Below, piece after piece: positions 1 to 57,226 of a DNA stretch of 57,226 bases. The stretch lies in assembly GCA_902613175.1 (NCBI GenBank), contig CACMGJ010000012.1:1-57226 (forward strand), written 5' to 3'. The notes beneath the pieces are model-generated. The model was given only the letters and a program-made list of their open reading frames with translations. It made no database searches and was not told where the DNA came from. The translations under genes and the position numbers were made by a program. How positions within the stretch are numbered: position 1 is the first letter of the stretch; each line of letters opens with the position of its first letter. The DNA comes from Halieaceae bacterium. GTDB taxonomy: Bacteria > Pseudomonadota > Gammaproteobacteria > Pseudomonadales > Halieaceae.

Positions 1-1
1 G

Positions 2-508
2 CAGTGGGCGAAGACAGTCGAGGTTTTAGAAGCGGCGATCGCCATTGATGCCAGTCTTGTTGAAGCGTCAGACGGCCTTAATCAAGCCCGACCGTTGGCA
101 GAGCTCTTTGCGAAACTCGATACGATCGTCGAACAGCAAGCGCGGCTGGTTGATCCCGTTGTACTCAGCGAGGCGCAACTTTCTCTGTCAGAGGCCGAGG
201 CCGCGCTGGCAGCGAGCGCCCAAACATCGCCTGTGCTCAAAGACAAAGTAGCGGCGGTTCGATCGGCAGTGGCTACGGCCAGTACACCGCTACCCGTGGT
301 CATCACCTCCGATGGTCTGACGGAGATAACCATCAAGCGTGTTGCCCGCCTGGGTACCGTCTCATCAAGAACAGTCTCGCTAAGGCCCGGCCAATATCAA
401 TTTCTGGGCAGCCGCGACGGTTACCGAGACGTGTTGATCACTGCCAGTATCAACGCCACATCCGATAATCGTATTGACGTTCGATGCGAGGAGGCGATCA
501 TTCGCTAA
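2..508 (+). CDS. C-terminal part of a TPR/PEGA-like envelope protein, 5' end outside window
   Basis: The frame is open from the first bases of the window and ends in TAA at 506-508, so only the last ~168 residues are seen. The first ~110 residues are helical and Ala/Leu/Glu-rich, like a TPR or coiled-coil region. The last ~60 residues look like one PEGA-type beta module (a Gly-Gln-Tyr turn followed by a DGYRD segment). The stop overlaps the ATG of the next gene by one base (TAATG), so the two are translationally coupled. By composition and position it fits as the missing C-terminal part of the protein whose N-terminal part lies on the opposite strand at 1949-2818; this is inference. No function is recognised beyond an envelope-associated role suggested by its partners. 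Confidence 0.7.
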   Translation, partial: QWAKTVEVLEAAIAIDASLVEASDGLNQARPLAELFAKLDTIVEQQARLVDPVVLSEAQLSLSEAEAALAASAQTSPVLKDKVAAVRSAVATASTPLPVVITSDGLTEITIKRVARLGTVSSRTVSLRPGQYQFLGSRDGYRDVLITASINATSDNRIDVRCEEAIIR

Positions 509-2136
509 TGTCTAACGAGCGTAACCCATCCGAGTCCTTATCACCCACTGCATTTGAACCTCGCAGTGAAACGACAGTGGCGACAACTCGACGCATAAGG
601 CCAGCCGCCACATTGCTGGTCGTAGCGGGCTTGGTCATCGCCTATGTCCTGTTCTTCTTGCTTACGGCTCGATCGGTATCAGTCACTGTGGAGTCAGAAA
701 CGACACCTACTATCGATATCTCGGGACTACATTTACCCTTCGGTGAGCGTTTCCTGATGAGACCCGGCTCCTATGAGCTCAATGTCACCGCAGAGGGATA
801 TCAGACCTACACCGGGTCTTTACGCGTAGACGATGCCGAGGTGCAGACACGGGCAGTGGTCTTAACGCCTCTGCCCGGGACATTGGTTATCGAGTCCATA
901 CCGCCATCAGCGACTGTGTCATTGAGCGGGACCGTAATCGGCGTCACGCCCTTGACCATCGATGAGATAGACGCGGGCGAGGTAACTGTGAACTTGGTGG
1001 CCGAGCGTTATCTCCCCTATGAGACCACTATTGAGGTTACGGGAAGAACCCAAACACAGCGGTTCTCTGCCAACCTGACTCCGGGCTGGGCCCGAGTATC
1101 CGTGGAAACCATTCCTACCGAGGTCTCAGTAAGCATTGATCAGCAGAACGTTGATTGGTCGGCGGTCACACCCAGCAAACAAGTACTCGAAGTGATGCAA
1201 GGGGCGCGCGAAATCACTTTCAGTGCGCCGGGCTATATCGACGAGCTGGTGGAGCTAAAGGCCGTCGCTGATACCGATGTCGACCTCGGTACTATCGAAC
1301 TTACACCGGCGGCGGGGATACTTCGTTTAACTTCTGTCCCGGCGGGCGCTGTTGTCACCCGCGATGATCGCTTTGTCGGCGCCACTCCAACTGACGTGAC
1401 TATGGAACCCGCGGCACGACATCGCATCGAGCTAAGACGGGCGGGCTACTTACCCGAATCATTTAGCCTCTCACTGGAAAAGGGTGCGAGCGTAGACCGA
1501 CAAGTCGTTTTGTCGCCAGCACTTGGCGAAGTCGATATTCAGGTGACGCCCCGCAATGCCACCATTCAGGTCAATGGCGATGACCGCGGTAAGGGAAGCC
1601 AGATACTGGCCTTATCTGGTGTAGAGCAAGTGATCACCATCAGAGCGCCTGGGTATGCAAGTGTGGAACGACGGGTAACGCCGCGAGCAGGACTGAAACA
1701 GCGGATTAATGTGGCGCTGCTCACTGAAGAAGAGGCGAGAAAGGCCGCCATCAAGCCGGAGATCACCAGCTCAGTGGGTCAGACATTGGTCTTAATCGAT
1801 CCTCAGGTGAGTCCAGTCAACGAGTTCACTATGGGCGCTCCTAGACGCGATGCGGGACGAGGAGCCAACGAAGTCGAACGACCTGTGCGGCTGACGCGTG
1901 CGTTTTACATGGCGACCACCGAAGTTACGAATGCGCAGTTCCGCCAATTCACACAGAATCATGAGTCATGGCATCTTCAAAACGCTGCTGGGTTAGTGCC
2001 GACTTGTACTGCCGAGCTACCTTTGCCAAACGCTGGTGTGCGGGGTCGAGCCCCAAAGCCTCACCGACTTGAGATACCGCACTACTCAAACGACCTTGCT
2101 CGAAGCTTGCCTTCGCGGCTGTTTCGAGCTCTGTAA
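508..2136 (+). CDS. PEGA-repeat membrane protein with truncated FGE-sulfatase (SUMF1-type) domain
   Basis: The start chosen is ATG 508, overlapping the previous stop; an upstream ATG at 484 lies inside the preceding gene. A basic N-terminus precedes a membrane helix at about residues 32-53, giving a signal-anchor topology. Then come several ~70-residue PEGA-type beta repeats (for example IPPSATVSLSGTVIGVTPL and a second at VPAGAVVTRDDRFVGATP) to about residue 420. From about residue 438 an FGE/SUMF1-type domain begins (FTMGAPRR, then FYMATTEVTNAQFRQF), but the family match stops near base 1960. The remaining ~58 codons are antisense to the convergent gene and do not look like the family, so the gene is probably truncated and its true coding part ends near 1965. 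Such PEGA-FGE fusions are known as envelope proteins of uncertain function. An FGE domain normally needs over 200 residues, so this copy should be inactive as read. Confidence 0.7.
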   Translation: MSNERNPSESLSPTAFEPRSETTVATTRRIRPAATLLVVAGLVIAYVLFFLLTARSVSVTVESETTPTIDISGLHLPFGERFLMRPGSYELNVTAEGYQTYTGSLRVDDAEVQTRAVVLTPLPGTLVIESIPPSATVSLSGTVIGVTPLTIDEIDAGEVTVNLVAERYLPYETTIEVTGRTQTQRFSANLTPGWARVSVETIPTEVSVSIDQQNVDWSAVTPSKQVLEVMQGAREITFSAPGYIDELVELKAVADTDVDLGTIELTPAAGILRLTSVPAGAVVTRDDRFVGATPTDVTMEPAARHRIELRRAGYLPESFSLSLEKGASVDRQVVLSPALGEVDIQVTPRNATIQVNGDDRGKGSQILALSGVEQVITIRAPGYASVERRVTPRAGLKQRINVALLTEEEARKAAIKPEITSSVGQTLVLIDPQVSPVNEFTMGAPRRDAGRGANEVERPVRLTRAFYMATTEVTNAQFRQFTQNHESWHLQNAAGLVPTCTAELPLPNAGVRGRAPKPHRLEIPHYSNDLARSLPSRLFRAL

Positions 2137-2818
2137 TGGCCGGCATGAGGGGTATGCGTTCGAGAGCATCGAACACTGCATCGCTATCAGGCGCCATTTG
2201 TTGAAGCAACGGAGCGATAGTGCCTGCTGTGGCTTCATCGCCTGACTCGATCGCGTCGAGTAGCAACGCCAGCCTCCTATCGATTTCGCCGCTTAGCCCT
2301 GCTTCGAGTCCGTTCAACGAATCAAGTGCCTGCTGATACAGAGCTTCGGCCGCATCAAAATCTTGTGCTCGGTATAAGGAATCACCTTCTAAAGCGACGG
2401 CACTAGCGGCTAAAAAGTTATCAGCGGCCCACTGATCAATACCGCGCGACTCGAGTCGAGACTGTGTCTCCAACAATGATTGCAGTACTTCCTGCGCTGA
2501 GCGCCTTACTTTGGCTAGCTGCGCTTCCGCAAAGGGGCTTCGTTCCGAGGCATTCTCCTGCGCGGCACTGGTCGATGATGTAGGCGCCGTTTGCGTGTCT
2601 TCCGAAATAGCGCTCGGTGCAGCTGAAGACTGACTGTCAGGTGTAGGGGCAAACTGAGGCAAAATGAAGACTACAAACCCGAGCAACACCGCACCTATTG
2701 CTAGCGCTACCCATGTGCCTACGGGGCGAGGAGTATCGGAAACCTCTTGGGTACTATGAGTGGTGGCTCTCGGCTCAAAGGACGCTGCGCGCAAAGCGTC
2801 TTTGCTATCGTCTGTCAT
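1949..2818 (-). CDS. Single-pass membrane protein with helical/TPR-like periplasmic domain, probably truncated
   Basis: A 289-residue protein. A cytoplasmic N-terminus of ~33 residues precedes one membrane helix at about residues 34-54 (WVALAIGAVLLGFVVFILP), then a Ser/Thr/Ala linker to about 95. After that come Ala/Leu/Glu-rich helices, including TPR-like DFDAAEALYQQALDSL and GRLSSAVSQVGEALGLDP. It ends abruptly with RFEDAMT followed by four residues that look like read-through across the 1960-1970 palindrome. The next TPR-like helix expected after RFEDAMT is missing, so I infer a 3' truncation. The natural continuation resembles the fragment at 2-508. It lies 17 bp downstream of the lipoprotein gene at 2836-4026 and so belongs to the minus-strand operon 6676 to 1949. 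Confidence 0.65.
   Translation of the reverse strand: MTDDSKDALRAASFEPRATTHSTQEVSDTPRPVGTWVALAIGAVLLGFVVFILPQFAPTPDSQSSAAPSAISEDTQTAPTSSTSAAQENASERSPFAEAQLAKVRRSAQEVLQSLLETQSRLESRGIDQWAADNFLAASAVALEGDSLYRAQDFDAAEALYQQALDSLNGLEAGLSGEIDRRLALLLDAIESGDEATAGTIAPLLQQMAPDSDAVFDALERIPLMPAITELETAAKASFEQGRLSSAVSQVGEALGLDPAHQRLAKVARQYKSALTQQRFEDAMTHDSV
1960..1970. other. Palindromic junction joining two truncated genes
   Basis: The sequence CATGAGTCATG is an 11-base near-palindrome with CATGA/TCATG arms around one base. On the plus strand the FGE-domain match ends here; on the minus strand the helical-protein match ends here. It is the probable breakpoint of an inversion, or of a template-switch chimera primed by a 5-base inverted microhomology. 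Confidence 0.6.
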
Positions 2819-2835
2819 CTATCGGCAAGACTCGT

Positions 2836-4026
2836 TTATGGAGAGGGCTGGCTTAAATCGGTTGGAAGCTCAGCAATTTCGGCGGCGTAGATATCGCTCA
2901 GAATCTCTCGCCACTGACCGTATTGATCCTCAATCGTACCTGAAAGCTGGATAGTTCTGTCTTCTAACTCGATGACTTGTGGCGTTATTTCAGCCTCCAA
3001 TGACTGCCCTAACTCCTCGAGTGCCAGTGAGTGAATATTGGCTTCGGCCCTGCGTTCGAGGCCGCTCTTGATCAGACCACCGCCCGCGTAAATTCCAACG
3101 GCGCCCGCGGTTCTCACATTGCGATCGTCGGAAGTGGCTGCCGCGATACCGGCCAATAAAGAAATCCCACCCATGATTAACTGGGTCTGCGCCTCATTTT
3201 GCAGCTCACGTAATGCGACGGTTTCTTCATAGCTCAATCGTCGCCATTCGTTGTAAGGGCCATCCATCGAGCCGGAAAAGTTATCGTAATGACCTTGAAG
3301 CGTATCGACGAAAATATGGTTCCGCTGCTGTATGGCGCCAATACGAGCCATCATCGGATCGGTTTCCGCCGGCAGTCTGATTGCGCGCGTCAGCGCGCCC
3401 TCGTCGTCACTGAGATAGCCTTCGAAGGCCTCGGGCGCAAAGCTCTGGGCAAACCTCAGCTTAGATACATTCCTGATTGCCAGCCGATCACTTCGCGCTA
3501 ACGATTTGAAGACAGCAATTAAGTCGTTCGCGATATCCCTGTAAACAGCGAGAAACGGATCCTTCTTGACCCGCTGGGTCTGCTGATAGGCATATCGACT
3601 GGTCGTCCCGGCGTACTCTTTATCGAGCCAGATACGTCCCTGAGCATCTACTGCCCTTATCGCTAGGGAGAGTGCCTCTCCATCTGACTGCTCTATTGCC
3701 CCCGTGACTAGGACATCGGTGATGTGCTCGGAGGAGGGCACAACCCGACTAGCCCCCCAAACGCCTTGATCATCCAGCACAAGCGATAGCTCTCTGGCCA
3801 TAAAGGTCGCCTCGGCACGCCGAATTTCGGGGTAAATACCTTCCTCCGGGTCCACCTCTGCGATGCCGGGATCAAAAACGACGACAGCAATATCGAGAAC
3901 CTCATCAATAGGGAGTGACGTCTCATAGGTGCTGAGTGTCGGCACCGCGGTTGTTTTCACGGTCTCGGTGACGCAACCACTGAGCACAGCCAGCAGCGTC
4001 ACGAGTGTCGTTAGACGATTAATCAT
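2836..4026 (-). CDS. Hypothetical outer-envelope lipoprotein
   Basis: A 396-residue protein with a lipoprotein signal peptide: a short basic N-terminus, a hydrophobic core and lipobox LSGC with Cys18. Residues ~40-190 contain an alternating hydrophobic segment (LDIAVVVFDPG, then VLVTGAIEQSDGEALSLAIRAVDAQGRIW) resembling the CsgG/LpoB-type alpha/beta lipoprotein fold. The second half is helical, with a Gly/Ala-rich hydrophobic stretch (GGISLLAGIAAAT, AVGIYAGGGLI) at about 285-320. The ATG overlaps the stop of the upstream gene by four bases (ATGA), so the genes are co-translated. I do not recognise a named family with certainty; the CsgG-like comparison is inference. It probably works with the neighbouring lipoprotein and TonB-C-like protein. 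Confidence 0.7.
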   Translation of the reverse strand: MINRLTTLVTLLAVLSGCVTETVKTTAVPTLSTYETSLPIDEVLDIAVVVFDPGIAEVDPEEGIYPEIRRAEATFMARELSLVLDDQGVWGASRVVPSSEHITDVLVTGAIEQSDGEALSLAIRAVDAQGRIWLDKEYAGTTSRYAYQQTQRVKKDPFLAVYRDIANDLIAVFKSLARSDRLAIRNVSKLRFAQSFAPEAFEGYLSDDEGALTRAIRLPAETDPMMARIGAIQQRNHIFVDTLQGHYDNFSGSMDGPYNEWRRLSYEETVALRELQNEAQTQLIMGGISLLAGIAAATSDDRNVRTAGAVGIYAGGGLIKSGLERRAEANIHSLALEELGQSLEAEITPQVIELEDRTIQLSGTIEDQYGQWREILSDIYAAEIAELPTDLSQPSP

Positions 4027-5216
4027 GCTTCAGGTATCTCAATACCTTTGTATTTTCGATATTCGTTCCACAGCGCTTCGCGAATATCCGGATCGGGTTC
4101 TCGCATTGCGGCCTCGCGAAGCTGGCGCGCAACAATGTCATCATCATTGCCCGATGGAATGTCCTCAGGTGCCTCGTAGACAGCTGGGGCATCAGGTGGC
4201 CCTCCCGAGCGGCCACCCATACCGCCGCCCACGGAGCCATATCCACCTTGATCGTCTGCTTCGTAAGGATTTCGATCGCCGGAGCTTGTCTCGGTTCCCG
4301 AGCCATTTGAGCTTTGCGACGAGCTCTGGGTATTTGCGCCTTGTTCTCGCTGGCTTTCCCGCTGCTGACGTTGCTCTTCCCGGATAATGGCATCAAACAC
4401 GCCTGTGCTCTCTTCGAGCTGCCTATCCAGTACGGCAACACGCTCTGCTGTTGTCATGGTGTCGGTGGCGCCCCAGTCAGGCTCTAAACCACCTTGCGCG
4501 CGCGTACCGCCTGCCTGCCCTGCATCTGTACCTGCGTTAGATGCAACTTGCCCGTTGGTGGCACTTGGCGATGAGTTTTCATTGTTGGTGCCACTCGAAC
4601 CACTGCTTGATGAGCTACCACCCCCCTCGCTGGAGCCACTGCTCGAACCACTACTGCTGCCGCTACTACTCGATGACGCAGTGTAGACCGGCTCTTCATC
4701 CACTAGGCTGGGCAGTGAGAGATCGCCACCAATGGAGTCGCCGAAACCCGGGTCGCCTCCTGCCATAGCCCCTTCACCGGAATTAGAGCCTCCGCTTTCC
4801 ATGCCGCCGGAGCCGCCACCCTGGCTTCCGCCGGGCATACCGCCACCCGCAGAATCACCACCAGTGCTACCACTACCCGCTGAGCCGCCGGAGCTCGATG
4901 AGCCTCCACCCGAAGCACCACCGCCTGATGAACTTCCACCCGACGAACTTCCGCCTTGTGCGCCCCCGCCCGACGAGCCTCCGCCCGCCGAGCCTCCGCC
5001 CGACGAGCCTCCGCCCGACGAGCTAGCCGCACCACTCGAGCCACCACTACTCGAGGAAGAGCTCCCTGATGAGCCGCTAGAGCCCGCACTGCCACCAGGG
5101 GGCATGGATGCAGAAGGGCTGGAAGGTGTCGTTGGCATACTGGCTGATGGGCAGCCCGCGAGTAGCGGCAAAATAACAGCCGTTACAATAAGGCCTTTGA
5201 TCGCTTTACCACTCAT
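4023..5216 (-). CDS. Low-complexity Ser/Gly-rich lipoprotein
   Basis: A 397-residue protein with lipobox LLAGC at Cys22. Residues ~38-135 are almost only Ser and Gly with occasional Ala, a flexible tether. A second Ser/Gly block lies near 180-215. A charged C-terminal part of ~150 residues is rich in Gln, Glu and Arg (TMTTAERVAVLDRQLEES, then EEQRQQRESQREQG) and ends with a helical segment. Both ends overlap neighbours by four bases (ATGA), so it is the middle gene of a tightly coupled trio. No catalytic motif is visible; a surface-exposed or periplasm-spanning tether is plausible. The plus strand across the Ser/Gly block also carries an open frame rich in Pro and Glu, an artefact of the codon pattern. 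Confidence 0.75.
   Translation of the reverse strand: MSGKAIKGLIVTAVILPLLAGCPSASMPTTPSSPSASMPPGGSAGSSGSSGSSSSSSGGSSGAASSSGGGSSGGGSAGGGSSGGGAQGGSSSGGSSSGGGASGGGSSSSGGSAGSGSTGGDSAGGGMPGGSQGGGSGGMESGGSNSGEGAMAGGDPGFGDSIGGDLSLPSLVDEEPVYTASSSSSGSSSGSSSGSSEGGGSSSSSGSSGTNNENSSPSATNGQVASNAGTDAGQAGGTRAQGGLEPDWGATDTMTTAERVAVLDRQLEESTGVFDAIIREEQRQQRESQREQGANTQSSSQSSNGSGTETSSGDRNPYEADDQGGYGSVGGGMGGRSGGPPDAPAVYEAPEDIPSGNDDDIVARQLREAAMREPDPDIREALWNEYRKYKGIEIPEA
4860..5060. repeat. Imperfect tandem 12-15 bp repeats encoding Ser/Gly tracts
   Basis: On the plus strand the unit CCTCCGCCCGACGAG recurs in tandem, clearest at 4978-5023, with degenerate versions (CTTCCACCCGACGAA) on the left. On the coding strand it gives Gly/Ser-rich units. 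Such a tract can change length by slipped-strand replication. Confidence 0.7.
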
Positions 5217-6676
5217 GTCGAACTCTCCGTCGCAGTTGCTCTCGGCATCGCCCAGTGTTTTGGCTCAAATACCCAGGTCATTCTCTCGCTCTCTACCGGC
5301 TCACCATCCTCGAACACGGGCCTAAAACGCATCTTTCTCAGTCGGCGAATCACGCGCTCCGGACCTCTAGCTCCCTCGGTCACAGGGAACTGAATACGCT
5401 CCAAATTTATCGCTTTGCCGGTCGCACTGATATTAAAACTCACAACGAGGTCGCCTTCTGCAGGTTCACCCTGTTTGATATCGAGCACAGGTCCAAAGCC
5501 AGGTACGGCCGGCAATGCAACCGGTGCATTCAGTATACGGAATGTTGGAAAGAGTTCCGTCGGTAATTCTGCAAGCGCGTTTTCCGACGGCTCGCCACCA
5601 GTTTCTGCTAGCTCGAGGGCGGAATTATCGGTGGCCACCAACTCAGATGGGCTTGATTCCTCGTCTTTACTGGTCATTGGCGCTTGTGGTGTGTCATCGG
5701 CCATATCGCCTTTTGCCGCTGTAGCCTCTGTGACCTCAATCGATGAGTCAATGTCGCTCTCAACCGCATCACTCTCTACCGCTACCTCTGCCTGTTCAGA
5801 TACGGACACTTCTCCTGTATCTACGGCCAAAGTCTCGCCATTGGCGAGGGTGAGAGCATCCTGGTAAAAGCTGATTGCGTTCATCCGATTACCGGTCCAC
5901 CAGGCCCAGTCACCCATCCGAATCAGGTCGTCTGCCTGAATTTCCCGGCTGACACCCAGTCGATCTCTATTGAGGTGCTGCATAGCGACAAGAACGGAAA
6001 GCCCGCGTTTGAAGGTGCTTTTACCTGCAGCGTTGTTACGTAGATCGCGATCCATTTTCCCCGGCATAGCCGCACCAATACCTCGGTGACTCGCCAGCAG
6101 GTATTGCGCTCGAACCATACCTTCAAGTGCGGGAATCAACGCTTCGGATTCCTCGCCATAGGTGGCAATCGATTCATTGAGGGCGCGACGATAGAAGTTC
6201 CAGGCTTTGCCCATGCGGGCTGTGGTTTCCTCTTCCTCGTCAATATCCTGAAGTAGAGCGTATTGATGCCACTCCGCCTGCGCCAGTAGCGCTTCTACTT
6301 TTTCCGGTCCCGAGGGGATGGTCGTTGATTCAATGCGGGACAGGTAAGCCTGACGCTCGTCCGCCATAGCAAGCTGCTCAAGCGCGCGATGGCTGACAAT
6401 CTCTGCGCGGAGGTACGGGAGCTGACTTTTGGCATTAAGTCCGTCACTGATGCGACTCAGGTGTGCGGCACGCTTTAGCTTTTCAATTGCTTCGCTGTGC
6501 TCACCACTGCTTTGCAGGTAAATGGCTTCGTTCCATAGGGTTTCTTGCTGTCGAGGGTCGTAGGCCCCAAACAAACCGTCCTGTGCCCACGTCATTGGCG
6601 CAGTCAGTGTGGTCAGTGTGAGTGTCGCTACTGTCAATGCGGTCGATAATGCGAGACCTGTCGAAAATACTGTCAC
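5213..6676 (-). CDS. Periplasmic TPR-like protein with C-terminal TonB-like domain
   Basis: A 487-residue protein with a Sec signal peptide (MTVFSTGLALSTALTVATLT to a likely cleavage after TWA-QDG). Residues ~40-280 form TPR-like helices (LWNEAIYLQSSGEHSEAIEKLKRA; AWWTGNRMNAISFYQDALTLA). An acidic Ser/Glu/Thr linker covers ~285-370. The last ~100 residues resemble the C-terminal domain of TonB/TolA-type proteins (GDLVVSFNISATGKAINLER, then RRLRKMRFRPVFEDGEPV). There is no N-terminal membrane anchor of the true TonB type, so energy transduction is unlikely; TonB-C modules of this kind are common in secreted proteins. It is the first gene of the minus-strand envelope operon. The upstream region to 6812 is divergent and must hold promoters for both directions, but none is clear. 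Confidence 0.75.
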   Translation of the reverse strand: MTVFSTGLALSTALTVATLTLTTLTAPMTWAQDGLFGAYDPRQQETLWNEAIYLQSSGEHSEAIEKLKRAAHLSRISDGLNAKSQLPYLRAEIVSHRALEQLAMADERQAYLSRIESTTIPSGPEKVEALLAQAEWHQYALLQDIDEEEETTARMGKAWNFYRRALNESIATYGEESEALIPALEGMVRAQYLLASHRGIGAAMPGKMDRDLRNNAAGKSTFKRGLSVLVAMQHLNRDRLGVSREIQADDLIRMGDWAWWTGNRMNAISFYQDALTLANGETLAVDTGEVSVSEQAEVAVESDAVESDIDSSIEVTEATAAKGDMADDTPQAPMTSKDEESSPSELVATDNSALELAETGGEPSENALAELPTELFPTFRILNAPVALPAVPGFGPVLDIKQGEPAEGDLVVSFNISATGKAINLERIQFPVTEGARGPERVIRRLRKMRFRPVFEDGEPVESERMTWVFEPKHWAMPRATATESST

Positions 6677-6812
6677 GAGTCAGTCCTCTTGCTACACCCA
6701 AGTATAGAGATAGTTTCCACATAACCTCTACGTCTTAGCACAAGGTGTGTACACTCTCGCCGCGACCCAGGATTGGGCGTGATCTGGACAGGTGATAACA
6801 CTGGGTGAGCAA

Positions 6813-7601
6813 ATGGGCAAATTCTTAGACGACACGGCACTTGAAACGATCGGCGAAAATCGTTGGCGTGCTAATTTGCAAAAGGGATGGCGAATTGGTC
6901 GTGTACCTAACGGCGGCTATGTTCTAGCGATTGTTGGACGCGCTATATCGCAGTCACTAAACCATGCGGATCCACTCTCGATTAACGCGTTTTATCTCGA
7001 GCCAACCCAGCTGGGCAAAGCTGAGGTTGAGGTTGAAATTCTTCGGCTTGGCAAAGGCACCCAGTTTGCGTCTGCACGACTGTATCAAGAGGGCAATCTA
7101 AAGATTGTGGCGAACGCAGCCTACACCGATCTCGATCGTTTGAAAGGCCCCACCAATACGATTATGACGCCGCCGGAGGTACCGCCCTTCGAGTCCATCG
7201 ACGTGCCGAAACACAACGTGCTGGAGATTCACAACACCATCGATACGCGCATCGTGAGGGGCGCAGAGTTCTTTACTGATCAGCGACCCACCAACACTGG
7301 TGAGTTTATTGCCTACATGCAATATGTGGACGGCGCCGATATCCATCCAATCGATCTTTTAATGTTTGGCGACATTATGCCGCCGCCCTCTTTTACGCTC
7401 GTACCCAACGTCGGGTGGGTGCCGACCGTAGAGATGACCGTGCAGTTGCGCGGAAAGCCAGCGCCTGGTCCCATCTTATGCAGAGCCAGATCGCATACCC
7501 TGATAAAGGGCGTCACTGAACAGGACTGTGAAATCTGGGATGCGAACGGCGACCTCGTTGCTGTGGGTCGCCAGACAATGAAAGTTCGATCGATGAGCTG
7601 A
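6813..7601 (+). CDS. Acyl-CoA thioesterase family protein (double hotdog)
   Basis: 262 residues. The start chosen is ATG 6813, preceded by GGGTGAG; a GTG at 6792 in the same frame would add seven residues. The N-terminal hotdog has RIGRVPNGGYVLAIVGRA, typical of the TesB-like thioesterase family. The second hotdog has GWVPTVEMTVQLRGKPAPG and ends with a DxNGDLVAVGRQ segment. The expected role is hydrolysis of acyl-CoA to free acid and CoA in the cytoplasm; the substrate cannot be read from sequence. It stands alone and converges on ggt with one base between stops. Confidence 0.8.
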   Translation: MGKFLDDTALETIGENRWRANLQKGWRIGRVPNGGYVLAIVGRAISQSLNHADPLSINAFYLEPTQLGKAEVEVEILRLGKGTQFASARLYQEGNLKIVANAAYTDLDRLKGPTNTIMTPPEVPPFESIDVPKHNVLEIHNTIDTRIVRGAEFFTDQRPTNTGEFIAYMQYVDGADIHPIDLLMFGDIMPPPSFTLVPNVGWVPTVEMTVQLRGKPAPGPILCRARSHTLIKGVTEQDCEIWDANGDLVAVGRQTMKVRSMS

Positions 7602-7602
7602 G

Positions 7603-9336
7603 TTACCAGACTGCGACGTGGCCTCCGGGCCGCCTTGGATCTGCGTAACCGTAAAACCAGCCACCCTCAATCTGTACCGAGTTGACGCGCCCTATGGTGC
7701 TGTTAGATCGCAGTATCTTGTGTTTACTCGCCTCGAGAATCGACACCGTATCGGGCGAAATACCAGGCTCAACCATTGCCATATCGGGCATCCATTGGTG
7801 GTGAATTCGTGGGGCCGACGTCGCCATACCCAGTGTCATGTCAAATGCCATGACGTTGAGTAGTGTTTGTGCGACGGCGGTAATAATGCGTGACCCACCG
7901 GGGCTGCCCGTGGCTATCCATGGCTTGCCATCTTTAAATACAAGCGTTGGTGTCATGGAGGATAGTGGTCGACTACCCGCCGATACGGCGTTGGCTTCGC
8001 CCTGAACCAAGCCGTAGCCGTTGGGGAAGCCTGGTTTGGCGGCAAAATCATCCATTTCGTTGTTCAGGAGCATGCCGGTACCAGGAACTACAATGCCGGA
8101 GCCGAAACTAAAGTTAATCGTGTAGGTGTTTGAAACCACGTTCCCGAACTGATCGACGATGGAGTAGTGTGTCGTGTCAGTGCTCTCCAAATCTCTAAAG
8201 CTACCCGGTCGGATTTCAGCCGAGGGTATTGCCACTTCATCACGGATGATGGTCCTTCGCTGATCCAGATAATCTTCGCTTGTTAATTGTTCGACCGGAA
8301 TGACCGTTCGGTCGGGGTCGCCCAAATACTCACTCCGATCGGCGTAGGCGAGTTTCATCGACTCGATGAGAAGATGTAGGTACCCCGCGCTGTTATGCCC
8401 CAACTCTTTAAGCGGGAAAGGCTCGAGTAACTTCAAGATCTGAGAAACATGGACACCGCCTGAAGAAGGCGGTGGCGCACTGACGAGTTCGTAGCCACGA
8501 AACGTGGAACGCACGGGTGTGCGCTCGATGGCACGGTAGCTCGCGAGATCTGCCTCGGTTATTAGTCCGCCATGTCGCTGCATTTCCGCGACGATTAACT
8601 CAGCAGTCTTCCCCTTGTAAAAGCCGTCACTCCCCTGATCACGAATACGTTTAAGGGTCTCGGATAAATCTGGTTGTTTAAATATTGTTCCCATGGCGGG
8701 TGCTATGGCGTTACCACCGAGATAGACACGATTTGCCTCTTCATTTTTAGACAAGCGCTTTGAGGCTGAGCGCAAATTGAGGTGCAAGGCTGCGGGAACT
8801 TCGAAACCTTTCTCGGCGAGGTCGATTGCCGGTTGAATAACGGTTTTGAGATCGAGTGAGCCGTACTTTTGCAGTGCGTGAATCATTCCAGCCACCGTGC
8901 CGGGAATGCCAGCGGCACTGACACTGTTGTAGGCCATCTGCTTGTTCACGGTGCCATCTTCACTGAGGAACATGTCTCGTGAGGCACCATCTGGCGCCAT
9001 CTCCCGATAATCGATGAATACCTGCTCGTCGGATTCCGCCAGGTGCACCAGCATGAAGCCGCCACCACCAATATTGCCCGCGCGTGGCAGCGTCACCGCC
9101 AGCGCAAAACCGGTGGCTACCGCCGCATCAATCGCATTTCCACCGCGCTTAAGCATGTCTAGACCTGCCTCTGAAGCGAGCTTCTCCGGGCCAGAGACCA
9201 TGCCTTTGGACGCAATGGCAGGGATAAAGCGAGTTCCGTAGTCAATCAGCGGCCCACCTTGGTCCTCGGCTTGTGCGTTAATAGGTGAAGCGTTGAATGT
9301 CATCGCGACGGCGATGAGCAGGCTGGCGACGCGCAT
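7603..9336 (-). CDS. ggt: Gamma-glutamyltransferase (glutathione hydrolase)
   Basis: 577 residues from ATG 9336, chosen because GGAGA lies just upstream and the protein then starts with a clean signal peptide (MRVASLLIAVAMTFNASPINA). A TTG at 9366 is an alternative. The family signature TTHYSIVDQFGNVVSNTYT contains the Thr that is the autoprocessing site and N-terminal nucleophile of the small subunit. GNIGGGGFMLVHL and the later GSPGGSRIITAV match substrate-binding and oxyanion segments. It acts in the periplasm, removing the gamma-glutamyl group from glutathione and related peptides. It is a single gene. Confidence 0.93.
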   Translation of the reverse strand: MRVASLLIAVAMTFNASPINAQAEDQGGPLIDYGTRFIPAIASKGMVSGPEKLASEAGLDMLKRGGNAIDAAVATGFALAVTLPRAGNIGGGGFMLVHLAESDEQVFIDYREMAPDGASRDMFLSEDGTVNKQMAYNSVSAAGIPGTVAGMIHALQKYGSLDLKTVIQPAIDLAEKGFEVPAALHLNLRSASKRLSKNEEANRVYLGGNAIAPAMGTIFKQPDLSETLKRIRDQGSDGFYKGKTAELIVAEMQRHGGLITEADLASYRAIERTPVRSTFRGYELVSAPPPSSGGVHVSQILKLLEPFPLKELGHNSAGYLHLLIESMKLAYADRSEYLGDPDRTVIPVEQLTSEDYLDQRRTIIRDEVAIPSAEIRPGSFRDLESTDTTHYSIVDQFGNVVSNTYTINFSFGSGIVVPGTGMLLNNEMDDFAAKPGFPNGYGLVQGEANAVSAGSRPLSSMTPTLVFKDGKPWIATGSPGGSRIITAVAQTLLNVMAFDMTLGMATSAPRIHHQWMPDMAMVEPGISPDTVSILEASKHKILRSNSTIGRVNSVQIEGGWFYGYADPRRPGGHVAVW

Positions 9337-9447
9337 TAGGGATCTCCAAAACTTTCGGTGTAGCAATTTGGGTGCAAAGCTATCACATCATCGAGATTAC
9401 GCAGAGTACTGCCGACTTCGATTACCATAGAGCGCTCAGGAGGAGTC

Positions 9448-10080
9448 ATGGAACTAAAAGATTACCGCCGGCAGTACACCAAAGGTGGCCTTCGCGAGGA
9501 GTCAATGCCCGATGATCCGCTTGTGTTGTTCGAGCAATGGCAACAAGACGCCAGTGCGGCAGGGTTGGCCGACCCTACGGGGGTGGTGGTAGCGACGGTT
9601 CAACCGGACGGCTCAATCCGTCAGCGATTTGTTCTCTTGAAGGGCGTCAGCGAGGACGGATTTGTTTTCTTTACCAATTACAACAGCGATAAAGCGGCGG
9701 CATTAGCCCAAAACGACCGGTCCTCTATGCTCTTCCCCTGGAATGAACTGGATCGGCAGGTCAGCGTGTCGGGAAAGGTAGAGAAAATCGCCGAGTCCGA
9801 GTCAGATGCTTACTTTGCGGCCAGACCCCGTGCCAGTCAGATTGCCGCCTGGACGTCCCAGCAAAGTCAGCCAATCGCTAGCCGTGGAGCGCTTGAGGCC
9901 CAGTATCAGGCGACGCTAGAGCGGTTTGATGGCGGCGACGTGCCGAGGCCGCCACATTGGGGCGGCTTCAGATTAGTCCCTGAGCGGATCGAGTTTTGGC
10001 AGGGTGGAGAGGACCGATTGCATGACCGCTTAATTTACCAGTACGCCAATGGTTGGAATCGCTCGCGCTTGCAACCCTAG
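9448..10080 (+). CDS. pdxH: Pyridoxamine 5'-phosphate oxidase
   Basis: 210 residues, the usual length. AGGAGGAG lies just before the ATG. Family motifs: MELKDYRRQYTKGGL at the N-terminus, RFVLLKGVSEDGFVFFTNYNS (FMN-binding strand pair), SQIAAWTSQQSQPI, and the C-terminal signature EFWQGGEDRLHDRLIY. It oxidises pyridoxine and pyridoxamine 5'-phosphate to PLP using FMN and O2. It is divergent from ggt and convergent with cinA with a one-base gap. Confidence 0.95.
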   Translation: MELKDYRRQYTKGGLREESMPDDPLVLFEQWQQDASAAGLADPTGVVVATVQPDGSIRQRFVLLKGVSEDGFVFFTNYNSDKAAALAQNDRSSMLFPWNELDRQVSVSGKVEKIAESESDAYFAARPRASQIAAWTSQQSQPIASRGALEAQYQATLERFDGGDVPRPPHWGGFRLVPERIEFWQGGEDRLHDRLIYQYANGWNRSRLQP

Positions 10081-10081
10081 G

Positions 10082-11368
10082 TCAGGGAGCGCGGTGAAGA
10101 AAGCGTTGGATGTAATGCGGTATGGGCGGAAGCTCTAACACCTGTCGACGCATGATATCCAGTCCGATGGCCGCGACGAGAATCTGAAAACGCTCTCGGG
10201 AACCCGGCACCTGCAGTCGAATGGCCCGGTGACTTGCTTTGGTGCCCCAAGCCACCCAGACCGTGCCCACAGGTTTATCATCTGACCCGCCCCCCGGGCC
10301 TGCAATGCCTGATACCGCAATACCTATATCCGAGCCACTCCTTTCCAGTGCGCCGGCCAGCATGGCAAGCACAACCGGCTCACTCACTGCACCGTGTTGG
10401 GCCAGTGAAGCCTCGGGAACGCCCAGCACGCTGCGTTTGGCTGTGTTGGAGTAGGTAACGAACCCGCTGCCAAAGACCCGAGATGAACCTGCTTCACGCG
10501 TGATCAGCGACGCAATCAAGCCGCCGGTGCAGGACTCTGCTGCTGTCACCGACATTTGTCGGTCGAGGAGTGCTTGTTGCAGAGACATGGCGAGCTGCTC
10601 GTCGTCGTGCCCTATGATGTGATCGCCAATAAGCTCGCGAAGTAAATTCTCGGCGTCGTCTCGCTTGTCAAGGAGATTGGCATCATCGACCTGTAACTTG
10701 AGTTCGAGCTGGGGCAGTCCCGAGCGAAATCCCAGGGTCACCATGTCCGGCCAATCATTAGCGCGCGCGTTAACTAGTTCCTGAATCGTCGACTCGCCTA
10801 TACCAAAGGTTTGTAGTCTGCGGATAAAGGCTGTGCCTCCGCCGACGCGCGCAGTAATACGATCACAGATTTCGGGGAGCATAGCAGTCAGCTCCACCGG
10901 AACACCGGGCGTCGTAATCACCAGTGCGCCATTCACCTCTAGCGCAAAGCCCACGGCGCTGCCAATGGGGTTCGCAACCAAGTCAGCACCCTCGGGAAGC
11001 AGGGCTTGCTTCAGGTTGCTGGCATTGAGTTCCAAGCCTCGTCGCTCACACCACTCTTCAAGGTGCTCAATTGCTCTCGGATGATTCACTAGTGCTTGCT
11101 GGGCAACTTCCGCCACTAACTCTGCAGTGAGGTCGTCCTCTGTAGGCCCAAGACCGCCGTTGATGATGACAACCTCTGCCCTCGCACAAAGATCAAAAAG
11201 GCTGTCGCTGAGCAGCGTAGGGTCATCGCCGACGGTGATTTTCTTACCGACGCCAATCTTATGCGCCCCCAGGGCGAGTGCAATGCGTGAGGAGTTACTG
11301 TCGATCGTATCCCCACTCATCAATTCGTTACCCGTTAAAAGGAGGGCGACCTGCACTTGCTTACTCAT
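10082..11368 (-). CDS. cinA: CinA-family nicotinamide-nucleotide amidohydrolase/pyrophosphatase
   Basis: 428 residues, the two-domain CinA form. The N-terminal MoCF-like (COG1058) domain covers about 1-175, with GNELMSGDTIDSNSSRIA and INGGLGPTEDDLT. A linker domain follows. The C-terminal PncC amidase domain covers about 265-415, with AAESCTGGLIASLITREAGSS and GIAGPGGGSDDKPVGTVWVAW. Proteins of this family clear NMN for NAD recycling. It lies 22 bp downstream of asnS on the same strand, so a shared transcript is likely. Confidence 0.93.
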   Translation of the reverse strand: MSKQVQVALLLTGNELMSGDTIDSNSSRIALALGAHKIGVGKKITVGDDPTLLSDSLFDLCARAEVVIINGGLGPTEDDLTAELVAEVAQQALVNHPRAIEHLEEWCERRGLELNASNLKQALLPEGADLVANPIGSAVGFALEVNGALVITTPGVPVELTAMLPEICDRITARVGGGTAFIRRLQTFGIGESTIQELVNARANDWPDMVTLGFRSGLPQLELKLQVDDANLLDKRDDAENLLRELIGDHIIGHDDEQLAMSLQQALLDRQMSVTAAESCTGGLIASLITREAGSSRVFGSGFVTYSNTAKRSVLGVPEASLAQHGAVSEPVVLAMLAGALERSGSDIGIAVSGIAGPGGGSDDKPVGTVWVAWGTKASHRAIRLQVPGSRERFQILVAAIGLDIMRRQVLELPPIPHYIQRFLHRAP

Positions 11369-11390
11369 GGGGAGCCTTCATGAAGTGCAA

Positions 11391-12788
11391 TTAAAACTCG
11401 GCATTGCCGGGGGTTCGGGGGAATGGAATAACGTCTCGCACATTCTCCATTCCCGTGATGTAGGCAACCAAACGTTCGAAGCCCAGGCCAAAACCGGCGT
11501 GCGGCACCGTGCCGTAGCGACGAAGATCGCGGTACCACCACAAGGTATCTTTTAGCGCGTCATCCATTCGCGCATCCAAGACATCGAGGCGCTCCTCCCG
11601 TTGACTACCGCCAATAATTTCGCCGATACCGGGCGCCAATACGTCCATAGCCGCTACCGTGCGCTCATCGTCGTTCAGGCGCATGTAGAACGCCTTGATA
11701 TCGCGTGGGTAGTCCGTAACCACGACAGGGGCTTTGAAATGTGTTTCTGACAGAAAGCGCTCGTGCTCAGAGGCCATGTCGATGCCCCATTGGACGGGGA
11801 ACTCAAACTTCTTACCCGATTTCAACAGGATATCGATGGCGTCGGAGTAGGTCACTCGCACGAATGGCTGATCGACGATATTCGTTAATCGCTCGAGCAC
11901 AGTGTTATCGATTCGCTGTTGGAAGAAGCCAAGGTCGTTCTCACAATCGTTAAGCACGCGCTGCGTGACAGATTTCAACAGTCGCTCTGCCAGCGCCGCG
12001 TTATCCGCAAGATCGGCAAATGCGACTTCAGGTTCAACCATCCAAAACTCAGCTAGATGCCGTGAGGTGTTTGAGTTTTCGGCCCGGAAGGTCGGGCCGA
12101 AGGTATACACCTTGCTCATCGACAAGCAGTAGGACTCGACTGCGAGTTGCCCTGACACGGTTAAATACGCATCGCTACCGAAGAAGTCCTGAGACGTGTC
12201 GACCTGGCCTTTGTCATCTCTTGGTAGGTTAGTGAGATCGAGCGTACTAACGCGGAATAATTCGCCAGCACCTTCACAGTCACTGGCCGTGATAATAGGA
12301 GTGTTAACCCAGTAGAAGTCCTCCGAATGGAAGAAGTCATGTATGGCGCTGGCCAAAGTATGTCGTACGCGGGTTACCGCACCAAAGGTATTGGTTCGCG
12401 TGCGCAGGTGAGCTTGGGTGCGAAGGTACTCGAAGGTGTGACGCTTTTTGGCAATGGGGTAAGACTCTGGGTCGTCGATGCCACCGATAAGTTCAACATG
12501 AGATGCTTGAATTTCAACGGACTGCCCCCCGCCCTGCGAGGCAATTAATTCGCCTGAGACAATGACGGCGCAGCCGGTCGAAAGCTTTAAAACCTCATCT
12601 TCATAATTTTCGAGCTCCGAGGGAGCAACGCACTGCAAACTATCGAAGTGGCTGCCGTCGTTTACCGCAAGGAATGAGATGCCCGCTTTCGAGTCGCGCT
12701 TACTTCTCAGCCACCCTTGAACGGTTACGTGGCTACCGATCAGCGCCTCATCGCCGAGCAGATTTTTTACGGAGTGGGTTTGCGACAT
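11391..12788 (-). CDS. asnS: Asparaginyl-tRNA synthetase
   Basis: 465 residues, normal for bacterial AsnRS. The N-terminal OB-fold anticodon-binding domain ([20 protein letters not shown]) is followed by a class II catalytic core with motif 2 ([21 protein letters not shown] region) and motif 3 ([15 protein letters not shown]) near the C-terminus. The start is ATG 12788; weak GGATG upstream. It charges tRNA-Asn in the cytoplasm and is followed by cinA. Confidence 0.96.
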
Positions 12789-12892
12789 GATGACTTCATC
12801 CTAACTATCGTATTGTGGGTGCCTATGTTACTGATTTGGCAGGCAGGGATTGGCGTGCGGTGTCTTAGATCACAGAACCTAAATCACAGAAC

Positions 12893-14845
12893 CTAGATCA
12901 CACAAAAGGAAGCGCTCTCTCCACGTGGCTTCTCGACTGGCTGGTATTGCACTCGGATCTGCTGCCTCAATTGGTAACGCCGGGTTTTACTCGCAAGTGC
13001 CATCTCCCACTTATCAAAGCTGAACTTTTCTTCCTCTTTTCTGAGATCGACAGTGCCTTCGAGTCCCAAATCCTTCAGCTTCACGGTAAAGCCCGAGGTG
13101 TTGATGTGCACAATCTCGGCGTCGTAGTCAGACTCTCCATCGGCGCTCTGAGCGTTGAGGAAGTTACAGCTCAGCCAGTTGTTAGCCGCTGTTACCGCCT
13201 GACGGTTCTTGGCAATGGCCTGATTGATAAGATCGAATACCGTGGCGGGCGCCGTCTTAACACTTGTGTCACCCAGCATGGCTTTGAGCTGGAGGTGCAC
13301 GCAAAAGTCGAGCGCTTTACGTAGGGGTGACGTTCCATTGGTGTAAACAGGCAACGCCATACCCATGTGGGGTGCGGGCTTGACGCTGAAGCTGGCACGG
13401 GACATCAACCGATTAATCATTGACCGCAAAGGTCGTTCACCGCTAGCTGCGTTTAGCTCATTTATCAGCGTGCGAAAGCCGTCAAGTGTAGAGAAGTCGA
13501 GAGCAGTTTGATCAGGTAGGAATCGGGTTAAGAACTCCTTTGCTTCGTCGGCGCGGTCCCTTCGAATGCCCGCATGTGTTACGAATGGCCCCGGTAGGTC
13601 CGCATCCTTGAGGGCTTGGGCTATGCACCTATTGGCTGCAACCATGCACTCCTCAACCAACAGCTGTGACGCTTTCTTCTGTACCTCTTCGATGCGATCG
13701 ATTTGCTTGTCTTCATTGAGCAACCAGCGATGCTCCGGGCGGTGTTCTATGACGAGCTCTCGAGATTCCCTCCAGGTTCGAAGACCGCGGTAGCAGTCAT
13801 TGAGATGCTTCAAAGGCTCCGCAAACGGGTGCTCAGCACCATCCTTCAAAACCTCTTCCACTTCCTGATAGCTAAGTTTGGCTTTCGATTGAACAATAGC
13901 GAGTTGGATGCTCGAGCTGGTGATGTCTCCGTCTGGGGAGATAATCAGACGACAAACCAAGGCATTTTTGTCTTCCTGGGGCCTCAAGGCCGCACTCTGA
14001 GACAGGGCCTCCGGCAGCATGGGTATCGCCAAACCATGGAAGTAGTGCGACGTGCCTCGAGTGGCAATCAAGGTTGTCAGGTCAACGGCCTCTTTGAGGC
14101 AGTTAGTAGGATCGGCAATGGCCACTGTCAGTAACCAACCTGTGTCCTGCGGCTCGGCGCAGAGCGCGTCATCGATATCGACTGTGCTGGGAGAGTCGAT
14201 ACTGACCAGTGGGAGCACGCGGAGATCCTCGCGCGTCTCGTCGACAGTGACGCCGCCATCGACAAGGGCCTCAATGGTTTTGAACTGCTCCTTCGGTAGC
14301 ATCTTCTCTATACCCGCTCGCGCCGCGCAGTAGTCGTTTTCTATGCCAGGCGTTCCGATGGGGCCAAACGACTTCAACACTGCTACCGATGGCTTGCCAT
14401 CTGCAAACGGGTGCCGTTGAAGTTGGCACTGAACGAGGTTGCCAGCCTTTGCGCCAGAGCGAGCGTTAGGCGGTATGAAAAGCCACCGCGTGAAATGCGA
14501 GAGCTCAGGGACATCGGGAGCAACAAAGAAAGCTTTACCTTTTTGAACTACTTCCCCGACGAAATTATTCACTGAGGTCGACAGCAGTTTTTCGAGTTCA
14601 GCTGTGCTCTGATCTTTGCCTGACTTGTCTTTGCCGGCAGCAGGTTTGATGACGATGGAGACACGATCTCCAGGCAGCACGCGCTGCATTTCGTCAGGAG
14701 GCAAAAATATTTCTCGGTTGTCATCGAGCACCACAAAGCCGAATCGGTTTCGTGTCGCTTTAACGGTTCCCTCTGCGCATTCTTTTTCCGCTTCTATCTT
14801 GTCTTTAAGGCCCTGAAGTTGGCTTAGGGCGTTTTTATCTAACAT
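12893..14845 (-). CDS. rnb: RNase II-type 3'-5' exoribonuclease (RNB domain)
   Basis: 650 residues from ATG 14845, chosen because AAGGA precedes it and E. coli RNase II is of near-equal length (644). The same frame is open 86 codons further up without family similarity. N-terminal cold-shock-like domains (NRFGFVVLDDNREIFLPPDEM) lead to the RNB core with the metal-binding run SPSTVDIDDAL. A C-terminal S1 domain follows (GFTVKLKDLGLEGTVDL). The active-site segment usually written SPIRRYxDLxxHR reads SPLRKALDFCVH here, losing the Tyr and the His-Arg end. It degrades single-stranded RNA processively. The symbol is by family; RNase II rather than RNase R because of the length and the lack of a basic tail. 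Confidence 0.85.
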   Translation of the reverse strand: MLDKNALSQLQGLKDKIEAEKECAEGTVKATRNRFGFVVLDDNREIFLPPDEMQRVLPGDRVSIVIKPAAGKDKSGKDQSTAELEKLLSTSVNNFVGEVVQKGKAFFVAPDVPELSHFTRWLFIPPNARSGAKAGNLVQCQLQRHPFADGKPSVAVLKSFGPIGTPGIENDYCAARAGIEKMLPKEQFKTIEALVDGGVTVDETREDLRVLPLVSIDSPSTVDIDDALCAEPQDTGWLLTVAIADPTNCLKEAVDLTTLIATRGTSHYFHGLAIPMLPEALSQSAALRPQEDKNALVCRLIISPDGDITSSSIQLAIVQSKAKLSYQEVEEVLKDGAEHPFAEPLKHLNDCYRGLRTWRESRELVIEHRPEHRWLLNEDKQIDRIEEVQKKASQLLVEECMVAANRCIAQALKDADLPGPFVTHAGIRRDRADEAKEFLTRFLPDQTALDFSTLDGFRTLINELNAASGERPLRSMINRLMSRASFSVKPAPHMGMALPVYTNGTSPLRKALDFCVHLQLKAMLGDTSVKTAPATVFDLINQAIAKNRQAVTAANNWLSCNFLNAQSADGESDYDAEIVHINTSGFTVKLKDLGLEGTVDLRKEEEKFSFDKWEMALASKTRRYQLRQQIRVQYQPVEKPRGESASFCVI

Positions 14846-15203
14846 ACACTGAGGAATCCTTAAAAAGGTTGGTACCGCCGAGATGATCATCGTCATCGAA
14901 GCGTAAATCCTAGCTGACAGCACCTTATTTTTCACGCTTTTGTGGCGACGAAAAAAATTCATCAACCGGCGATTGACATGCGCGGTTTCGATGGTTTTAC
15001 TGCATGAGCCCGAAATAGAAAGAGTAGGACGGTTTATTGGTAATGACGTTTGTCGGCTCCGCCTTGACACCTCGTACCACGCCACTGCGTTGTGCACCCG
15101 CAACCGCCTATCCTTTATCCCCTGTAATCAATGCCAACTACTCGCCACTGCATAAGAGCGAGGCGGCCGTGATTTTAATGTTTGAACCATGGTCGGAGAT
15201 CCT
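14846..15203. other. 358-bp divergent intergenic region between rnb and the PhoH gene
   Basis: No gene is supported. It must hold promoters for both directions. A TTGACA-like box (CTTGACAC) lies near 15062 for the rightward gene, but no convincing -10 partner at 17 bp is seen, so no promoter is called. Confidence 0.4.
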
Positions 15204-16640
15204 ATGACGCAATCTGCAAGCTTGCCTAACGAAGTCGCACAACTATCCCCCGCGGAGATAAAGACGTATGTCTTGGATACCAATGTGCTTCTTCATGACC
15301 CAACGGCAATTGCAGCGTTTGCAGAGCATCGTGTCGTGATTCCAATGACCGTTCTTGAAGAGCTGGACCACATCAAGGACCGACGCGATAAGTCGGTCAG
15401 CCGAGAGGCCCGTATTGCTATTCAGATGATCGACAAAGTGGTGGGGTCGTCATCACCTCAGGCGATTCAAAATGGTGTTGAAATTCCTGGCTCAACCTTG
15501 TCAGGTGTCTTGGGCCGCCTAGCGATATTCCCCGACCAGTTGTTGGGCGCTAACGAGCACGTGCCTTTTCTCGATAGCACGCAGGACCAAGCTAACGATA
15601 ATCGCATCATCAACGTGGCCCTGAAGTACCAGATAGAGCACCCGGGCGAGTTTGTGTGTCTGGTTACCAAAGACATCAACATGCGGATCAAGGCGAAGGG
15701 CTCTGGTTTGCTGCATGTCGAGGATTACCGTCACGACCGTGTGCTTGATGATATTGACCTTCTTGCGACCGGCTACAAGCAGAGCGAGGGTGAGTTCTGG
15801 GAAGGAATTGATCGTGTGGATACGGTGCGTGAAGACGATATGACGCTTCACAGAATTCCATGCTCAGAGTTACCAGAGGCCTATCCGAACCAGTTCTTGT
15901 ATGACGACAACGGCTTTATCGCCTTCGTCGATCATGTGGATCAGGACTTCGTCTACCTCGCGGTCGACAGCCGAGACAATTTGATGAATCAGCGCTTCTG
16001 GGGTTTAGCGCCGAGGAATTTAGAGCAAGCCATGGCGATGCGCTTGCTCGACAACGATGATTTGGATATGACTGTACTGACGGGGCCAGCCGGGTCAGGT
16101 AAGACGCTATTGGCTTTAGCCTATGGCCTCCACGCCATTTTGGAGCAGAAAAAATACAAAAAGCTCATCGTGGCCCGTTCAACACCTCCCATGGCTGAAG
16201 AGATTGGTTTTTTACCCGGGACCGAAGAAGAAAAAATGGCTCCCTGGTTGGCGGCCTTTGACGATAACCTTGAAATTCTTCACGGAGCAGACGAGTGCTC
16301 AAATGGCAGCATCGAGTATGTGAAGGAACGAGCCAATATCCAGTTCAAATCGCTTAATTTTATGAGGGGCAGATCATTCAACGGCGCCTATATCATCATT
16401 GATGAATCCCAGGGTCTAACGCAGTTTCAGCTGAAGTCGATTATCAGCCGCGTGGGTTCAGACTCGAAGATTGTAGTTTTGGGGAATCTCGCTCAGATTG
16501 ACAACAAATACATTTCGCCGCTGACATCGGGCCTAACGTACCTGGTTGAGCGCGTTAAGCCTTACCCGCATGCAGGGATCATGCACATTAATGGCATCGT
16601 GAGATCGAGACTTGCGGCGTTCGCAGAGGAGAACCTCTAA
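15204..16640 (+). CDS. PIN-PhoH family ATPase/ribonuclease
   Basis: 478 residues. The start is ATG 15204 with GGAG five bases upstream; an in-frame ATG at 15189 is less well placed. The N-terminal PIN domain (YVLDTNVLLHDPTA with the first metal-binding Asp; later LVTKDINMRIKA) covers about 15-175. The C-terminal PhoH ATPase domain covers about 250-475, with Walker A TGPAGSGKTLLALAYG and Walker B YIIIDESQGLT. PIN-PhoH (PhoH2-type) proteins couple ATP-driven RNA unwinding with cleavage. The gene is monocistronic as far as seen, divergent from rnb. Confidence 0.9.
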   Translation: MTQSASLPNEVAQLSPAEIKTYVLDTNVLLHDPTAIAAFAEHRVVIPMTVLEELDHIKDRRDKSVSREARIAIQMIDKVVGSSSPQAIQNGVEIPGSTLSGVLGRLAIFPDQLLGANEHVPFLDSTQDQANDNRIINVALKYQIEHPGEFVCLVTKDINMRIKAKGSGLLHVEDYRHDRVLDDIDLLATGYKQSEGEFWEGIDRVDTVREDDMTLHRIPCSELPEAYPNQFLYDDNGFIAFVDHVDQDFVYLAVDSRDNLMNQRFWGLAPRNLEQAMAMRLLDNDDLDMTVLTGPAGSGKTLLALAYGLHAILEQKKYKKLIVARSTPPMAEEIGFLPGTEEEKMAPWLAAFDDNLEILHGADECSNGSIEYVKERANIQFKSLNFMRGRSFNGAYIIIDESQGLTQFQLKSIISRVGSDSKIVVLGNLAQIDNKYISPLTSGLTYLVERVKPYPHAGIMHINGIVRSRLAAFAEENL

Positions 16641-16688
16641 GCCGACCTATTTTGGGGCCCGGTTATCGCAATCGATAGGCGTATTGCG

Positions 16689-17693
16689 TTAGTTGAAGAG
16701 AAGATATTCGACCCGCGCTTCTACTGCCCAAGCGGTTTCTCGCGGTAGGTTTGGTGCGTCGATACGCTGATTGAGTGTCGGCTCAAGCTCAAAAAACAAA
16801 AACTCGCGGATGGCCTGCGCTCTTAGCCGGAGCCCCACCTGATAGTTCTCTCGGTAACTGTCGGGTTCAGTATTACCCTTCACCCCAGCATATAAGTAAG
16901 CTGCTCGTTCAAATCCGTTTTCAACGGCCCACTGACGCACGACACCGAGATTGGAGGACCATTCCGCACCATCCGATTTTTCGCCGTATAAAAGGCGATT
17001 TTGGGAGCGTATGAGCGAACGTCTGGAAAGCGCGTGGTCAATGTCTAATTTTGTCGTCGCAAAGGCTCCATCATCAAAATCGTATTGTGCTCGCTGGGAA
17101 AATCGAAACGAGGTATTGGACCCCCAGAGCGTCTTGTACCGGTATTTCACACCTGGCTTAGGGCCAGCACCGGATAAGCCCACGGTGAAATCGGTTCGGT
17201 GGTTCCCGCCTGCGCTCTCATCCAGCAGTACCTGCAAACCTATCTGGCTTTGTGAGGGGTCGTCCTCATCCCCTGGTACGAGTTCGTCAGGGTCATCACC
17301 ACGGAAGACCAGATCAACGCGATCTGCCAAACGCGGTAGATTGACCTTACCGCCAACGCTTACACGAGTTTCTGTTCCTAAACGCTCACCCCAGTCAGTT
17401 GTGATTTTTAGTCGCAAGCGCGACTCCGCTATTTCCGCGTCACCATCCATATCGCCAAAAAAGCTATCCACCCAGCGCGTTAGCGCAATGGTTCGGTCGG
17501 TTGCAAATCGGTGACTGGAGTCCACCCAGCGTTCAGCTCTAACACGCGCTGTTTCAGTGACGTTTTCGGACTCAAGTTCTTGGGGTGTTCCCTCGTTGGG
17601 GCTCTGTTCAGGTTCCTGTGTTTTGAGTGCGTGTGCATTGAGAGCAATGCACACGCTCAGCAAGAGACCTCCTTTGGCTCGACCAGTATTCAT
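16689..17693 (-). CDS. Hypothetical secreted or outer-membrane beta-rich protein
   Basis: 334 residues with a signal peptide (GLLLSVCIALNAHA at about 9-22). After a charged linker, alternating strands of ~10 residues appear (TRVSVGGKVNLPR, TDFTVGLSGAGPKPGVKYRYK, TSFRFSQRAQYDF, NYQVGLRLRAQAI), ending EARVEYLLFN. Amphipathic strands and an aromatic near the C-terminus suggest an outer-membrane beta-barrel. No named family is recognised. It is convergent with the PhoH gene and separated from rsgA by ~130 bp. Confidence 0.65.
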   Translation of the reverse strand: MNTGRAKGGLLLSVCIALNAHALKTQEPEQSPNEGTPQELESENVTETARVRAERWVDSSHRFATDRTIALTRWVDSFFGDMDGDAEIAESRLRLKITTDWGERLGTETRVSVGGKVNLPRLADRVDLVFRGDDPDELVPGDEDDPSQSQIGLQVLLDESAGGNHRTDFTVGLSGAGPKPGVKYRYKTLWGSNTSFRFSQRAQYDFDDGAFATTKLDIDHALSRRSLIRSQNRLLYGEKSDGAEWSSNLGVVRQWAVENGFERAAYLYAGVKGNTEPDSYRENYQVGLRLRAQAIREFLFFELEPTLNQRIDAPNLPRETAWAVEARVEYLLFN

Positions 17694-17820
17694 AAAATAA
17701 GTCTAAGTTTAAAAAATGCTCGTTCAATAGTGTTTTGACGGATCTATCCCGACGCCCCTCGATTAGTGGCGCAGCGTGAGTGGCGCCTCATGAAACACTT
17801 TTCTCACGATTGTCCGTTCG

Positions 17821-18792
17821 TTAATAGCTTTGCGAGTCGATGTCTCTAACGATGTTGACGAAGCTCTGATAGCGCTCCGTGCGGATATCATTATTCTCGA
17901 GTGCGGCGAGTACTCCACAGTCCTTTTCAACGAGGTGACTGCAATCTCGGAAACGACAGCGATCGAGAAAAGGCCTGAACTCGATGAAGCCGGGCGCCAC
18001 CAACGCTGGATCAATGTGTTGCAGTCCGAACTCTCGGATGCCCGGTGAGTCGATGATAAAACCGCCGTTCGGACGCTCGAATACTTCTGCTGTCGTTGTG
18101 GTGTGACGGCCTTTGAGCACGCCCTCCGACAGAGCACCAACACGTAATTCCTCTTCGGGTAATAAGCGGTTAATCATGGATGATTTTCCAACGCCACTTT
18201 GCCCAACGAAAACGGATGTCCTTGATCCCAGCAGGTCGCTAAGGGCCTGCGTCTCGTATGGTGTTGGGCCGATTGTCATTACCTCGTAACCAATGCTGCG
18301 GTACCTCTCTAGCAACGCTGCGCAATGGGGGTGCTTATCCAGTAGGTCAGACTTATTGAGAATGATGAGGGTGTCGATGCTCGCCATATGTGCGGCGACC
18401 AAGTAACGGTCGATTAGATTGGCATACGGCTCGGGTTCGGGCGCGACGACAATGGCAATGAGATCGACATTGGCTGCGACCGCCTTTAGCTGGCCTCGCG
18501 CGTCGGGGCGTTTGAGTTCAGAACGGCGCTCTAGCTGACTGGTCACGTAGGCGCCTGTCTCCTCATTGGACCAGACGACTTGGTCCCCGGCGACCAGATG
18601 GGAGAGGTTTGGTCGCAAGTGGCAAGTATGCGTCTCTCCATCGTTTGCTCTGACGACGGCCGTTTTACTGTAGCGCGCGACGATCATGCCTTCCCTATCG
18701 TCACTGAATCCGGCACTGGCGTTCTTGCGCCGCTTCACTGCATTTTCTTCGATGCGCCTGCGCTGCTGATCTGTCAGTCGTCTATTTCCCAT
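17821..18792 (-). CDS. rsgA: Small ribosomal subunit biogenesis GTPase RsgA
   Basis: 323 residues. The start is ATG 18792; the preceding TTG codon is less likely. The circularly permuted GTPase order is plain: G4 NKSDLL, then G1 VGQSGVGKSSMINRLL, then G3 DSPGIREFGL. An N-terminal OB fold carries the basic start (RRLTDQQRRRIEENAVKRRK). The C-terminal zinc motif is CRFRDCSHLVEKDCGV. It matures the 30S subunit. Divergent from orn with 63 bp between starts, an arrangement frequent in gammaproteobacteria. Confidence 0.96.
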   Translation of the reverse strand: MGNRRLTDQQRRRIEENAVKRRKNASAGFSDDREGMIVARYSKTAVVRANDGETHTCHLRPNLSHLVAGDQVVWSNEETGAYVTSQLERRSELKRPDARGQLKAVAANVDLIAIVVAPEPEPYANLIDRYLVAAHMASIDTLIILNKSDLLDKHPHCAALLERYRSIGYEVMTIGPTPYETQALSDLLGSRTSVFVGQSGVGKSSMINRLLPEEELRVGALSEGVLKGRHTTTTAEVFERPNGGFIIDSPGIREFGLQHIDPALVAPGFIEFRPFLDRCRFRDCSHLVEKDCGVLAALENNDIRTERYQSFVNIVRDIDSQSY

Positions 18793-18855
18793 CAACTCAG
18801 TGTACCCTGTCAGCTCTCAAAACGATGCAGTTTGCTTTTTTAAGGACGGCCGACC

Positions 18856-19395
18856 ATGGAAAAGGACAAGCGACTGATTTGGGTCGATATGGAGATGACA
18901 GGGTTGAATCCAGACTCCGATCGAGTCATCGAGATTGCGACAATCGTTACCTCCCTTGACCTCGATATATTGGCTGAGGGGCCTGTTATCGCCATACATC
19001 AAAGTGATGAGGTGCTCGCAAAGATGGATGAGTGGAATACGCGAACGCATACGAACTCAGGATTGGTAGACCGTGTGAGGACTAGTAGCGTTGACGAGGA
19101 CTCAGCGGCGCGGGAAACCCTGCATTTCTTCGACGAGTGGGTAACGCCGAATCGTTCGCCCATGTGTGGCAATTCGATTTGTCAGGATCGCCGGTTCATG
19201 GCCCGCCACCTCCCCAGCCTCGAGACCTTCTTCCACTACCGCAATCTCGACGTGACAACCTTGAAGTTGCTCGCCAACTATTGGCGGCCTGAATTGCCAG
19301 CAGCACCTAAACGAAACGTACACGAGGCCCTCGCGGATATTAGAGAGTCCATCGAGGAGCTGAAGTATTTTAGGGAGCACCTCATTCGTTTGTAG
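18856..19395 (+). CDS. orn: Oligoribonuclease
   Basis: 179 residues, full length. DEDDh exonuclease motifs: [21 protein letters not shown] (first Asp and Glu), [17 protein letters not shown] (second Asp), and [14 protein letters not shown] (His and last Asp). It degrades 2-5-nt RNA fragments and pGpG, essential in many gammaproteobacteria. Divergent from rsgA, convergent with queG. Confidence 0.96.
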
Positions 19396-19425
19396 GCCTC
19401 GCGGCGAGTCAACGCGCAAGGCAAG

Positions 19426-20478
19426 TCAGTTGTGCTGATCGAGTGCCCAGGCCACATGTTCTCTGACAAGCGATGACCCGTGGTTCTCGCGACTCTTAAG
19501 TGCCTGCAGGATTTGGGGTGACGTCTCAGCATTGCCGAGTGCAACTGCAATATTGCGAAGCCACTTCTCGTAACCTATGCGTCGGATGGGTGAGCCTTGG
19601 AGTCGCTCATAGAACTGGTCCTCTGTCCAAGAGAAGAGCTCGACTAGATTTGGATTGTCCAAATCCCAACGTGGTGCAAAGTCTGGCTCCGTTGATATTG
19701 TGGCGAATTTATTCCAAGGGCAGACCAGCTGACAGTCGTCGCAGCCGTAAATACGATTGCCCATTTTCGCCCTAAGGTCTTCGGCGATCGAACCTTCGTG
19801 TTCGATAGTCAGGTAGGAAATACACCGCCGTGCATCGAGAACAAAAGGTGCAACGAAGGCATCGGTTGGGCAGGCCGTCAGACAGGCAGAGCAACTGCCG
19901 CAGTGCGTTTCCTGTTTAGGATTTGAGTGCGGTAGCGGGATGTCGGTGAAGATCTCGCCCAGGAAGAAGTAGGAGCCGGCCGACTCATTAATCAGCATGG
20001 TGTTTTTGGCTATCCAGCCAAGACCTGATTGTTCCGCAACGGCGCGTTCGAGCACGGGGGCGCTGTCGACAAACGCCCTAAATTCCCCCGAGCTCAGTTC
20101 TTGGCGTATGCGATCCGCCAGCTTGGCCAGTCGTGACCGGATGATCTTGTGGTAGTCGCGTCCAACGGCATAACGTGAGACGAAACCCTTTTCCGAGGCG
20201 CCCATGACCTGCCACGCGTCTTGTGCCTCCGGCTGATAATCCATTCGACAAGAGATAACCGTACAGGTGCCAGGGACAAGCTCCCAGGGGCGACTGCGTT
20301 TCGTACCATGGCGGCCCATCCAGTCCATGGTGCCCTGGTAACCCGCGTCTAACCATTTTTGGAGATAGGCTTCGTGTTCATTGAGCTCGATCCCTGTGAA
20401 CCCAATATCTTGAAAACCTAACTCTGCCGCCCAGTGGCGGATGGTTTCGACTAATTCGCTGTGCTCTTCGTTATTCAC
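19426..20478 (-). CDS. queG: Epoxyqueuosine reductase
   Basis: 350 residues from a GTG at 20478. The frame is open 63 codons further, but that part is antisense to tsaE, and the family starts with an ELVETIRHWAAELGF-type segment. Cobalamin-binding domain first, then two 4Fe-4S motifs CGSCSACLTACP (about 190) and CDDCQLVCPWNK (about 245), then a C-terminal HEAT-like tail (RNIAVALGNAETSP). It catalyses the last step of queuosine synthesis in tRNA. Its start lies 46 bp from the divergent tsaE start. Confidence 0.92.
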   Translation of the reverse strand: MNNEEHSELVETIRHWAAELGFQDIGFTGIELNEHEAYLQKWLDAGYQGTMDWMGRHGTKRSRPWELVPGTCTVISCRMDYQPEAQDAWQVMGASEKGFVSRYAVGRDYHKIIRSRLAKLADRIRQELSSGEFRAFVDSAPVLERAVAEQSGLGWIAKNTMLINESAGSYFFLGEIFTDIPLPHSNPKQETHCGSCSACLTACPTDAFVAPFVLDARRCISYLTIEHEGSIAEDLRAKMGNRIYGCDDCQLVCPWNKFATISTEPDFAPRWDLDNPNLVELFSWTEDQFYERLQGSPIRRIGYEKWLRNIAVALGNAETSPQILQALKSRENHGSSLVREHVAWALDQHN

Positions 20479-20524
20479 CCCAGCATTGTGACAGATAGGG
20501 GCCTGACCAAGGTACACTCTGCAC

Positions 20525-21007
20525 ATGAGTAGTTTCGGTTCCTTCACGCAATTCTTACCTGATGAGGCAGCGACCGTGGCCGCAGGCTCTGCGATCGGAC
20601 GTGCCCTCACTTCAGGAGCCGTTGTTTTTTTAGTGGGTGAACTCGGCGCCGGAAAAACCACATTCACACGCGGTGCCCTTCGAGCGCTCGGGCATGCCGG
20701 CTCTGTGAAGAGCCCTACCTATACGCTGTGTGAGCCGTATGACCTTTCCGATTCAGGGCAGTTCTGCCATTTAGACTTGTACCGGTTGTCGAACCCCGAG
20801 GAGTTAGAGTTCCTGGGAATCAGAGATTACGTAGCCAGTGGCGCCATGTTATTCATCGAATGGCCATCGAAAGGCGAGGGATGGTTGCCGACGCCCGATC
20901 TGCAGGTCGCACTGGTTGAATCTAATAATGGACGTGAGTTGAAGGTCACCGCGTTGACGAGCAACGGTGAAGGTGTTCTGACACATATGGATGAATGTTA
21001 TGCGTAA
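20525..21007 (+). CDS. tsaE: tRNA threonylcarbamoyladenosine biosynthesis ATPase TsaE
   Basis: 160 residues. Walker A GELGAGKTTFTRGAL, followed by SPTYTLCEPY and HLDLYRLSNPEELEFLGIRDY, all family signatures. It supports the TsaB-TsaD complex that makes t6A37 in tRNA. First gene of the long rightward operon; its end overlaps amiB by 17 bp. Confidence 0.95.
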   Translation: MSSFGSFTQFLPDEAATVAAGSAIGRALTSGAVVFLVGELGAGKTTFTRGALRALGHAGSVKSPTYTLCEPYDLSDSGQFCHLDLYRLSNPEELEFLGIRDYVASGAMLFIEWPSKGEGWLPTPDLQVALVESNNGRELKVTALTSNGEGVLTHMDECYA

Positions 21008-22343
21008 CCACCGTCGCTCACCGCTGGCGATAATCTGCTTGATGACGCTGTTGGCAAGCCATGTATCGGCAAGCGTAGAGGTGGAAGATGTTCGCCTTTG
21101 GCGTGCTCCCGACCACACCCGAGTGGTGCTGGATTTATCAGGGCCTACGACTCACAAAGTACTGCAACTCGCAAACCCATCGCGCTTGGTGCTCGATGTG
21201 AGCGATGCGTCATTGGCGGGGGCGTTGACCGATTTACCACTGGATGGCACACCCATCGCTCGAGTTCGATCAGGTATTCGTGAAGGACAGGACCTGCGCG
21301 TTGTGTTTGATCTCTCCGCAGACGTAAATCCTAAGAGCTTCCAGTTGGCACCGAGTGAGCGAACGGGTCATCGCCTGGTGCTCGATCTATTCGACGCCGA
21401 GACCTCCAAGCAGCCGGTGATCGCTGCGCCAAAGAAAACGGTTAAAAAAATGGACATGCGTCGCCCTGTCATAGTGGCCATTGACGCTGGGCACGGGGGT
21501 GAGGATCCGGGCGCTTCAGGGCCCAAAAAATTGCGTGAGAAACACGTGGTTCTGCAAATCGCTAATCGATTGAAGTCAAAGTTTGATGCCTCATCGCAGT
21601 TCCGCCCCGTGATGATTCGCGCCGGAGATTATTATATCACGCATAAGGGCAGACGAGACCTGGCGCGGAAAAACCAAGCCGATCTGTTTATTTCGATTCA
21701 CGCTGATGCCTTTACTAATCCGTCGGCGAATGGTGCCTCTGTTTATGCGCTATCGACCCGTGGAGCCACCTCTACAACGGCACAGTTCCTCGCCGATAAA
21801 GAGAACGCGGCTGATTTGGTCGGCGGTGTCGCAGTGTCGGATATGGACGACGTTTTGGCGGGCGTCTTAACCGATCTTTCGATGACCGGTACGCTCGATT
21901 CGAGTTTGAGCGTGGGCGCCGAGGTCCTAGGCGAAATGGGTAAGGTGGCTCCAAGGCTGCACAAAACAAAGGTGGAACAGGCGGCTTTCTTGGTGCTTAA
22001 GTCTCCCGATATTCCCTCGATTCTCGTGGAAACCGGATTTATTTCTAATCCAAAAGAGTCGTCACTGCTAGCAACGCCCACCTATCAGGATAAAATGGCG
22101 AGCGCGATTTTCCGAGGCGTGCAGCGTTGGTTCAAATCAAACCCCCCACCCGGCACTGTTTTCGCGAGATCGTCCTTTGGGGAGCGCCCCGCTGAGCGCA
22201 CGGTGAAGGTGGTCAGGGGTGACACCTTGTCCGGCATTGCTGCGAAGTATGCGGTATCCGTTGATGAGTTAATGCGAAGCAATTCACTGTCGTCTAAAAC
22301 TATCAAAGTCGGTCAGGTCTTGATTATTCCGGAGTCCGGCTGA
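20991..22343 (+). CDS. amiB: N-acetylmuramoyl-L-alanine amidase (AMIN, Amidase_3, LysM)
   Basis: 450 residues. Signal peptide (about 8-26), AMIN domain (about 28-125, DHTRVVLDLSGPTTHKVL), Amidase_3 catalytic domain (about 155-375) with zinc motifs DAGHGGEDPGA, the EKHVVL Glu and SIHADAF, and LVETGFISNP at its end. A LysM repeat closes the protein (about 400-445, VVRGDTLSGIAAKYAVS). It cleaves the peptide stem from glycan during daughter-cell separation. A second ATG at 21000 is possible. Upstream of mutL as in E. coli and Pseudomonas; stop and mutL start share one base. Confidence 0.93.
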   Translation: MNVMRNHRRSPLAIICLMTLLASHVSASVEVEDVRLWRAPDHTRVVLDLSGPTTHKVLQLANPSRLVLDVSDASLAGALTDLPLDGTPIARVRSGIREGQDLRVVFDLSADVNPKSFQLAPSERTGHRLVLDLFDAETSKQPVIAAPKKTVKKMDMRRPVIVAIDAGHGGEDPGASGPKKLREKHVVLQIANRLKSKFDASSQFRPVMIRAGDYYITHKGRRDLARKNQADLFISIHADAFTNPSANGASVYALSTRGATSTTAQFLADKENAADLVGGVAVSDMDDVLAGVLTDLSMTGTLDSSLSVGAEVLGEMGKVAPRLHKTKVEQAAFLVLKSPDIPSILVETGFISNPKESSLLATPTYQDKMASAIFRGVQRWFKSNPPPGTVFARSSFGERPAERTVKVVRGDTLSGIAAKYAVSVDELMRSNSLSSKTIKVGQVLIIPESG

Positions 22344-24205
22344 TGTCGCCTGGGAAGATCAAACAACTCGACAACCGACTGGCTAACCAGATAGCTGCAG
22401 GGGAGGTTGTTGAGCGTCCAGCCTCGGTGGTTAAGGAACTTCTAGAAAATGCGCTCGATGCGGGTGCAACGGTGATCACCGTCGATGTCGACGAAGGTGG
22501 CGTCAAACGCATACGCATTACTGACAATGGTACCGGTATTGACGGAGAGGAACTGCCTTTGGCAATGGCTCGCCATGCTACCAGCAAAATTGCATCGATT
22601 GATGACCTTGAGGCGGTAGCGACTCTGGGTTTTCGCGGCGAGGCGCTGGCTTCCATCGCATCGGTTTCCAAGTTATCCGTCAGCTCCAATACCTCTGATA
22701 ACCCCAGTCAGGGTCAGGTAGCGCGTTGTGAAGGCCGTGAGATGGAAGTTACGGTGTCGCCCGCCGCGCATCCCAGAGGCACGACGTTGGAGATACGAGA
22801 CCTCTTTTACAACACGCCAGCGCGTCGTAAGTTTCTGCGCACAGAGCGGACGGAATTGGCGCGGGTTGAAGAGGTTGTAAAGCGGACCGCCTTGGCGCGC
22901 CCCGACGTTAGCTTTGTCCTATCTCACAACGGCAAAGTGCTTCATCGATTAGCGGCGGGTACGACAGAGCATGATCTTCAGCGGCGGGTGATTGGCATTT
23001 GTGGTGAATCGTTTGCACGTGAGAGTGTCGTCGTCGATCGAGTCGCGCATGGCTTGTCACTGCGTGGCTGGCTGGGTTTGCCTACCTTTTCACGGTCGCA
23101 GGCAGATTTGCAGTATTTCTTTGTCAACGGCCGGGTGGTCAAAGACAAGGTCATTACGCATGCGGTTCGGCAAGCTTATCGAGATGTGCTCTACGGCGGA
23201 CGTCATCCGGCTTATGTCCTATTCCTTGAGTTGGACGCGAATCGCGTTGACGTTAATGTCCATCCGACGAAACACGAGGTGAGGTTTCGCGACAGTCGAT
23301 CGGTGCATGGGTTTGTCTTTAGCACACTGGGGCGTGCTTTGGCTGATGTCAGACCGGCGGATATGGCCAACCGGGCTAACCTTGATCAAGTCGCCGAATC
23401 GCAGCCCTTGGAAAGTCAATTTCAGCAGGTCTCGATGGGGCTGGAAATCCCCCGAGGCACCGATGGCTTGAGTGAGCCCACAGCTAGTACAAACGCTTTG
23501 GACGAAGGGCTTCTTCGGCAGCCATCATCATTTACTGCTGCGGGGTCTGATAGGCGCGGACTCAGCGCTGGACTTAACCCTGGATCGTCGGCATCAGGCG
23601 CTATGGTTCCGGAGGTTGATGTGCCTCCCCTGGGCTTTGCTATTGCGCATCTTCATGGCACGTACATTGTCGCGCAGAACGCCGAGGGTATGGTGCTGGT
23701 CGATGCCCACGCGGCGCACGAGCGAATCACCTATGAACGTTTGAAGGAGGCCCGCGCAAATGCATCGATTGCCAGTCAGCCACTTCTCGTTCCCATACCA
23801 ATTACACTGACAACCGCAGAGATGGGCGCGTACGAAGAATTCTCAGACCTATTTTCACAATTAGGGCTGGTGGTCGATGCCGCGAGTGATGACACGGTGC
23901 TAATTCGGGAGATTCCCGTCATCCTGGCTAGGGATAATGCGATCAACCTGTTGCGTGATGTGTTGGGCGACCTTGCTGAGGTGGGTCATAGCGATCGCTT
24001 GTCAGCGCGTATGGATGAAATTCTTACAACGATGGCCTGCCACGGTTCGGTGCGTGCAAATCGGGCGTTGTCGATTGCCGAGATGAATGCATTATTGAGG
24101 GACATGGAGGTCACTGAAAACTCGGGACAGTGTAATCATGGCCGCCCTACATGGGTCCAATTGGGGCACGACGAGTTAGATAAGCTGTTCCTTCGAGGGC
24201 GATGA
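22343..24205 (+). CDS. mutL: DNA mismatch repair protein MutL
   Basis: 620 residues. N-terminal GHKL ATPase motifs: ELLENALDAGATVI, ITDNGTGID, TLGFRGEALASIASV and GTTLEIRDLFYNTPARRKF. A variable linker covers about 340-430. The C-terminal dimerisation domain has DAHAAHERITYE, close to the endonuclease motif DxHA-x2-E-x4-E found in MutL of organisms without MutH, such as Pseudomonas. It couples MutS mismatch recognition to strand removal. The TGATG overlap with amiB couples translation; miaA follows after one base. Confidence 0.96.
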   Translation: MSPGKIKQLDNRLANQIAAGEVVERPASVVKELLENALDAGATVITVDVDEGGVKRIRITDNGTGIDGEELPLAMARHATSKIASIDDLEAVATLGFRGEALASIASVSKLSVSSNTSDNPSQGQVARCEGREMEVTVSPAAHPRGTTLEIRDLFYNTPARRKFLRTERTELARVEEVVKRTALARPDVSFVLSHNGKVLHRLAAGTTEHDLQRRVIGICGESFARESVVVDRVAHGLSLRGWLGLPTFSRSQADLQYFFVNGRVVKDKVITHAVRQAYRDVLYGGRHPAYVLFLELDANRVDVNVHPTKHEVRFRDSRSVHGFVFSTLGRALADVRPADMANRANLDQVAESQPLESQFQQVSMGLEIPRGTDGLSEPTASTNALDEGLLRQPSSFTAAGSDRRGLSAGLNPGSSASGAMVPEVDVPPLGFAIAHLHGTYIVAQNAEGMVLVDAHAAHERITYERLKEARANASIASQPLLVPIPITLTTAEMGAYEEFSDLFSQLGLVVDAASDDTVLIREIPVILARDNAINLLRDVLGDLAEVGHSDRLSARMDEILTTMACHGSVRANRALSIAEMNALLRDMEVTENSGQCNHGRPTWVQLGHDELDKLFLRGR

Positions 24206-24206
24206 T

Positions 24207-25124
24207 TTGGCCGAACCGTTGATTTGTCTGATGGGGCCGACAGCGGCCGGCAAGACAGATGCCGCTGTTGCTCTTGGTGAGTCTTTTGATGTTGAGCTAA
24301 TTAGTGTGGACTCGGTGCTGGTCTACCGGGGTTTGTGTATTGGTGCAGCGCAGCCTGACTATCCGCATCATCTGATTGATATTCGTGATCCTGCTGACGT
24401 GTATACGGCGGCAAATTTTGTTGAAGACACGCTCAGCTGTATTGCCGATGCGCGAGCACGCGGACGCCGCGTGGTATTGGTAGGTGGAACGATGATGTAC
24501 TACCGCGCATTGATTGAGGGACTGTCTGATATGCCCGCCTCAGATCCGGTCATCCGCGCTGAGATAGAGCTAGAGGCGTCGCGGGTGGGATGGCCCGAGA
24601 TGCATCGACAGCTGTCGGCAGTGGATCACGAAGCGGCGAATGACCTGCATCCTAATCACAGTCAGCGTATTTCGCGCGCGCTGGAAGTTTTTCGCCAAAC
24701 GGGCATCTCCATGAGTCAGTGGCAACGCGCTAATACCCGAGAGGGCCGGGCAGCCGTCTGTCTCGCACTCGCTCCCGTCGATCGAGCCACGCTGCATGCC
24801 CGAATTGAAACTCGGTTTGACCGCATGCTGGAGGCCGGTTTTGTCGAAGAGGTGAAAACTCTTTTCGATAGGGGTGACTTGCACACCGACCTCCCCGCGA
24901 TCCGAGCCGTTGGTTACCAACAAATTTGGTCACATTTGTCAGGTGAGTATTCGCTTGAAGATGCGAGAGATAAGGGCATTGCGGCCACACGGCAATTAGC
25001 CAAGCGTCAAATAACGTGGCTTCGCGGCTGGTCTGGTCTACACTGTATAGACAGCGAAGCAAAAGATGGTCAAGAGCAGGTCAAGAACCATCTTAGGACC
25101 TACCTAGAGGCTCCGCTGTCGTAG
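24207..25124 (+). CDS. miaA: tRNA dimethylallyltransferase
   Basis: 305 residues from a TTG at 24207, with GAGGG upstream and P-loop GPTAAGKTDAAVAL at residue ~9 as the family requires. DSVLVYRGLCIGAAQP and GGTMMYYRALIEGL are substrate-binding segments; DLPAIRAVGYQQIW is conserved. It adds dimethylallyl to A37 of UNN-reading tRNAs. Part of the mutL-miaA-hfq block. Confidence 0.94.
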   Translation: MAEPLICLMGPTAAGKTDAAVALGESFDVELISVDSVLVYRGLCIGAAQPDYPHHLIDIRDPADVYTAANFVEDTLSCIADARARGRRVVLVGGTMMYYRALIEGLSDMPASDPVIRAEIELEASRVGWPEMHRQLSAVDHEAANDLHPNHSQRISRALEVFRQTGISMSQWQRANTREGRAAVCLALAPVDRATLHARIETRFDRMLEAGFVEEVKTLFDRGDLHTDLPAIRAVGYQQIWSHLSGEYSLEDARDKGIAATRQLAKRQITWLRGWSGLHCIDSEAKDGQEQVKNHLRTYLEAPLS

Positions 25125-25201
25125 TAGAATTAAGGCCCCTGATTTTTGGGGATATTGGGCCGCCTCGTTTTTTGTGGCCGTTGACATTTTAAGGAGCTCC
25201 C

Positions 25202-25444
25202 ATGTCAAAAGGGCAAACGCTACAAGACCCTTACCTCAACGCACTTAGAAAAGAACGCGTTCAGGTTTCAATCTATCTCGTAAACGGTATCAAGCTTCAA
25301 GGGCAGATCGAGTCATTCGATCAATTTGTCGTCCTGTTGAAGAACACCGTCTCGCAGATGGTATACAAGCACGCTATTTCCACGGTCGTGCCTGCGCGCA
25401 ACGTGCGCGTTCCTATCGCGCCAGTCGAGGAAGAGGCCGCCTAA
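25202..25444 (+). CDS. hfq: RNA chaperone Hfq
   Basis: 80 residues, a short-tailed Hfq. Sm1 ([20 protein letters not shown]) and Sm2 ([16 protein letters not shown]) are intact, with distal-face YLVNG and rim [20 protein letters not shown] lies just before ATG. The 77-bp gap from miaA holds a GC-rich inverted region (CCCC-N7-GGGG near 25136) that could be a weak attenuator. It forms the hexamer that pairs sRNA and mRNA. Confidence 0.97.
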
Positions 25445-25488
25445 TATCGGCCGTCAGCGCGCTGAAGTAACACGCGTAGAGACAAACG

Positions 25489-26751
25489 ATGTTCTTTGAA
25501 CTCCACAGTGGTGGCGAACGCGCTGTGCTCGTCCAAATTTCTATTGACGTTGGTGCCAACGAACCCGACCTTGGCGAGTTTATTGAGCTAGTCAGGTCTG
25601 CCGGTGGTGATCCTGCGGCTGTGGTGCGGGGCTCGCGCCGTTCGCCCACGGCTAAATACTTTGTCGGGGAAGGCAAGCTTGAAGAAGTCGCATCGGAAGT
25701 CGAACGAGTAGAGGCTGAGCTCGTGGTCTTCAATCACGCGTTGTCACCCAGTCAGGAACGCAACCTTGAAGTCTATTTAAAGTGTCGAGTGATTGCCCGG
25801 ACAGGTCTTATTCTCGACATTTTTGCTCAGCGCGCTCGAACGCACGAGGGCAAGTTGCAGGTCGAACTGGCGCAACTAAAACACATTAGCACTCGCTTAA
25901 TACGGGGTTGGACTCACCTCGAGCGGCAAAAGGGCGGTATTGGGCTTCGCGGGCCCGGTGAAACGCAGCTAGAGACCGACCGACGATTGCTGCGCGCTCG
26001 CGTGAGTACGATTGAGTCGCGGTTGGATAAAGTGCGGCAACAGCGCGCGCAGAATCGGCGGGCGCGACAGAGAGCTGGGGTGCCGTTGGTCTCGTTGGTT
26101 GGTTATACCAATGCTGGCAAATCTACTTTATTCAATACTTGGTCTGAGTCCGGTGTGTATGCCGCCGATCAGCTATTTGCAACTTTGGATCCAACCCTGG
26201 CGCGAGTTGAGATCGAGGGTTTGGGTGGGGTCATTATCGCGGATACCGTTGGCTTCATTGCTAACCTTCCCCACACCTTGGTGCAGGCTTTTCGGGCAAC
26301 GCTCGAGGAGACACTCAATGCGTCACTACTCATTCATGTCATCGATGTTGCCGCTGACGATCGCGAGTTTTTAAAGACGGAAGTCGAGTCGGTGCTTGAT
26401 GAAATTGGTGCCGGAGACATACCCCAGCTATTGGTCTTCAACAAGATCGACCTTTTGGAGCGAGAGCCGCGCATAACGAGAGATAGTGACGGTCGACCTG
26501 ACTCGGTATCCGTCTCAGCTAAAACCGGCGCTGGTATCGACCTGTTAAGGGACGCGATTGGTGAGCGACTGGCGGGTAACTTTTTTAGGGGGTGTGTTGA
26601 GCTAACACCAGCGCAGGGAAAATTGCGTGCGGCTCTCTATGAGATGGGTGCAGTTAAGTCTGAAGACTGGTTAGAAGCAGGCGGCAGTGAGCTGGACATC
26701 TGTCTCCCTGAATCTGATTGGACACGTTTGAAGCAGCAGCATAGTTTTTAG
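25489..26751 (+). CDS. hflX: Ribosome-splitting GTPase HflX
   Basis: 420 residues. The HflX N-terminal domain (GGDPAAVVRGSRRSPTAKYF, VFNHALSPSQERNLE) is followed by the helical linker with KGGIGLRGPGETQLETDRR and the G domain from about 200: G1 GYTNAGKST, G3 DTVGF, G4 NKID. It rescues stalled ribosomes. 44 bp after hfq. Confidence 0.96.
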   Translation: MFFELHSGGERAVLVQISIDVGANEPDLGEFIELVRSAGGDPAAVVRGSRRSPTAKYFVGEGKLEEVASEVERVEAELVVFNHALSPSQERNLEVYLKCRVIARTGLILDIFAQRARTHEGKLQVELAQLKHISTRLIRGWTHLERQKGGIGLRGPGETQLETDRRLLRARVSTIESRLDKVRQQRAQNRRARQRAGVPLVSLVGYTNAGKSTLFNTWSESGVYAADQLFATLDPTLARVEIEGLGGVIIADTVGFIANLPHTLVQAFRATLEETLNASLLIHVIDVAADDREFLKTEVESVLDEIGAGDIPQLLVFNKIDLLEREPRITRDSDGRPDSVSVSAKTGAGIDLLRDAIGERLAGNFFRGCVELTPAQGKLRAALYEMGAVKSEDWLEAGGSELDICLPESDWTRLKQQHSF

Positions 26752-26827
26752 GTACGGAAGTCCCTAATACCTCCCTATCTTGGCAGGTTTTGTTAGACTG
26801 TCAGTATCTACTATCGAGGAAGAAGAT

Positions 26828-27985
26828 ATGTCATGGAATGAGCCCGGTGGCGGTAAAGGCCAACGCGATCCTTGGGGTGGCAAGGATCAGGGTCCACCCG
26901 ATCTCGATGAGGCACTTCGTAAATTGCAGGATCAGTTAAACGGCCTATTTGGCGGTCGATCTGGCGGCGGCAGTGGTGGCAGTGGCCGTGGCGCCGGCGG
27001 TCTCCTCGGTATTGCCGCTATCGCGGCCGTTACGGTGTGGGGTCTATTAGGCCTGACTCAGATCGGAGAGCAAGAGCGCGCCGTTGTGCTTCGCCTTGGT
27101 GAATACAACAGGACCGCCCAACCCGGACTATTCTGGTATCCAAGAGGTATCGACACGCTGACCCGCGTCAACATTACTCAGGTGCGATCAGCACAGTTCC
27201 GCGAAACGATGTTGACGCAAGATGAGAACATTGTAGATGTCAGCATGTCGGTCCAGTACGTGATCAATGATCCAATAAATTTTGTCCTCGAGGTACGTGA
27301 TCCCGAGCGCTCACTTCAGCACGCCGCACAAAGTGCCCTTCGCCACGTGGTAGGTGAAAGCACCATGGGCTTGGTTTTGACGGAAGGTCGAGCTGAGATT
27401 GCGCTCAACGTTCGTGAACGTCTGCAACAATATTTAGTTGCCTATACCACCGGTATTAATGTGCAGAAGGTCAATATCGACGACGCCAGTCCACCCTCGC
27501 AGGTGCAGGAAGCATTCGATGATGTGATTAAAGCCCGAGAGGACGAAGAGCGCGTTAAAAACGAGGCGGAGTCTTATGCGAACGGAATTGTTCCAGAGGC
27601 CCGAGGTCGTGCGCAGCGAATTAAAGAGGAGGCGGAAGCGTACCGCCAGCAAGTGATTGCAAAAGCAACGGGTGAGGCGCAGCGCTTTGATCAGCTTCTC
27701 GCAGAGTATGAAAAAGCGCCAGAGGTGACTCGCGAGCGTCTTTACATCGATGCACTGGAATCCGTTTTGGGCAATACGAGCAAGGTGATGGTCGACGTTG
27801 AGGGAGGCAATAACATGATGTATTTGCCACTCGATAAGTTGGCACCGGCCGGAGGCAACAATGCCATGCCCGGCAATGTTATGAGTCGCGGTCTGACGTC
27901 TCAACAGCTCCGGGAAGTCACCGATGCCGTGACGGAGCAGCTCAGAAGAGACTTGGGTAATCGCAATACACGGGGAGGTCGTTAA
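26828..27985 (+). CDS. hflK: FtsH protease regulator HflK
   Basis: 385 residues from ATG 26828, preceded by GAGGAAG; an upstream TTG frame lacks family similarity. The start MSWNEPGGGKGQRDPWGG is typical, with a Gly/Ser-rich tract before a membrane helix (about 64-83). SPFH/band-7 domain follows (EQERAVVLRLGEYNRTAQPG). With HflC it forms the periplasmic cage around FtsH. Two bases from hflC. Confidence 0.96.
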   Translation: MSWNEPGGGKGQRDPWGGKDQGPPDLDEALRKLQDQLNGLFGGRSGGGSGGSGRGAGGLLGIAAIAAVTVWGLLGLTQIGEQERAVVLRLGEYNRTAQPGLFWYPRGIDTLTRVNITQVRSAQFRETMLTQDENIVDVSMSVQYVINDPINFVLEVRDPERSLQHAAQSALRHVVGESTMGLVLTEGRAEIALNVRERLQQYLVAYTTGINVQKVNIDDASPPSQVQEAFDDVIKAREDEERVKNEAESYANGIVPEARGRAQRIKEEAEAYRQQVIAKATGEAQRFDQLLAEYEKAPEVTRERLYIDALESVLGNTSKVMVDVEGGNNMMYLPLDKLAPAGGNNAMPGNVMSRGLTSQQLREVTDAVTEQLRRDLGNRNTRGGR

Positions 27986-27987
27986 TC

Positions 27988-28860
27988 ATGTCTAGATCTA
28001 ACCTACTGGGAACAATCCTATTCTTTGGTGTCGTCTTGTTGAGCAACGCTGTATTTGTTATCTACGAGACTCAGCGCGGTGTGAAATTAAAGTTCGGTGA
28101 GGTTGTTGAAGCCGACCTCAAGCCGGGGCTTGGTTGGAAAGTTCCTTTCGTTGACTCGGTGCGGAAGTTTGACGGTCGTATATTGACGGTTGACTCCACA
28201 CCAGAGCGCTTTTTTACGCAAGAGCAGAAGCAGTTAATCGTTGATTCGTACGCCAAGTTTCGTATCGTCGACACGGCGAAGTACTACACAGCTACGAGTG
28301 GCGAGGAGTTCCGAGCGGCGGCACTGTTGTCTCAGCGGATTAATGATGACCTCCGTAACCAGGTCGCAGGTCGCAGCGTTCAGGAAGTTGTTTCCGGTGA
28401 GCGAGATCAGCTGATGGAGGCGGTAAAAGCACGACTGAACGAAACTGTGCTTGCCGAGCTGGGTGTCGAGGTGATCGATGTCCGTGTGAAGAAGATTGAT
28501 TTGCCTAACGAAGTTTCACAATCGGTATACCGTCGAATGAATGCCGAGCGAGAGAAAGAAGCGCGCGAACTGCGATCTGAAGGTAAGGAAATTGCCGAAG
28601 GGATGCGGGCTGAGGCTGATAGAAAGGTGACGGTCATTGAGGCGGAAGCGGTGAGAGATGCGGAAATCATCCGCGGTAATGGTGATGCGACTGCTACACG
28701 GATCTACGCTGACTCCTTCAACCGAGATCCTGAGTTTTACGCCTTCACTCGCAGTTTGAACGCCTATCAGCAGACGTTTGCCAGTGGTAGCGACATCATG
28801 TTGCTCCAGCCCGATAGTCAGTTCTTCCAGTACTTGAGAGACCCCAAAGCGGGTAAGTAA
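27988..28860 (+). CDS. hflC: FtsH protease regulator HflC
   Basis: 290 residues. An N-terminal membrane helix (LLGTILFFGVVLLSNAVFVI) is followed by the SPFH domain (VKLKFGEVVEADLKPGLGW) and a long charged helix (ERE-KEARELRSEGKE). Partner of HflK; same operon. Confidence 0.96.
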   Translation: MSRSNLLGTILFFGVVLLSNAVFVIYETQRGVKLKFGEVVEADLKPGLGWKVPFVDSVRKFDGRILTVDSTPERFFTQEQKQLIVDSYAKFRIVDTAKYYTATSGEEFRAAALLSQRINDDLRNQVAGRSVQEVVSGERDQLMEAVKARLNETVLAELGVEVIDVRVKKIDLPNEVSQSVYRRMNAEREKEARELRSEGKEIAEGMRAEADRKVTVIEAEAVRDAEIIRGNGDATATRIYADSFNRDPEFYAFTRSLNAYQQTFASGSDIMLLQPDSQFFQYLRDPKAGK

Positions 28861-28953
28861 TCTTCCACTGTATCTCTGAGACCGTACCGGCGATAATACG
28901 CCTGTAGGGTTGCAGGGCGGTTCATCGCTTACCTTCATAGCTTGGGCAAAAAC

Positions 28954-31408
<2,455 letters not shown>

Positions 31409-31409
<1 letters not shown>

Positions 31410-32197
31410 TGTTCACACTGACGAAAATACTTTCTCTTTTCGTCTACCCATTATCACTTGGCTTATTGTTTGTCGGCCTGTCTTTGTGGGGACAGTTGCG
31501 TGGTAATCGAGCCGCTGCTGGTCTTTATACCTTCCTGGCGCTAGGCGTTATTTATGTCCCATCGACCCAGTTTGGTGTAGATGCGCTTGCCGCGCCCCTG
31601 GAAGCCCGTTATCCCGCTTTTGCTCCGGAAGAGCTCCCCGAGGGAGACGTGATTGTGGTACTCGGAGGAGGAATTAATACCGAGGGAAAATTTGGTCGCT
31701 GGGGCGATTTAAATGATGCATCAGATCGAGTTCTCACCGGAGCTGAACTCTGGAAGGCAAAAAAGGCGTCTCGCGTGATTGTCAGTGGGGGCGCAGTCCA
31801 GGGGCCCGTCACTGCCGCAAGTCTTGCTAGAGACGTGCTAGAGCGATTGGGTGTGCCTTCAAACGCGATCATGCTTGATGAGAGTAGTCTTACCACTCAA
31901 GATGAAGCTGTCGCGATTTCCAATCTGACGACCGAATCCACACACATATTGCTCGTCACCTCTGCTCTTCATATGCGACGCGCGATCGCATTATTCACCG
32001 CGCAGGGGTTCAAAGTAACGGCAGCCCCCACTGATCATCGTGTTCATCGGTACGGCCGTGCGATCCCGGGGTGGATGCCAACTGTTGAGCATCTCTCGAC
32101 GAGCACAGCCGCCATCCATGAGTGGGTCGGTTTTTGGGTTTATGATCAACTGGGACGTTTTGACCCCGTTGATCACTCTGAGTCGTCAGATCAGTAA
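31409..32197 (+). CDS. YdcF/ElyC family (DUF218) membrane protein
   Basis: 262 residues. Two N-terminal membrane helices (about 8-25 and 35-52), then the DUF218 alpha/beta domain: GDVIVVLGGGINTEGKFG, ASRVIVSGGAVQGP, DESSLTTQDEAVAISN, LLVTSALHMRRAIALF. ElyC-type proteins act in envelope biogenesis and lipid-carrier metabolism; the exact reaction is not settled. Translationally coupled to purA (TGATG). The 3' end overlaps the convergent AraC-type gene by 12 bp. Confidence 0.85.
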
Positions 32198-32692
32198 TAA
32201 CTTTACGTCGCTGCAGTTTCTCCCGGTCCATCGTCGGAAAGCGCGATAAAAGCTGTTGACCTCGGCATAACCGAGATCCCAGGCGAGAAATTTTCCGGGA
32301 ACCCAGTCGTCAGCCAGGCTCTCCTCGCACCGATGACGTCGAACCGCATCCAAGATCGTTTGGTAGCTCATACTGTCTCTGCTTAGCCTGCGCCGAAGTG
32401 TGGTGGGGCTGATGCGCAAGCTGTCAGCCACAGTCTTTGAGCGAATTCTACTTAAATCACGGGTCAGCAAGGCATCGATGACTTTGAGAGTTGTATGCGA
32501 TAAAGGTCTTTGCGGTCGTGGCTCAAAGAATTCGAGCAGTCGCTCAGACGGCTCGGGTGGACGTTCTCGCAGTCGCAGCGCGAAGATGTCGCAGTCGCGA
32601 CCCCTGACCAGTGGTTGAGTTGTATTGGATACAGCTAAACCGTTCTCACCAAAGCCTTGATGTGGGCTTGACAGTTGTAAGGTCATGGTCAC
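32186..32692 (-). CDS. Short AraC-family transcriptional regulator
   Basis: 168 residues from ATG 32692, fixed by a near-perfect AAGGAGGTG just upstream. The C-terminal ~100 residues are an AraC DNA-binding domain with two helix-turn-helices: KTVADSLRISPTTLRRRLSR and LGYAEVNSFYRAFRRWTG. The N-terminal ~65 residues are too short for the usual ~200-residue effector domain of AraC proteins with this C-terminus. The strong ribosome site argues that the short form is made and is not a decayed fragment. Divergent from the sulfotransferase gene, a candidate target. Confidence 0.8.
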   Translation of the reverse strand: MTMTLQLSSPHQGFGENGLAVSNTTQPLVRGRDCDIFALRLRERPPEPSERLLEFFEPRPQRPLSHTTLKVIDALLTRDLSRIRSKTVADSLRISPTTLRRRLSRDSMSYQTILDAVRRHRCEESLADDWVPGKFLAWDLGYAEVNSFYRAFRRWTGRNCSDVKLLLI

Positions 32693-32855
32693 CTCCTTGT
32701 GAAGATAAGAGCCTATCCTTGGGCTTTATTAACCATAGCTTAGGTTTTGTGGAATGCCAGTGAATGACTGTATTTGATGATTTTTGGCCGCCAACTTGAA
32801 CTTGGTCACCGGACTATCCATCATGCGAGCCGAGGTTGCTTGAGAAGGGAAATAA

Positions 32856-33827
32856 GTGTCTGAATCATCGCCGCTGCGCATTGTTGTGCATATTGGACTG
32901 CATAAGACGGCGACGCGCTTCTTTCAAAATTTTGTGTTTGCTCAACTGAACAGTACGAGTGTGCTTTTTAATCCACCTGTGCTCATGACGCCCTTGCATG
33001 CCCTGTATCGGGACCCTTCTGTCGAGGGCGCCAAAGAAAAGGTACTGGCTGCCTTGGCGGGGCTTAGACAGGACGCGCAGGGCAAATGCTTACTCATTTC
33101 CAAGCCCGATATTCCAGGTGAAATGTACGATGGCTATCCAGAGCATCCAGAGTATCTCGCGTTACTAAAGGAACTGATGCCCGAGGCTCAAATTCTCTAT
33201 GTGGCTAGGTATCCGGTGGACTGGTTGCACTCGGCCTATCGCCAATCGCTGGTCAAAGGCCGCGGCGGGCCTATCGAGACATTCCTGAATTTTAGGGGCG
33301 GCAGCTTTAGTGAAAAGCAGGCTGTCTACGCCAATGGCATGCGCAACATAGATGCTCGTCGATTTCCGGTTCGATCAATTTACGATCACTGTGTTGAATT
33401 CTTCGGCCGCGACCGGGTGGTGCTCATGTGTTTTGAACATGTTCGTAGTCATAAGGAGAAGATTCTGGAGTGTCTACGCGAACTGATTGGACTGGAGCAA
33501 TTGCCCAACCTCGAGCCCGATCGCGTGAAGAACAGAAGTTATTCAGCACAAGCCATCGTACGTTTTTGTTCTGGTGGCCCCGCATCAAATCACTCGATTT
33601 CTTTTTCCGACAGGGGACCTAGCCATGTTTACTGGACATATTGGCTGAAGCCTCTACGAAAGCTTCGCGCTAACTTTATTAAACATGGGTTCGATAACCT
33701 GACTTACCGCGATTGGGACTTGATCAGTAGAGGGGGTATGCGAGACCAGCTTAACGAGCTGTATCAATCCGATTATGAGCAATTACTCAGCATTTCCCGG
33801 GCACGGCTAGAGGACCATGGCGCCTGA
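32856..33827 (+). CDS. Sulfotransferase-family protein
   Basis: 323 residues from GTG 32856 with AGAAGGGA upstream. The N-terminal RIVVHIGLHKTATRFFQ is the 5'-phosphosulfate-binding P-loop of PAPS sulfotransferases, and ILYVARYPVDWLHSAYRQSL the 3'-phosphate-binding segment. The predicted reaction is sulfate transfer from PAPS to a hydroxyl or amine acceptor. The acceptor is unknown, and no glycan or lipid cluster surrounds the gene. Confidence 0.8.
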   Translation: MSESSPLRIVVHIGLHKTATRFFQNFVFAQLNSTSVLFNPPVLMTPLHALYRDPSVEGAKEKVLAALAGLRQDAQGKCLLISKPDIPGEMYDGYPEHPEYLALLKELMPEAQILYVARYPVDWLHSAYRQSLVKGRGGPIETFLNFRGGSFSEKQAVYANGMRNIDARRFPVRSIYDHCVEFFGRDRVVLMCFEHVRSHKEKILECLRELIGLEQLPNLEPDRVKNRSYSAQAIVRFCSGGPASNHSISFSDRGPSHVYWTYWLKPLRKLRANFIKHGFDNLTYRDWDLISRGGMRDQLNELYQSDYEQLLSISRARLEDHGA

Positions 33828-33992
33828 GGCGCGGAAGTATCTTGGGGCGTGTTAACCCCTTGCATTAGTGACGACGGCCCCGGCTTTGACTGACTCCTCC
33901 TCGGGTTATGCCTTATGCGTCACCACTTGATTGTCGATCGATCAGCCACTAGCGTGTCATAAGACACACGAATAAGAAGCGACGGAGTCGAC

Positions 33993-35171
33993 ATGAAGCC
34001 ACTTGAGTCAATTACGATTCTCGAATTTTCCACCATGATCACGGCGTCACTCGCCTCGATGATGATGTCTGAGCAGGGCGCGCGGGTTATCAAGATCGAG
34101 CCCATGGCAATGGGCGATCCCATGCGTTACATCGGTGCGCGAAAGGCCGATATATCGGCGCTGTTTGCGAACTGTAATCGTGGTAAGGAATCACTACGAA
34201 TCGACCTCAAGTCAGAAGAGGGCGTGCGCGTTATCAAGGAGATGATTCCGTTAGTCGACGTGGTTACTCATAACTTCCGACCCGGTGTCATGGAAAAGTT
34301 GGGTTTAGGGTCCGAGGTCTTGCGCGGTATCAACTCCATGCTCATCTAAACCGCGATCTCGGGGTTCGGTACCGAAGGCCCTATGAGTAGCGCACCAGCC
34401 TACGATCCCATTATCCAAGCACACGCTGGCGTCGCTGCTACCCAAGGTAAGGGTGACGAACCCGCATTCATGCGCACGCTTTTATGCGACAAGATTACGG
34501 GTTACACAGCCTGCCAAGCGGTCACCAGTGCGCTCTTCTTACGGGAGCGAACCGGGGTGGGTCAGCACATAGATCTATCAATGATCGATTCGGGTCTGTT
34601 CTTTATTTTCCTCGACGGCTTTCAAAACCACACGCTGCTCAGTGATGATCATGAAAGGGGGGGTATGCTCATCGATATCCTCTATGATCCGTGGGTATGT
34701 AGCGATGGCGGTGTCATCATCTCCGCAGGTAGCTACGACATGCAGAAACGCTTCCTGACGTCGATCGACATGCAGCATTTGTTGGAAGACGAGCGATTTG
34801 CGACGTTCGAGAACCAGATGCGCAATATCCACATTCTCATAGGTCTTGTTTCCGAGCGATATGCCGAGCTGACTTGCGATGACATTGTGGGGCGGCTGCG
34901 AGAAGTCGATGTGCCCTGTGCAAAGGTTATGACGCGAGACGAGGTGCTCGCGCAAGAGCAATTATCGGCCAATGGCACGGTGGACATCTACGATCATCCT
35001 ATCGCGGGCCCATCTCGGCGCATTCTCGCGCCCCCTCTGTTTGGCGGGGAGCGATTAGAGTCGGGGAGCGGTGCGCCCACGCATGGGCAGCACACTCGGG
35101 AGGTATTGGGGAGCTTCGGTTTGAGCGAGGCTGACATTCAAAAGCTCAGTTCCGATGGTGTCGTTGCCTAG
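33993..35171 (+). pseudogene. CaiB/BaiF family III CoA-transferase with one in-frame TAA
   Basis: Bases 33993-35171 would encode a 392-residue class III CoA-transferase, a normal length. Codon 119 (34347-34349) is TAA, where the family has the Tyr of a LIYxxISGFG motif; the frame continues unchanged (ISGFGTEGPMSSAPAYDP). The N-terminal part has TMITASLASMMMSEQGARVIKIEP; the C-terminal part has the putative catalytic Asp at about codon 166 (LLCDKITG) and TGVGQHIDLSMIDSG. A restart at ATG 34383 could give the C-terminal 262 residues, which lacks the CoA-binding start. No other decay is visible, so the lesion is recent, a sequencing error, or read through. Confidence 0.82.
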
Positions 35172-35240
35172 CCAGCAGTTAGCTGCAAGTTTGCGGTGAG
35201 TTGTTGAAGGAACGCGGTTAAAGAAGAGCAATCCCAATCG

Positions 35241-36095
35241 ATGAAGGTTGAAGGACGCCGAGCTGTTATCATGGGTGGTGCAAGTGGCATTGGCCTCGCC
35301 ATTGCTAGGCAGCTGGCTGATCGTGGTTGTCAGATCGTACTTGCCGATATTGATGTGGCAGCACTAACCATTTGCGCTGACGAGCGTGACGCATTTCGTA
35401 CATTTGTCTGCAACGTGACTCAACAGGAAGCGCTCGAGGCACTGGCTGACTTTAGCTGGGCAACCCTAGGTGGATGGGACTTAGTCTTTGCTAATGCCGG
35501 TGTCGGACTGCCTCTGCGCCCACTGTTGGATCACACCGAGGCACATGCTCGATGGGTGATGGAAGTGAACTACTTTGGGGTATGGCACACCTTACAAACG
35601 TTTGGGCCTCGCCTTATCGAGCAAGGATCTCAGTGCCAGGTTATTGTCACGGGCTCTGAAAATAGTATTGCAGCCCCTGCTCCGCTACTGGGCGCCTACA
35701 ACGCTAGTAAGCACGCTGTCTTGGGGCTGACAGAAACCTTTGACCGAGAGACGCCTGATTTCCTCGGCGTGAGCTTACTGTGTCCCGCGCTGGTGGCGAC
35801 TAATATCGCGGCGTCCGTTGCGCGAATTCCTGACGAATTCGGCGGCCCCGAGACCTTCTCAGGCGGTGGCCCTGCTCTGGGCTTTTCGCCGGAACAGGTT
35901 GGTGAGCATGCTGTTGCAGGCGTGGAGGCAGGTGACTTCTACATTTTCACCCATCACTGTAATCGGAATATGATTTCGGAGCGGCTCTCTGCTCAGCTCG
36001 ATGCTATTGACCGCCAGACTCACCCGGATGACGGTAGCGATGCGTGCAACACACGATCGCTGCTGGGTAGGCTTTTTGACCAAATTGTCGCTTAG
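35241..36095 (+). CDS. Short-chain dehydrogenase/reductase
   Basis: 284 residues. Classical SDR: cofactor motif GGASGIG near residue 12, NAG motif (FANAGVG), catalytic Ser (VTGSENS) and YNASK. The acidic residue after strand 2 (VLADID) suggests NAD(H) preference. The substrate is unknown. It follows the CoA-transferase by ~70 bp on the same strand, so a shared pathway is plausible. Confidence 0.88.
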   Translation: MKVEGRRAVIMGGASGIGLAIARQLADRGCQIVLADIDVAALTICADERDAFRTFVCNVTQQEALEALADFSWATLGGWDLVFANAGVGLPLRPLLDHTEAHARWVMEVNYFGVWHTLQTFGPRLIEQGSQCQVIVTGSENSIAAPAPLLGAYNASKHAVLGLTETFDRETPDFLGVSLLCPALVATNIAASVARIPDEFGGPETFSGGGPALGFSPEQVGEHAVAGVEAGDFYIFTHHCNRNMISERLSAQLDAIDRQTHPDDGSDACNTRSLLGRLFDQIVA

Positions 36096-36147
36096 GCAGT
36101 CGAAAAACTCGTTTTAGCGCTCGTATTGCACTAATACTGATTTGTTT

Positions 36148-37305
36148 ATGCGCGGTAACTCTCCGGGGAACGCCCACTTGAAGCATTTAACAGCGGTTAA
36201 ACATGCTGTTCTGATGACAGTGTTGTCGGTGACAACGCCTGCATTGTTGTGGGCATCTGAATCGACTGATTTTGAGCGCGGCCCTGTACTACAGGTCGAG
36301 ATGAAGGGCTCAAGATTAAATGTTTACGGTGAGCAACTGCTCAGCACTCCGGATGATCGAGTCTTTTTCGGGGCTGAGGATGCCGACTACCTCTTTGAGC
36401 CCCGGCTACTCGATGCTAATGATTCTAGAATTCAACTTATGCTGCCCTTTCAGCCTATTTCAGGGCGCTACAAATTGAAAATTGGGAAGACAGAGAGCGA
36501 GCCTGCTGTCGATTTGGTGTTGGTGGTCGACGATTCTCGAGTTGGTATTGACGATCAAACGAAAGGGACCGAGGCCGCGATATTGACCGGGAGGGACTGT
36601 CAGGAAGATGAGGTCGACTGCGTGTCTGAGATGGACGATGACAGTAGTGCCTTTTGCGGAATGTCTGCGGACTTTGACCCTTATCAGGGCTCCCAGGCAA
36701 TTACGGTGAGCAATACCCAAGAACTCCACCTCGACGACTATTACACCATCGAGGCACGGGTCTTTATGCGCGATTATGTCCGAGGGGGGATCATTGTCGA
36801 CAAGTATTCTGGCTCCGGTCGAGGACGGGAATACCGACTCTCAGTGGGCAAAGACGGTCTGTTACGAGGTTGGTTTTCTGTCGATGGAACACTGGCAAAC
36901 TCCAAGGGTCTGTATTCCGATTACCCAGTGCCCAAAAATCGATGGGTACATGTGGCCTCAACCAACGAAGACGGCCTCATGCGCTTGTTCATCGATGGCC
37001 AGTTAGCGGCAGAAAAACAATACAAGGCCCGCCCTGCCCAACTGGGATACCAGAACATTGCGATTGGTGGTAACAACTGCTGCCGTGGCTATTACGAGGT
37101 ACTCAATGGCTTGGTGGATGAGGTTCGTATCAGCAACAAGACCCGCTATCGCACATCGTTTGAGCCACCGACCCAAGAGTTCGAGTCCGATGCGCGAACA
37201 CTTTTATTGATGCACTTCAGTGAAGCCGGTAAGAACGATGGCCGGGTGGGTGGTGACGCCCAATTATCAAACTTCAATACGATTCGGTCCTGCGCAGCCT
37301 CCTGA
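36148..37305 (+). CDS. Secreted LamG (concanavalin-like) domain protein
   Basis: 385 residues from ATG 36148. A signal peptide ends near WASES; the hydrophobic run AVLMTVLSVTTPALLWA could also start from an internal ATG at 36214. Residues ~180-365 form a LamG jelly-roll (YYTIEARVFMRDYVRGGIIVD, RWVHVASTNEDGLMRLFIDG, GLVDEVRISNKTRYRTSFEP). The N-terminal ~140 residues are a beta-rich domain of unknown type. Binding of glycans or surface polymers is possible; there is no catalytic motif. Confidence 0.75.
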   Translation: MRGNSPGNAHLKHLTAVKHAVLMTVLSVTTPALLWASESTDFERGPVLQVEMKGSRLNVYGEQLLSTPDDRVFFGAEDADYLFEPRLLDANDSRIQLMLPFQPISGRYKLKIGKTESEPAVDLVLVVDDSRVGIDDQTKGTEAAILTGRDCQEDEVDCVSEMDDDSSAFCGMSADFDPYQGSQAITVSNTQELHLDDYYTIEARVFMRDYVRGGIIVDKYSGSGRGREYRLSVGKDGLLRGWFSVDGTLANSKGLYSDYPVPKNRWVHVASTNEDGLMRLFIDGQLAAEKQYKARPAQLGYQNIAIGGNNCCRGYYEVLNGLVDEVRISNKTRYRTSFEPPTQEFESDARTLLLMHFSEAGKNDGRVGGDAQLSNFNTIRSCAAS

Positions 37306-37454
37306 CGCGCCCTAGAACTCAGCTTCTTTCGGGACAATCACCCCCCTTGCCATCACCCCCTTGCCATAGTCGAGCAGTCTGGCATGCTCAGAGTGGACGG
37401 CAGAGCGACGATCTACGCGCAAAAAAATAAAAAAGGTTTCACAGGGGCGATTTC

Positions 37455-39104
37455 ATGGAACACGATACTTTGTTGGCTTACCTCGACCAGTGGACAGAAG
37501 AGAAGTCTGATGAGATCTGGCTGCGTGACTTTAAAGGCGAGGTCAGTGACGATTATTCCTGGAGAGAGAGTCGGCGCCAGATTCATGCAGTTGCATCAGC
37601 ACTAGAGCAGCGGTTCGACAAAGACACCAAAATTCTGCTTTTATCGCGAAACAGAGCGCATTGGTTTTTCGCGGACCTAGCCATCATGGCCGCCGGCAAT
37701 GTCAGCGTGGGCCTCTTCACTACCTTGAATGCAGATGTTGCTCAGTACATCGCCGAATTTACCGAGTCTAAAGCCATCTTTGTCGGCGAGGCGGAGAACT
37801 GGGATCGCGTCAAAGAGGTGCTTGCCATTGATGTCACTATTATCAGCTTGCCGGGTGTCGATATACCTGAGGCAACGCTAACATGGGATCAGCTACTGAG
37901 CGAAGGTGAGGGTAAGAGTCCGAGTCACGTACCCAAGCACGATGACATGATCGCGCTTATTTTTACCTCCGGTACGACAGGCCGACCCAAAGGTGTCATT
38001 CAGACCAACGATAGCAACGTTATTCCGATTCGACGCGGCAGTCAGTTCCTCGCCATCGAGGCAGATCCCATTTACTTCTCCTATCTACCTCTTTCGCACC
38101 TCGCTGAGCGGCAGGTCATTGAATTTACCTCGTTGTGTCACGGTGCGCCCGTCAGTTTCAATGAAGGACTGGAATTTTTAGGCCGCGACATGCAGCGGAC
38201 CCGCCCAACGTTCTTCTTCGGAGCACCTCGGGTCTGGGAGCAATTGCAGCAGGCAATTCTCGCTAAATTCGGCGGGCGTGAGGCATTCGATGCCGCCCTG
38301 GCCGCAAACCCAGAGGGGATTACCCAAACGGTTCAAACGGCACTGGGCCTTGATCGTTGCGAATTTCATCTTACGGGATCTGCCCCGCTACCCGCACCGC
38401 TGATGGAGTGGTGGGATAGCGTCGGTATCTCGTTGATGGAGGGGTTCGGCCAGACAGAGGCGATGAGTCTTATCATCAGCCGAGAAGGTGCGCGACGTCT
38501 TGGCTCACTCGGTAAGGCCGCTCCCGGTGTTGATATCAAGATCACCGAGGAAGGCGAGTTAGCGATCAGGGCGGACGGTTGTACACCTGGCTACTACAAG
38601 CAACCGGACAAAACGGCCGAGTTGATCCAAGACGGTTGGCTGCATACCGGCGATCGCTTCTGTCAGGATGAAGATGGGTTCCTGTATCTCACGGGACGGA
38701 TCAAAGATTACTTCAAAACGATTCAGGGAAAATTCGTTGCACCCACCCCTATCGAGGCGCAGTTTGCCGACAACCCCTATGTGGAACAGCAGTGTTTGGT
38801 TGGCTTGGGTATGAACAAAACGATCATGGTGGCCGTGGTATCAGAGACCATGCGCGATGCGCCCCGTGATGTCATCGAGGCTTCCGTGCTCGAGACCGTG
38901 GAGCAGTTGAATGGAGTAGTCGAAAAGCATGCGCGGATGGGTGGAGTGATTCTTACCTATGAACCTTGGAGCATCGAAAACGGGGTGTTGACGCCGACAC
39001 TGAAAATCAAGCGAGACCAAATTTCAGATCGGTTCGGTGAGGAGGCTGCCGCGATGGCGGTTGAATCTGCAGAGAGCAAGACCTTGGTAATTAGCTGGCG
39101 CTAA
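37455..39104 (+). CDS. AMP-binding long-chain acyl-CoA synthetase-like protein
   Basis: 549 residues. ATP/AMP-binding motif LIFTSGTTGRPKGVIQTN, the YFSYLPLSHLAERQ segment typical of long-chain synthetases, EGFGQTEAMSLI, and WLHTGDRFCQDEDGFLYLTGRIKDYFKT near the hinge. It activates a carboxylic (probably fatty) acid as acyl-AMP and then acyl-CoA. Substrate not readable. A GGGGCGA-type weak ribosome site precedes the ATG. Confidence 0.88.
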   Translation: MEHDTLLAYLDQWTEEKSDEIWLRDFKGEVSDDYSWRESRRQIHAVASALEQRFDKDTKILLLSRNRAHWFFADLAIMAAGNVSVGLFTTLNADVAQYIAEFTESKAIFVGEAENWDRVKEVLAIDVTIISLPGVDIPEATLTWDQLLSEGEGKSPSHVPKHDDMIALIFTSGTTGRPKGVIQTNDSNVIPIRRGSQFLAIEADPIYFSYLPLSHLAERQVIEFTSLCHGAPVSFNEGLEFLGRDMQRTRPTFFFGAPRVWEQLQQAILAKFGGREAFDAALAANPEGITQTVQTALGLDRCEFHLTGSAPLPAPLMEWWDSVGISLMEGFGQTEAMSLIISREGARRLGSLGKAAPGVDIKITEEGELAIRADGCTPGYYKQPDKTAELIQDGWLHTGDRFCQDEDGFLYLTGRIKDYFKTIQGKFVAPTPIEAQFADNPYVEQQCLVGLGMNKTIMVAVVSETMRDAPRDVIEASVLETVEQLNGVVEKHARMGGVILTYEPWSIENGVLTPTLKIKRDQISDRFGEEAAAMAVESAESKTLVISWR

Positions 39105-39229
39105 GCCAGTGATTATTCCAGTGACATTCTGCCTGAATGTGATGAATATCCTCCAATCGGCCTAACGTGCAAGGGGTAGTCCTCACAGAATGACCTCTGG
39201 CAAGTGATATTCTTATTCCTTCGTGGTCT

Positions 39230-41437
39230 ATGCTTCGCTTAAGAGTAAACCCTGTGATCTTTCGCGCTCTCAGTCGCTCTGTTTTAGTCATTGCGCTTTC
39301 TTTTTTATCTTTGCAAGGTCTTGCTGAACCGTCCGCTGATGCAGTGAGGCTGTCCAATGCCCCTTTGATCGATGGCGACGTGCTGGGTGATGGTGCGTGG
39401 GGCAAGCGAGCGTTGAGTGGCTTCTGGCAGCAGCGCCCGGTTGAGGGCGCGCTGTCAACGCAGCAAACCGATGTCTTCATCGGTTACACCGATACCACTT
39501 TGTATATCGGTGTCGTTGCTTTTGATGACAATCCTGAGGGCATCATCGTTGCAGATAGTCGGCGTGACGCATCGTTAGATAATGGTGACAGTTTCAGTTT
39601 CATCATTGACGCCTTTCGTGATCAGCAAAACGGCTTTGTCCTCGGCACCAACCCCGCGGGTATCGAATATGACGCACAGGTGAGTAAAGAGGCGAGTGGT
39701 TCAATGAGCCGCGGAGCTGGCTTCAATCTGAACTGGGATACCAATTGGCAGGTTGCGACAAAGATAGGTGATTTCGGTTGGTCTGCTGAGTTCGAAATAC
39801 CGTTTAAGTCCCTGCGTTTTGGTAATGCAGATGTCCAAAGCTGGGGCTTTAATTTCAAGCGCACCATCCGACGCAATAACGAAGTCGCCTACTGGGCACC
39901 GATATCTCGCCAATATAGTCTTTCAAGGTTAGCTGACGCCGGCAGTGTGGGAAACATATCGGCACCGCGACAGCGCAATCTAAAAATAACGCCCTACGGC
40001 CTTGCGAAGGAGCGCAACGGAAATCGCATTCAAAGCTTGAGTGAGCGGGAGTTGGGCTTTGATATCAAATACTCCGTGACGCCAAGCTTGACCTTGGATA
40101 TGACTTACAATACCGATTTTGCGCAGGTGGAGGTTGATGAATTCCAAATTAACCTCGATCGATTCAGTCTATTTCTACCTGAGCAACGGCCCTTTTTCCT
40201 CGAGAACGCGGGGCAGTTTTCAGTGGGTATCTCGCGAGAGGTGGAGCTTTTTTTTAGCCGGCGGATTGGTATTGCGGGTGATGGCAGCCAGATCCCTATC
40301 AAGGCAGGCGCGCGATTGTCTGGCAAGATCGGAGAGGCGACTAATGTGGGCTTACTTCATATGCAGGCAGATGAGGTGCCGGGGGTCGTACCTCAGACAG
40401 ACTTCAGCGTGGCCAGGGTTAGCCAGGAGTTCGAAAATCGCACTAGCCTTGGATTCCTTATGGTTAGTAAAGATGAAAATGGCTCCCTTGATGGCGGTCC
40501 AGATCACTACAACCGCACTTATTCAGTCGATGGCCAGTTAGGGTTGGGTGATGATGGCTTGTTGTCAGGTTTCTTTGCGAAAACCGACGCGCCCGGTCTT
40601 AACGGAGATGACACCGCCCTTTACCTTTCGGCGGCGGCGGATACGCAGGAGTGGTCCTACTCAGCAAGTTTTACTGAAGTGGGTAAGAACTTTAATCCCG
40701 AGGTCGGTTTTCTTCAGAGGACGGATTTTAAGCGTGGATGGCTCTTCGCCCTGAAGCGCTGGAGAGATCCCTCCTGGAAACACCTGCTTGAACTTCGGCC
40801 ACATATTGCCTATCGAGGCTACTGGGGAGGTGATGGTCTGCACGAGACGGGCTTCCTACATATTGATAACCATTGGGAATGGAAGTCAGGGTTCGAGATA
40901 CACACGGGCGTAAATCTGCTGCACGAGGGAGTTCGGGAGGACTTTCAGCTTGCACCCGGGCAAGTCGTCGAGGCGGGTAACTATGATGATGAAGAGCTAC
41001 AACTGGTTCTGATGACCGACGATAGCCAACCGCTGTCGTTCGATATGACGGCAAAGATTGGTGGCTTCTTTGGCGGGGATCGAACCCAGCTAACGCCCAG
41101 TCTCAAATATCGAATTGGCGAGACATTTAATGCGCGGCTTGGATGGACTTACAACGAAATTCAGCGTCCCGATAACCCCGAAAAACTCGAGATCAATGTG
41201 GGCTCGCTTCGAATGACCTATTCGTTTAATCCCAAGGTCTCGCTTCAGGCTCTGGTGCAATATAACGATGCAACCGATGTTGTTGCATCGAATATTAGAT
41301 TCGCTTGGCTGACGTCAGCCGACGCTGGTTTTTACCTCGTTTATAACGAAACACGCGATGACGACGTGGGCTTTTTCGCCGAAAAACGCCGCGAATGGAT
41401 TTTGAAGTTTTCCCATACCTTTGACGTCTTCAACTAG
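39230..41437 (+). CDS. DUF5916-type outer-membrane protein with CBM9-like domain
   Basis: 735 residues with a signal peptide (FRALSRSVLVIALSFLSLQGLA). An N-terminal CBM9-like domain at about 35-235 (APLIDGDVLGDGAWGKRAL, TDTTLYIGVVAFDDNPEG, WSAEFEIPFKSLRFG) is followed by a long beta-strand-rich C-terminal region consistent with a barrel (VDEFQINLDRFSLFLPEQRPFFLENAG is the conserved DUF5916 segment). Ends HTFDVFN, an aromatic-rich outer-membrane terminus. Function of the family is unknown. Confidence 0.85.
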   Translation: MLRLRVNPVIFRALSRSVLVIALSFLSLQGLAEPSADAVRLSNAPLIDGDVLGDGAWGKRALSGFWQQRPVEGALSTQQTDVFIGYTDTTLYIGVVAFDDNPEGIIVADSRRDASLDNGDSFSFIIDAFRDQQNGFVLGTNPAGIEYDAQVSKEASGSMSRGAGFNLNWDTNWQVATKIGDFGWSAEFEIPFKSLRFGNADVQSWGFNFKRTIRRNNEVAYWAPISRQYSLSRLADAGSVGNISAPRQRNLKITPYGLAKERNGNRIQSLSERELGFDIKYSVTPSLTLDMTYNTDFAQVEVDEFQINLDRFSLFLPEQRPFFLENAGQFSVGISREVELFFSRRIGIAGDGSQIPIKAGARLSGKIGEATNVGLLHMQADEVPGVVPQTDFSVARVSQEFENRTSLGFLMVSKDENGSLDGGPDHYNRTYSVDGQLGLGDDGLLSGFFAKTDAPGLNGDDTALYLSAAADTQEWSYSASFTEVGKNFNPEVGFLQRTDFKRGWLFALKRWRDPSWKHLLELRPHIAYRGYWGGDGLHETGFLHIDNHWEWKSGFEIHTGVNLLHEGVREDFQLAPGQVVEAGNYDDEELQLVLMTDDSQPLSFDMTAKIGGFFGGDRTQLTPSLKYRIGETFNARLGWTYNEIQRPDNPEKLEINVGSLRMTYSFNPKVSLQALVQYNDATDVVASNIRFAWLTSADAGFYLVYNETRDDDVGFFAEKRREWILKFSHTFDVFN

Positions 41438-41475
41438 GCGTTACGGTGTGCCTATGATTCACCCCCGTTGACGGT

Positions 41476-41491
41476 CTGCGACCCTTCGCAG
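41476..41491. terminator. Possible hairpin between convergent genes
   Basis: CTGCGA and TCGCAG form a perfect 6-bp stem with a 4-base loop between two convergent stops. There is no U-run next to it, so an intrinsic terminator is only possible. Confidence 0.3.
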
Positions 41492-41501
41492 CTGCCAATT
41501 C

Positions 41502-41780
41502 TCAGGCCGGCAATGTTTTGCGCCAGCGCGTCACAGTGACCTGCTCGAATAAGCCGGCTTTTGCGTAAGGGTCTTGCTCACAAAAGGCCTCAGCGGCGGC
41601 GTCATCATCGAAGTCGATGATGAGCACTGATCCGATCATTTCGTCATTCCCATTGAATAAGGGACCAGCCGTAAAAAGACGATCGCCGAGGGCCTTTACC
41701 ACAGCTAAATGAGCATCCCGGTTATCTAATCGCAGCTGCAAGCAGCCCGGTTTATCTTTGCAAAGGATGTGATAAAGCAT
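41502..41780 (-). CDS. YciI family protein
   Basis: 92 residues, the family's usual length. Conserved RDAHLAVVKALGDRLFTAGPL and GSVLIIDFDDDAAAEAFCEQDPYAKAGLFE. YciI proteins are small ferredoxin-like folds; some act as dehydrochlorinases or hydrolases, but the role here is open. It converges on the DUF5916 gene; a short hairpin (CTGCGA-CCCT-TCGCAG, 41476-41491) lies between them without a clear T-tract. Confidence 0.85.
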   Translation of the reverse strand: MLYHILCKDKPGCLQLRLDNRDAHLAVVKALGDRLFTAGPLFNGNDEMIGSVLIIDFDDDAAAEAFCEQDPYAKAGLFEQVTVTRWRKTLPA

Positions 41781-42001
41781 GCGTACTCCGCGTCCAAAGT
41801 CTCGATGGGACCGCCGTAAGTGTACTCTCTTACCGCGTCATTTTAACGTCGAATATAGGATAAACCGCGCGTTACTGGACGTCTGCTCGAGCATCCATAT
41901 GTCATCAGCGTGCGTAATGAACTTTAAATCCAGTGGCGTCATCCCTACGTGAGGACATATCGCTAGCTGCCCATCACCCTTGTTACCCTCGGTGGTCTTA
42001 A

Positions 42002-43288
42002 ATGACGTCATCTGACTCTCTTCTGTCGCGAGTGAGGCTCAATAGCGAGTGGCACGCGCGACCGGTGGCAACGATGCCTGCGCCCTTTCGTTGTACCCAT
42101 CAGGTTATTAAGCGAGCAGGGAAGGCCACAGACAGTCGAGAGGCGTTTACTCAGCTTTGTGCTCGTCACAGTCAGCCAGGCCCCAGTGAAGATAGCCGCT
42201 ATCACTTGGCACAATTGGGCACAGCGCTCATCAAGTGGGAGGGACATACCGAGGCGGACTCGATTACCTGTTTGGTGCCGGGCAACGGCTCGCCACTCTT
42301 CAGCGAATCAGCAAATCAGTTCGCACCTAACGAGGTAGGTACTGTTTTTAGTGATGAACTTGTTTGCGGCGTTAATGTCGAGGTTCTAAAGCAGGCAGCG
42401 CATGAGCTGGACATGGAGTTTATTCGTTCAAGTTTGGGTTCAAACGAGATTTATGGTGGTCATGTGGCCGATGGTAAGGCGTCGCTCTGGACGAGCTTTC
42501 ATCTAGACGAGGACGGTTACTGTCGTATCGTATTGGTTGATCATTTGCTGCCCGATACAGCCGTGAGTCGCTTACTCCAGCGGGTGCTAGAGACCGAGAG
42601 CTATCGGTTGATGGCGGTTGAAGGTTTGCCCGTTGCTCGGACCACCATGGCGGAACTGAATCAGCTTGAAACAGAGCTCGAGCCAATCATGGATGAACTT
42701 ATGCAGTCACATGAAACTACGGATCACGAGTCGCTTTTTATGACGTTATCCAATATGTCGGCTCGCATGGAGCACCTTGCGGCAGAGTCGAGCTATCGAT
42801 TTGCCGCCTCCCGTGCCTATTCACGCATTGTTGAGCAGCGTTTAAGTGAGTTAGGGGAGGACGCGGACTCACCACAGCTGCGTTACTCCGCGTACTTGTT
42901 GCGAACTTTGCAGCCGGCCATGCGCACCTGTGAGGCTGCAGAGCGAAGGATCGAAGAGCTCGCTCAGCGTGTTACGCGCGCCATTACGTTACAAAGCTCA
43001 GTAGTTGATCTCATTCGCACCCGTCAGAGCCATGCGATGATGAAAACAATGGGCGATCACTCGGCCACCCAGATTCGCTTGCAGCAGGCGGTCGAGGGGT
43101 TTTCCACCTTTGTCATTAGTTACTATGCAATGGGTCTTCTGGAGATAATGTTGGAAGCGGGCATTGCCGCCCAGTTGCTCCAAGTGAACCCGAAAATTGT
43201 GCTTGGCATCGCTGCCCCGATTGTTTTCTTCTCGGTCTGGGCGCTTACTCGTTGGACACGTAAACGGGTAACAGGCGTCTCCAAATAG
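42002..43288 (+). CDS. DUF3422 family membrane-anchored protein
   Basis: 428 residues. The start RLNSEWHARPVATMPAPFRCTHQ is typical of DUF3422. A central helical region (about 215-330) is followed by two membrane helices near the C-terminus (GFSTFVISYYAMGLLEIM and KIVLGIAAPIVFFSVWAL). It is a cytoplasmic domain on a C-terminal membrane anchor. Function unknown. Confidence 0.85.
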   Translation: MTSSDSLLSRVRLNSEWHARPVATMPAPFRCTHQVIKRAGKATDSREAFTQLCARHSQPGPSEDSRYHLAQLGTALIKWEGHTEADSITCLVPGNGSPLFSESANQFAPNEVGTVFSDELVCGVNVEVLKQAAHELDMEFIRSSLGSNEIYGGHVADGKASLWTSFHLDEDGYCRIVLVDHLLPDTAVSRLLQRVLETESYRLMAVEGLPVARTTMAELNQLETELEPIMDELMQSHETTDHESLFMTLSNMSARMEHLAAESSYRFAASRAYSRIVEQRLSELGEDADSPQLRYSAYLLRTLQPAMRTCEAAERRIEELAQRVTRAITLQSSVVDLIRTRQSHAMMKTMGDHSATQIRLQQAVEGFSTFVISYYAMGLLEIMLEAGIAAQLLQVNPKIVLGIAAPIVFFSVWALTRWTRKRVTGVSK

Positions 43289-43419
43289 CGACCTCATGCG
43301 CTATTAGAGACTTGATTAGCCACCAATTAGCGAGTTGCTTGCTAATTCCGATTGGCAGTGGGGTCCAGCCTAAGTACGATCGCTATGGTAGTAACAAGTC
43401 GATGAGTGGTGGAATGACG

Positions 43420-44478
43420 ATGAACGAAAATGCCGACGCACGGGTTGCTGAAGGCTATGATATTCAGGCGGTAGAGGCCTGGATTGACGCAAACACCGAT
43501 GACTTTAAGCCACCTTTTTCATGGACGCGATTAGAGGGCGGACACTCTAATTTGACCTACAGGCTCGAGGATGACTCGGGTAAGCGAGCAGTAGTTCGCC
43601 GTCCACCCATGGGCGAGCTCCTACCGAAGGCTCACGACATGAACCGGGAGTGGTCGTTAATCGTCGCTTTTGCACCGCAAGGTTTTCCCGTGCCCGAACC
43701 TATCGGTTTCTGTGAGGATCTATCGGTAACCGGAGCGCTTTTTTATGTGATGGGCTTTTCGGAGGGCCGACCGTTATTCACCAATGACGATACGTTGACG
43801 TGGGTGCCTGAAGCGCAAAGAAGAACCCTAGCGTATTCGTTCATCGATATCTTGGCTGACATGCACGTGCTAGACCCCGATGTCATCGGGCTGTCCACGC
43901 TCGGAAAAAAGGAAGACTATGTGGGCCGCCAAATCAAAGCATGGTACCGATCATGGGAATCCTCAATCGCCTATGCGGAACTGGATGACCCTCGCGCCCA
44001 TGACTTCAAAGACTATTTCCTCGCCCATCAGCCGGAGCAAGTCAGAGCGAGCGTGGTTCACGGTGACTACTATTTGCACAATTGCTTGTTTGGCCAGAAC
44101 TCAAAGGTTTCAGCGGTACTTGATTGGGAGCTCGCAACACTGGGCGACCCGTTAGCGGATTTGGGCTACACCCTTCGTGCTTGGCCCGAGAGCGCTTACG
44201 ACCCTCATCTCGAGCCCACGGCACCTACCGCAGTGCCCGGATTCCCGTTTCGAGCCGAGTTGGCTCAACGCTATGCGGAGCGAACGGGGTTTTCTGTCGA
44301 TCTGCTCGATTATTACGTTGGATTTAATAACTGGAAGACAGCCGCTATTTTACATGGCGTATATGCGCGTTATCGCGCGGGTCAAAAGAGCGCTGAGGGC
44401 GTCGACATGGAGGGCCTGCGTGAGGGGATTTTGAGAGCCTTGAATGGTGCTGAGCGCGCCATTCAGCGGCTTGCGTAG
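43420..44478 (+). CDS. ACAD10/11-like aminoglycoside-phosphotransferase-fold protein
   Basis: 352 residues from ATG 43420, with GGTGGA six bases upstream. ATGs at 43402 and 43414 are alternatives. Kinase-like fold: GGHSNLTYRLE (nucleotide loop), VVRRPPMGELLPKAHDM, catalytic Asp in VVHGDYYLHNCLF and metal-binding Asp in VLDWELATLGDPLADLGY. Relatives act in acyl-CoA metabolism, where the human homologue phosphorylates 4-hydroxyacyl-CoA. This fits the fatty-acid genes nearby. Confidence 0.87.
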   Translation: MNENADARVAEGYDIQAVEAWIDANTDDFKPPFSWTRLEGGHSNLTYRLEDDSGKRAVVRRPPMGELLPKAHDMNREWSLIVAFAPQGFPVPEPIGFCEDLSVTGALFYVMGFSEGRPLFTNDDTLTWVPEAQRRTLAYSFIDILADMHVLDPDVIGLSTLGKKEDYVGRQIKAWYRSWESSIAYAELDDPRAHDFKDYFLAHQPEQVRASVVHGDYYLHNCLFGQNSKVSAVLDWELATLGDPLADLGYTLRAWPESAYDPHLEPTAPTAVPGFPFRAELAQRYAERTGFSVDLLDYYVGFNNWKTAAILHGVYARYRAGQKSAEGVDMEGLREGILRALNGAERAIQRLA

Positions 44479-44502
44479 AGGCGTCGTGCCGCTTTTGGAT
44501 TG

Positions 44503-44727
44503 CTAGAGTCTGTTGAGCTCGAGCATTTTTCCCTCGTCGGTGTACCGAATGACGAACTGGCCTTGAACGCCTGACGGCGTAAAGAATGGCTGAAGCATCG
44601 ACCAAGGTAAATTGATCTTCTTGCCGTCGTTGGCAGTGACTTGTACGCGATTCTTCGCGCCGATGTAGAAAACGCGCGCCTCATCGTACTCAAGGTCAAT
44701 TGAAAATATAGACTGCCTGACGGCCAT
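44503..44727 (-). CDS. DUF2835 family protein
   Basis: 74 residues, the usual size. Pattern FSIDLEYDEARVFYIGAKNRVQVTA, GKKINLPWSMLQPFFT, then GVQGQFVIRYTDEGKMLEL matches DUF2835. A small beta-rich protein of unknown role. An overlapping longer minus-strand frame (44463-44768) is a shadow. Confidence 0.8.
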   Translation of the reverse strand: MAVRQSIFSIDLEYDEARVFYIGAKNRVQVTANDGKKINLPWSMLQPFFTPSGVQGQFVIRYTDEGKMLELNRL

Positions 44728-44902
44728 TCGGCTTTCCCCTGCTTCCGGCGGGCTGTAGCGTTACACAAACACCGTTCTTATCATAAATCGCATGCTTGTG
44801 TGTCACGGCTCTTCCTAATCAGTTTGGGTTCAAAGTCGGGTTTTGATTGGCGGCACTTTAGGAACACAGTACGGTGTCTCTATAACGAGATCGGGAGACA
44901 AC

Positions 44903-45190
44903 ATGGACTTTTCAGATGTGGTGATAGACCAGATTAAAAATCCATTGGATGCATTGTGTGCCGATCTGATGAAAGCCGGTGAGCTAGATCAATACCTATT
45001 CTTTAATGGGGTATCTGAGATGATTGGTGATGCCTCTGATGAGGGCGCGGTCATGATGGGCTGTATCGAGCTCGGTCGCTGCGCCTTCCTTGGCTTTACT
45101 TTCACACCCGATGTCGAACTACAGGTCACACGTATTCTTGATCACGCGATTGATTTGTCGTCGATCATGAGCGCTGACTCGATGCAGTAA
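44903..45190 (+). CDS. Hypothetical protein
   Basis: 95 residues from ATG 44903, fixed by GGGAGA upstream. Acidic and helical (VIDQIKNPLDALCADLMKAG; EGAVMMGCIELGRCAFLGF). No family recognised. The two Cys residues in the middle are not in a metal motif. Confidence 0.65.
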   Translation: MDFSDVVIDQIKNPLDALCADLMKAGELDQYLFFNGVSEMIGDASDEGAVMMGCIELGRCAFLGFTFTPDVELQVTRILDHAIDLSSIMSADSMQ

Positions 45191-45336
45191 CTTGTTGCGG
45201 TTCTAAGTATCCGATGAGGCGAGCGCAGTGCTCATTTGGGAATCACTCGTCATTCATTGCATACTGACACCTGATCATTGACGCCGAGTCGATCGCAACG
45301 ATCGATGCTTGTCACAACATTAATGGAGAGGTGGTC

Positions 45337-46065
45337 GTGTCAGGAACGGTTTTGATTTTGGGGGTTGGTGCGGCTGCGGGGGTTGGCGCAGCAGTCGCGC
45401 GCAAATTTGCCGGGGCCGGCTACCATGTGATGATCGCTGGTCGAACACTTGAGAAGCTCAACGCTACCGCTGCGGATATTAGTGCCGCCGGGGGCTCCAG
45501 CGAATCCATTGTTGCTGATGTCACTTCGCAGGAGGACCAGCAGCGCGTTTTTGAGTTTGTTCGAGCGCGCAACGAGTCTTTGTCGGCCGTGATCTACAAT
45601 GCAGGTAGCAATCTTCCGATTAAGTTTAGTGACCTATCCCCCGAGCAGTTTGAAGACTTTTGGCGCATAGGATGTTTCGGTGCGTTTTTAACCTCCCGCC
45701 TCGCACTTCCACTGTTGTGCGAACAAGGCAAAGGTTCGCTCTTTTTTACCGGTGCCTCTGCGTCCCTTCGGGGTCGTCCGAACTTCGCGCATTTTGCTGT
45801 GGCGAAGGCAGGACTTCGATATCTCGCTCAAGCGCTCGCGCGTGAATACGGACCTCAGGGTGTCCATGTTGCCCACGTCATCATCGACGGTGTGGTTAAC
45901 GGCGATATTGTGCGCGGGCGTTTTGCGGACTATTTGGAGTCGCTGGGTGATGATGGTGCATTAGATCCCGATGCGATTGCCGACGCATTTTGGGCATTAC
46001 ACACTCAGCCGGCATCGGCCTGGACGCATGAGCTGGACTTGAGGCCCTATAAAGAAAGTTGGTAG
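45337..46065 (+). CDS. Short-chain dehydrogenase/reductase, non-canonical
   Basis: 242 residues from GTG 45337, with GGAGAGG six bases upstream. Rossmann glycine motif GVGAAAGVGAAVA, NAG (VIYNAGSNLP) and an Arg after strand 2 (IAGRTLEK), suggesting NADP(H). The YxxxK motif is replaced: FAHFAVAKAGLRYLAQAL has Phe where the catalytic Tyr is expected, with Lys kept. Ends in a WTHELDLRPYKESW tail common in this glyoxylate/oxidoreductase-like group. It may bind cofactor without normal reduction. Last core-like gene before the island. Confidence 0.82.
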   Translation: MSGTVLILGVGAAAGVGAAVARKFAGAGYHVMIAGRTLEKLNATAADISAAGGSSESIVADVTSQEDQQRVFEFVRARNESLSAVIYNAGSNLPIKFSDLSPEQFEDFWRIGCFGAFLTSRLALPLLCEQGKGSLFFTGASASLRGRPNFAHFAVAKAGLRYLAQALAREYGPQGVHVAHVIIDGVVNGDIVRGRFADYLESLGDDGALDPDAIADAFWALHTQPASAWTHELDLRPYKESW

Positions 46066-46315
46066 GGCGAAAAGGATTTTCTTCTTTGGGGACGTGTCTG
46101 ACGATGACAATATCCCAATAAGCTGCCCTACCCCCCTAAGGGGATGGCAGGTTTCTCCCGTTTAATGAATAATTTATTCAGAGTTTTATTAAGAAGCCAG
46201 CTAAAGCGAACTATGTTCGCTCCCAAGAAAAGAAATTGACTGACGTACGGAGAGGTAGGACGCGGAGGTGTTCTGCTTATTTTTTATGTCGAACTTTACG
46301 GGAGTGAATAGTCAA

Positions 46316-46612
46316 ATGATTTCCGACCTTAAGGATACCGTGCTCGTCGGCTTACTGATGATCGCGAGCCTGTCATATGTCGAGAGCGCAATTGCCGGGA
46401 CCTACAGTGGTGCCCTTTACCAGAGCGAGAGCTTTGTCGGTACCTACACAGCGGGTATCGGTGACTGCAATGCAGTCTTAGAGCACCACCAGAACCAACT
46501 TAAACTACTTGGATGGCAGGTTAGTGAAGCCGAGGAAGAGGTTTGGGGTCTCGTTTTGGTAGCCAAGAACCGGGACGATCGTCGGATCGTTATCGAGTGT
46601 AATTGGGGTTAG
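46316..46612 (+). CDS. Small secreted hypothetical protein
   Basis: 98 residues from ATG 46316, with GGGAG 11 bases upstream; in-frame GTG 46268 and ATG 46286 are alternatives. A hydrophobic segment (TVLVGLLMIASLSYVESAIA) looks like a signal peptide cleaved near AIA-GTY. The mature part has two Cys (DCNAVLEHH and IECNWG), able to form a disulphide. No family recognised. Confidence 0.6.
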   Translation: MISDLKDTVLVGLLMIASLSYVESAIAGTYSGALYQSESFVGTYTAGIGDCNAVLEHHQNQLKLLGWQVSEAEEEVWGLVLVAKNRDDRRIVIECNWG

Positions 46613-46828
46613 TGATGGGTTTTAACTCTCGGTTCACTGCCAAGCCCGCTGTATCCAAGTCTACTGTGAAAAAGCCCTTTTGCGAATAGCGTCGATGAAT
46701 GCAAGTTGGAGGAACACACTCTGCTGAGGCCATCCGATCGGTCGCGGCAATCGGAAGCACCCTATGCTAATGACAGTCGGTCCTTTTCTCCCAAGATTCC
46801 AAGACTGGCCTAGGAGGAGATATCCGTC

Positions 46829-47281
46829 GTGGCCGCAGGTAGCATCTTATTGCTTTTATTCAGCGCTCTTCCCGACGCATTGCCCCTGGGTGTCATCGGT
46901 CGATCGACGATCCTGCTTGGTACTGTGCTCTAGCGTAAAGTCAGAAGTGGTCGAAGAAGTGGATGCTATGCGCTCTGCTTGGATCAAATCCGAGGGAAAT
47001 GCGACGGTCATGACATTAATTATGTTTTAGCTGACGAGAAGTGCTACTGTGAAGGTTCAGCCTTAACCAAGTGGTGCGGTAAAACAATGATGCACTCAGA
47101 GCTTGGGTACAGATTGCTCAGGGCCGAACAGGTCAGCCTCGAAAAGCAAATCATTTGGTCATTGTCGCGTTGGCGCGTTTACGGTGACAGAGATGATTTC
47201 AAAAGAGGTATGACCGGTTTAGATCAATTGGCACTGCTGAAGTCACTTGACGCCATGCGTGACGACCGTTCATTTTTTTGA
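46829..47281 (+). pseudogene. Possible decayed small secreted protein gene
   Basis: A GTG at 46829 follows a strong AGGAGGAG site and starts a hydrophobic, signal-like peptide (AAGSILLLLFSALPDALPLG), then TAG at 46931. The same frame reopens to 47281 with Cys-rich KCDGHDINYVLADEKCYCEG and a helical tail. In between, the +1-shifted frame reads more like coding sequence (KSEVVEEVDAMRSAWIKSEG). The simplest reading is one gene with two compensating frameshifts near 46925 and 46995. Otherwise it is a 34-residue peptide and an unrelated frame. Confidence 0.35.
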
Positions 47282-47317
47282 TTCCACCGCTGCGAGCCAA
47301 CGAGCGCAAGCGTCTGA

Positions 47318-47530
47318 TTATAGCAAAAGCAGGCGCGCAGCTGGAATAGTCTTCTTGTCGTTCATGGCGCGACACTCACGATGGCAACGAGGATTTTCGA
47401 TAGGTTTTGAGATTGGTGCCCAGGAGAGGCACCACAACACTTCAAATCCGCTTAGAAAAGCCAATCCATACAGTAATTTATACCACAAAATATCCTCGGT
47501 GAGCGCAATGTTGTCCAAAAGATTGTCCAT
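47318..47530 (-). CDS. Possible small membrane protein
   Basis: 70 residues from ATG 47530. One hydrophobic segment (KLLYGLAFLSGFEVLWCLSW) and a basic C-terminal tail. No ribosome site is seen. An overlapping plus-strand frame (47247-47555) is less protein-like. It is only a candidate. Confidence 0.25.
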   Translation of the reverse strand: MDNLLDNIALTEDILWYKLLYGLAFLSGFEVLWCLSWAPISKPIENPRCHRECRAMNDKKTIPAARLLLL

Positions 47531-47559
47531 TTGTCTTGGTGTGGACAAACAATAGAGGG

Positions 47560-47616
47560 CCGGGGGGCTACCGCATTTATCCGATAGCAGTAGTTACCTG
47601 CCAGATATATTGGAGG
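47560..47616 (+). repeat. Hairpin repeat copy A
   Basis: GGGGGG, then CTACCG-N8-CGATAG, then CAGTAGTTACCTGCCAGATA. It shares ~85% with copies B-F by eye. Confidence 0.85.
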
Positions 47617-47752
47617 GTGACGAAAAAAAGACGAGTCTCCCCGCCTTAGTTTCTTCCTCCTGCTGTAGGTCTTTGAGCCTACTTCTTCCCCAGAATCGAA
47701 GATCCGAACACTTTTAACAGTAACGCTTTTACAAAAGTTTCAACACACTGGT

Positions 47753-47807
47753 AGGCGCTATCGCATTGATCCGATAGCAGTAGTCACCTGCCAGATACAC
47801 CAGAAGC
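47753..47807 (+). repeat. Hairpin repeat copy B
   Basis: Perfect stem CTATCG-N8-CGATAG followed by CAGTAGTCACCTGCCAGATA and CACCAGAAGC. The G-run of the other copies is reduced to AGGCG. Confidence 0.85.
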
Positions 47808-47816
47808 GAATTCGAA

Positions 47817-48220
47817 AAAGTAGGGCTTCAGAAACAGGGCTGTGATTGCTGTTGTTTAGCTGTTGTTAGTTTTAGGTAGATGTGCTGAATGAAAAAAGCT
47901 CCATCACAAATCGGCATGGGGCGGAATAGACCTTAGCGGTTTACACTAAAACCATTAACGAAGAGATGACGCAAAAGCAGATTGAGCAGACTAGAAAAAT
48001 TGTTCCTACATGCTCCAAGGCTGCAACAAAAAGGTGAGCCATTGCTGTCCTCCTACGTTATCAAGCCTCCGTCGGAATTTTGACTGAGGCACGACGTCGC
48101 AGCATTTTTCTTGCCAACTGGCTAGAATTGCTTATAGGACTCAAGAAGCAGCTTAAATGCATGGTAGGTAACAGTTACGGCTTTTTTATGATTCGCAATA
48201 AATTTTAGGATGCAACTGAC
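47817..48220. other. 404-bp spacer without a supported gene
   Basis: Several stops in all frames. A 33-codon open stretch near 47945 (TKTINEEMTQKQIEQTRKIV) is protein-like but lacks a start and ribosome site; it may be a gene remnant. Confidence 0.4.
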
Positions 48221-48655
48221 ATGAGGCTTCTTTTATTTTTAGTTGGGCTTATCAGCTTTACCGCACAAGCCGACGTGCTGACCGACCCGCAGCTGGTCGC
48301 CGTTCAGTTTTTTGAGCACTTTAATGACGAAAATCTTGAGGGTTTAGAGGAAACAACGGCGCAGCCATTTACCTATAACATTAACGGCAAGGTCACTCAG
48401 TACAACAGTATCGTTGATGCCATTAACTTTGACGGACTGAGAAAATCTGGTTGGGCATATTCAGGAATAAATGACAATGAGTTGCTCGTCATCGTGGAAG
48501 AAAAACTAGCGACTGTGTCTATCAATTTCTCGCGTTACAACGATCAAGGCATAGCTTACGACACAGAGAATGTCATCTATCAACTCGCGAAAGTAGAGGG
48601 TGTTTGGAAGATTATGACCGCGACCATCGCGGGAGACATCACCCTTGGAGAATAA
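48221..48655 (+). CDS. Secreted NTF2-like protein
   Basis: 144 residues with a signal peptide (MRLLLFLVGLISFTAQADV, cleavage after AQA). The mature part has the NTF2/SnoaL-like order: helix (LVAVQFFEHFNDENLEGL), strand-rich TAQPFTYNINGKVTQY, and end strands ENVIYQLAKVEGVWKIMTAT. It probably is a small periplasmic ligand-binding or enzyme-like fold; no ligand can be read. It lies between repeats B and C. Confidence 0.7.
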   Translation: MRLLLFLVGLISFTAQADVLTDPQLVAVQFFEHFNDENLEGLEETTAQPFTYNINGKVTQYNSIVDAINFDGLRKSGWAYSGINDNELLVIVEEKLATVSINFSRYNDQGIAYDTENVIYQLAKVEGVWKIMTATIAGDITLGE

Positions 48656-48697
48656 ACTTTTAGTGCTATTTACGGCCCTAATGGGTCGAAGTTTGCG

Positions 48698-48754
48698 CCC
48701 AGGGGGCTACCTCATTTGCCCGATAGCAGTAGTTACTTGCCAGATACATTAGGG
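48698..48754 (+). repeat. Hairpin repeat copy C
   Basis: CAGGGGGCTACCT, loop, CCGATAG, then CAGTAGTTACTTGCCAGATA and CATTAGGGG. The left stem arm has two changes. Confidence 0.85.
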
Positions 48755-48788
48755 GATGGAATATTTCGCTTCTGCGCATGAGCTGACG

Positions 48789-49313
48789 TTACCGAATATA
48801 TCCATCTACAGGCAGTGTAAATCGATCTTGATCGGCCAGTTCTCTCGCTAGCCGTGAGAGGCATTTCCGCGCTTCCTCGACGTCACTTCTACGAGCGGGC
48901 CCCATAAGGGACATTTCCTCGATAAAGTGCATGCGGGCTCTGGACGACAGGCAGCCGAGAAAAGCGTCACGGGTGTCCTTAGCGGCGCCGGCAAGCGCAA
49001 GCATCAGCTTCTGAGCCTCAGCCTCGCGCACCAGCGTTTGTAGGCTGCGGCTGTCTGCTTGCACCAGGCGTTCAAATGGCAGCATCTCGTCCAGAATCTG
49101 TTGCGCCAGCCCTTGGTCGCGCTGCTTGAGGTCCGTCGCGACCTCATCCGCTGTGGTGACTTTGAGGTGAGACAGGATCCCTGCGGCTACAGCAACACCC
49201 CCTAATTTGATCATCGCCTTCCTCTGTTCTGCCTCGATTAAACCAAACAAACTGCCATCTTCAGCATTTCGTCTAAAAAAAATCGTTGAAATACCTTGCT
49301 GGTAAAATGGCAT
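48789..49313 (-). CDS. Orphan FliG-like protein (middle and C-terminal domains)
   Basis: 174 residues from ATG 49313; ATG 49214 with AGAGGAAGG upstream would give 141 residues beginning exactly at the FliG middle domain (MIKLGGVAVAAGILSHLK), and may be the true start. Then RDQGLAQQILDEMLPFERLV and DSRSLQTLVREAEAQKLMLALAGA match the middle domain, and the C-domain follows (FLGCLSSRARMHFIEEMSLMGPARRSDVEEA). Charged positions that contact the MotA stator in E. coli FliG are kept by spacing: Arg125, Glu132-Glu133 and Arg141. The FliF-binding N-domain is absent, and no flagellar gene is in the window. It is the only clear minus-strand island gene, between repeats C and D. Confidence 0.75.
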   Translation of the reverse strand: MPFYQQGISTIFFRRNAEDGSLFGLIEAEQRKAMIKLGGVAVAAGILSHLKVTTADEVATDLKQRDQGLAQQILDEMLPFERLVQADSRSLQTLVREAEAQKLMLALAGAAKDTRDAFLGCLSSRARMHFIEEMSLMGPARRSDVEEARKCLSRLARELADQDRFTLPVDGYIR

Positions 49314-49434
49314 CCGTTTTTCTAGTGCCTAGAAAGACAATGCTTTCTCTCCACAAATCATGCAAGTAAGAACACCGTCTTGCACCCATAGACTGATGCA
49401 CATCAAGTAACAAAAACTAACACACCATCATCCT

Positions 49435-49502
49435 CAGCACCCCCGGGGGGGGGCTTGCGCATTGATCCGAAAGCGTTAGTTTCCTGCGAGATTCATTAAA
49501 GG
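49435..49502 (+). repeat. Hairpin repeat copy D (divergent)
   Basis: CAGCACCCCCGGGGGGGG, then CTTGCG-N8-CGAAAG, then CGTTAGTTTCCTGCGAGATT. Most diverged copy; the stem is damaged but the flanks match E and F. Confidence 0.75.
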
Positions 49503-49568
49503 TAGTTTTAATATTGATCCCTTGCATCGAGAGGCTTTGATTAGTCAGCAAATTCGCCGGTAACCTAC

Positions 49569-50426
49569 ATGCACTTTTCAAACGAACAGACACAAAAACC
49601 TACCGACTGCGCCGAGGTTTACGGTATCGATCACTCTCCGTGGGTACAAGCAGTTCTGCTGGGTTTGACAGAAAAAGGCATTGATTGGCGTTTGAAGTCA
49701 GTGCCTCCACTACAGACATTTTTCAAATGGGGGGTTTTGATGCCTGTCGCTTCGCTAGACGCAAGAAGCTGGAAGCGAGAGTCATCTAATTTGCTTACGG
49801 ATATGGGATTTGAGCCAGTAATCGAATCCGACTTAGTCGCGATACGAAATGCATGGCGAGGAGTCACCTATCGCACTGAGGGACACATCGAGTTTCTCCG
49901 TTCATTCGCTAAAGCCGGCGATTCCTCGGAAGACGTCTTTAAGCGCTCACTTCACAACTTTCTGCGCAGTTTCATCGCTCTATACATGCTGACCTTGATC
50001 ACTATAGTACGAGTATCGAAGAGGGTCTCTGTTCCGAGCGATTGGGGTAAACAATTCCTTTATTGGGAAAGGTGTTTGACCACCTCGCCAGGCCAATTTA
50101 TCGATGGAATTACGCCAGGGTCGCGTGATTTTTTACTTTTCGGTATAGTTCAGTGCCACTGCAGTATTCCAGTGCCGCCACTTCGTGCGCTTAGAGAAGA
50201 TGGTCGGCTGACGCTGATACGAGCCTGGATTTGCTCGATGCAAGAGCGGTATCCAGAATATCAACATTGTTACTCAGCACAATATTTCGATACCGGGCTT
50301 TCACCTCGCACCAGCAGCTCAAACTTTCAGCAACTACTATTTGGGGTGGGAGTAGTCGTCATGCTGGCAGCCCTCCCCATAGTCTTTCCAACGATGATTT
50401 TTTACATACTCAGGACGCCAAGATAG
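49569..50426 (+). CDS. Glutathione S-transferase-like protein with C-terminal membrane helix
   Basis: 285 residues. The start VYGIDHSPWVQAVLLGLTEKGIDWRL and SVPPLQTFFKWGVLMPVASLD resemble a GST thioredoxin-fold N-domain; the Ser-Pro-Trp pair sits where the catalytic Ser/Cys lies. The C-domain is helical. A membrane helix at about 258-280 (QQLLFGVGVVVMLAALPIVF) is unusual for a GST. It may detoxify hydrophobic compounds at the inner membrane; the MAPEG gene 316 bp further is a related function. Confidence 0.7.
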   Translation: MHFSNEQTQKPTDCAEVYGIDHSPWVQAVLLGLTEKGIDWRLKSVPPLQTFFKWGVLMPVASLDARSWKRESSNLLTDMGFEPVIESDLVAIRNAWRGVTYRTEGHIEFLRSFAKAGDSSEDVFKRSLHNFLRSFIALYMLTLITIVRVSKRVSVPSDWGKQFLYWERCLTTSPGQFIDGITPGSRDFLLFGIVQCHCSIPVPPLRALREDGRLTLIRAWICSMQERYPEYQHCYSAQYFDTGLSPRTSSSNFQQLLFGVGVVVMLAALPIVFPTMIFYILRTPR

Positions 50427-50587
50427 TTAAAAAAAACGATCTTTAGTCGGGCTTGCTTGATCATCGCAAGTATGTCCAAGGCAATCACCGCGTTGAGTTG
50501 TATAAGAACCACTAATTCTTTATTCACTTGAGCATATGTCGCTACTGGATCTGCAGAGGTAACTGACGCCTCCTTCGTCGCTTCCAC
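50402..50587 (-). CDS. Possible small helical protein
   Basis: 61 residues from a GTG at 50587. Codon use looks coding (EATKEASVTSADPVATYAQV, then KELVVLIQLNAVIALDILAM), giving one amphipathic or membrane helix. No ribosome site. It overlaps the end of the GST-like gene by 25 bp and fills most of the 316-bp spacer before the MAPEG gene. Confidence 0.35.
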   Translation of the reverse strand: MEATKEASVTSADPVATYAQVNKELVVLIQLNAVIALDILAMIKQARLKIVFFNYLGVLSM

Positions 50588-50742
50588 CGTTGCTTAGAAA
50601 AGGGAAGATATCGTTTGATTAGCTAGTCCGTTGATTGGAATATAAGATATCCCTTGACGAACGGCTCCGGTAGCGTGATCCGTCGGGCTAACTAACAAAA
50701 GTTTTTTTTATCGTTCAAATATGGAAAATAAAGGACAGAGTT

Positions 50743-51171
50743 ATGGGCACGGAAATCTTCATACCCATCTTTTACATGGTGATATTAACATCCGCGGTTT
50801 TTCTTTTTAATGTCATTATCCGCTTCAAAGACGTCCTAATCGACAAAGGGCATAGTGGATCGGAATTAATGAAGATTCCAGTCCCCTCATCTGCCAGTGA
50901 CCTGTTAAAGCAAGCTGATAGAAATTTAATTAATCTGTTTGAGTTTCCTATACTATTTTATGCTGCATGTATTTCTATCTACGTGGCTGGTAGGGTTGAT
51001 GAAGCTTTTGTTTTACTCGCGTACTGCTTTGTAGGCATCAGAGTCGCACACAGCGTTTACCATATCTTTTTCAATGGATTTGTAGGTGCTTTGCCAATTA
51101 GGGCCCTATTTTTCCTTCCGAGCTGGGCAATTATAATTTGGATGTGGTTTAGATTTGTCCAGATGATGTGA
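50743..51171 (+). CDS. MAPEG family membrane protein
   Basis: 142 residues with four predicted helices (about 6-28, 66-84, 88-106, 118-140). ADRNLINLFEFPILFYA and GIRVAHSVYHIFFN with PIRALFFLPSW are the MAPEG signatures. Family members are membrane glutathione transferases or eicosanoid enzymes; most bacterial ones are uncharacterised. AAAGGA precedes the ATG. Confidence 0.85.
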   Translation: MGTEIFIPIFYMVILTSAVFLFNVIIRFKDVLIDKGHSGSELMKIPVPSSASDLLKQADRNLINLFEFPILFYAACISIYVAGRVDEAFVLLAYCFVGIRVAHSVYHIFFNGFVGALPIRALFFLPSWAIIIWMWFRFVQMM

Positions 51172-51292
51172 TTCATCTCTGTACAATTACTGTCGCTTCG
51201 TGCGACGTGCACCAAGCCTGAAGTCGTTGCGAACTTTAAGCACAACATGGCTAGCTTGGACTACAAAGTAAATAAAGAGACTCAACACGACT

Positions 51293-52480
51293 ATGGACTA
51301 TCCGATTCCCGCCGGTGAGGAGCAGCGCCTTGCCACTCTGAAGAACTACGAGATTATGGACAGCGCACCGGAAATTTGTTTCGACGAAATTACGGAACTC
51401 GCGGCAGAAATCTTGCAATGCCCCGTGTCTTTTATCGAATTCATGGATGCCGACCGCCAGTGGTTTAAATCGAAGTATGGTTTAACCGACGACTATATCG
51501 AAACACCGAGAGATATTGCGATCTGCGCGACAACGATTTGCCAGAGTGACTTGCTTACGGTCAATGATCTCACTGAGGACGACAGATTCGCTAATAATCC
51601 ATTGGTGAGTTCTGCGCCCAATATCCGTTTTTACGCAGGTATGCCTCTGATCTCTCCAGATGGTGCAGCCGTGGGTACGATTTGCGCTGTGGACTTTGAA
51701 AAGCGCGAAATTTCTCAGAGCCAAAAAGAAGCCTTGCGCAGACTGTCGAGACAGGTGATGGCTCAGCTTGAATTACGCCGGGCGCTAAAGGACGCTGACA
51801 AGGCTGTAAAAAGCCGAGAAGAGCTGTATCAAGCTTTGCTCAACGAGAAACAAGCATTGGACCAATTCATGGTCAACATGCTACCCGCGAGTATCGCAGA
51901 AGAGCTCAAACGCGACGGGAAGGTCGAACCAAAATACATCGATGAAGCGAGCATTATGTTCTGCGATTTCGTTGGCTTCACCAAGCTTACAGAGACCATG
52001 TCGCCGCAAAATCTTATCGACTTGCTGCATCAATGTTTCTGTAAGTTTGATTCAATCGTTGCCAAACACGGCGTAGAAAAAATCAAGACAATTGGTGATG
52101 CGTATATGTGCGTTGCTGGTGCAACTGGCGACCAAGAGGATCACGCTACGCGCCTTTGCATGGCTGCTCTTGAGATGATCGGCTACCTCAACAAGACCAA
52201 TCGCACGCGTGAAAAATTGCGTATGCCCACTTGGGATATGCGAGTTGGTATTCACTCCGGTCCTGTGATCGCAGGTGTAGTCGGCGAAAATAAATTTACA
52301 TTCGACGTCTGGGGTGATGCCGTGAATATCGCCGCTCTAATGGAGCAAAACTCCGAGCGCGGGAGGGTAAATATTTCTGAGTCGACCCAGCATCGTGTGA
52401 GCCAACAATTCCAACTGGAAGATCGAGGTCTCGTACCCACCCGCAAGAAAGGCGACTTGCGAATGTTTTTCGTTAGCTAA
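51293..52480 (+). CDS. GAF domain class III nucleotide cyclase lacking the transition-state Arg
   Basis: 395 residues. GAF domain at about 24-165 (EEQRLATLKNYEIMDSAPE is a conserved lead), coiled-coil linker 165-205, cyclase domain 218-395. Metal Asp225 (MFCDFVGFTKL) and Asp269 (KTIGDAYM), adenine-selecting Lys265 and Asp338 (FTFDVWGDAVN) and Asn345 are present, predicting ATP as substrate. The Arg four residues after Asn345 is Leu349 (codon CTA 52337-52339; CGA would restore Arg). Activity should be strongly reduced. GAF may sense a small ligand or redox. No membrane helix. Confidence 0.87.
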   Translation: MDYPIPAGEEQRLATLKNYEIMDSAPEICFDEITELAAEILQCPVSFIEFMDADRQWFKSKYGLTDDYIETPRDIAICATTICQSDLLTVNDLTEDDRFANNPLVSSAPNIRFYAGMPLISPDGAAVGTICAVDFEKREISQSQKEALRRLSRQVMAQLELRRALKDADKAVKSREELYQALLNEKQALDQFMVNMLPASIAEELKRDGKVEPKYIDEASIMFCDFVGFTKLTETMSPQNLIDLLHQCFCKFDSIVAKHGVEKIKTIGDAYMCVAGATGDQEDHATRLCMAALEMIGYLNKTNRTREKLRMPTWDMRVGIHSGPVIAGVVGENKFTFDVWGDAVNIAALMEQNSERGRVNISESTQHRVSQQFQLEDRGLVPTRKKGDLRMFFVS

Positions 52481-52672
52481 TAGGTTATTGCTCTAATCTC
52501 TAAAGTATCAAAGGTTCCGGGACCTTGTCCTCTGAAACACAAGTAAACGCCTACCCGCTTCTAAACAAGTTACTTCGTTTAGCACTCCCGCGGTGACATT
52601 CGCATACCCGATCGGAAAGCCTAGATAGTATTTACATTAATTAAATAAACTATTGTTTTAATCATAAATTTT
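52481..52672. other. Spacer with AT-rich lead of repeat unit E
   Basis: No gene. The last ~45 bp (from ~52630) are AT-rich and align with the block before the tRNA fragment at 53922, so the repeated unit starts here. Confidence 0.5.
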
Positions 52673-52727
52673 ATGTTTCACGAGACCAGACTTTAACCGC
52701 GACACGCAATGAGCGGGGGATTTTAAG
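52673..52727 (-). repeat. Degenerate tRNA-Leu 3' fragment (unit E)
   Basis: On the minus strand, CTTAAAATCCCCCGCTCATT followed by a damaged T-arm. It aligns with the better preserved copy at 53922-53975. The variable arm and T-stem are mutated, so it is older or free of selection. Confidence 0.7.
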
Positions 52728-52846
52728 TTCCTTGGATCGCGACATAACCCTAGAAAACACAACATAACCCCTACTCTTCTGGCCGTTTTTCTGTGTTTGG
52801 TTGGGTTTTGAGGGGTTATCGCGGGTTATTAGTGTCAGCAGAGTGT
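52728..52846. repeat. Arm-like repeat block of unit E (ATAACCCC motifs)
   Basis: ATAACCC at 52744 and 52764; inverted GGGGTTAT at 52812 and CGGGTTAT at 52822; direct GTGTCAGCA at 52832 and 52843. This arrangement resembles arm-type binding sites of a tyrosine recombinase. ~85-90% shared with units F and G by eye. Confidence 0.8.
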
Positions 52847-52910
52847 CAGCACCCCCGGGGGGGCTATCGCATTTATCCGATATCAGTAGTTACCTTCTAG
52901 ATACGTTTGT
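52847..52910 (+). repeat. Hairpin repeat copy E
   Basis: CAGCACCCCCGGGGGGG, CTATCG-N8-CGATAT, then CAGTAGTTACCTTCTAGATA. One stem mismatch. Confidence 0.85.
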
Positions 52911-53070
52911 GAGTGAATGATCCTCAAAGCAACTCACGCATAAAATTAAATTCGATTTCCGCAGGTTTCCCGTCTACATTAAAGTAAAGGCCGAGCTAGT
53001 CATGATCACCTAGGCTCATCGTCAGACCAAGAATTGCAAAAAGTAGCGGATTAATTAGGAGGACAGTTTA

Positions 53071-53805
53071 ATGAAGTACTTTTTATTGATAGTCAGTATC
53101 GCTTTCGGATCGTCTACTGCCTGGTCTTCCGACCATGACGGGACTCCCTCGCAACTCGCCGTTATTTGGGAGTGCACGCTGAACGACGGCATCACTGCAA
53201 GGGACGTAGCTGAATGGGGCTCGACCGATTTTAAGAAATTCGTTGAAAAAAATAGTCTTAATATGACAAGTTACTTGTGGGAAGCCGTATCGGTGAATCC
53301 ACCGTTCGACGCTCCCGATGTAAGGTGGATAGATTACTATCCCTCTTGGTCTGATTTTTACAAGGCCGACGCCGCCTGGTTGGGCAGCGGCCAGCTCGTG
53401 GACGACTACTACGATCTCGTTACCTGTGAAAAGCCTGTAACAGCTAGGACGCTGCAAGCGGGTGCACCTGTCCCAGAAGAAAAGATTAAAACTTTATATG
53501 CGAGGGTCTGCCAACTTAATGAAGGCGCAACAATACAAGATGCGGTGGCTTATCGAGAGGCTGTTAATAAAATTCAGAATAGTCAGATAAAAGAGGGTTC
53601 TGTCGGAAGCTTCCTATTCTCTCCAGGGTTTGGCTTGTCTGGGTTTGACTATGTGGCTGCGGTCGCCGGATCAGTAGAAGATATGGCGTCGGTATTGGAT
53701 GGCTCTCTGGATGGCTCGACTGCTGCTGCCATAGAGTCAGCTGGACATTCTGAGCCTGCGCAGTGCGTGGTTGATTTGCACCGCTCGCACACGATGGTCA
53801 ACTAG
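53071..53805 (+). CDS. Secreted protein with two related halves
   Basis: 244 residues with a signal peptide (YFLLIVSIAFGSSTAWS). AGGAGG precedes the ATG. Two ~100-residue halves start alike (WECTLNDGITARDVAEWGS and VCQLNEGATIQDAVAYREA) and resemble tandem dimeric alpha/beta-barrel (ferredoxin-like) modules. Three Cys residues (about 33, 129, 155) are spaced for disulphides. No catalytic motif or named family recognised. It sits alone between units E and F. Confidence 0.7.
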   Translation: MKYFLLIVSIAFGSSTAWSSDHDGTPSQLAVIWECTLNDGITARDVAEWGSTDFKKFVEKNSLNMTSYLWEAVSVNPPFDAPDVRWIDYYPSWSDFYKADAAWLGSGQLVDDYYDLVTCEKPVTARTLQAGAPVPEEKIKTLYARVCQLNEGATIQDAVAYREAVNKIQNSQIKEGSVGSFLFSPGFGLSGFDYVAAVAGSVEDMASVLDGSLDGSTAAAIESAGHSEPAQCVVDLHRSHTMVN

Positions 53806-53820
53806 TACAAACAGGTCGGA

Positions 53821-53870
53821 GTGTCACCTATGTGTCACCCGACGAAGATGGTGACAACAAGGGTCGGGTG
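53821..53870. repeat. GTGTCACC direct repeats and 8-bp inverted repeat
   Basis: GTGTCACC at 53821 and 53832, inverse GGTGACA at 53850; CACCCGAC (53836-53843) pairs with GTCGGGTG (53863-53870). It could be recombinase arm sites or a weak terminator of the gene ending at 53805. Confidence 0.55.
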
Positions 53871-53921
53871 TATTTACTTGACGTTTTAAATATAAATTAT
53901 TGTTTTTATTAATATTTTTTT

Positions 53922-53975
53922 GTCCCCGGGGCCGGACTTGAACCGGCACGCTCGCAATGAGCGGGGGATTTTAAG
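53922..53975 (-). repeat. tRNA-Leu 3' half (att-like fragment, unit F)
   Basis: Minus-strand reading: CTTAAAATCCCCC (anticodon UAA region), variable arm CGCTC-N5-GAGCG, T-arm GCCGGTTCAAGTCCGGC and acceptor CCCGGGGAC. No CCA follows, and the 5' half (D-arm) is absent. Breaking in the anticodon loop is typical of tyrosine-recombinase attachment sites in tRNA genes. It is not a working tRNA gene. Confidence 0.8.
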
Positions 53976-54094
53976 TTCCTTGGATCGTGACATAACCCCA
54001 GATAACACAACATAACCCCTACCCTCCTAGCCATTTTGCTGTGTTTAACGGGGTTTTGAAGGGTTATCGCGGGTTATGTGGGTCAGTGGAGTCT
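53976..54094. repeat. Arm-like repeat block of unit F
   Basis: ATAACCCC near 53992 and 54012, inverted GGGTTAT near 54061 and 54071. Same order and spacing as unit E. Confidence 0.8.
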
Positions 54095-54158
54095 CAGCAC
54101 CCCCGGGGGGCTATCGCATTGATCCGATAGCAGTAGTTACCTGCCAGATACATTAGAA
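54095..54158 (+). repeat. Hairpin repeat copy F
   Basis: CAGCACCCCCGGGGGG, perfect stem CTATCG (54111-54116) and CGATAG (54125-54130), then CAGTAGTTACCTGCCAGATA and CATTAGAAGC. Closest to consensus. Confidence 0.88.
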
Positions 54159-54467
54159 GCTAATTTGAAAAGAGGAGATTTTGTGCTTAATCTTGAAACT
54201 TCAGGGATAGTTCGCGGGCGCTTTGTGTTTGCACTCCAGCACAATATCCTCATCTGCAGATCATTCCATATTTAGACTTATCAAATGGCTCAAATTTACA
54301 AGCTGCCGAGAAAATATGTGTCTAAAGCTTACAAAGGGTGTCGAAATTTTGGGACGAGCGAGTGGCAGTTAATGCTTAAAGGGCGAGTCGTAATTTAGCA
54401 ACTTCCCGAGGGGCCGCGGTATCTGTAGGAAGTAATAGCACAGAGGCAAGCGCAAGCAGTAAAACGA
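54159..54467. other. 309-bp spacer before the cyclase-TPR gene
   Basis: No gene supported. It is AT-rich, with a likely upstream regulatory region for the 54468 gene, but no promoter is convincing. Confidence 0.35.
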
Positions 54468-57104
54468 ATGACAGATTCGATTGAGAGAAAAATAGCGGTC
54501 ATCTTCGCCACAGATGTGGTGGGCTACAGTTCCGCCATGGAGCGTGACGAGATACAGACGCTGAAGAATCTCCGCTCTTGCAAAGCGATCTTAATGTCTC
54601 TTCTGGAAGAAAACGGTGGCAGAGTTTTCAATACTGCAGGAGATTCCGTGCTTGCAGAGTTCACGAGCGCCGTGTCCGCAGTAATTTGCGCCTCAGAATT
54701 TCAGCGCTTGATCGCAGAGCGTAATAGTGGAGCGGAAGAAAAAGAGCAGATGCTTTTCCGGGTTGGCCTAAATATTGGTGACGTGGTCATAGAAGACAGC
54801 AACCTTTACGGAGAGGGCGTTAATATTGCAGCACGCTTGGAAGCGTCAGCTATGCCTGGAGGCGTTACTGTCTCAAAAAGCTTTTTTGATCTTGTCGACG
54901 GCAAGACTGAGCTGGCTTTCAAGGATGTTGGTACTCAGCGAGTTAAGCAGAATGTGTTTCATGCGTTCGACTTAACTAGCCAACACTCTGCGGAGAGGCC
55001 TCAAGAAAAGACATCGTCTCTTAAGCCGGAGCGCGTAATAAAAAAGCCATCTTTCCTCATTGGCATAGTGGCTGCCGTCGCGGCCTTATCAGTCCTAATT
55101 AATAATTTCGCCGGCTCAACACTTGATAAGATTTTACTATCACATTTCAGGCCTATGCCGTTTTTTACGCTAGGCCCAATAAGCCCTACTAACACAATGT
55201 CATCTGACGAATTATTTTATGCGTTTGCTATATGGGGCGTTCTTGAGGAAGCCACGGATTCATTTGATGGCGAACTAATGATGAACTCAATCGGTATTGG
55301 CGGTTGGGACATGTTGCGGCAACAAGGTTTTGTAACCATTGACGGGATGTTGGATGTTAGCGACATTACGGCCGCGGACATAGACTCTCTACTTGTACCG
55401 GGCGATTTCATAATGATGGGATCGGTGGATCTAGATGGGGAAGTACCTACAGTTACTTTGGAATTGTTTAGTAAAGAGTATGGCTTTGAGCAACCTGTAA
55501 AAGTATTTTCAAAGGGCGTTGAAAGCCTAACTTCGCTCGCAAACTTTCTCACAGAGTCCCTTTATACTTCTCACGGAATGATGGTTGAACAGGAGTGGGG
55601 TCACACATCAATAGTCTCCCGTCTACTTCCCCGTACTAACGAGATTTTTAAGCAATATGGTGAGCTGCGGTCCTATGAATTAAGTTCGAAAGAGCTCTCG
55701 CCACAAGAAATCAATGAGCAAATCAATAGCATCTTAGTCATTGAGCCCCGATTTGCTCTCGCGTGGCTCGAAAAAGTTTTCAGTCTAAAAGACCTGTCAA
55801 GCGAGGACTTTCGCGAAGCTGTTTCAAAATTGTATGCGCTTAAAGACAACCTTGGGCCTAGGCATTCACTCCACGCCGCCTCACTTTACTACTCTTGGGT
55901 CCGACCAGATTCCTCTCTGCGAACCAAGGCAGCATTAAGGGCTTATGAATCTAAGCCATTTGATTGGTTTTTGAGCTACAACTTGTGGCAAGAGTATCTG
56001 GAAGCGGGCGAAATCGATCTTGCTTTGGAGGTGGCATCGGAAACCCGGGGGAATCCACCCGTTTTCGCAATCGCTCGAGCCTATTCCAGTATCAACGACC
56101 ATCAGAAAGTTTTGCAAACCTTTGATAATGACGGAGATTACTGGCAAGAGAATGGAACTTATATCAATAGCTTGTGTCAAGTCAGTGCGCCTGAGACATG
56201 CATAGAGAGTTCTGAGATTTTGCTAGCTAATTCTCCGCAAGAGGTTTCTGGTTACGAACTAAAATCAAGCAGTGAAATCTGTCTCGCGGACTTCACTGGT
56301 GCGGAAGAGACCTTAAAAACGTTTGAACGGGTTTTATTCAGTGATCCCTCGGATTCGGGAGTCCTCAGTGTTCGCGCCGAACAAGCGTTGGCCACGGGAC
56401 GCATAGATACTTTTGAGCGTTACTGCAGAGCCGCTCTGGTGCGAGCGGAAAATGGTGTATTTACTGAGGAGTCCTTGCTGGTATCGAAATGCGATCTGGA
56501 CGTTGCGCTAACCAAAAATCAGTTTGAAACTGCTGAAGTGCTCTTGTCTGAACTCGAGGCCACGCGAGAGACTTCATATGATCCCTATGGTTTTACTACT
56601 CGAAAGCTAGAGTTCGAAATCATTCTATTTGAGCGTGGGAACTCGCTGGCTAACCTAGAAGAGCTAGAAATTGCATTTTCGAACTTCCAGCAGAGCAACT
56701 TGATTTATAAGAAGCGCTCACCGCGAAGTGCCGAATTATTGGAAGCAAAGCTAAAAGCCAGGTACCTATTGATCAAAAACGAGGCTGGGCTTGCGATTAA
56801 AACACTTGAGCGTGGGGGCAAATATGATTTTGATCCTCGCACCGAGGCGATAACGTGGGCGCGTGCTTTGTCGATGCAAGGAGATCACCAGGCAGCATTA
56901 AGCAAGCTAGAGCGTATTACTCACACGTGCCCTATGGCGCCCGAGCCGTTGATCACACAAGCGGAGATCGCCAAAAAAGCAGGCAATGAAACTCTTTACC
57001 TTTCCAGTCTAGAAAGCGCCCAAAAATCTCTGACTGTCGCTGACGCCGATTTTCATCTTCTGCGAGATTTGAAAAAAATTCGAGCGCAAACGAATGGCCA
57101 GTAG
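54468..57104 (+). CDS. Class III nucleotide cyclase with membrane helix and TPR-like domain
   Basis: 878 residues. Cyclase domain at about 6-170: metal Asp16 (FATDVVGYSSAME) and Asp59 (NTAGDSVLAEF), Asn119 and transition-state Arg123 (GVNIAARLE). Asn55 replaces the usual Lys that selects adenine, so the base is uncertain. A linker leads to one membrane helix at about 196-215, then a C-terminal ~650-residue alpha-rich region with TPR-like spacing (YSWVRPDSSLRTKAALRAYE, LEVASETRGNPPVFAIARAY). The large domain should lie outside the membrane and may sense or scaffold. This architecture is widespread in proteobacteria with unknown signals. Confidence 0.88.
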   Translation: MTDSIERKIAVIFATDVVGYSSAMERDEIQTLKNLRSCKAILMSLLEENGGRVFNTAGDSVLAEFTSAVSAVICASEFQRLIAERNSGAEEKEQMLFRVGLNIGDVVIEDSNLYGEGVNIAARLEASAMPGGVTVSKSFFDLVDGKTELAFKDVGTQRVKQNVFHAFDLTSQHSAERPQEKTSSLKPERVIKKPSFLIGIVAAVAALSVLINNFAGSTLDKILLSHFRPMPFFTLGPISPTNTMSSDELFYAFAIWGVLEEATDSFDGELMMNSIGIGGWDMLRQQGFVTIDGMLDVSDITAADIDSLLVPGDFIMMGSVDLDGEVPTVTLELFSKEYGFEQPVKVFSKGVESLTSLANFLTESLYTSHGMMVEQEWGHTSIVSRLLPRTNEIFKQYGELRSYELSSKELSPQEINEQINSILVIEPRFALAWLEKVFSLKDLSSEDFREAVSKLYALKDNLGPRHSLHAASLYYSWVRPDSSLRTKAALRAYESKPFDWFLSYNLWQEYLEAGEIDLALEVASETRGNPPVFAIARAYSSINDHQKVLQTFDNDGDYWQENGTYINSLCQVSAPETCIESSEILLANSPQEVSGYELKSSSEICLADFTGAEETLKTFERVLFSDPSDSGVLSVRAEQALATGRIDTFERYCRAALVRAENGVFTEESLLVSKCDLDVALTKNQFETAEVLLSELEATRETSYDPYGFTTRKLEFEIILFERGNSLANLEELEIAFSNFQQSNLIYKKRSPRSAELLEAKLKARYLLIKNEAGLAIKTLERGGKYDFDPRTEAITWARALSMQGDHQAALSKLERITHTCPMAPEPLITQAEIAKKAGNETLYLSSLESAQKSLTVADADFHLLRDLKKIRAQTNGQ

Positions 57105-57108
57105 CAGA

Positions 57109-57226
57109 GATTTTGAGTTCCTTGGATCGCGATATAACCCCAGATAACACAACATAACCCCTACTCTTCTAGCCATTTTGCTGTGTTTAGTCGGGTTTTG
57201 AGAGGTTATCGCGGGTTATTCGTGTC
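57109..57226. repeat. Repeat unit G, cut by the window edge
   Basis: GATTTTGAG, then the TTCCTTGGATCGCGATATAA run, ATAACCCC twice, inverted GGTTATCGCGGGTTAT and GTGTC at the last bases. The tRNA part is reduced to the anticodon-loop end. By analogy with E and F a hairpin copy should follow just past 57226. Confidence 0.8.

Follow-up and report, generated by a model that had tools for sequence, protein, structure and literature searches.

The window, that is the whole stretch of 57,226 nucleotides analysed here, comes from a Halieaceae bacterium and is an entire contig (C12) of a MAG which is 58.6% complete. Its right part carries an array of cargo ORFs interspersed with copies of a short conserved sequence, referred to as SITE, and with three larger composite units, E, F and G:

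47414–47429, minus strand: last 16 nt of tRNA-Leu(CAG), the attachment repeat and integrase-distal island end
47430–47559, plus strand: arm region with TTGTCCA/TGGACAA repeats, read by eye
47560–47620, plus strand: SITE 1, model match of 69.7 bits
47748–47811, plus strand: SITE 2, preceded by a 190-nt mini-segment
48221–48655, plus strand: cargo ORF, 144 aa, weak NTF2-like match below the cut-off
48696–48757, plus strand: SITE 3, match to the SITE model
48789–49313, minus strand: cargo ORF, FliG C-terminal domain (domain search)
49442–49504, plus strand: SITE 4, match to the SITE model
49569–52480, plus strand: three cargo ORFs (285 aa, no match; MAPEG; GAF and guanylate cyclase)
52640–52680, no strand: unit E, AT-rich block, probable P arm of the element
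52686–52734, minus strand: unit E, decayed tRNA-Leu(TAA) 3′ half and core (82%)
52735–52851, plus strand: unit E, arm sites of the ATAACCCC type, and GTGTCAGCAGAGTGTCAG at 52832
52852–52916, plus strand: SITE 5, the hairpin of unit E, match to the SITE model
53071–53805, plus strand: cargo ORF, 244 aa, no Pfam match
53888–53921, no strand: unit F, AT-rich block resembling that after the intact tRNA-Leu(TAA) in G036
53922–53982, minus strand: unit F, core and tRNA-Leu(TAA) 3′ half, with 55 nt that match the intact gene exactly
53983–54099, plus strand: unit F, arm sites
54100–54165, plus strand: SITE 6, the hairpin of unit F, best match of the model (82.5 bits)
54468–57104, plus strand: cargo ORF, 878 aa, beginning with a guanylate cyclase domain (38 bits)
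57109–57226, plus strand: unit G, altered core and arm sites only, the contig ending before the hairpin site

Units E, F and G share a 118-nt repeat, present at 52719–52836, 53967–54084 (86%) and 57109–57226 (91%), and E and F are 83% identical to each other. An earlier note had described a composite repeated three times and including an AT-rich block, a tRNA-Leu 3′ half cut in the anticodon loop, two direct and two inverted motifs, GTGTC(A)G repeats and a hairpin. This arrangement is seen in E and F but not in G, which has neither the AT-rich block nor the tRNA 3′ half: the preceding gene stops at 57104 and an altered core, GATTTTGAG, follows at 57109. As the window is the whole contig, unit G is incomplete at the assembly break. 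The cut in the anticodon loop is confirmed in unit F, since 55 nt (53922–53976, minus strand) are identical to positions 32–86 of the intact 88-nt tRNA-Leu(TAA); the remnant in unit E keeps 24 exact nt. Judged by eye, unit F has both direct ATAACCCC and both inverted GGGTTAT motifs, which also appear as a 30-nt inverted repeat in the repeat listing, whereas one of the four is altered in E; the GTGTCAG pair is exact in E but degenerate in F, and the hairpin, SITE, is visible in both. A single long ORF separates E from F (244 aa) and F from G (878 aa), as had been noted, when shorter overlapping frames are left out. ARAGORN detected no tRNA in the window and Rfam gave nothing above threshold.

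With a tRNA-Leu(TAA) half, a core and arm sites in each, E and F are the tRNA-Leu attachment modules that had been supposed: they are integration ends of a tRNA-Leu(TAA)-specific element and include core, arm sites and the ~55-nt SITE. The composite is also found elsewhere in the source genome (on C28, with a diverged copy on C23) and, among the matches listed, at loci of G036 (two), G014 and G001. Its recurrence beyond the window is more than chance.

The earlier note had interpreted the units as a ladder of successive integrations at tRNA-Leu and had suggested a search for an intact tRNA-Leu gene and an integrase. Both are present in the genome, on C13, which carries an intact tRNA-Leu(TAA), a 375-aa tyrosine integrase and, beside it, an 18-nt arm motif identical to GTGTCAGCAGAGTGTCAG of unit E. 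However, the window array starts at the 16-nt 3′ end of another gene, tRNA-Leu(CAG), and its flank lies ~1 Mb from tRNA-Leu(TAA) in the one-contig genomes G002 and G004, from which the order in the fragmented source genome is deduced. A simple ladder at tRNA-Leu(TAA) therefore fails for the window, because the array belongs to a tRNA-Leu(CAG) island. The bounds of this island, intact tRNA and 3′ repeat, are split across C12 and C2. The latter carries tRNA-Leu(CAG), whose 16-nt repeat is that at window position 47414, along with a primase-like protein and an integrase of 502 aa, and the TTGTCCA/TGGACAA arm region also adjoins the integrase there (L030, about 7260). In G002, G016 and G042, tRNA-Leu(CAG) is uninterrupted and represents an empty site; flank and intact tRNA overlap by exactly these 16 nt. 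Two further copies of the 190-nt mini-segment preceding SITE 2 occur in G014 (93.8 and 95.9%). The rungs are cassette-like, with one or few genes each, as had been proposed, but the tRNA half is not their defining feature: what all rungs and the islands at other tRNA genes have in common is the hairpin site.

SITE is a conserved ~55-nt sequence common to islands at eight tRNA genes, where it lies next to the attachment module. The SITE model has 27 matches in the source genome, and SITE is present in 20 of 140 genomes of the family, belonging to 2 of 28 genera, and in 17 of the 57 genomes of the genus; its most conserved part is the block from 0 to +27. In 24 of 25 modules from the eight tRNA genes, the distance from the tRNA end or fragment to SITE is 137–253 bp (edge to reference point). 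These modules were chosen manually among sites preceded by a tRNA or a piece of one, and they include composites within arrays (E, F, two in L043 and one in L045) as well as island ends. Their inward orientation is partly a matter of selection, because they were picked for an upstream tRNA, and a window test serves as control: tRNA matches of at least 15 nt were found in windows 100–300 nt upstream of SITE in 28 of 86 cases, downstream in 0 of 86 and in 73 of 3000 random windows. Among all 90 model sites, 31 are preceded by a tRNA match of 14 nt or longer; one tRNA fragment serves for two of them (window positions 47593 and 47783). The other 59 have no such match within 420 nt upstream. His, Asn and Leu(GAG) targets, with matches of 14–21 nt only, were left out of the eight; Leu(CAA) is firm in G057 and G036 and represented by only 15–16 nt in G008 and G042.

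Same-strand SITE copies are spaced by a median of 1427 bp (n = 49), and in 17 of the 18 loci with more than one SITE all copies point the same way. On C23, one SITE faces away from the integrase-bearing tRNA-Pro; the tRNA-Leu(CAG) island of G004 has no SITE, and a tRNA-Sec composite inside a tRNA-Cys island has no matching P arm. As a folded structure, the SITE hairpin was not retained: it has no covariation support and its stem pairing of 82% is reached by 413 of 2000 shuffles. A packaging or transfer site common to known phages or plasmids found no match: IMG/VR contained no exact match to three SITE patterns, phage records no match to the non-tRNA part of the composite, and PLSDB no credible SITE match (one weak, Haladaptatus, E 0.6). 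Three Acinetobacter phages match the tRNA part only and carry tRNA-Leu itself. We found no report of such a site in the literature, of which our coverage is incomplete.

The islands themselves have the expected boundaries. Single contigs hold both the intact tRNA and a directly repeated copy of its 3′ portion for Leu(TAA), Phe, Asp, Sec, Cys (25 nt, 92%) and Leu(CAA). Besides those for tRNA-Leu(CAG), empty sites in relatives are seen for tRNA-Thr and tRNA-Cys. In the array-free genomes listed, homology to the query that carries the array ends at the tRNA-Cys 3′ end or no more than 37 nt from it; in G036, G000, G019 and G004 it continues to SITE. The tRNA-Thr locus is similar: homology continues in G036, G007, G021 and G015, and extends 77 nt beyond the tRNA in G009. 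An integrase adjoins the intact tRNA in L026, L030, L219, L229 and L221, and L236 and L041 retain remnants of one. For G000, the ORF lists of the Phe (L028) and Cys (L027) islands showed no integrase by eye, and PF00589 gave no match there, although this search likewise failed to pick up the diverged integrases on C2 and C23. SITE-bordered islands include some whose integrases share no blastp match. Not all island integrases are unrelated, since those at Leu(CAA) in G057 (60%) and, as a remnant, at Phe in G009 (53%) resemble the tRNA-Leu(CAG) integrase. Viral contigs yielded no relatives of two integrases. A PolA-like reading of the phrog_4756 protein, made by eye only, was discarded: a PDB sequence search gave no match up to E 1, and for the G002 protein Pfam gave none up to 0.05.

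In addition to its anatomy, position and orientation, a further observed property of SITE is that homology between islands switches there. An all-against-all comparison and a first profile covered 24 sources, with a count of 312 pairs that were 90 nt or longer. Among the matches listed, cargo recurs behind differing tRNA-specific ends, the homology switching at SITE, and cargo differs among relatives, in line with the comparison that the earlier note had suggested. The same cargo, for example, follows tRNA-Thr arms in G036 and G014 versus tRNA-Leu(TAA) arms in G001, and three SITE-to-SITE segments of G036 have homologues in G014 (86.7, 91.9 and 94.4%, over at least 70% of both lengths). A first breakpoint test located the switch between GCAGTAG and TTACC (44 same-left and 24 same-right pairs). 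A sharp crossover at this G-TT junction was not upheld once clusters of sites were weighted equally (15 same-left and 12 same-right clusters): the change point is then broad, with at least 1940 of 2000 bootstraps within −12 to +11 of the junction, and site-specific cleavage is therefore not demonstrated.

Several processes might produce such arrays. Two of them are hardly credible. An artefact of the incomplete assembly, very improbable in our view, might be suspected since C12 ends within unit G and repeats break assemblies, but E and F are only 83% identical, and hence not copies, and tRNA-SITE modules also occur in G002, G004 and G057, each a one-contig genome, as well as in isolate AG-901-J11 (G036), which we take to be a single-cell genome. 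Even less probable are integron cassettes with unusual attC sites. Integrons do share with these islands a direct-repeat site between small groups of genes, one or few at a time, but no IntI scored above the 265-bit cut-off of model TIGR02249 in any of 57 genomes of the genus (the highest listed match reached 84.5 bits), and the reading was rejected on this ground. Moreover, the GTT core has no consistent upstream partner by eye, the conserved sequence runs into the next segment and gene orientation is mixed.

The ladder can be rescued if a tRNA-Leu(TAA) att copy entered the tRNA-Leu(CAG) island and its integrase then added elements in trans, much as cis-mobilisable elements accrete. Core and arms in both E and F, a relative of the C13 integrase at tRNA-Leu(TAA) in G042 (78.5% over the 121 aa read) and two tandem composites in the tRNA-Leu(TAA) island of G036 itself would all fit. 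We nevertheless consider this distinctly unlikely: it explains neither the exit of the first copy from its tRNA gene, nor SITE in rungs without a recognisable tRNA piece, nor cargo swaps between ends of different tRNA type. Integron-like cassettes with a dedicated recombination site and another enzyme, a tyrosine recombinase or an HUH-type single-strand nicking enzyme, are suggested by the spacing and single orientation of SITE, by its conserved block and by the first breakpoint test; the loss of the sharp switch under cluster weighting, the lack of any enzyme identified beside arrays and the ORFs listed for the Phe and Cys islands of G000, which look cargo-only by eye, make them unlikely. Ordinary homologous recombination among ~55-nt repeats (in places up to about 270 nt) serving another role would account for breakpoints spread across the conserved block, and the flanking modules, which are repeated too, could also pair. 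This appears rather unlikely as a full account, since the fixed position and orientation of SITE beside several tRNA-type ends demand a function for SITE in any case.

As a whole, the best explanation, which we regard as somewhat probable, is that of small islands sharing one cis-acting SITE at which cargo is exchanged; they are most likely small hitchhikers with one common cis-acting mobilisation signal. Units E, F and G would be copies of the integrase-distal end of a small tRNA-Leu(TAA)-integrating element, in the order attachment core (tRNA 3′ half), integrase arm sites and SITE facing the cargo, and would sit in a sister island at tRNA-Leu(CAG), where they bound cargo segments. SITE may act as a nick or packaging origin read by a postulated common helper. 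Excised circles or cargo would then join resident islands by recombination between SITE copies, and this could generate arrays with one or few genes per rung. Points against this reading are the lack of matches in viral, phage and plasmid records, the broad change point, the stem without covariation, the 59 sites lacking an upstream tRNA match, the SITE-free island of G004, the tRNA-Sec composite, the SITE facing away from tRNA-Pro and the kinship of some integrases. A mobilisation origin is a quite possible role for SITE, another role or homologous exchange only a possible one, and a dedicated recombination site an improbable one. The periodic array may fit either route for the addition of E, F and G: exchange at SITE, or integration into an att copy through the tRNA-Leu(TAA) integrase. 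It is doubtful that SITE is the target of a postulated enzyme linking, cutting and exchanging single-gene cassettes across at least eight tRNA specificities in Halieaceae; if it were, this would be an integron-independent cassette exchange, with integration ends and cargo as parts that can be swapped for one another.

An island at a tRNA gene is usually regarded as an element by itself that has an integrase of its own. Tandem elements at one tRNA gene are already known (accretion, additive islands). CIMEs and IMEs accrete at one attachment site, giving rows of non-autonomous att-bearing units next to an element that has an integrase. Tandem units that possess an att but no integrase are seen here in E-F and in the two composites of L043, but tandem location at the cognate attachment gene is present in L043 and absent in the window; here an island at one tRNA gene harbours units of another tRNA type, and SITE is common to all types. 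In pdif modules, inverted Xer sites surround the modules, whereas SITE copies mostly share one orientation, the sole feature on which we compared them. VEIMEs are marine hitchhiker elements with a tRNA target, a tyrosine recombinase and cargo, and tycheposons are recognized by a deep-branching recombinase clade and hallmark genes; our islands are likened to both on tRNA target, tyrosine recombinase and cargo alone, and we know of no such shared site in either. Tycheposons are treated in PMC10872708, and VEIMEs are named in PMC11389934. The latter also describes IMEs with only an oriT (iOriT); an integrase combined with a short common cis signal and a helper acting in trans would suit the islands here. 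Additive flexible genomic islands, according to the excerpts available from PMC5217437, vary by gene cassettes, and one island is marked by recurring tRNA-Lys end repeats in PMC10872708. Additive structure, cassette variation and repeated tRNA 3′ ends are shared with our islands, but the repeat there is the tRNA end, and these excerpts do not mention a shared non-tRNA site.

Sharing of SITE would explain how attachment modules of one tRNA come to lie inside the island of another. SITE provides a handle on the movement of small integrase-less islands, its reader being a helper or an exchange enzyme, and it connects the islands of several tRNA genes in marine Halieaceae to a single network of gene sharing.

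The window equals contig C12 of the source genome, an assembly of 82 contigs totalling 1.9 Mb with 58.6% completeness. The G+C content of the window drops from about 54% to 44–49% at about 47 kb, and the landmarks of this region are:

47414–47429, last 16 nt of tRNA-Leu(CAG), end of the array's left flank
52719 (start), 118-nt repeat, first of three copies
53967 (start), 118-nt repeat, second copy
57109 (start), 118-nt repeat, third copy

Of the three successive repeat units E, F and G, E and F each contain an AT-rich block and a tRNA-Leu(TAA) 3′ half that breaks off at the anticodon loop and, in E, has decayed; they also carry ATAACCCC-type motifs in direct and inverted orientation, GTGTCAG-type repeats and a conserved hairpin sequence of about 55 nt facing the cargo, referred to here as SITE. 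The common order described in the earlier note for all three units holds for these two; G follows it only partly, from an altered core (the tRNA 3′ part serving as attachment site) four bases past the stop codon of an 878-aa ORF to the contig end, which truncates it. Elsewhere in the window, positions 4896–5023 form a tandem repeat (period 15, 8.5 copies, 73% matches).

An intact tRNA-Leu and an integrase, both expected from the earlier proposal of successive integrations, are located on contig C13, where an AT-rich block and then a tyrosine recombinase of 375 aa come after tRNA-Leu(TAA) (L026:5060–5147). The double motif of unit E, GTGTCAGCAGAGTGTCAG, is matched exactly some 33 bp upstream of this recombinase and in composites (tRNA piece, integrase-binding-type arms and SITE) of genomes G014 and G001; the C23 copy differs from it at one position and the G036 copy at two. 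Its presence in both contexts ties the units to the tRNA-Leu(TAA) integrase. The C28 composite adjoins a stretch with homology to the right-hand flank that the tRNA-Leu(TAA) island has in G016, G001 and G036. Contig C23 carries a diverged tRNA-Leu(TAA)-like composite (L025:387–700) together with a tRNA-Pro with integrase.

Parts of window 43447–47429, which flank the array on its left, map to 0.97 Mb in G002 and 0.11 Mb in G004, one-contig genomes in which tRNA-Leu(TAA) is found at 2.01 and 1.19 Mb. In G002, G016 and G042 the flank is continuous with an intact tRNA-Leu(CAG), an empty site with a 16-nt overlap. This location and the 16-nt tRNA end place the tRNA-Leu(TAA) units inside a tRNA-Leu(CAG) island, so that the array cannot be retained as a ladder at tRNA-Leu(TAA). 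On contig C2, an integrase of 502 aa and a primase-like protein come after an intact tRNA-Leu(CAG), and TTGTCCA repeats were seen by eye at both the C12 and C2 ends; we infer that C12 and C2 bound a single island. A second foreign end, comprising a tRNA-Sec end (20 nt), an arm and SITE, occurs within the tRNA-Cys island of G036 (L042:10721–10884); the other arm is without match. The tRNA-Leu(CAG) island of G004 (L223:6602–12967) has a 17-nt repeat and no detectable SITE.

A SITE model built from 60 sites and run on 140 family genomes detected SITE in 20, 17 of the window's genus and three of a second genus, with 27 matches in the source genome, 35 in G014 and 20 in G036. A one-pattern scan of a named genome collection returned 15 stretches (seven titled Halieaceae, four Proteobacteria, three Alteromonadaceae and one Gammaproteobacteria). 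In 25 hand-collected modules, involving tRNA-Leu(TAA), Leu(CAG), Leu(CAA), Phe, Asp, Sec, Cys and Thr(TGT), SITE points into the island, away from the tRNA edge, its reference point lying 137–253 bp from that edge in 24 cases and 807 bp in one. As a control, tRNA matches of at least 15 nt at 100–300 nt from SITE were found upstream in 28/86 cases, downstream in 0/86 and in 73/3000 random windows. SITE occupies the end opposite integrase and intact tRNA in L026/C28, L030/C12, L219, L229 and L221; L236 and L041 retain integrase remnants, and C23 is an exception, its SITE being directed away from the integrase-bearing tRNA-Pro. The integrases at Leu(TAA), Leu(CAG), Sec, Asp and Pro show no mutual blastp match at 1e-3, and SITE is therefore common to islands with clearly different integrases; the Leu(CAG) integrase does have relatives, at Leu(CAA) in G057 and at Phe in G009. 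An array with two SITE copies also lies within a tRNA cluster of G036, between tRNA-Thr(TGT) and tRNA-Tyr (L048:8509–11343, G036:C17).

Sequence comparison reveals homologous ends with different cargo and homologous cargo behind different ends, with homology switching at SITE. The window and G014:C65 are alike as far as SITE 1, the leftmost in the window, and different beyond; DNA of a DUF2059 gene lies behind tRNA-Thr arms in G036 and G014 and behind tRNA-Leu(TAA) arms in G001. SITE spacing has a median of 1427 bp (n=49), and of 49 segments running from one SITE to the next, three from G036 match a G014 homologue across 70% or more of each partner's length (86.7–94.4%). A segment of 190–193 nt, too short for a gene, has SITE on both sides at window 47593–47783, L044:10578–10771 and L044:14397–14590; the 190-nt window copy has two homologues at 94–96% identity, recurring across two genomes. 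Of 18 multi-site loci, 17 have all their SITE copies pointing the same way; in the other (L042:13646–16355, G036:C1) the orientation switches, as if two arrays were facing. When 72 sites were analysed initially, the switch point fell between GCAGTAG and TTACC; this sharp fixed base was lost in an analysis of 89 sites that gave every cluster equal weight, where the switch spread over −12 to +11, so that exchange occurs inside the conserved block at no demonstrated fixed base. Across 58 sites, 82% of cells are paired in the stem GCTATCG/CGATAGC, a value reached by 413 of 2000 shuffles, and SITE folding therefore has no covariation support.

A canonical element starts with the tRNA and the integrase, in some cases has a replication-type gene next, and continues through the cargo to SITE, the arms and the core. 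A 394–416 aa protein of unknown function (phrog_4756), with motifs like family A polymerases as judged by eye, follows the integrase in G002 (L219:6499–7746) and G016 (L229:10443–11624), and short remnants of it occur inside several SITE-bearing islands. Guanylate/adenylate cyclase domains recur in the cargo (window 51293–52480 and 54468–57104; L042:17873–19612; L043:9195–10484), and a 174-aa cargo ORF (window 48789–49313) has the FliG C-terminal domain as its only Pfam match.

Known marine hitchhikers include tycheposons and VEIMEs, and in the accretion of CIMEs non-autonomous units are stacked at one att site. An integron reading is disfavoured on the integrase, none of 57 genus genomes having an IntI over the cut-off. 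Additive islands of aquatic bacteria differ by cassettes (PMC5217437) and can carry repeated tRNA ends as marks (PMC10872708); the available excerpts of these papers and of a review of hitchhiker elements (PMC11389934) make no mention of a site common to islands of different tRNA genes. SITE-bearing islands probably belong with tRNA-targeting hitchhiker islands, where this shared SITE would be new. Since no transfer or capsid gene was found among 49 proteins run on Pfam, which cover part of the island ORFs, the element probably depends on others for its movement, as do the hitchhikers treated in that review.

A common helper would need a short cis signal, fixed in place and orientation and shared by otherwise differing elements. 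Several such signals on one molecule could lead to segments moving or joining from signal to signal, which would fit the arrays. Read from SITE to SITE, E–F comprises gene, AT-rich block, core, arms and SITE, the form that an excised circle opened at SITE would take. Repeated integrase action at a stray att copy, building up a ladder, would give the same E–F order inside a periodic array, and the two are indistinguishable. The most novel part is the putative enzyme behind SITE.
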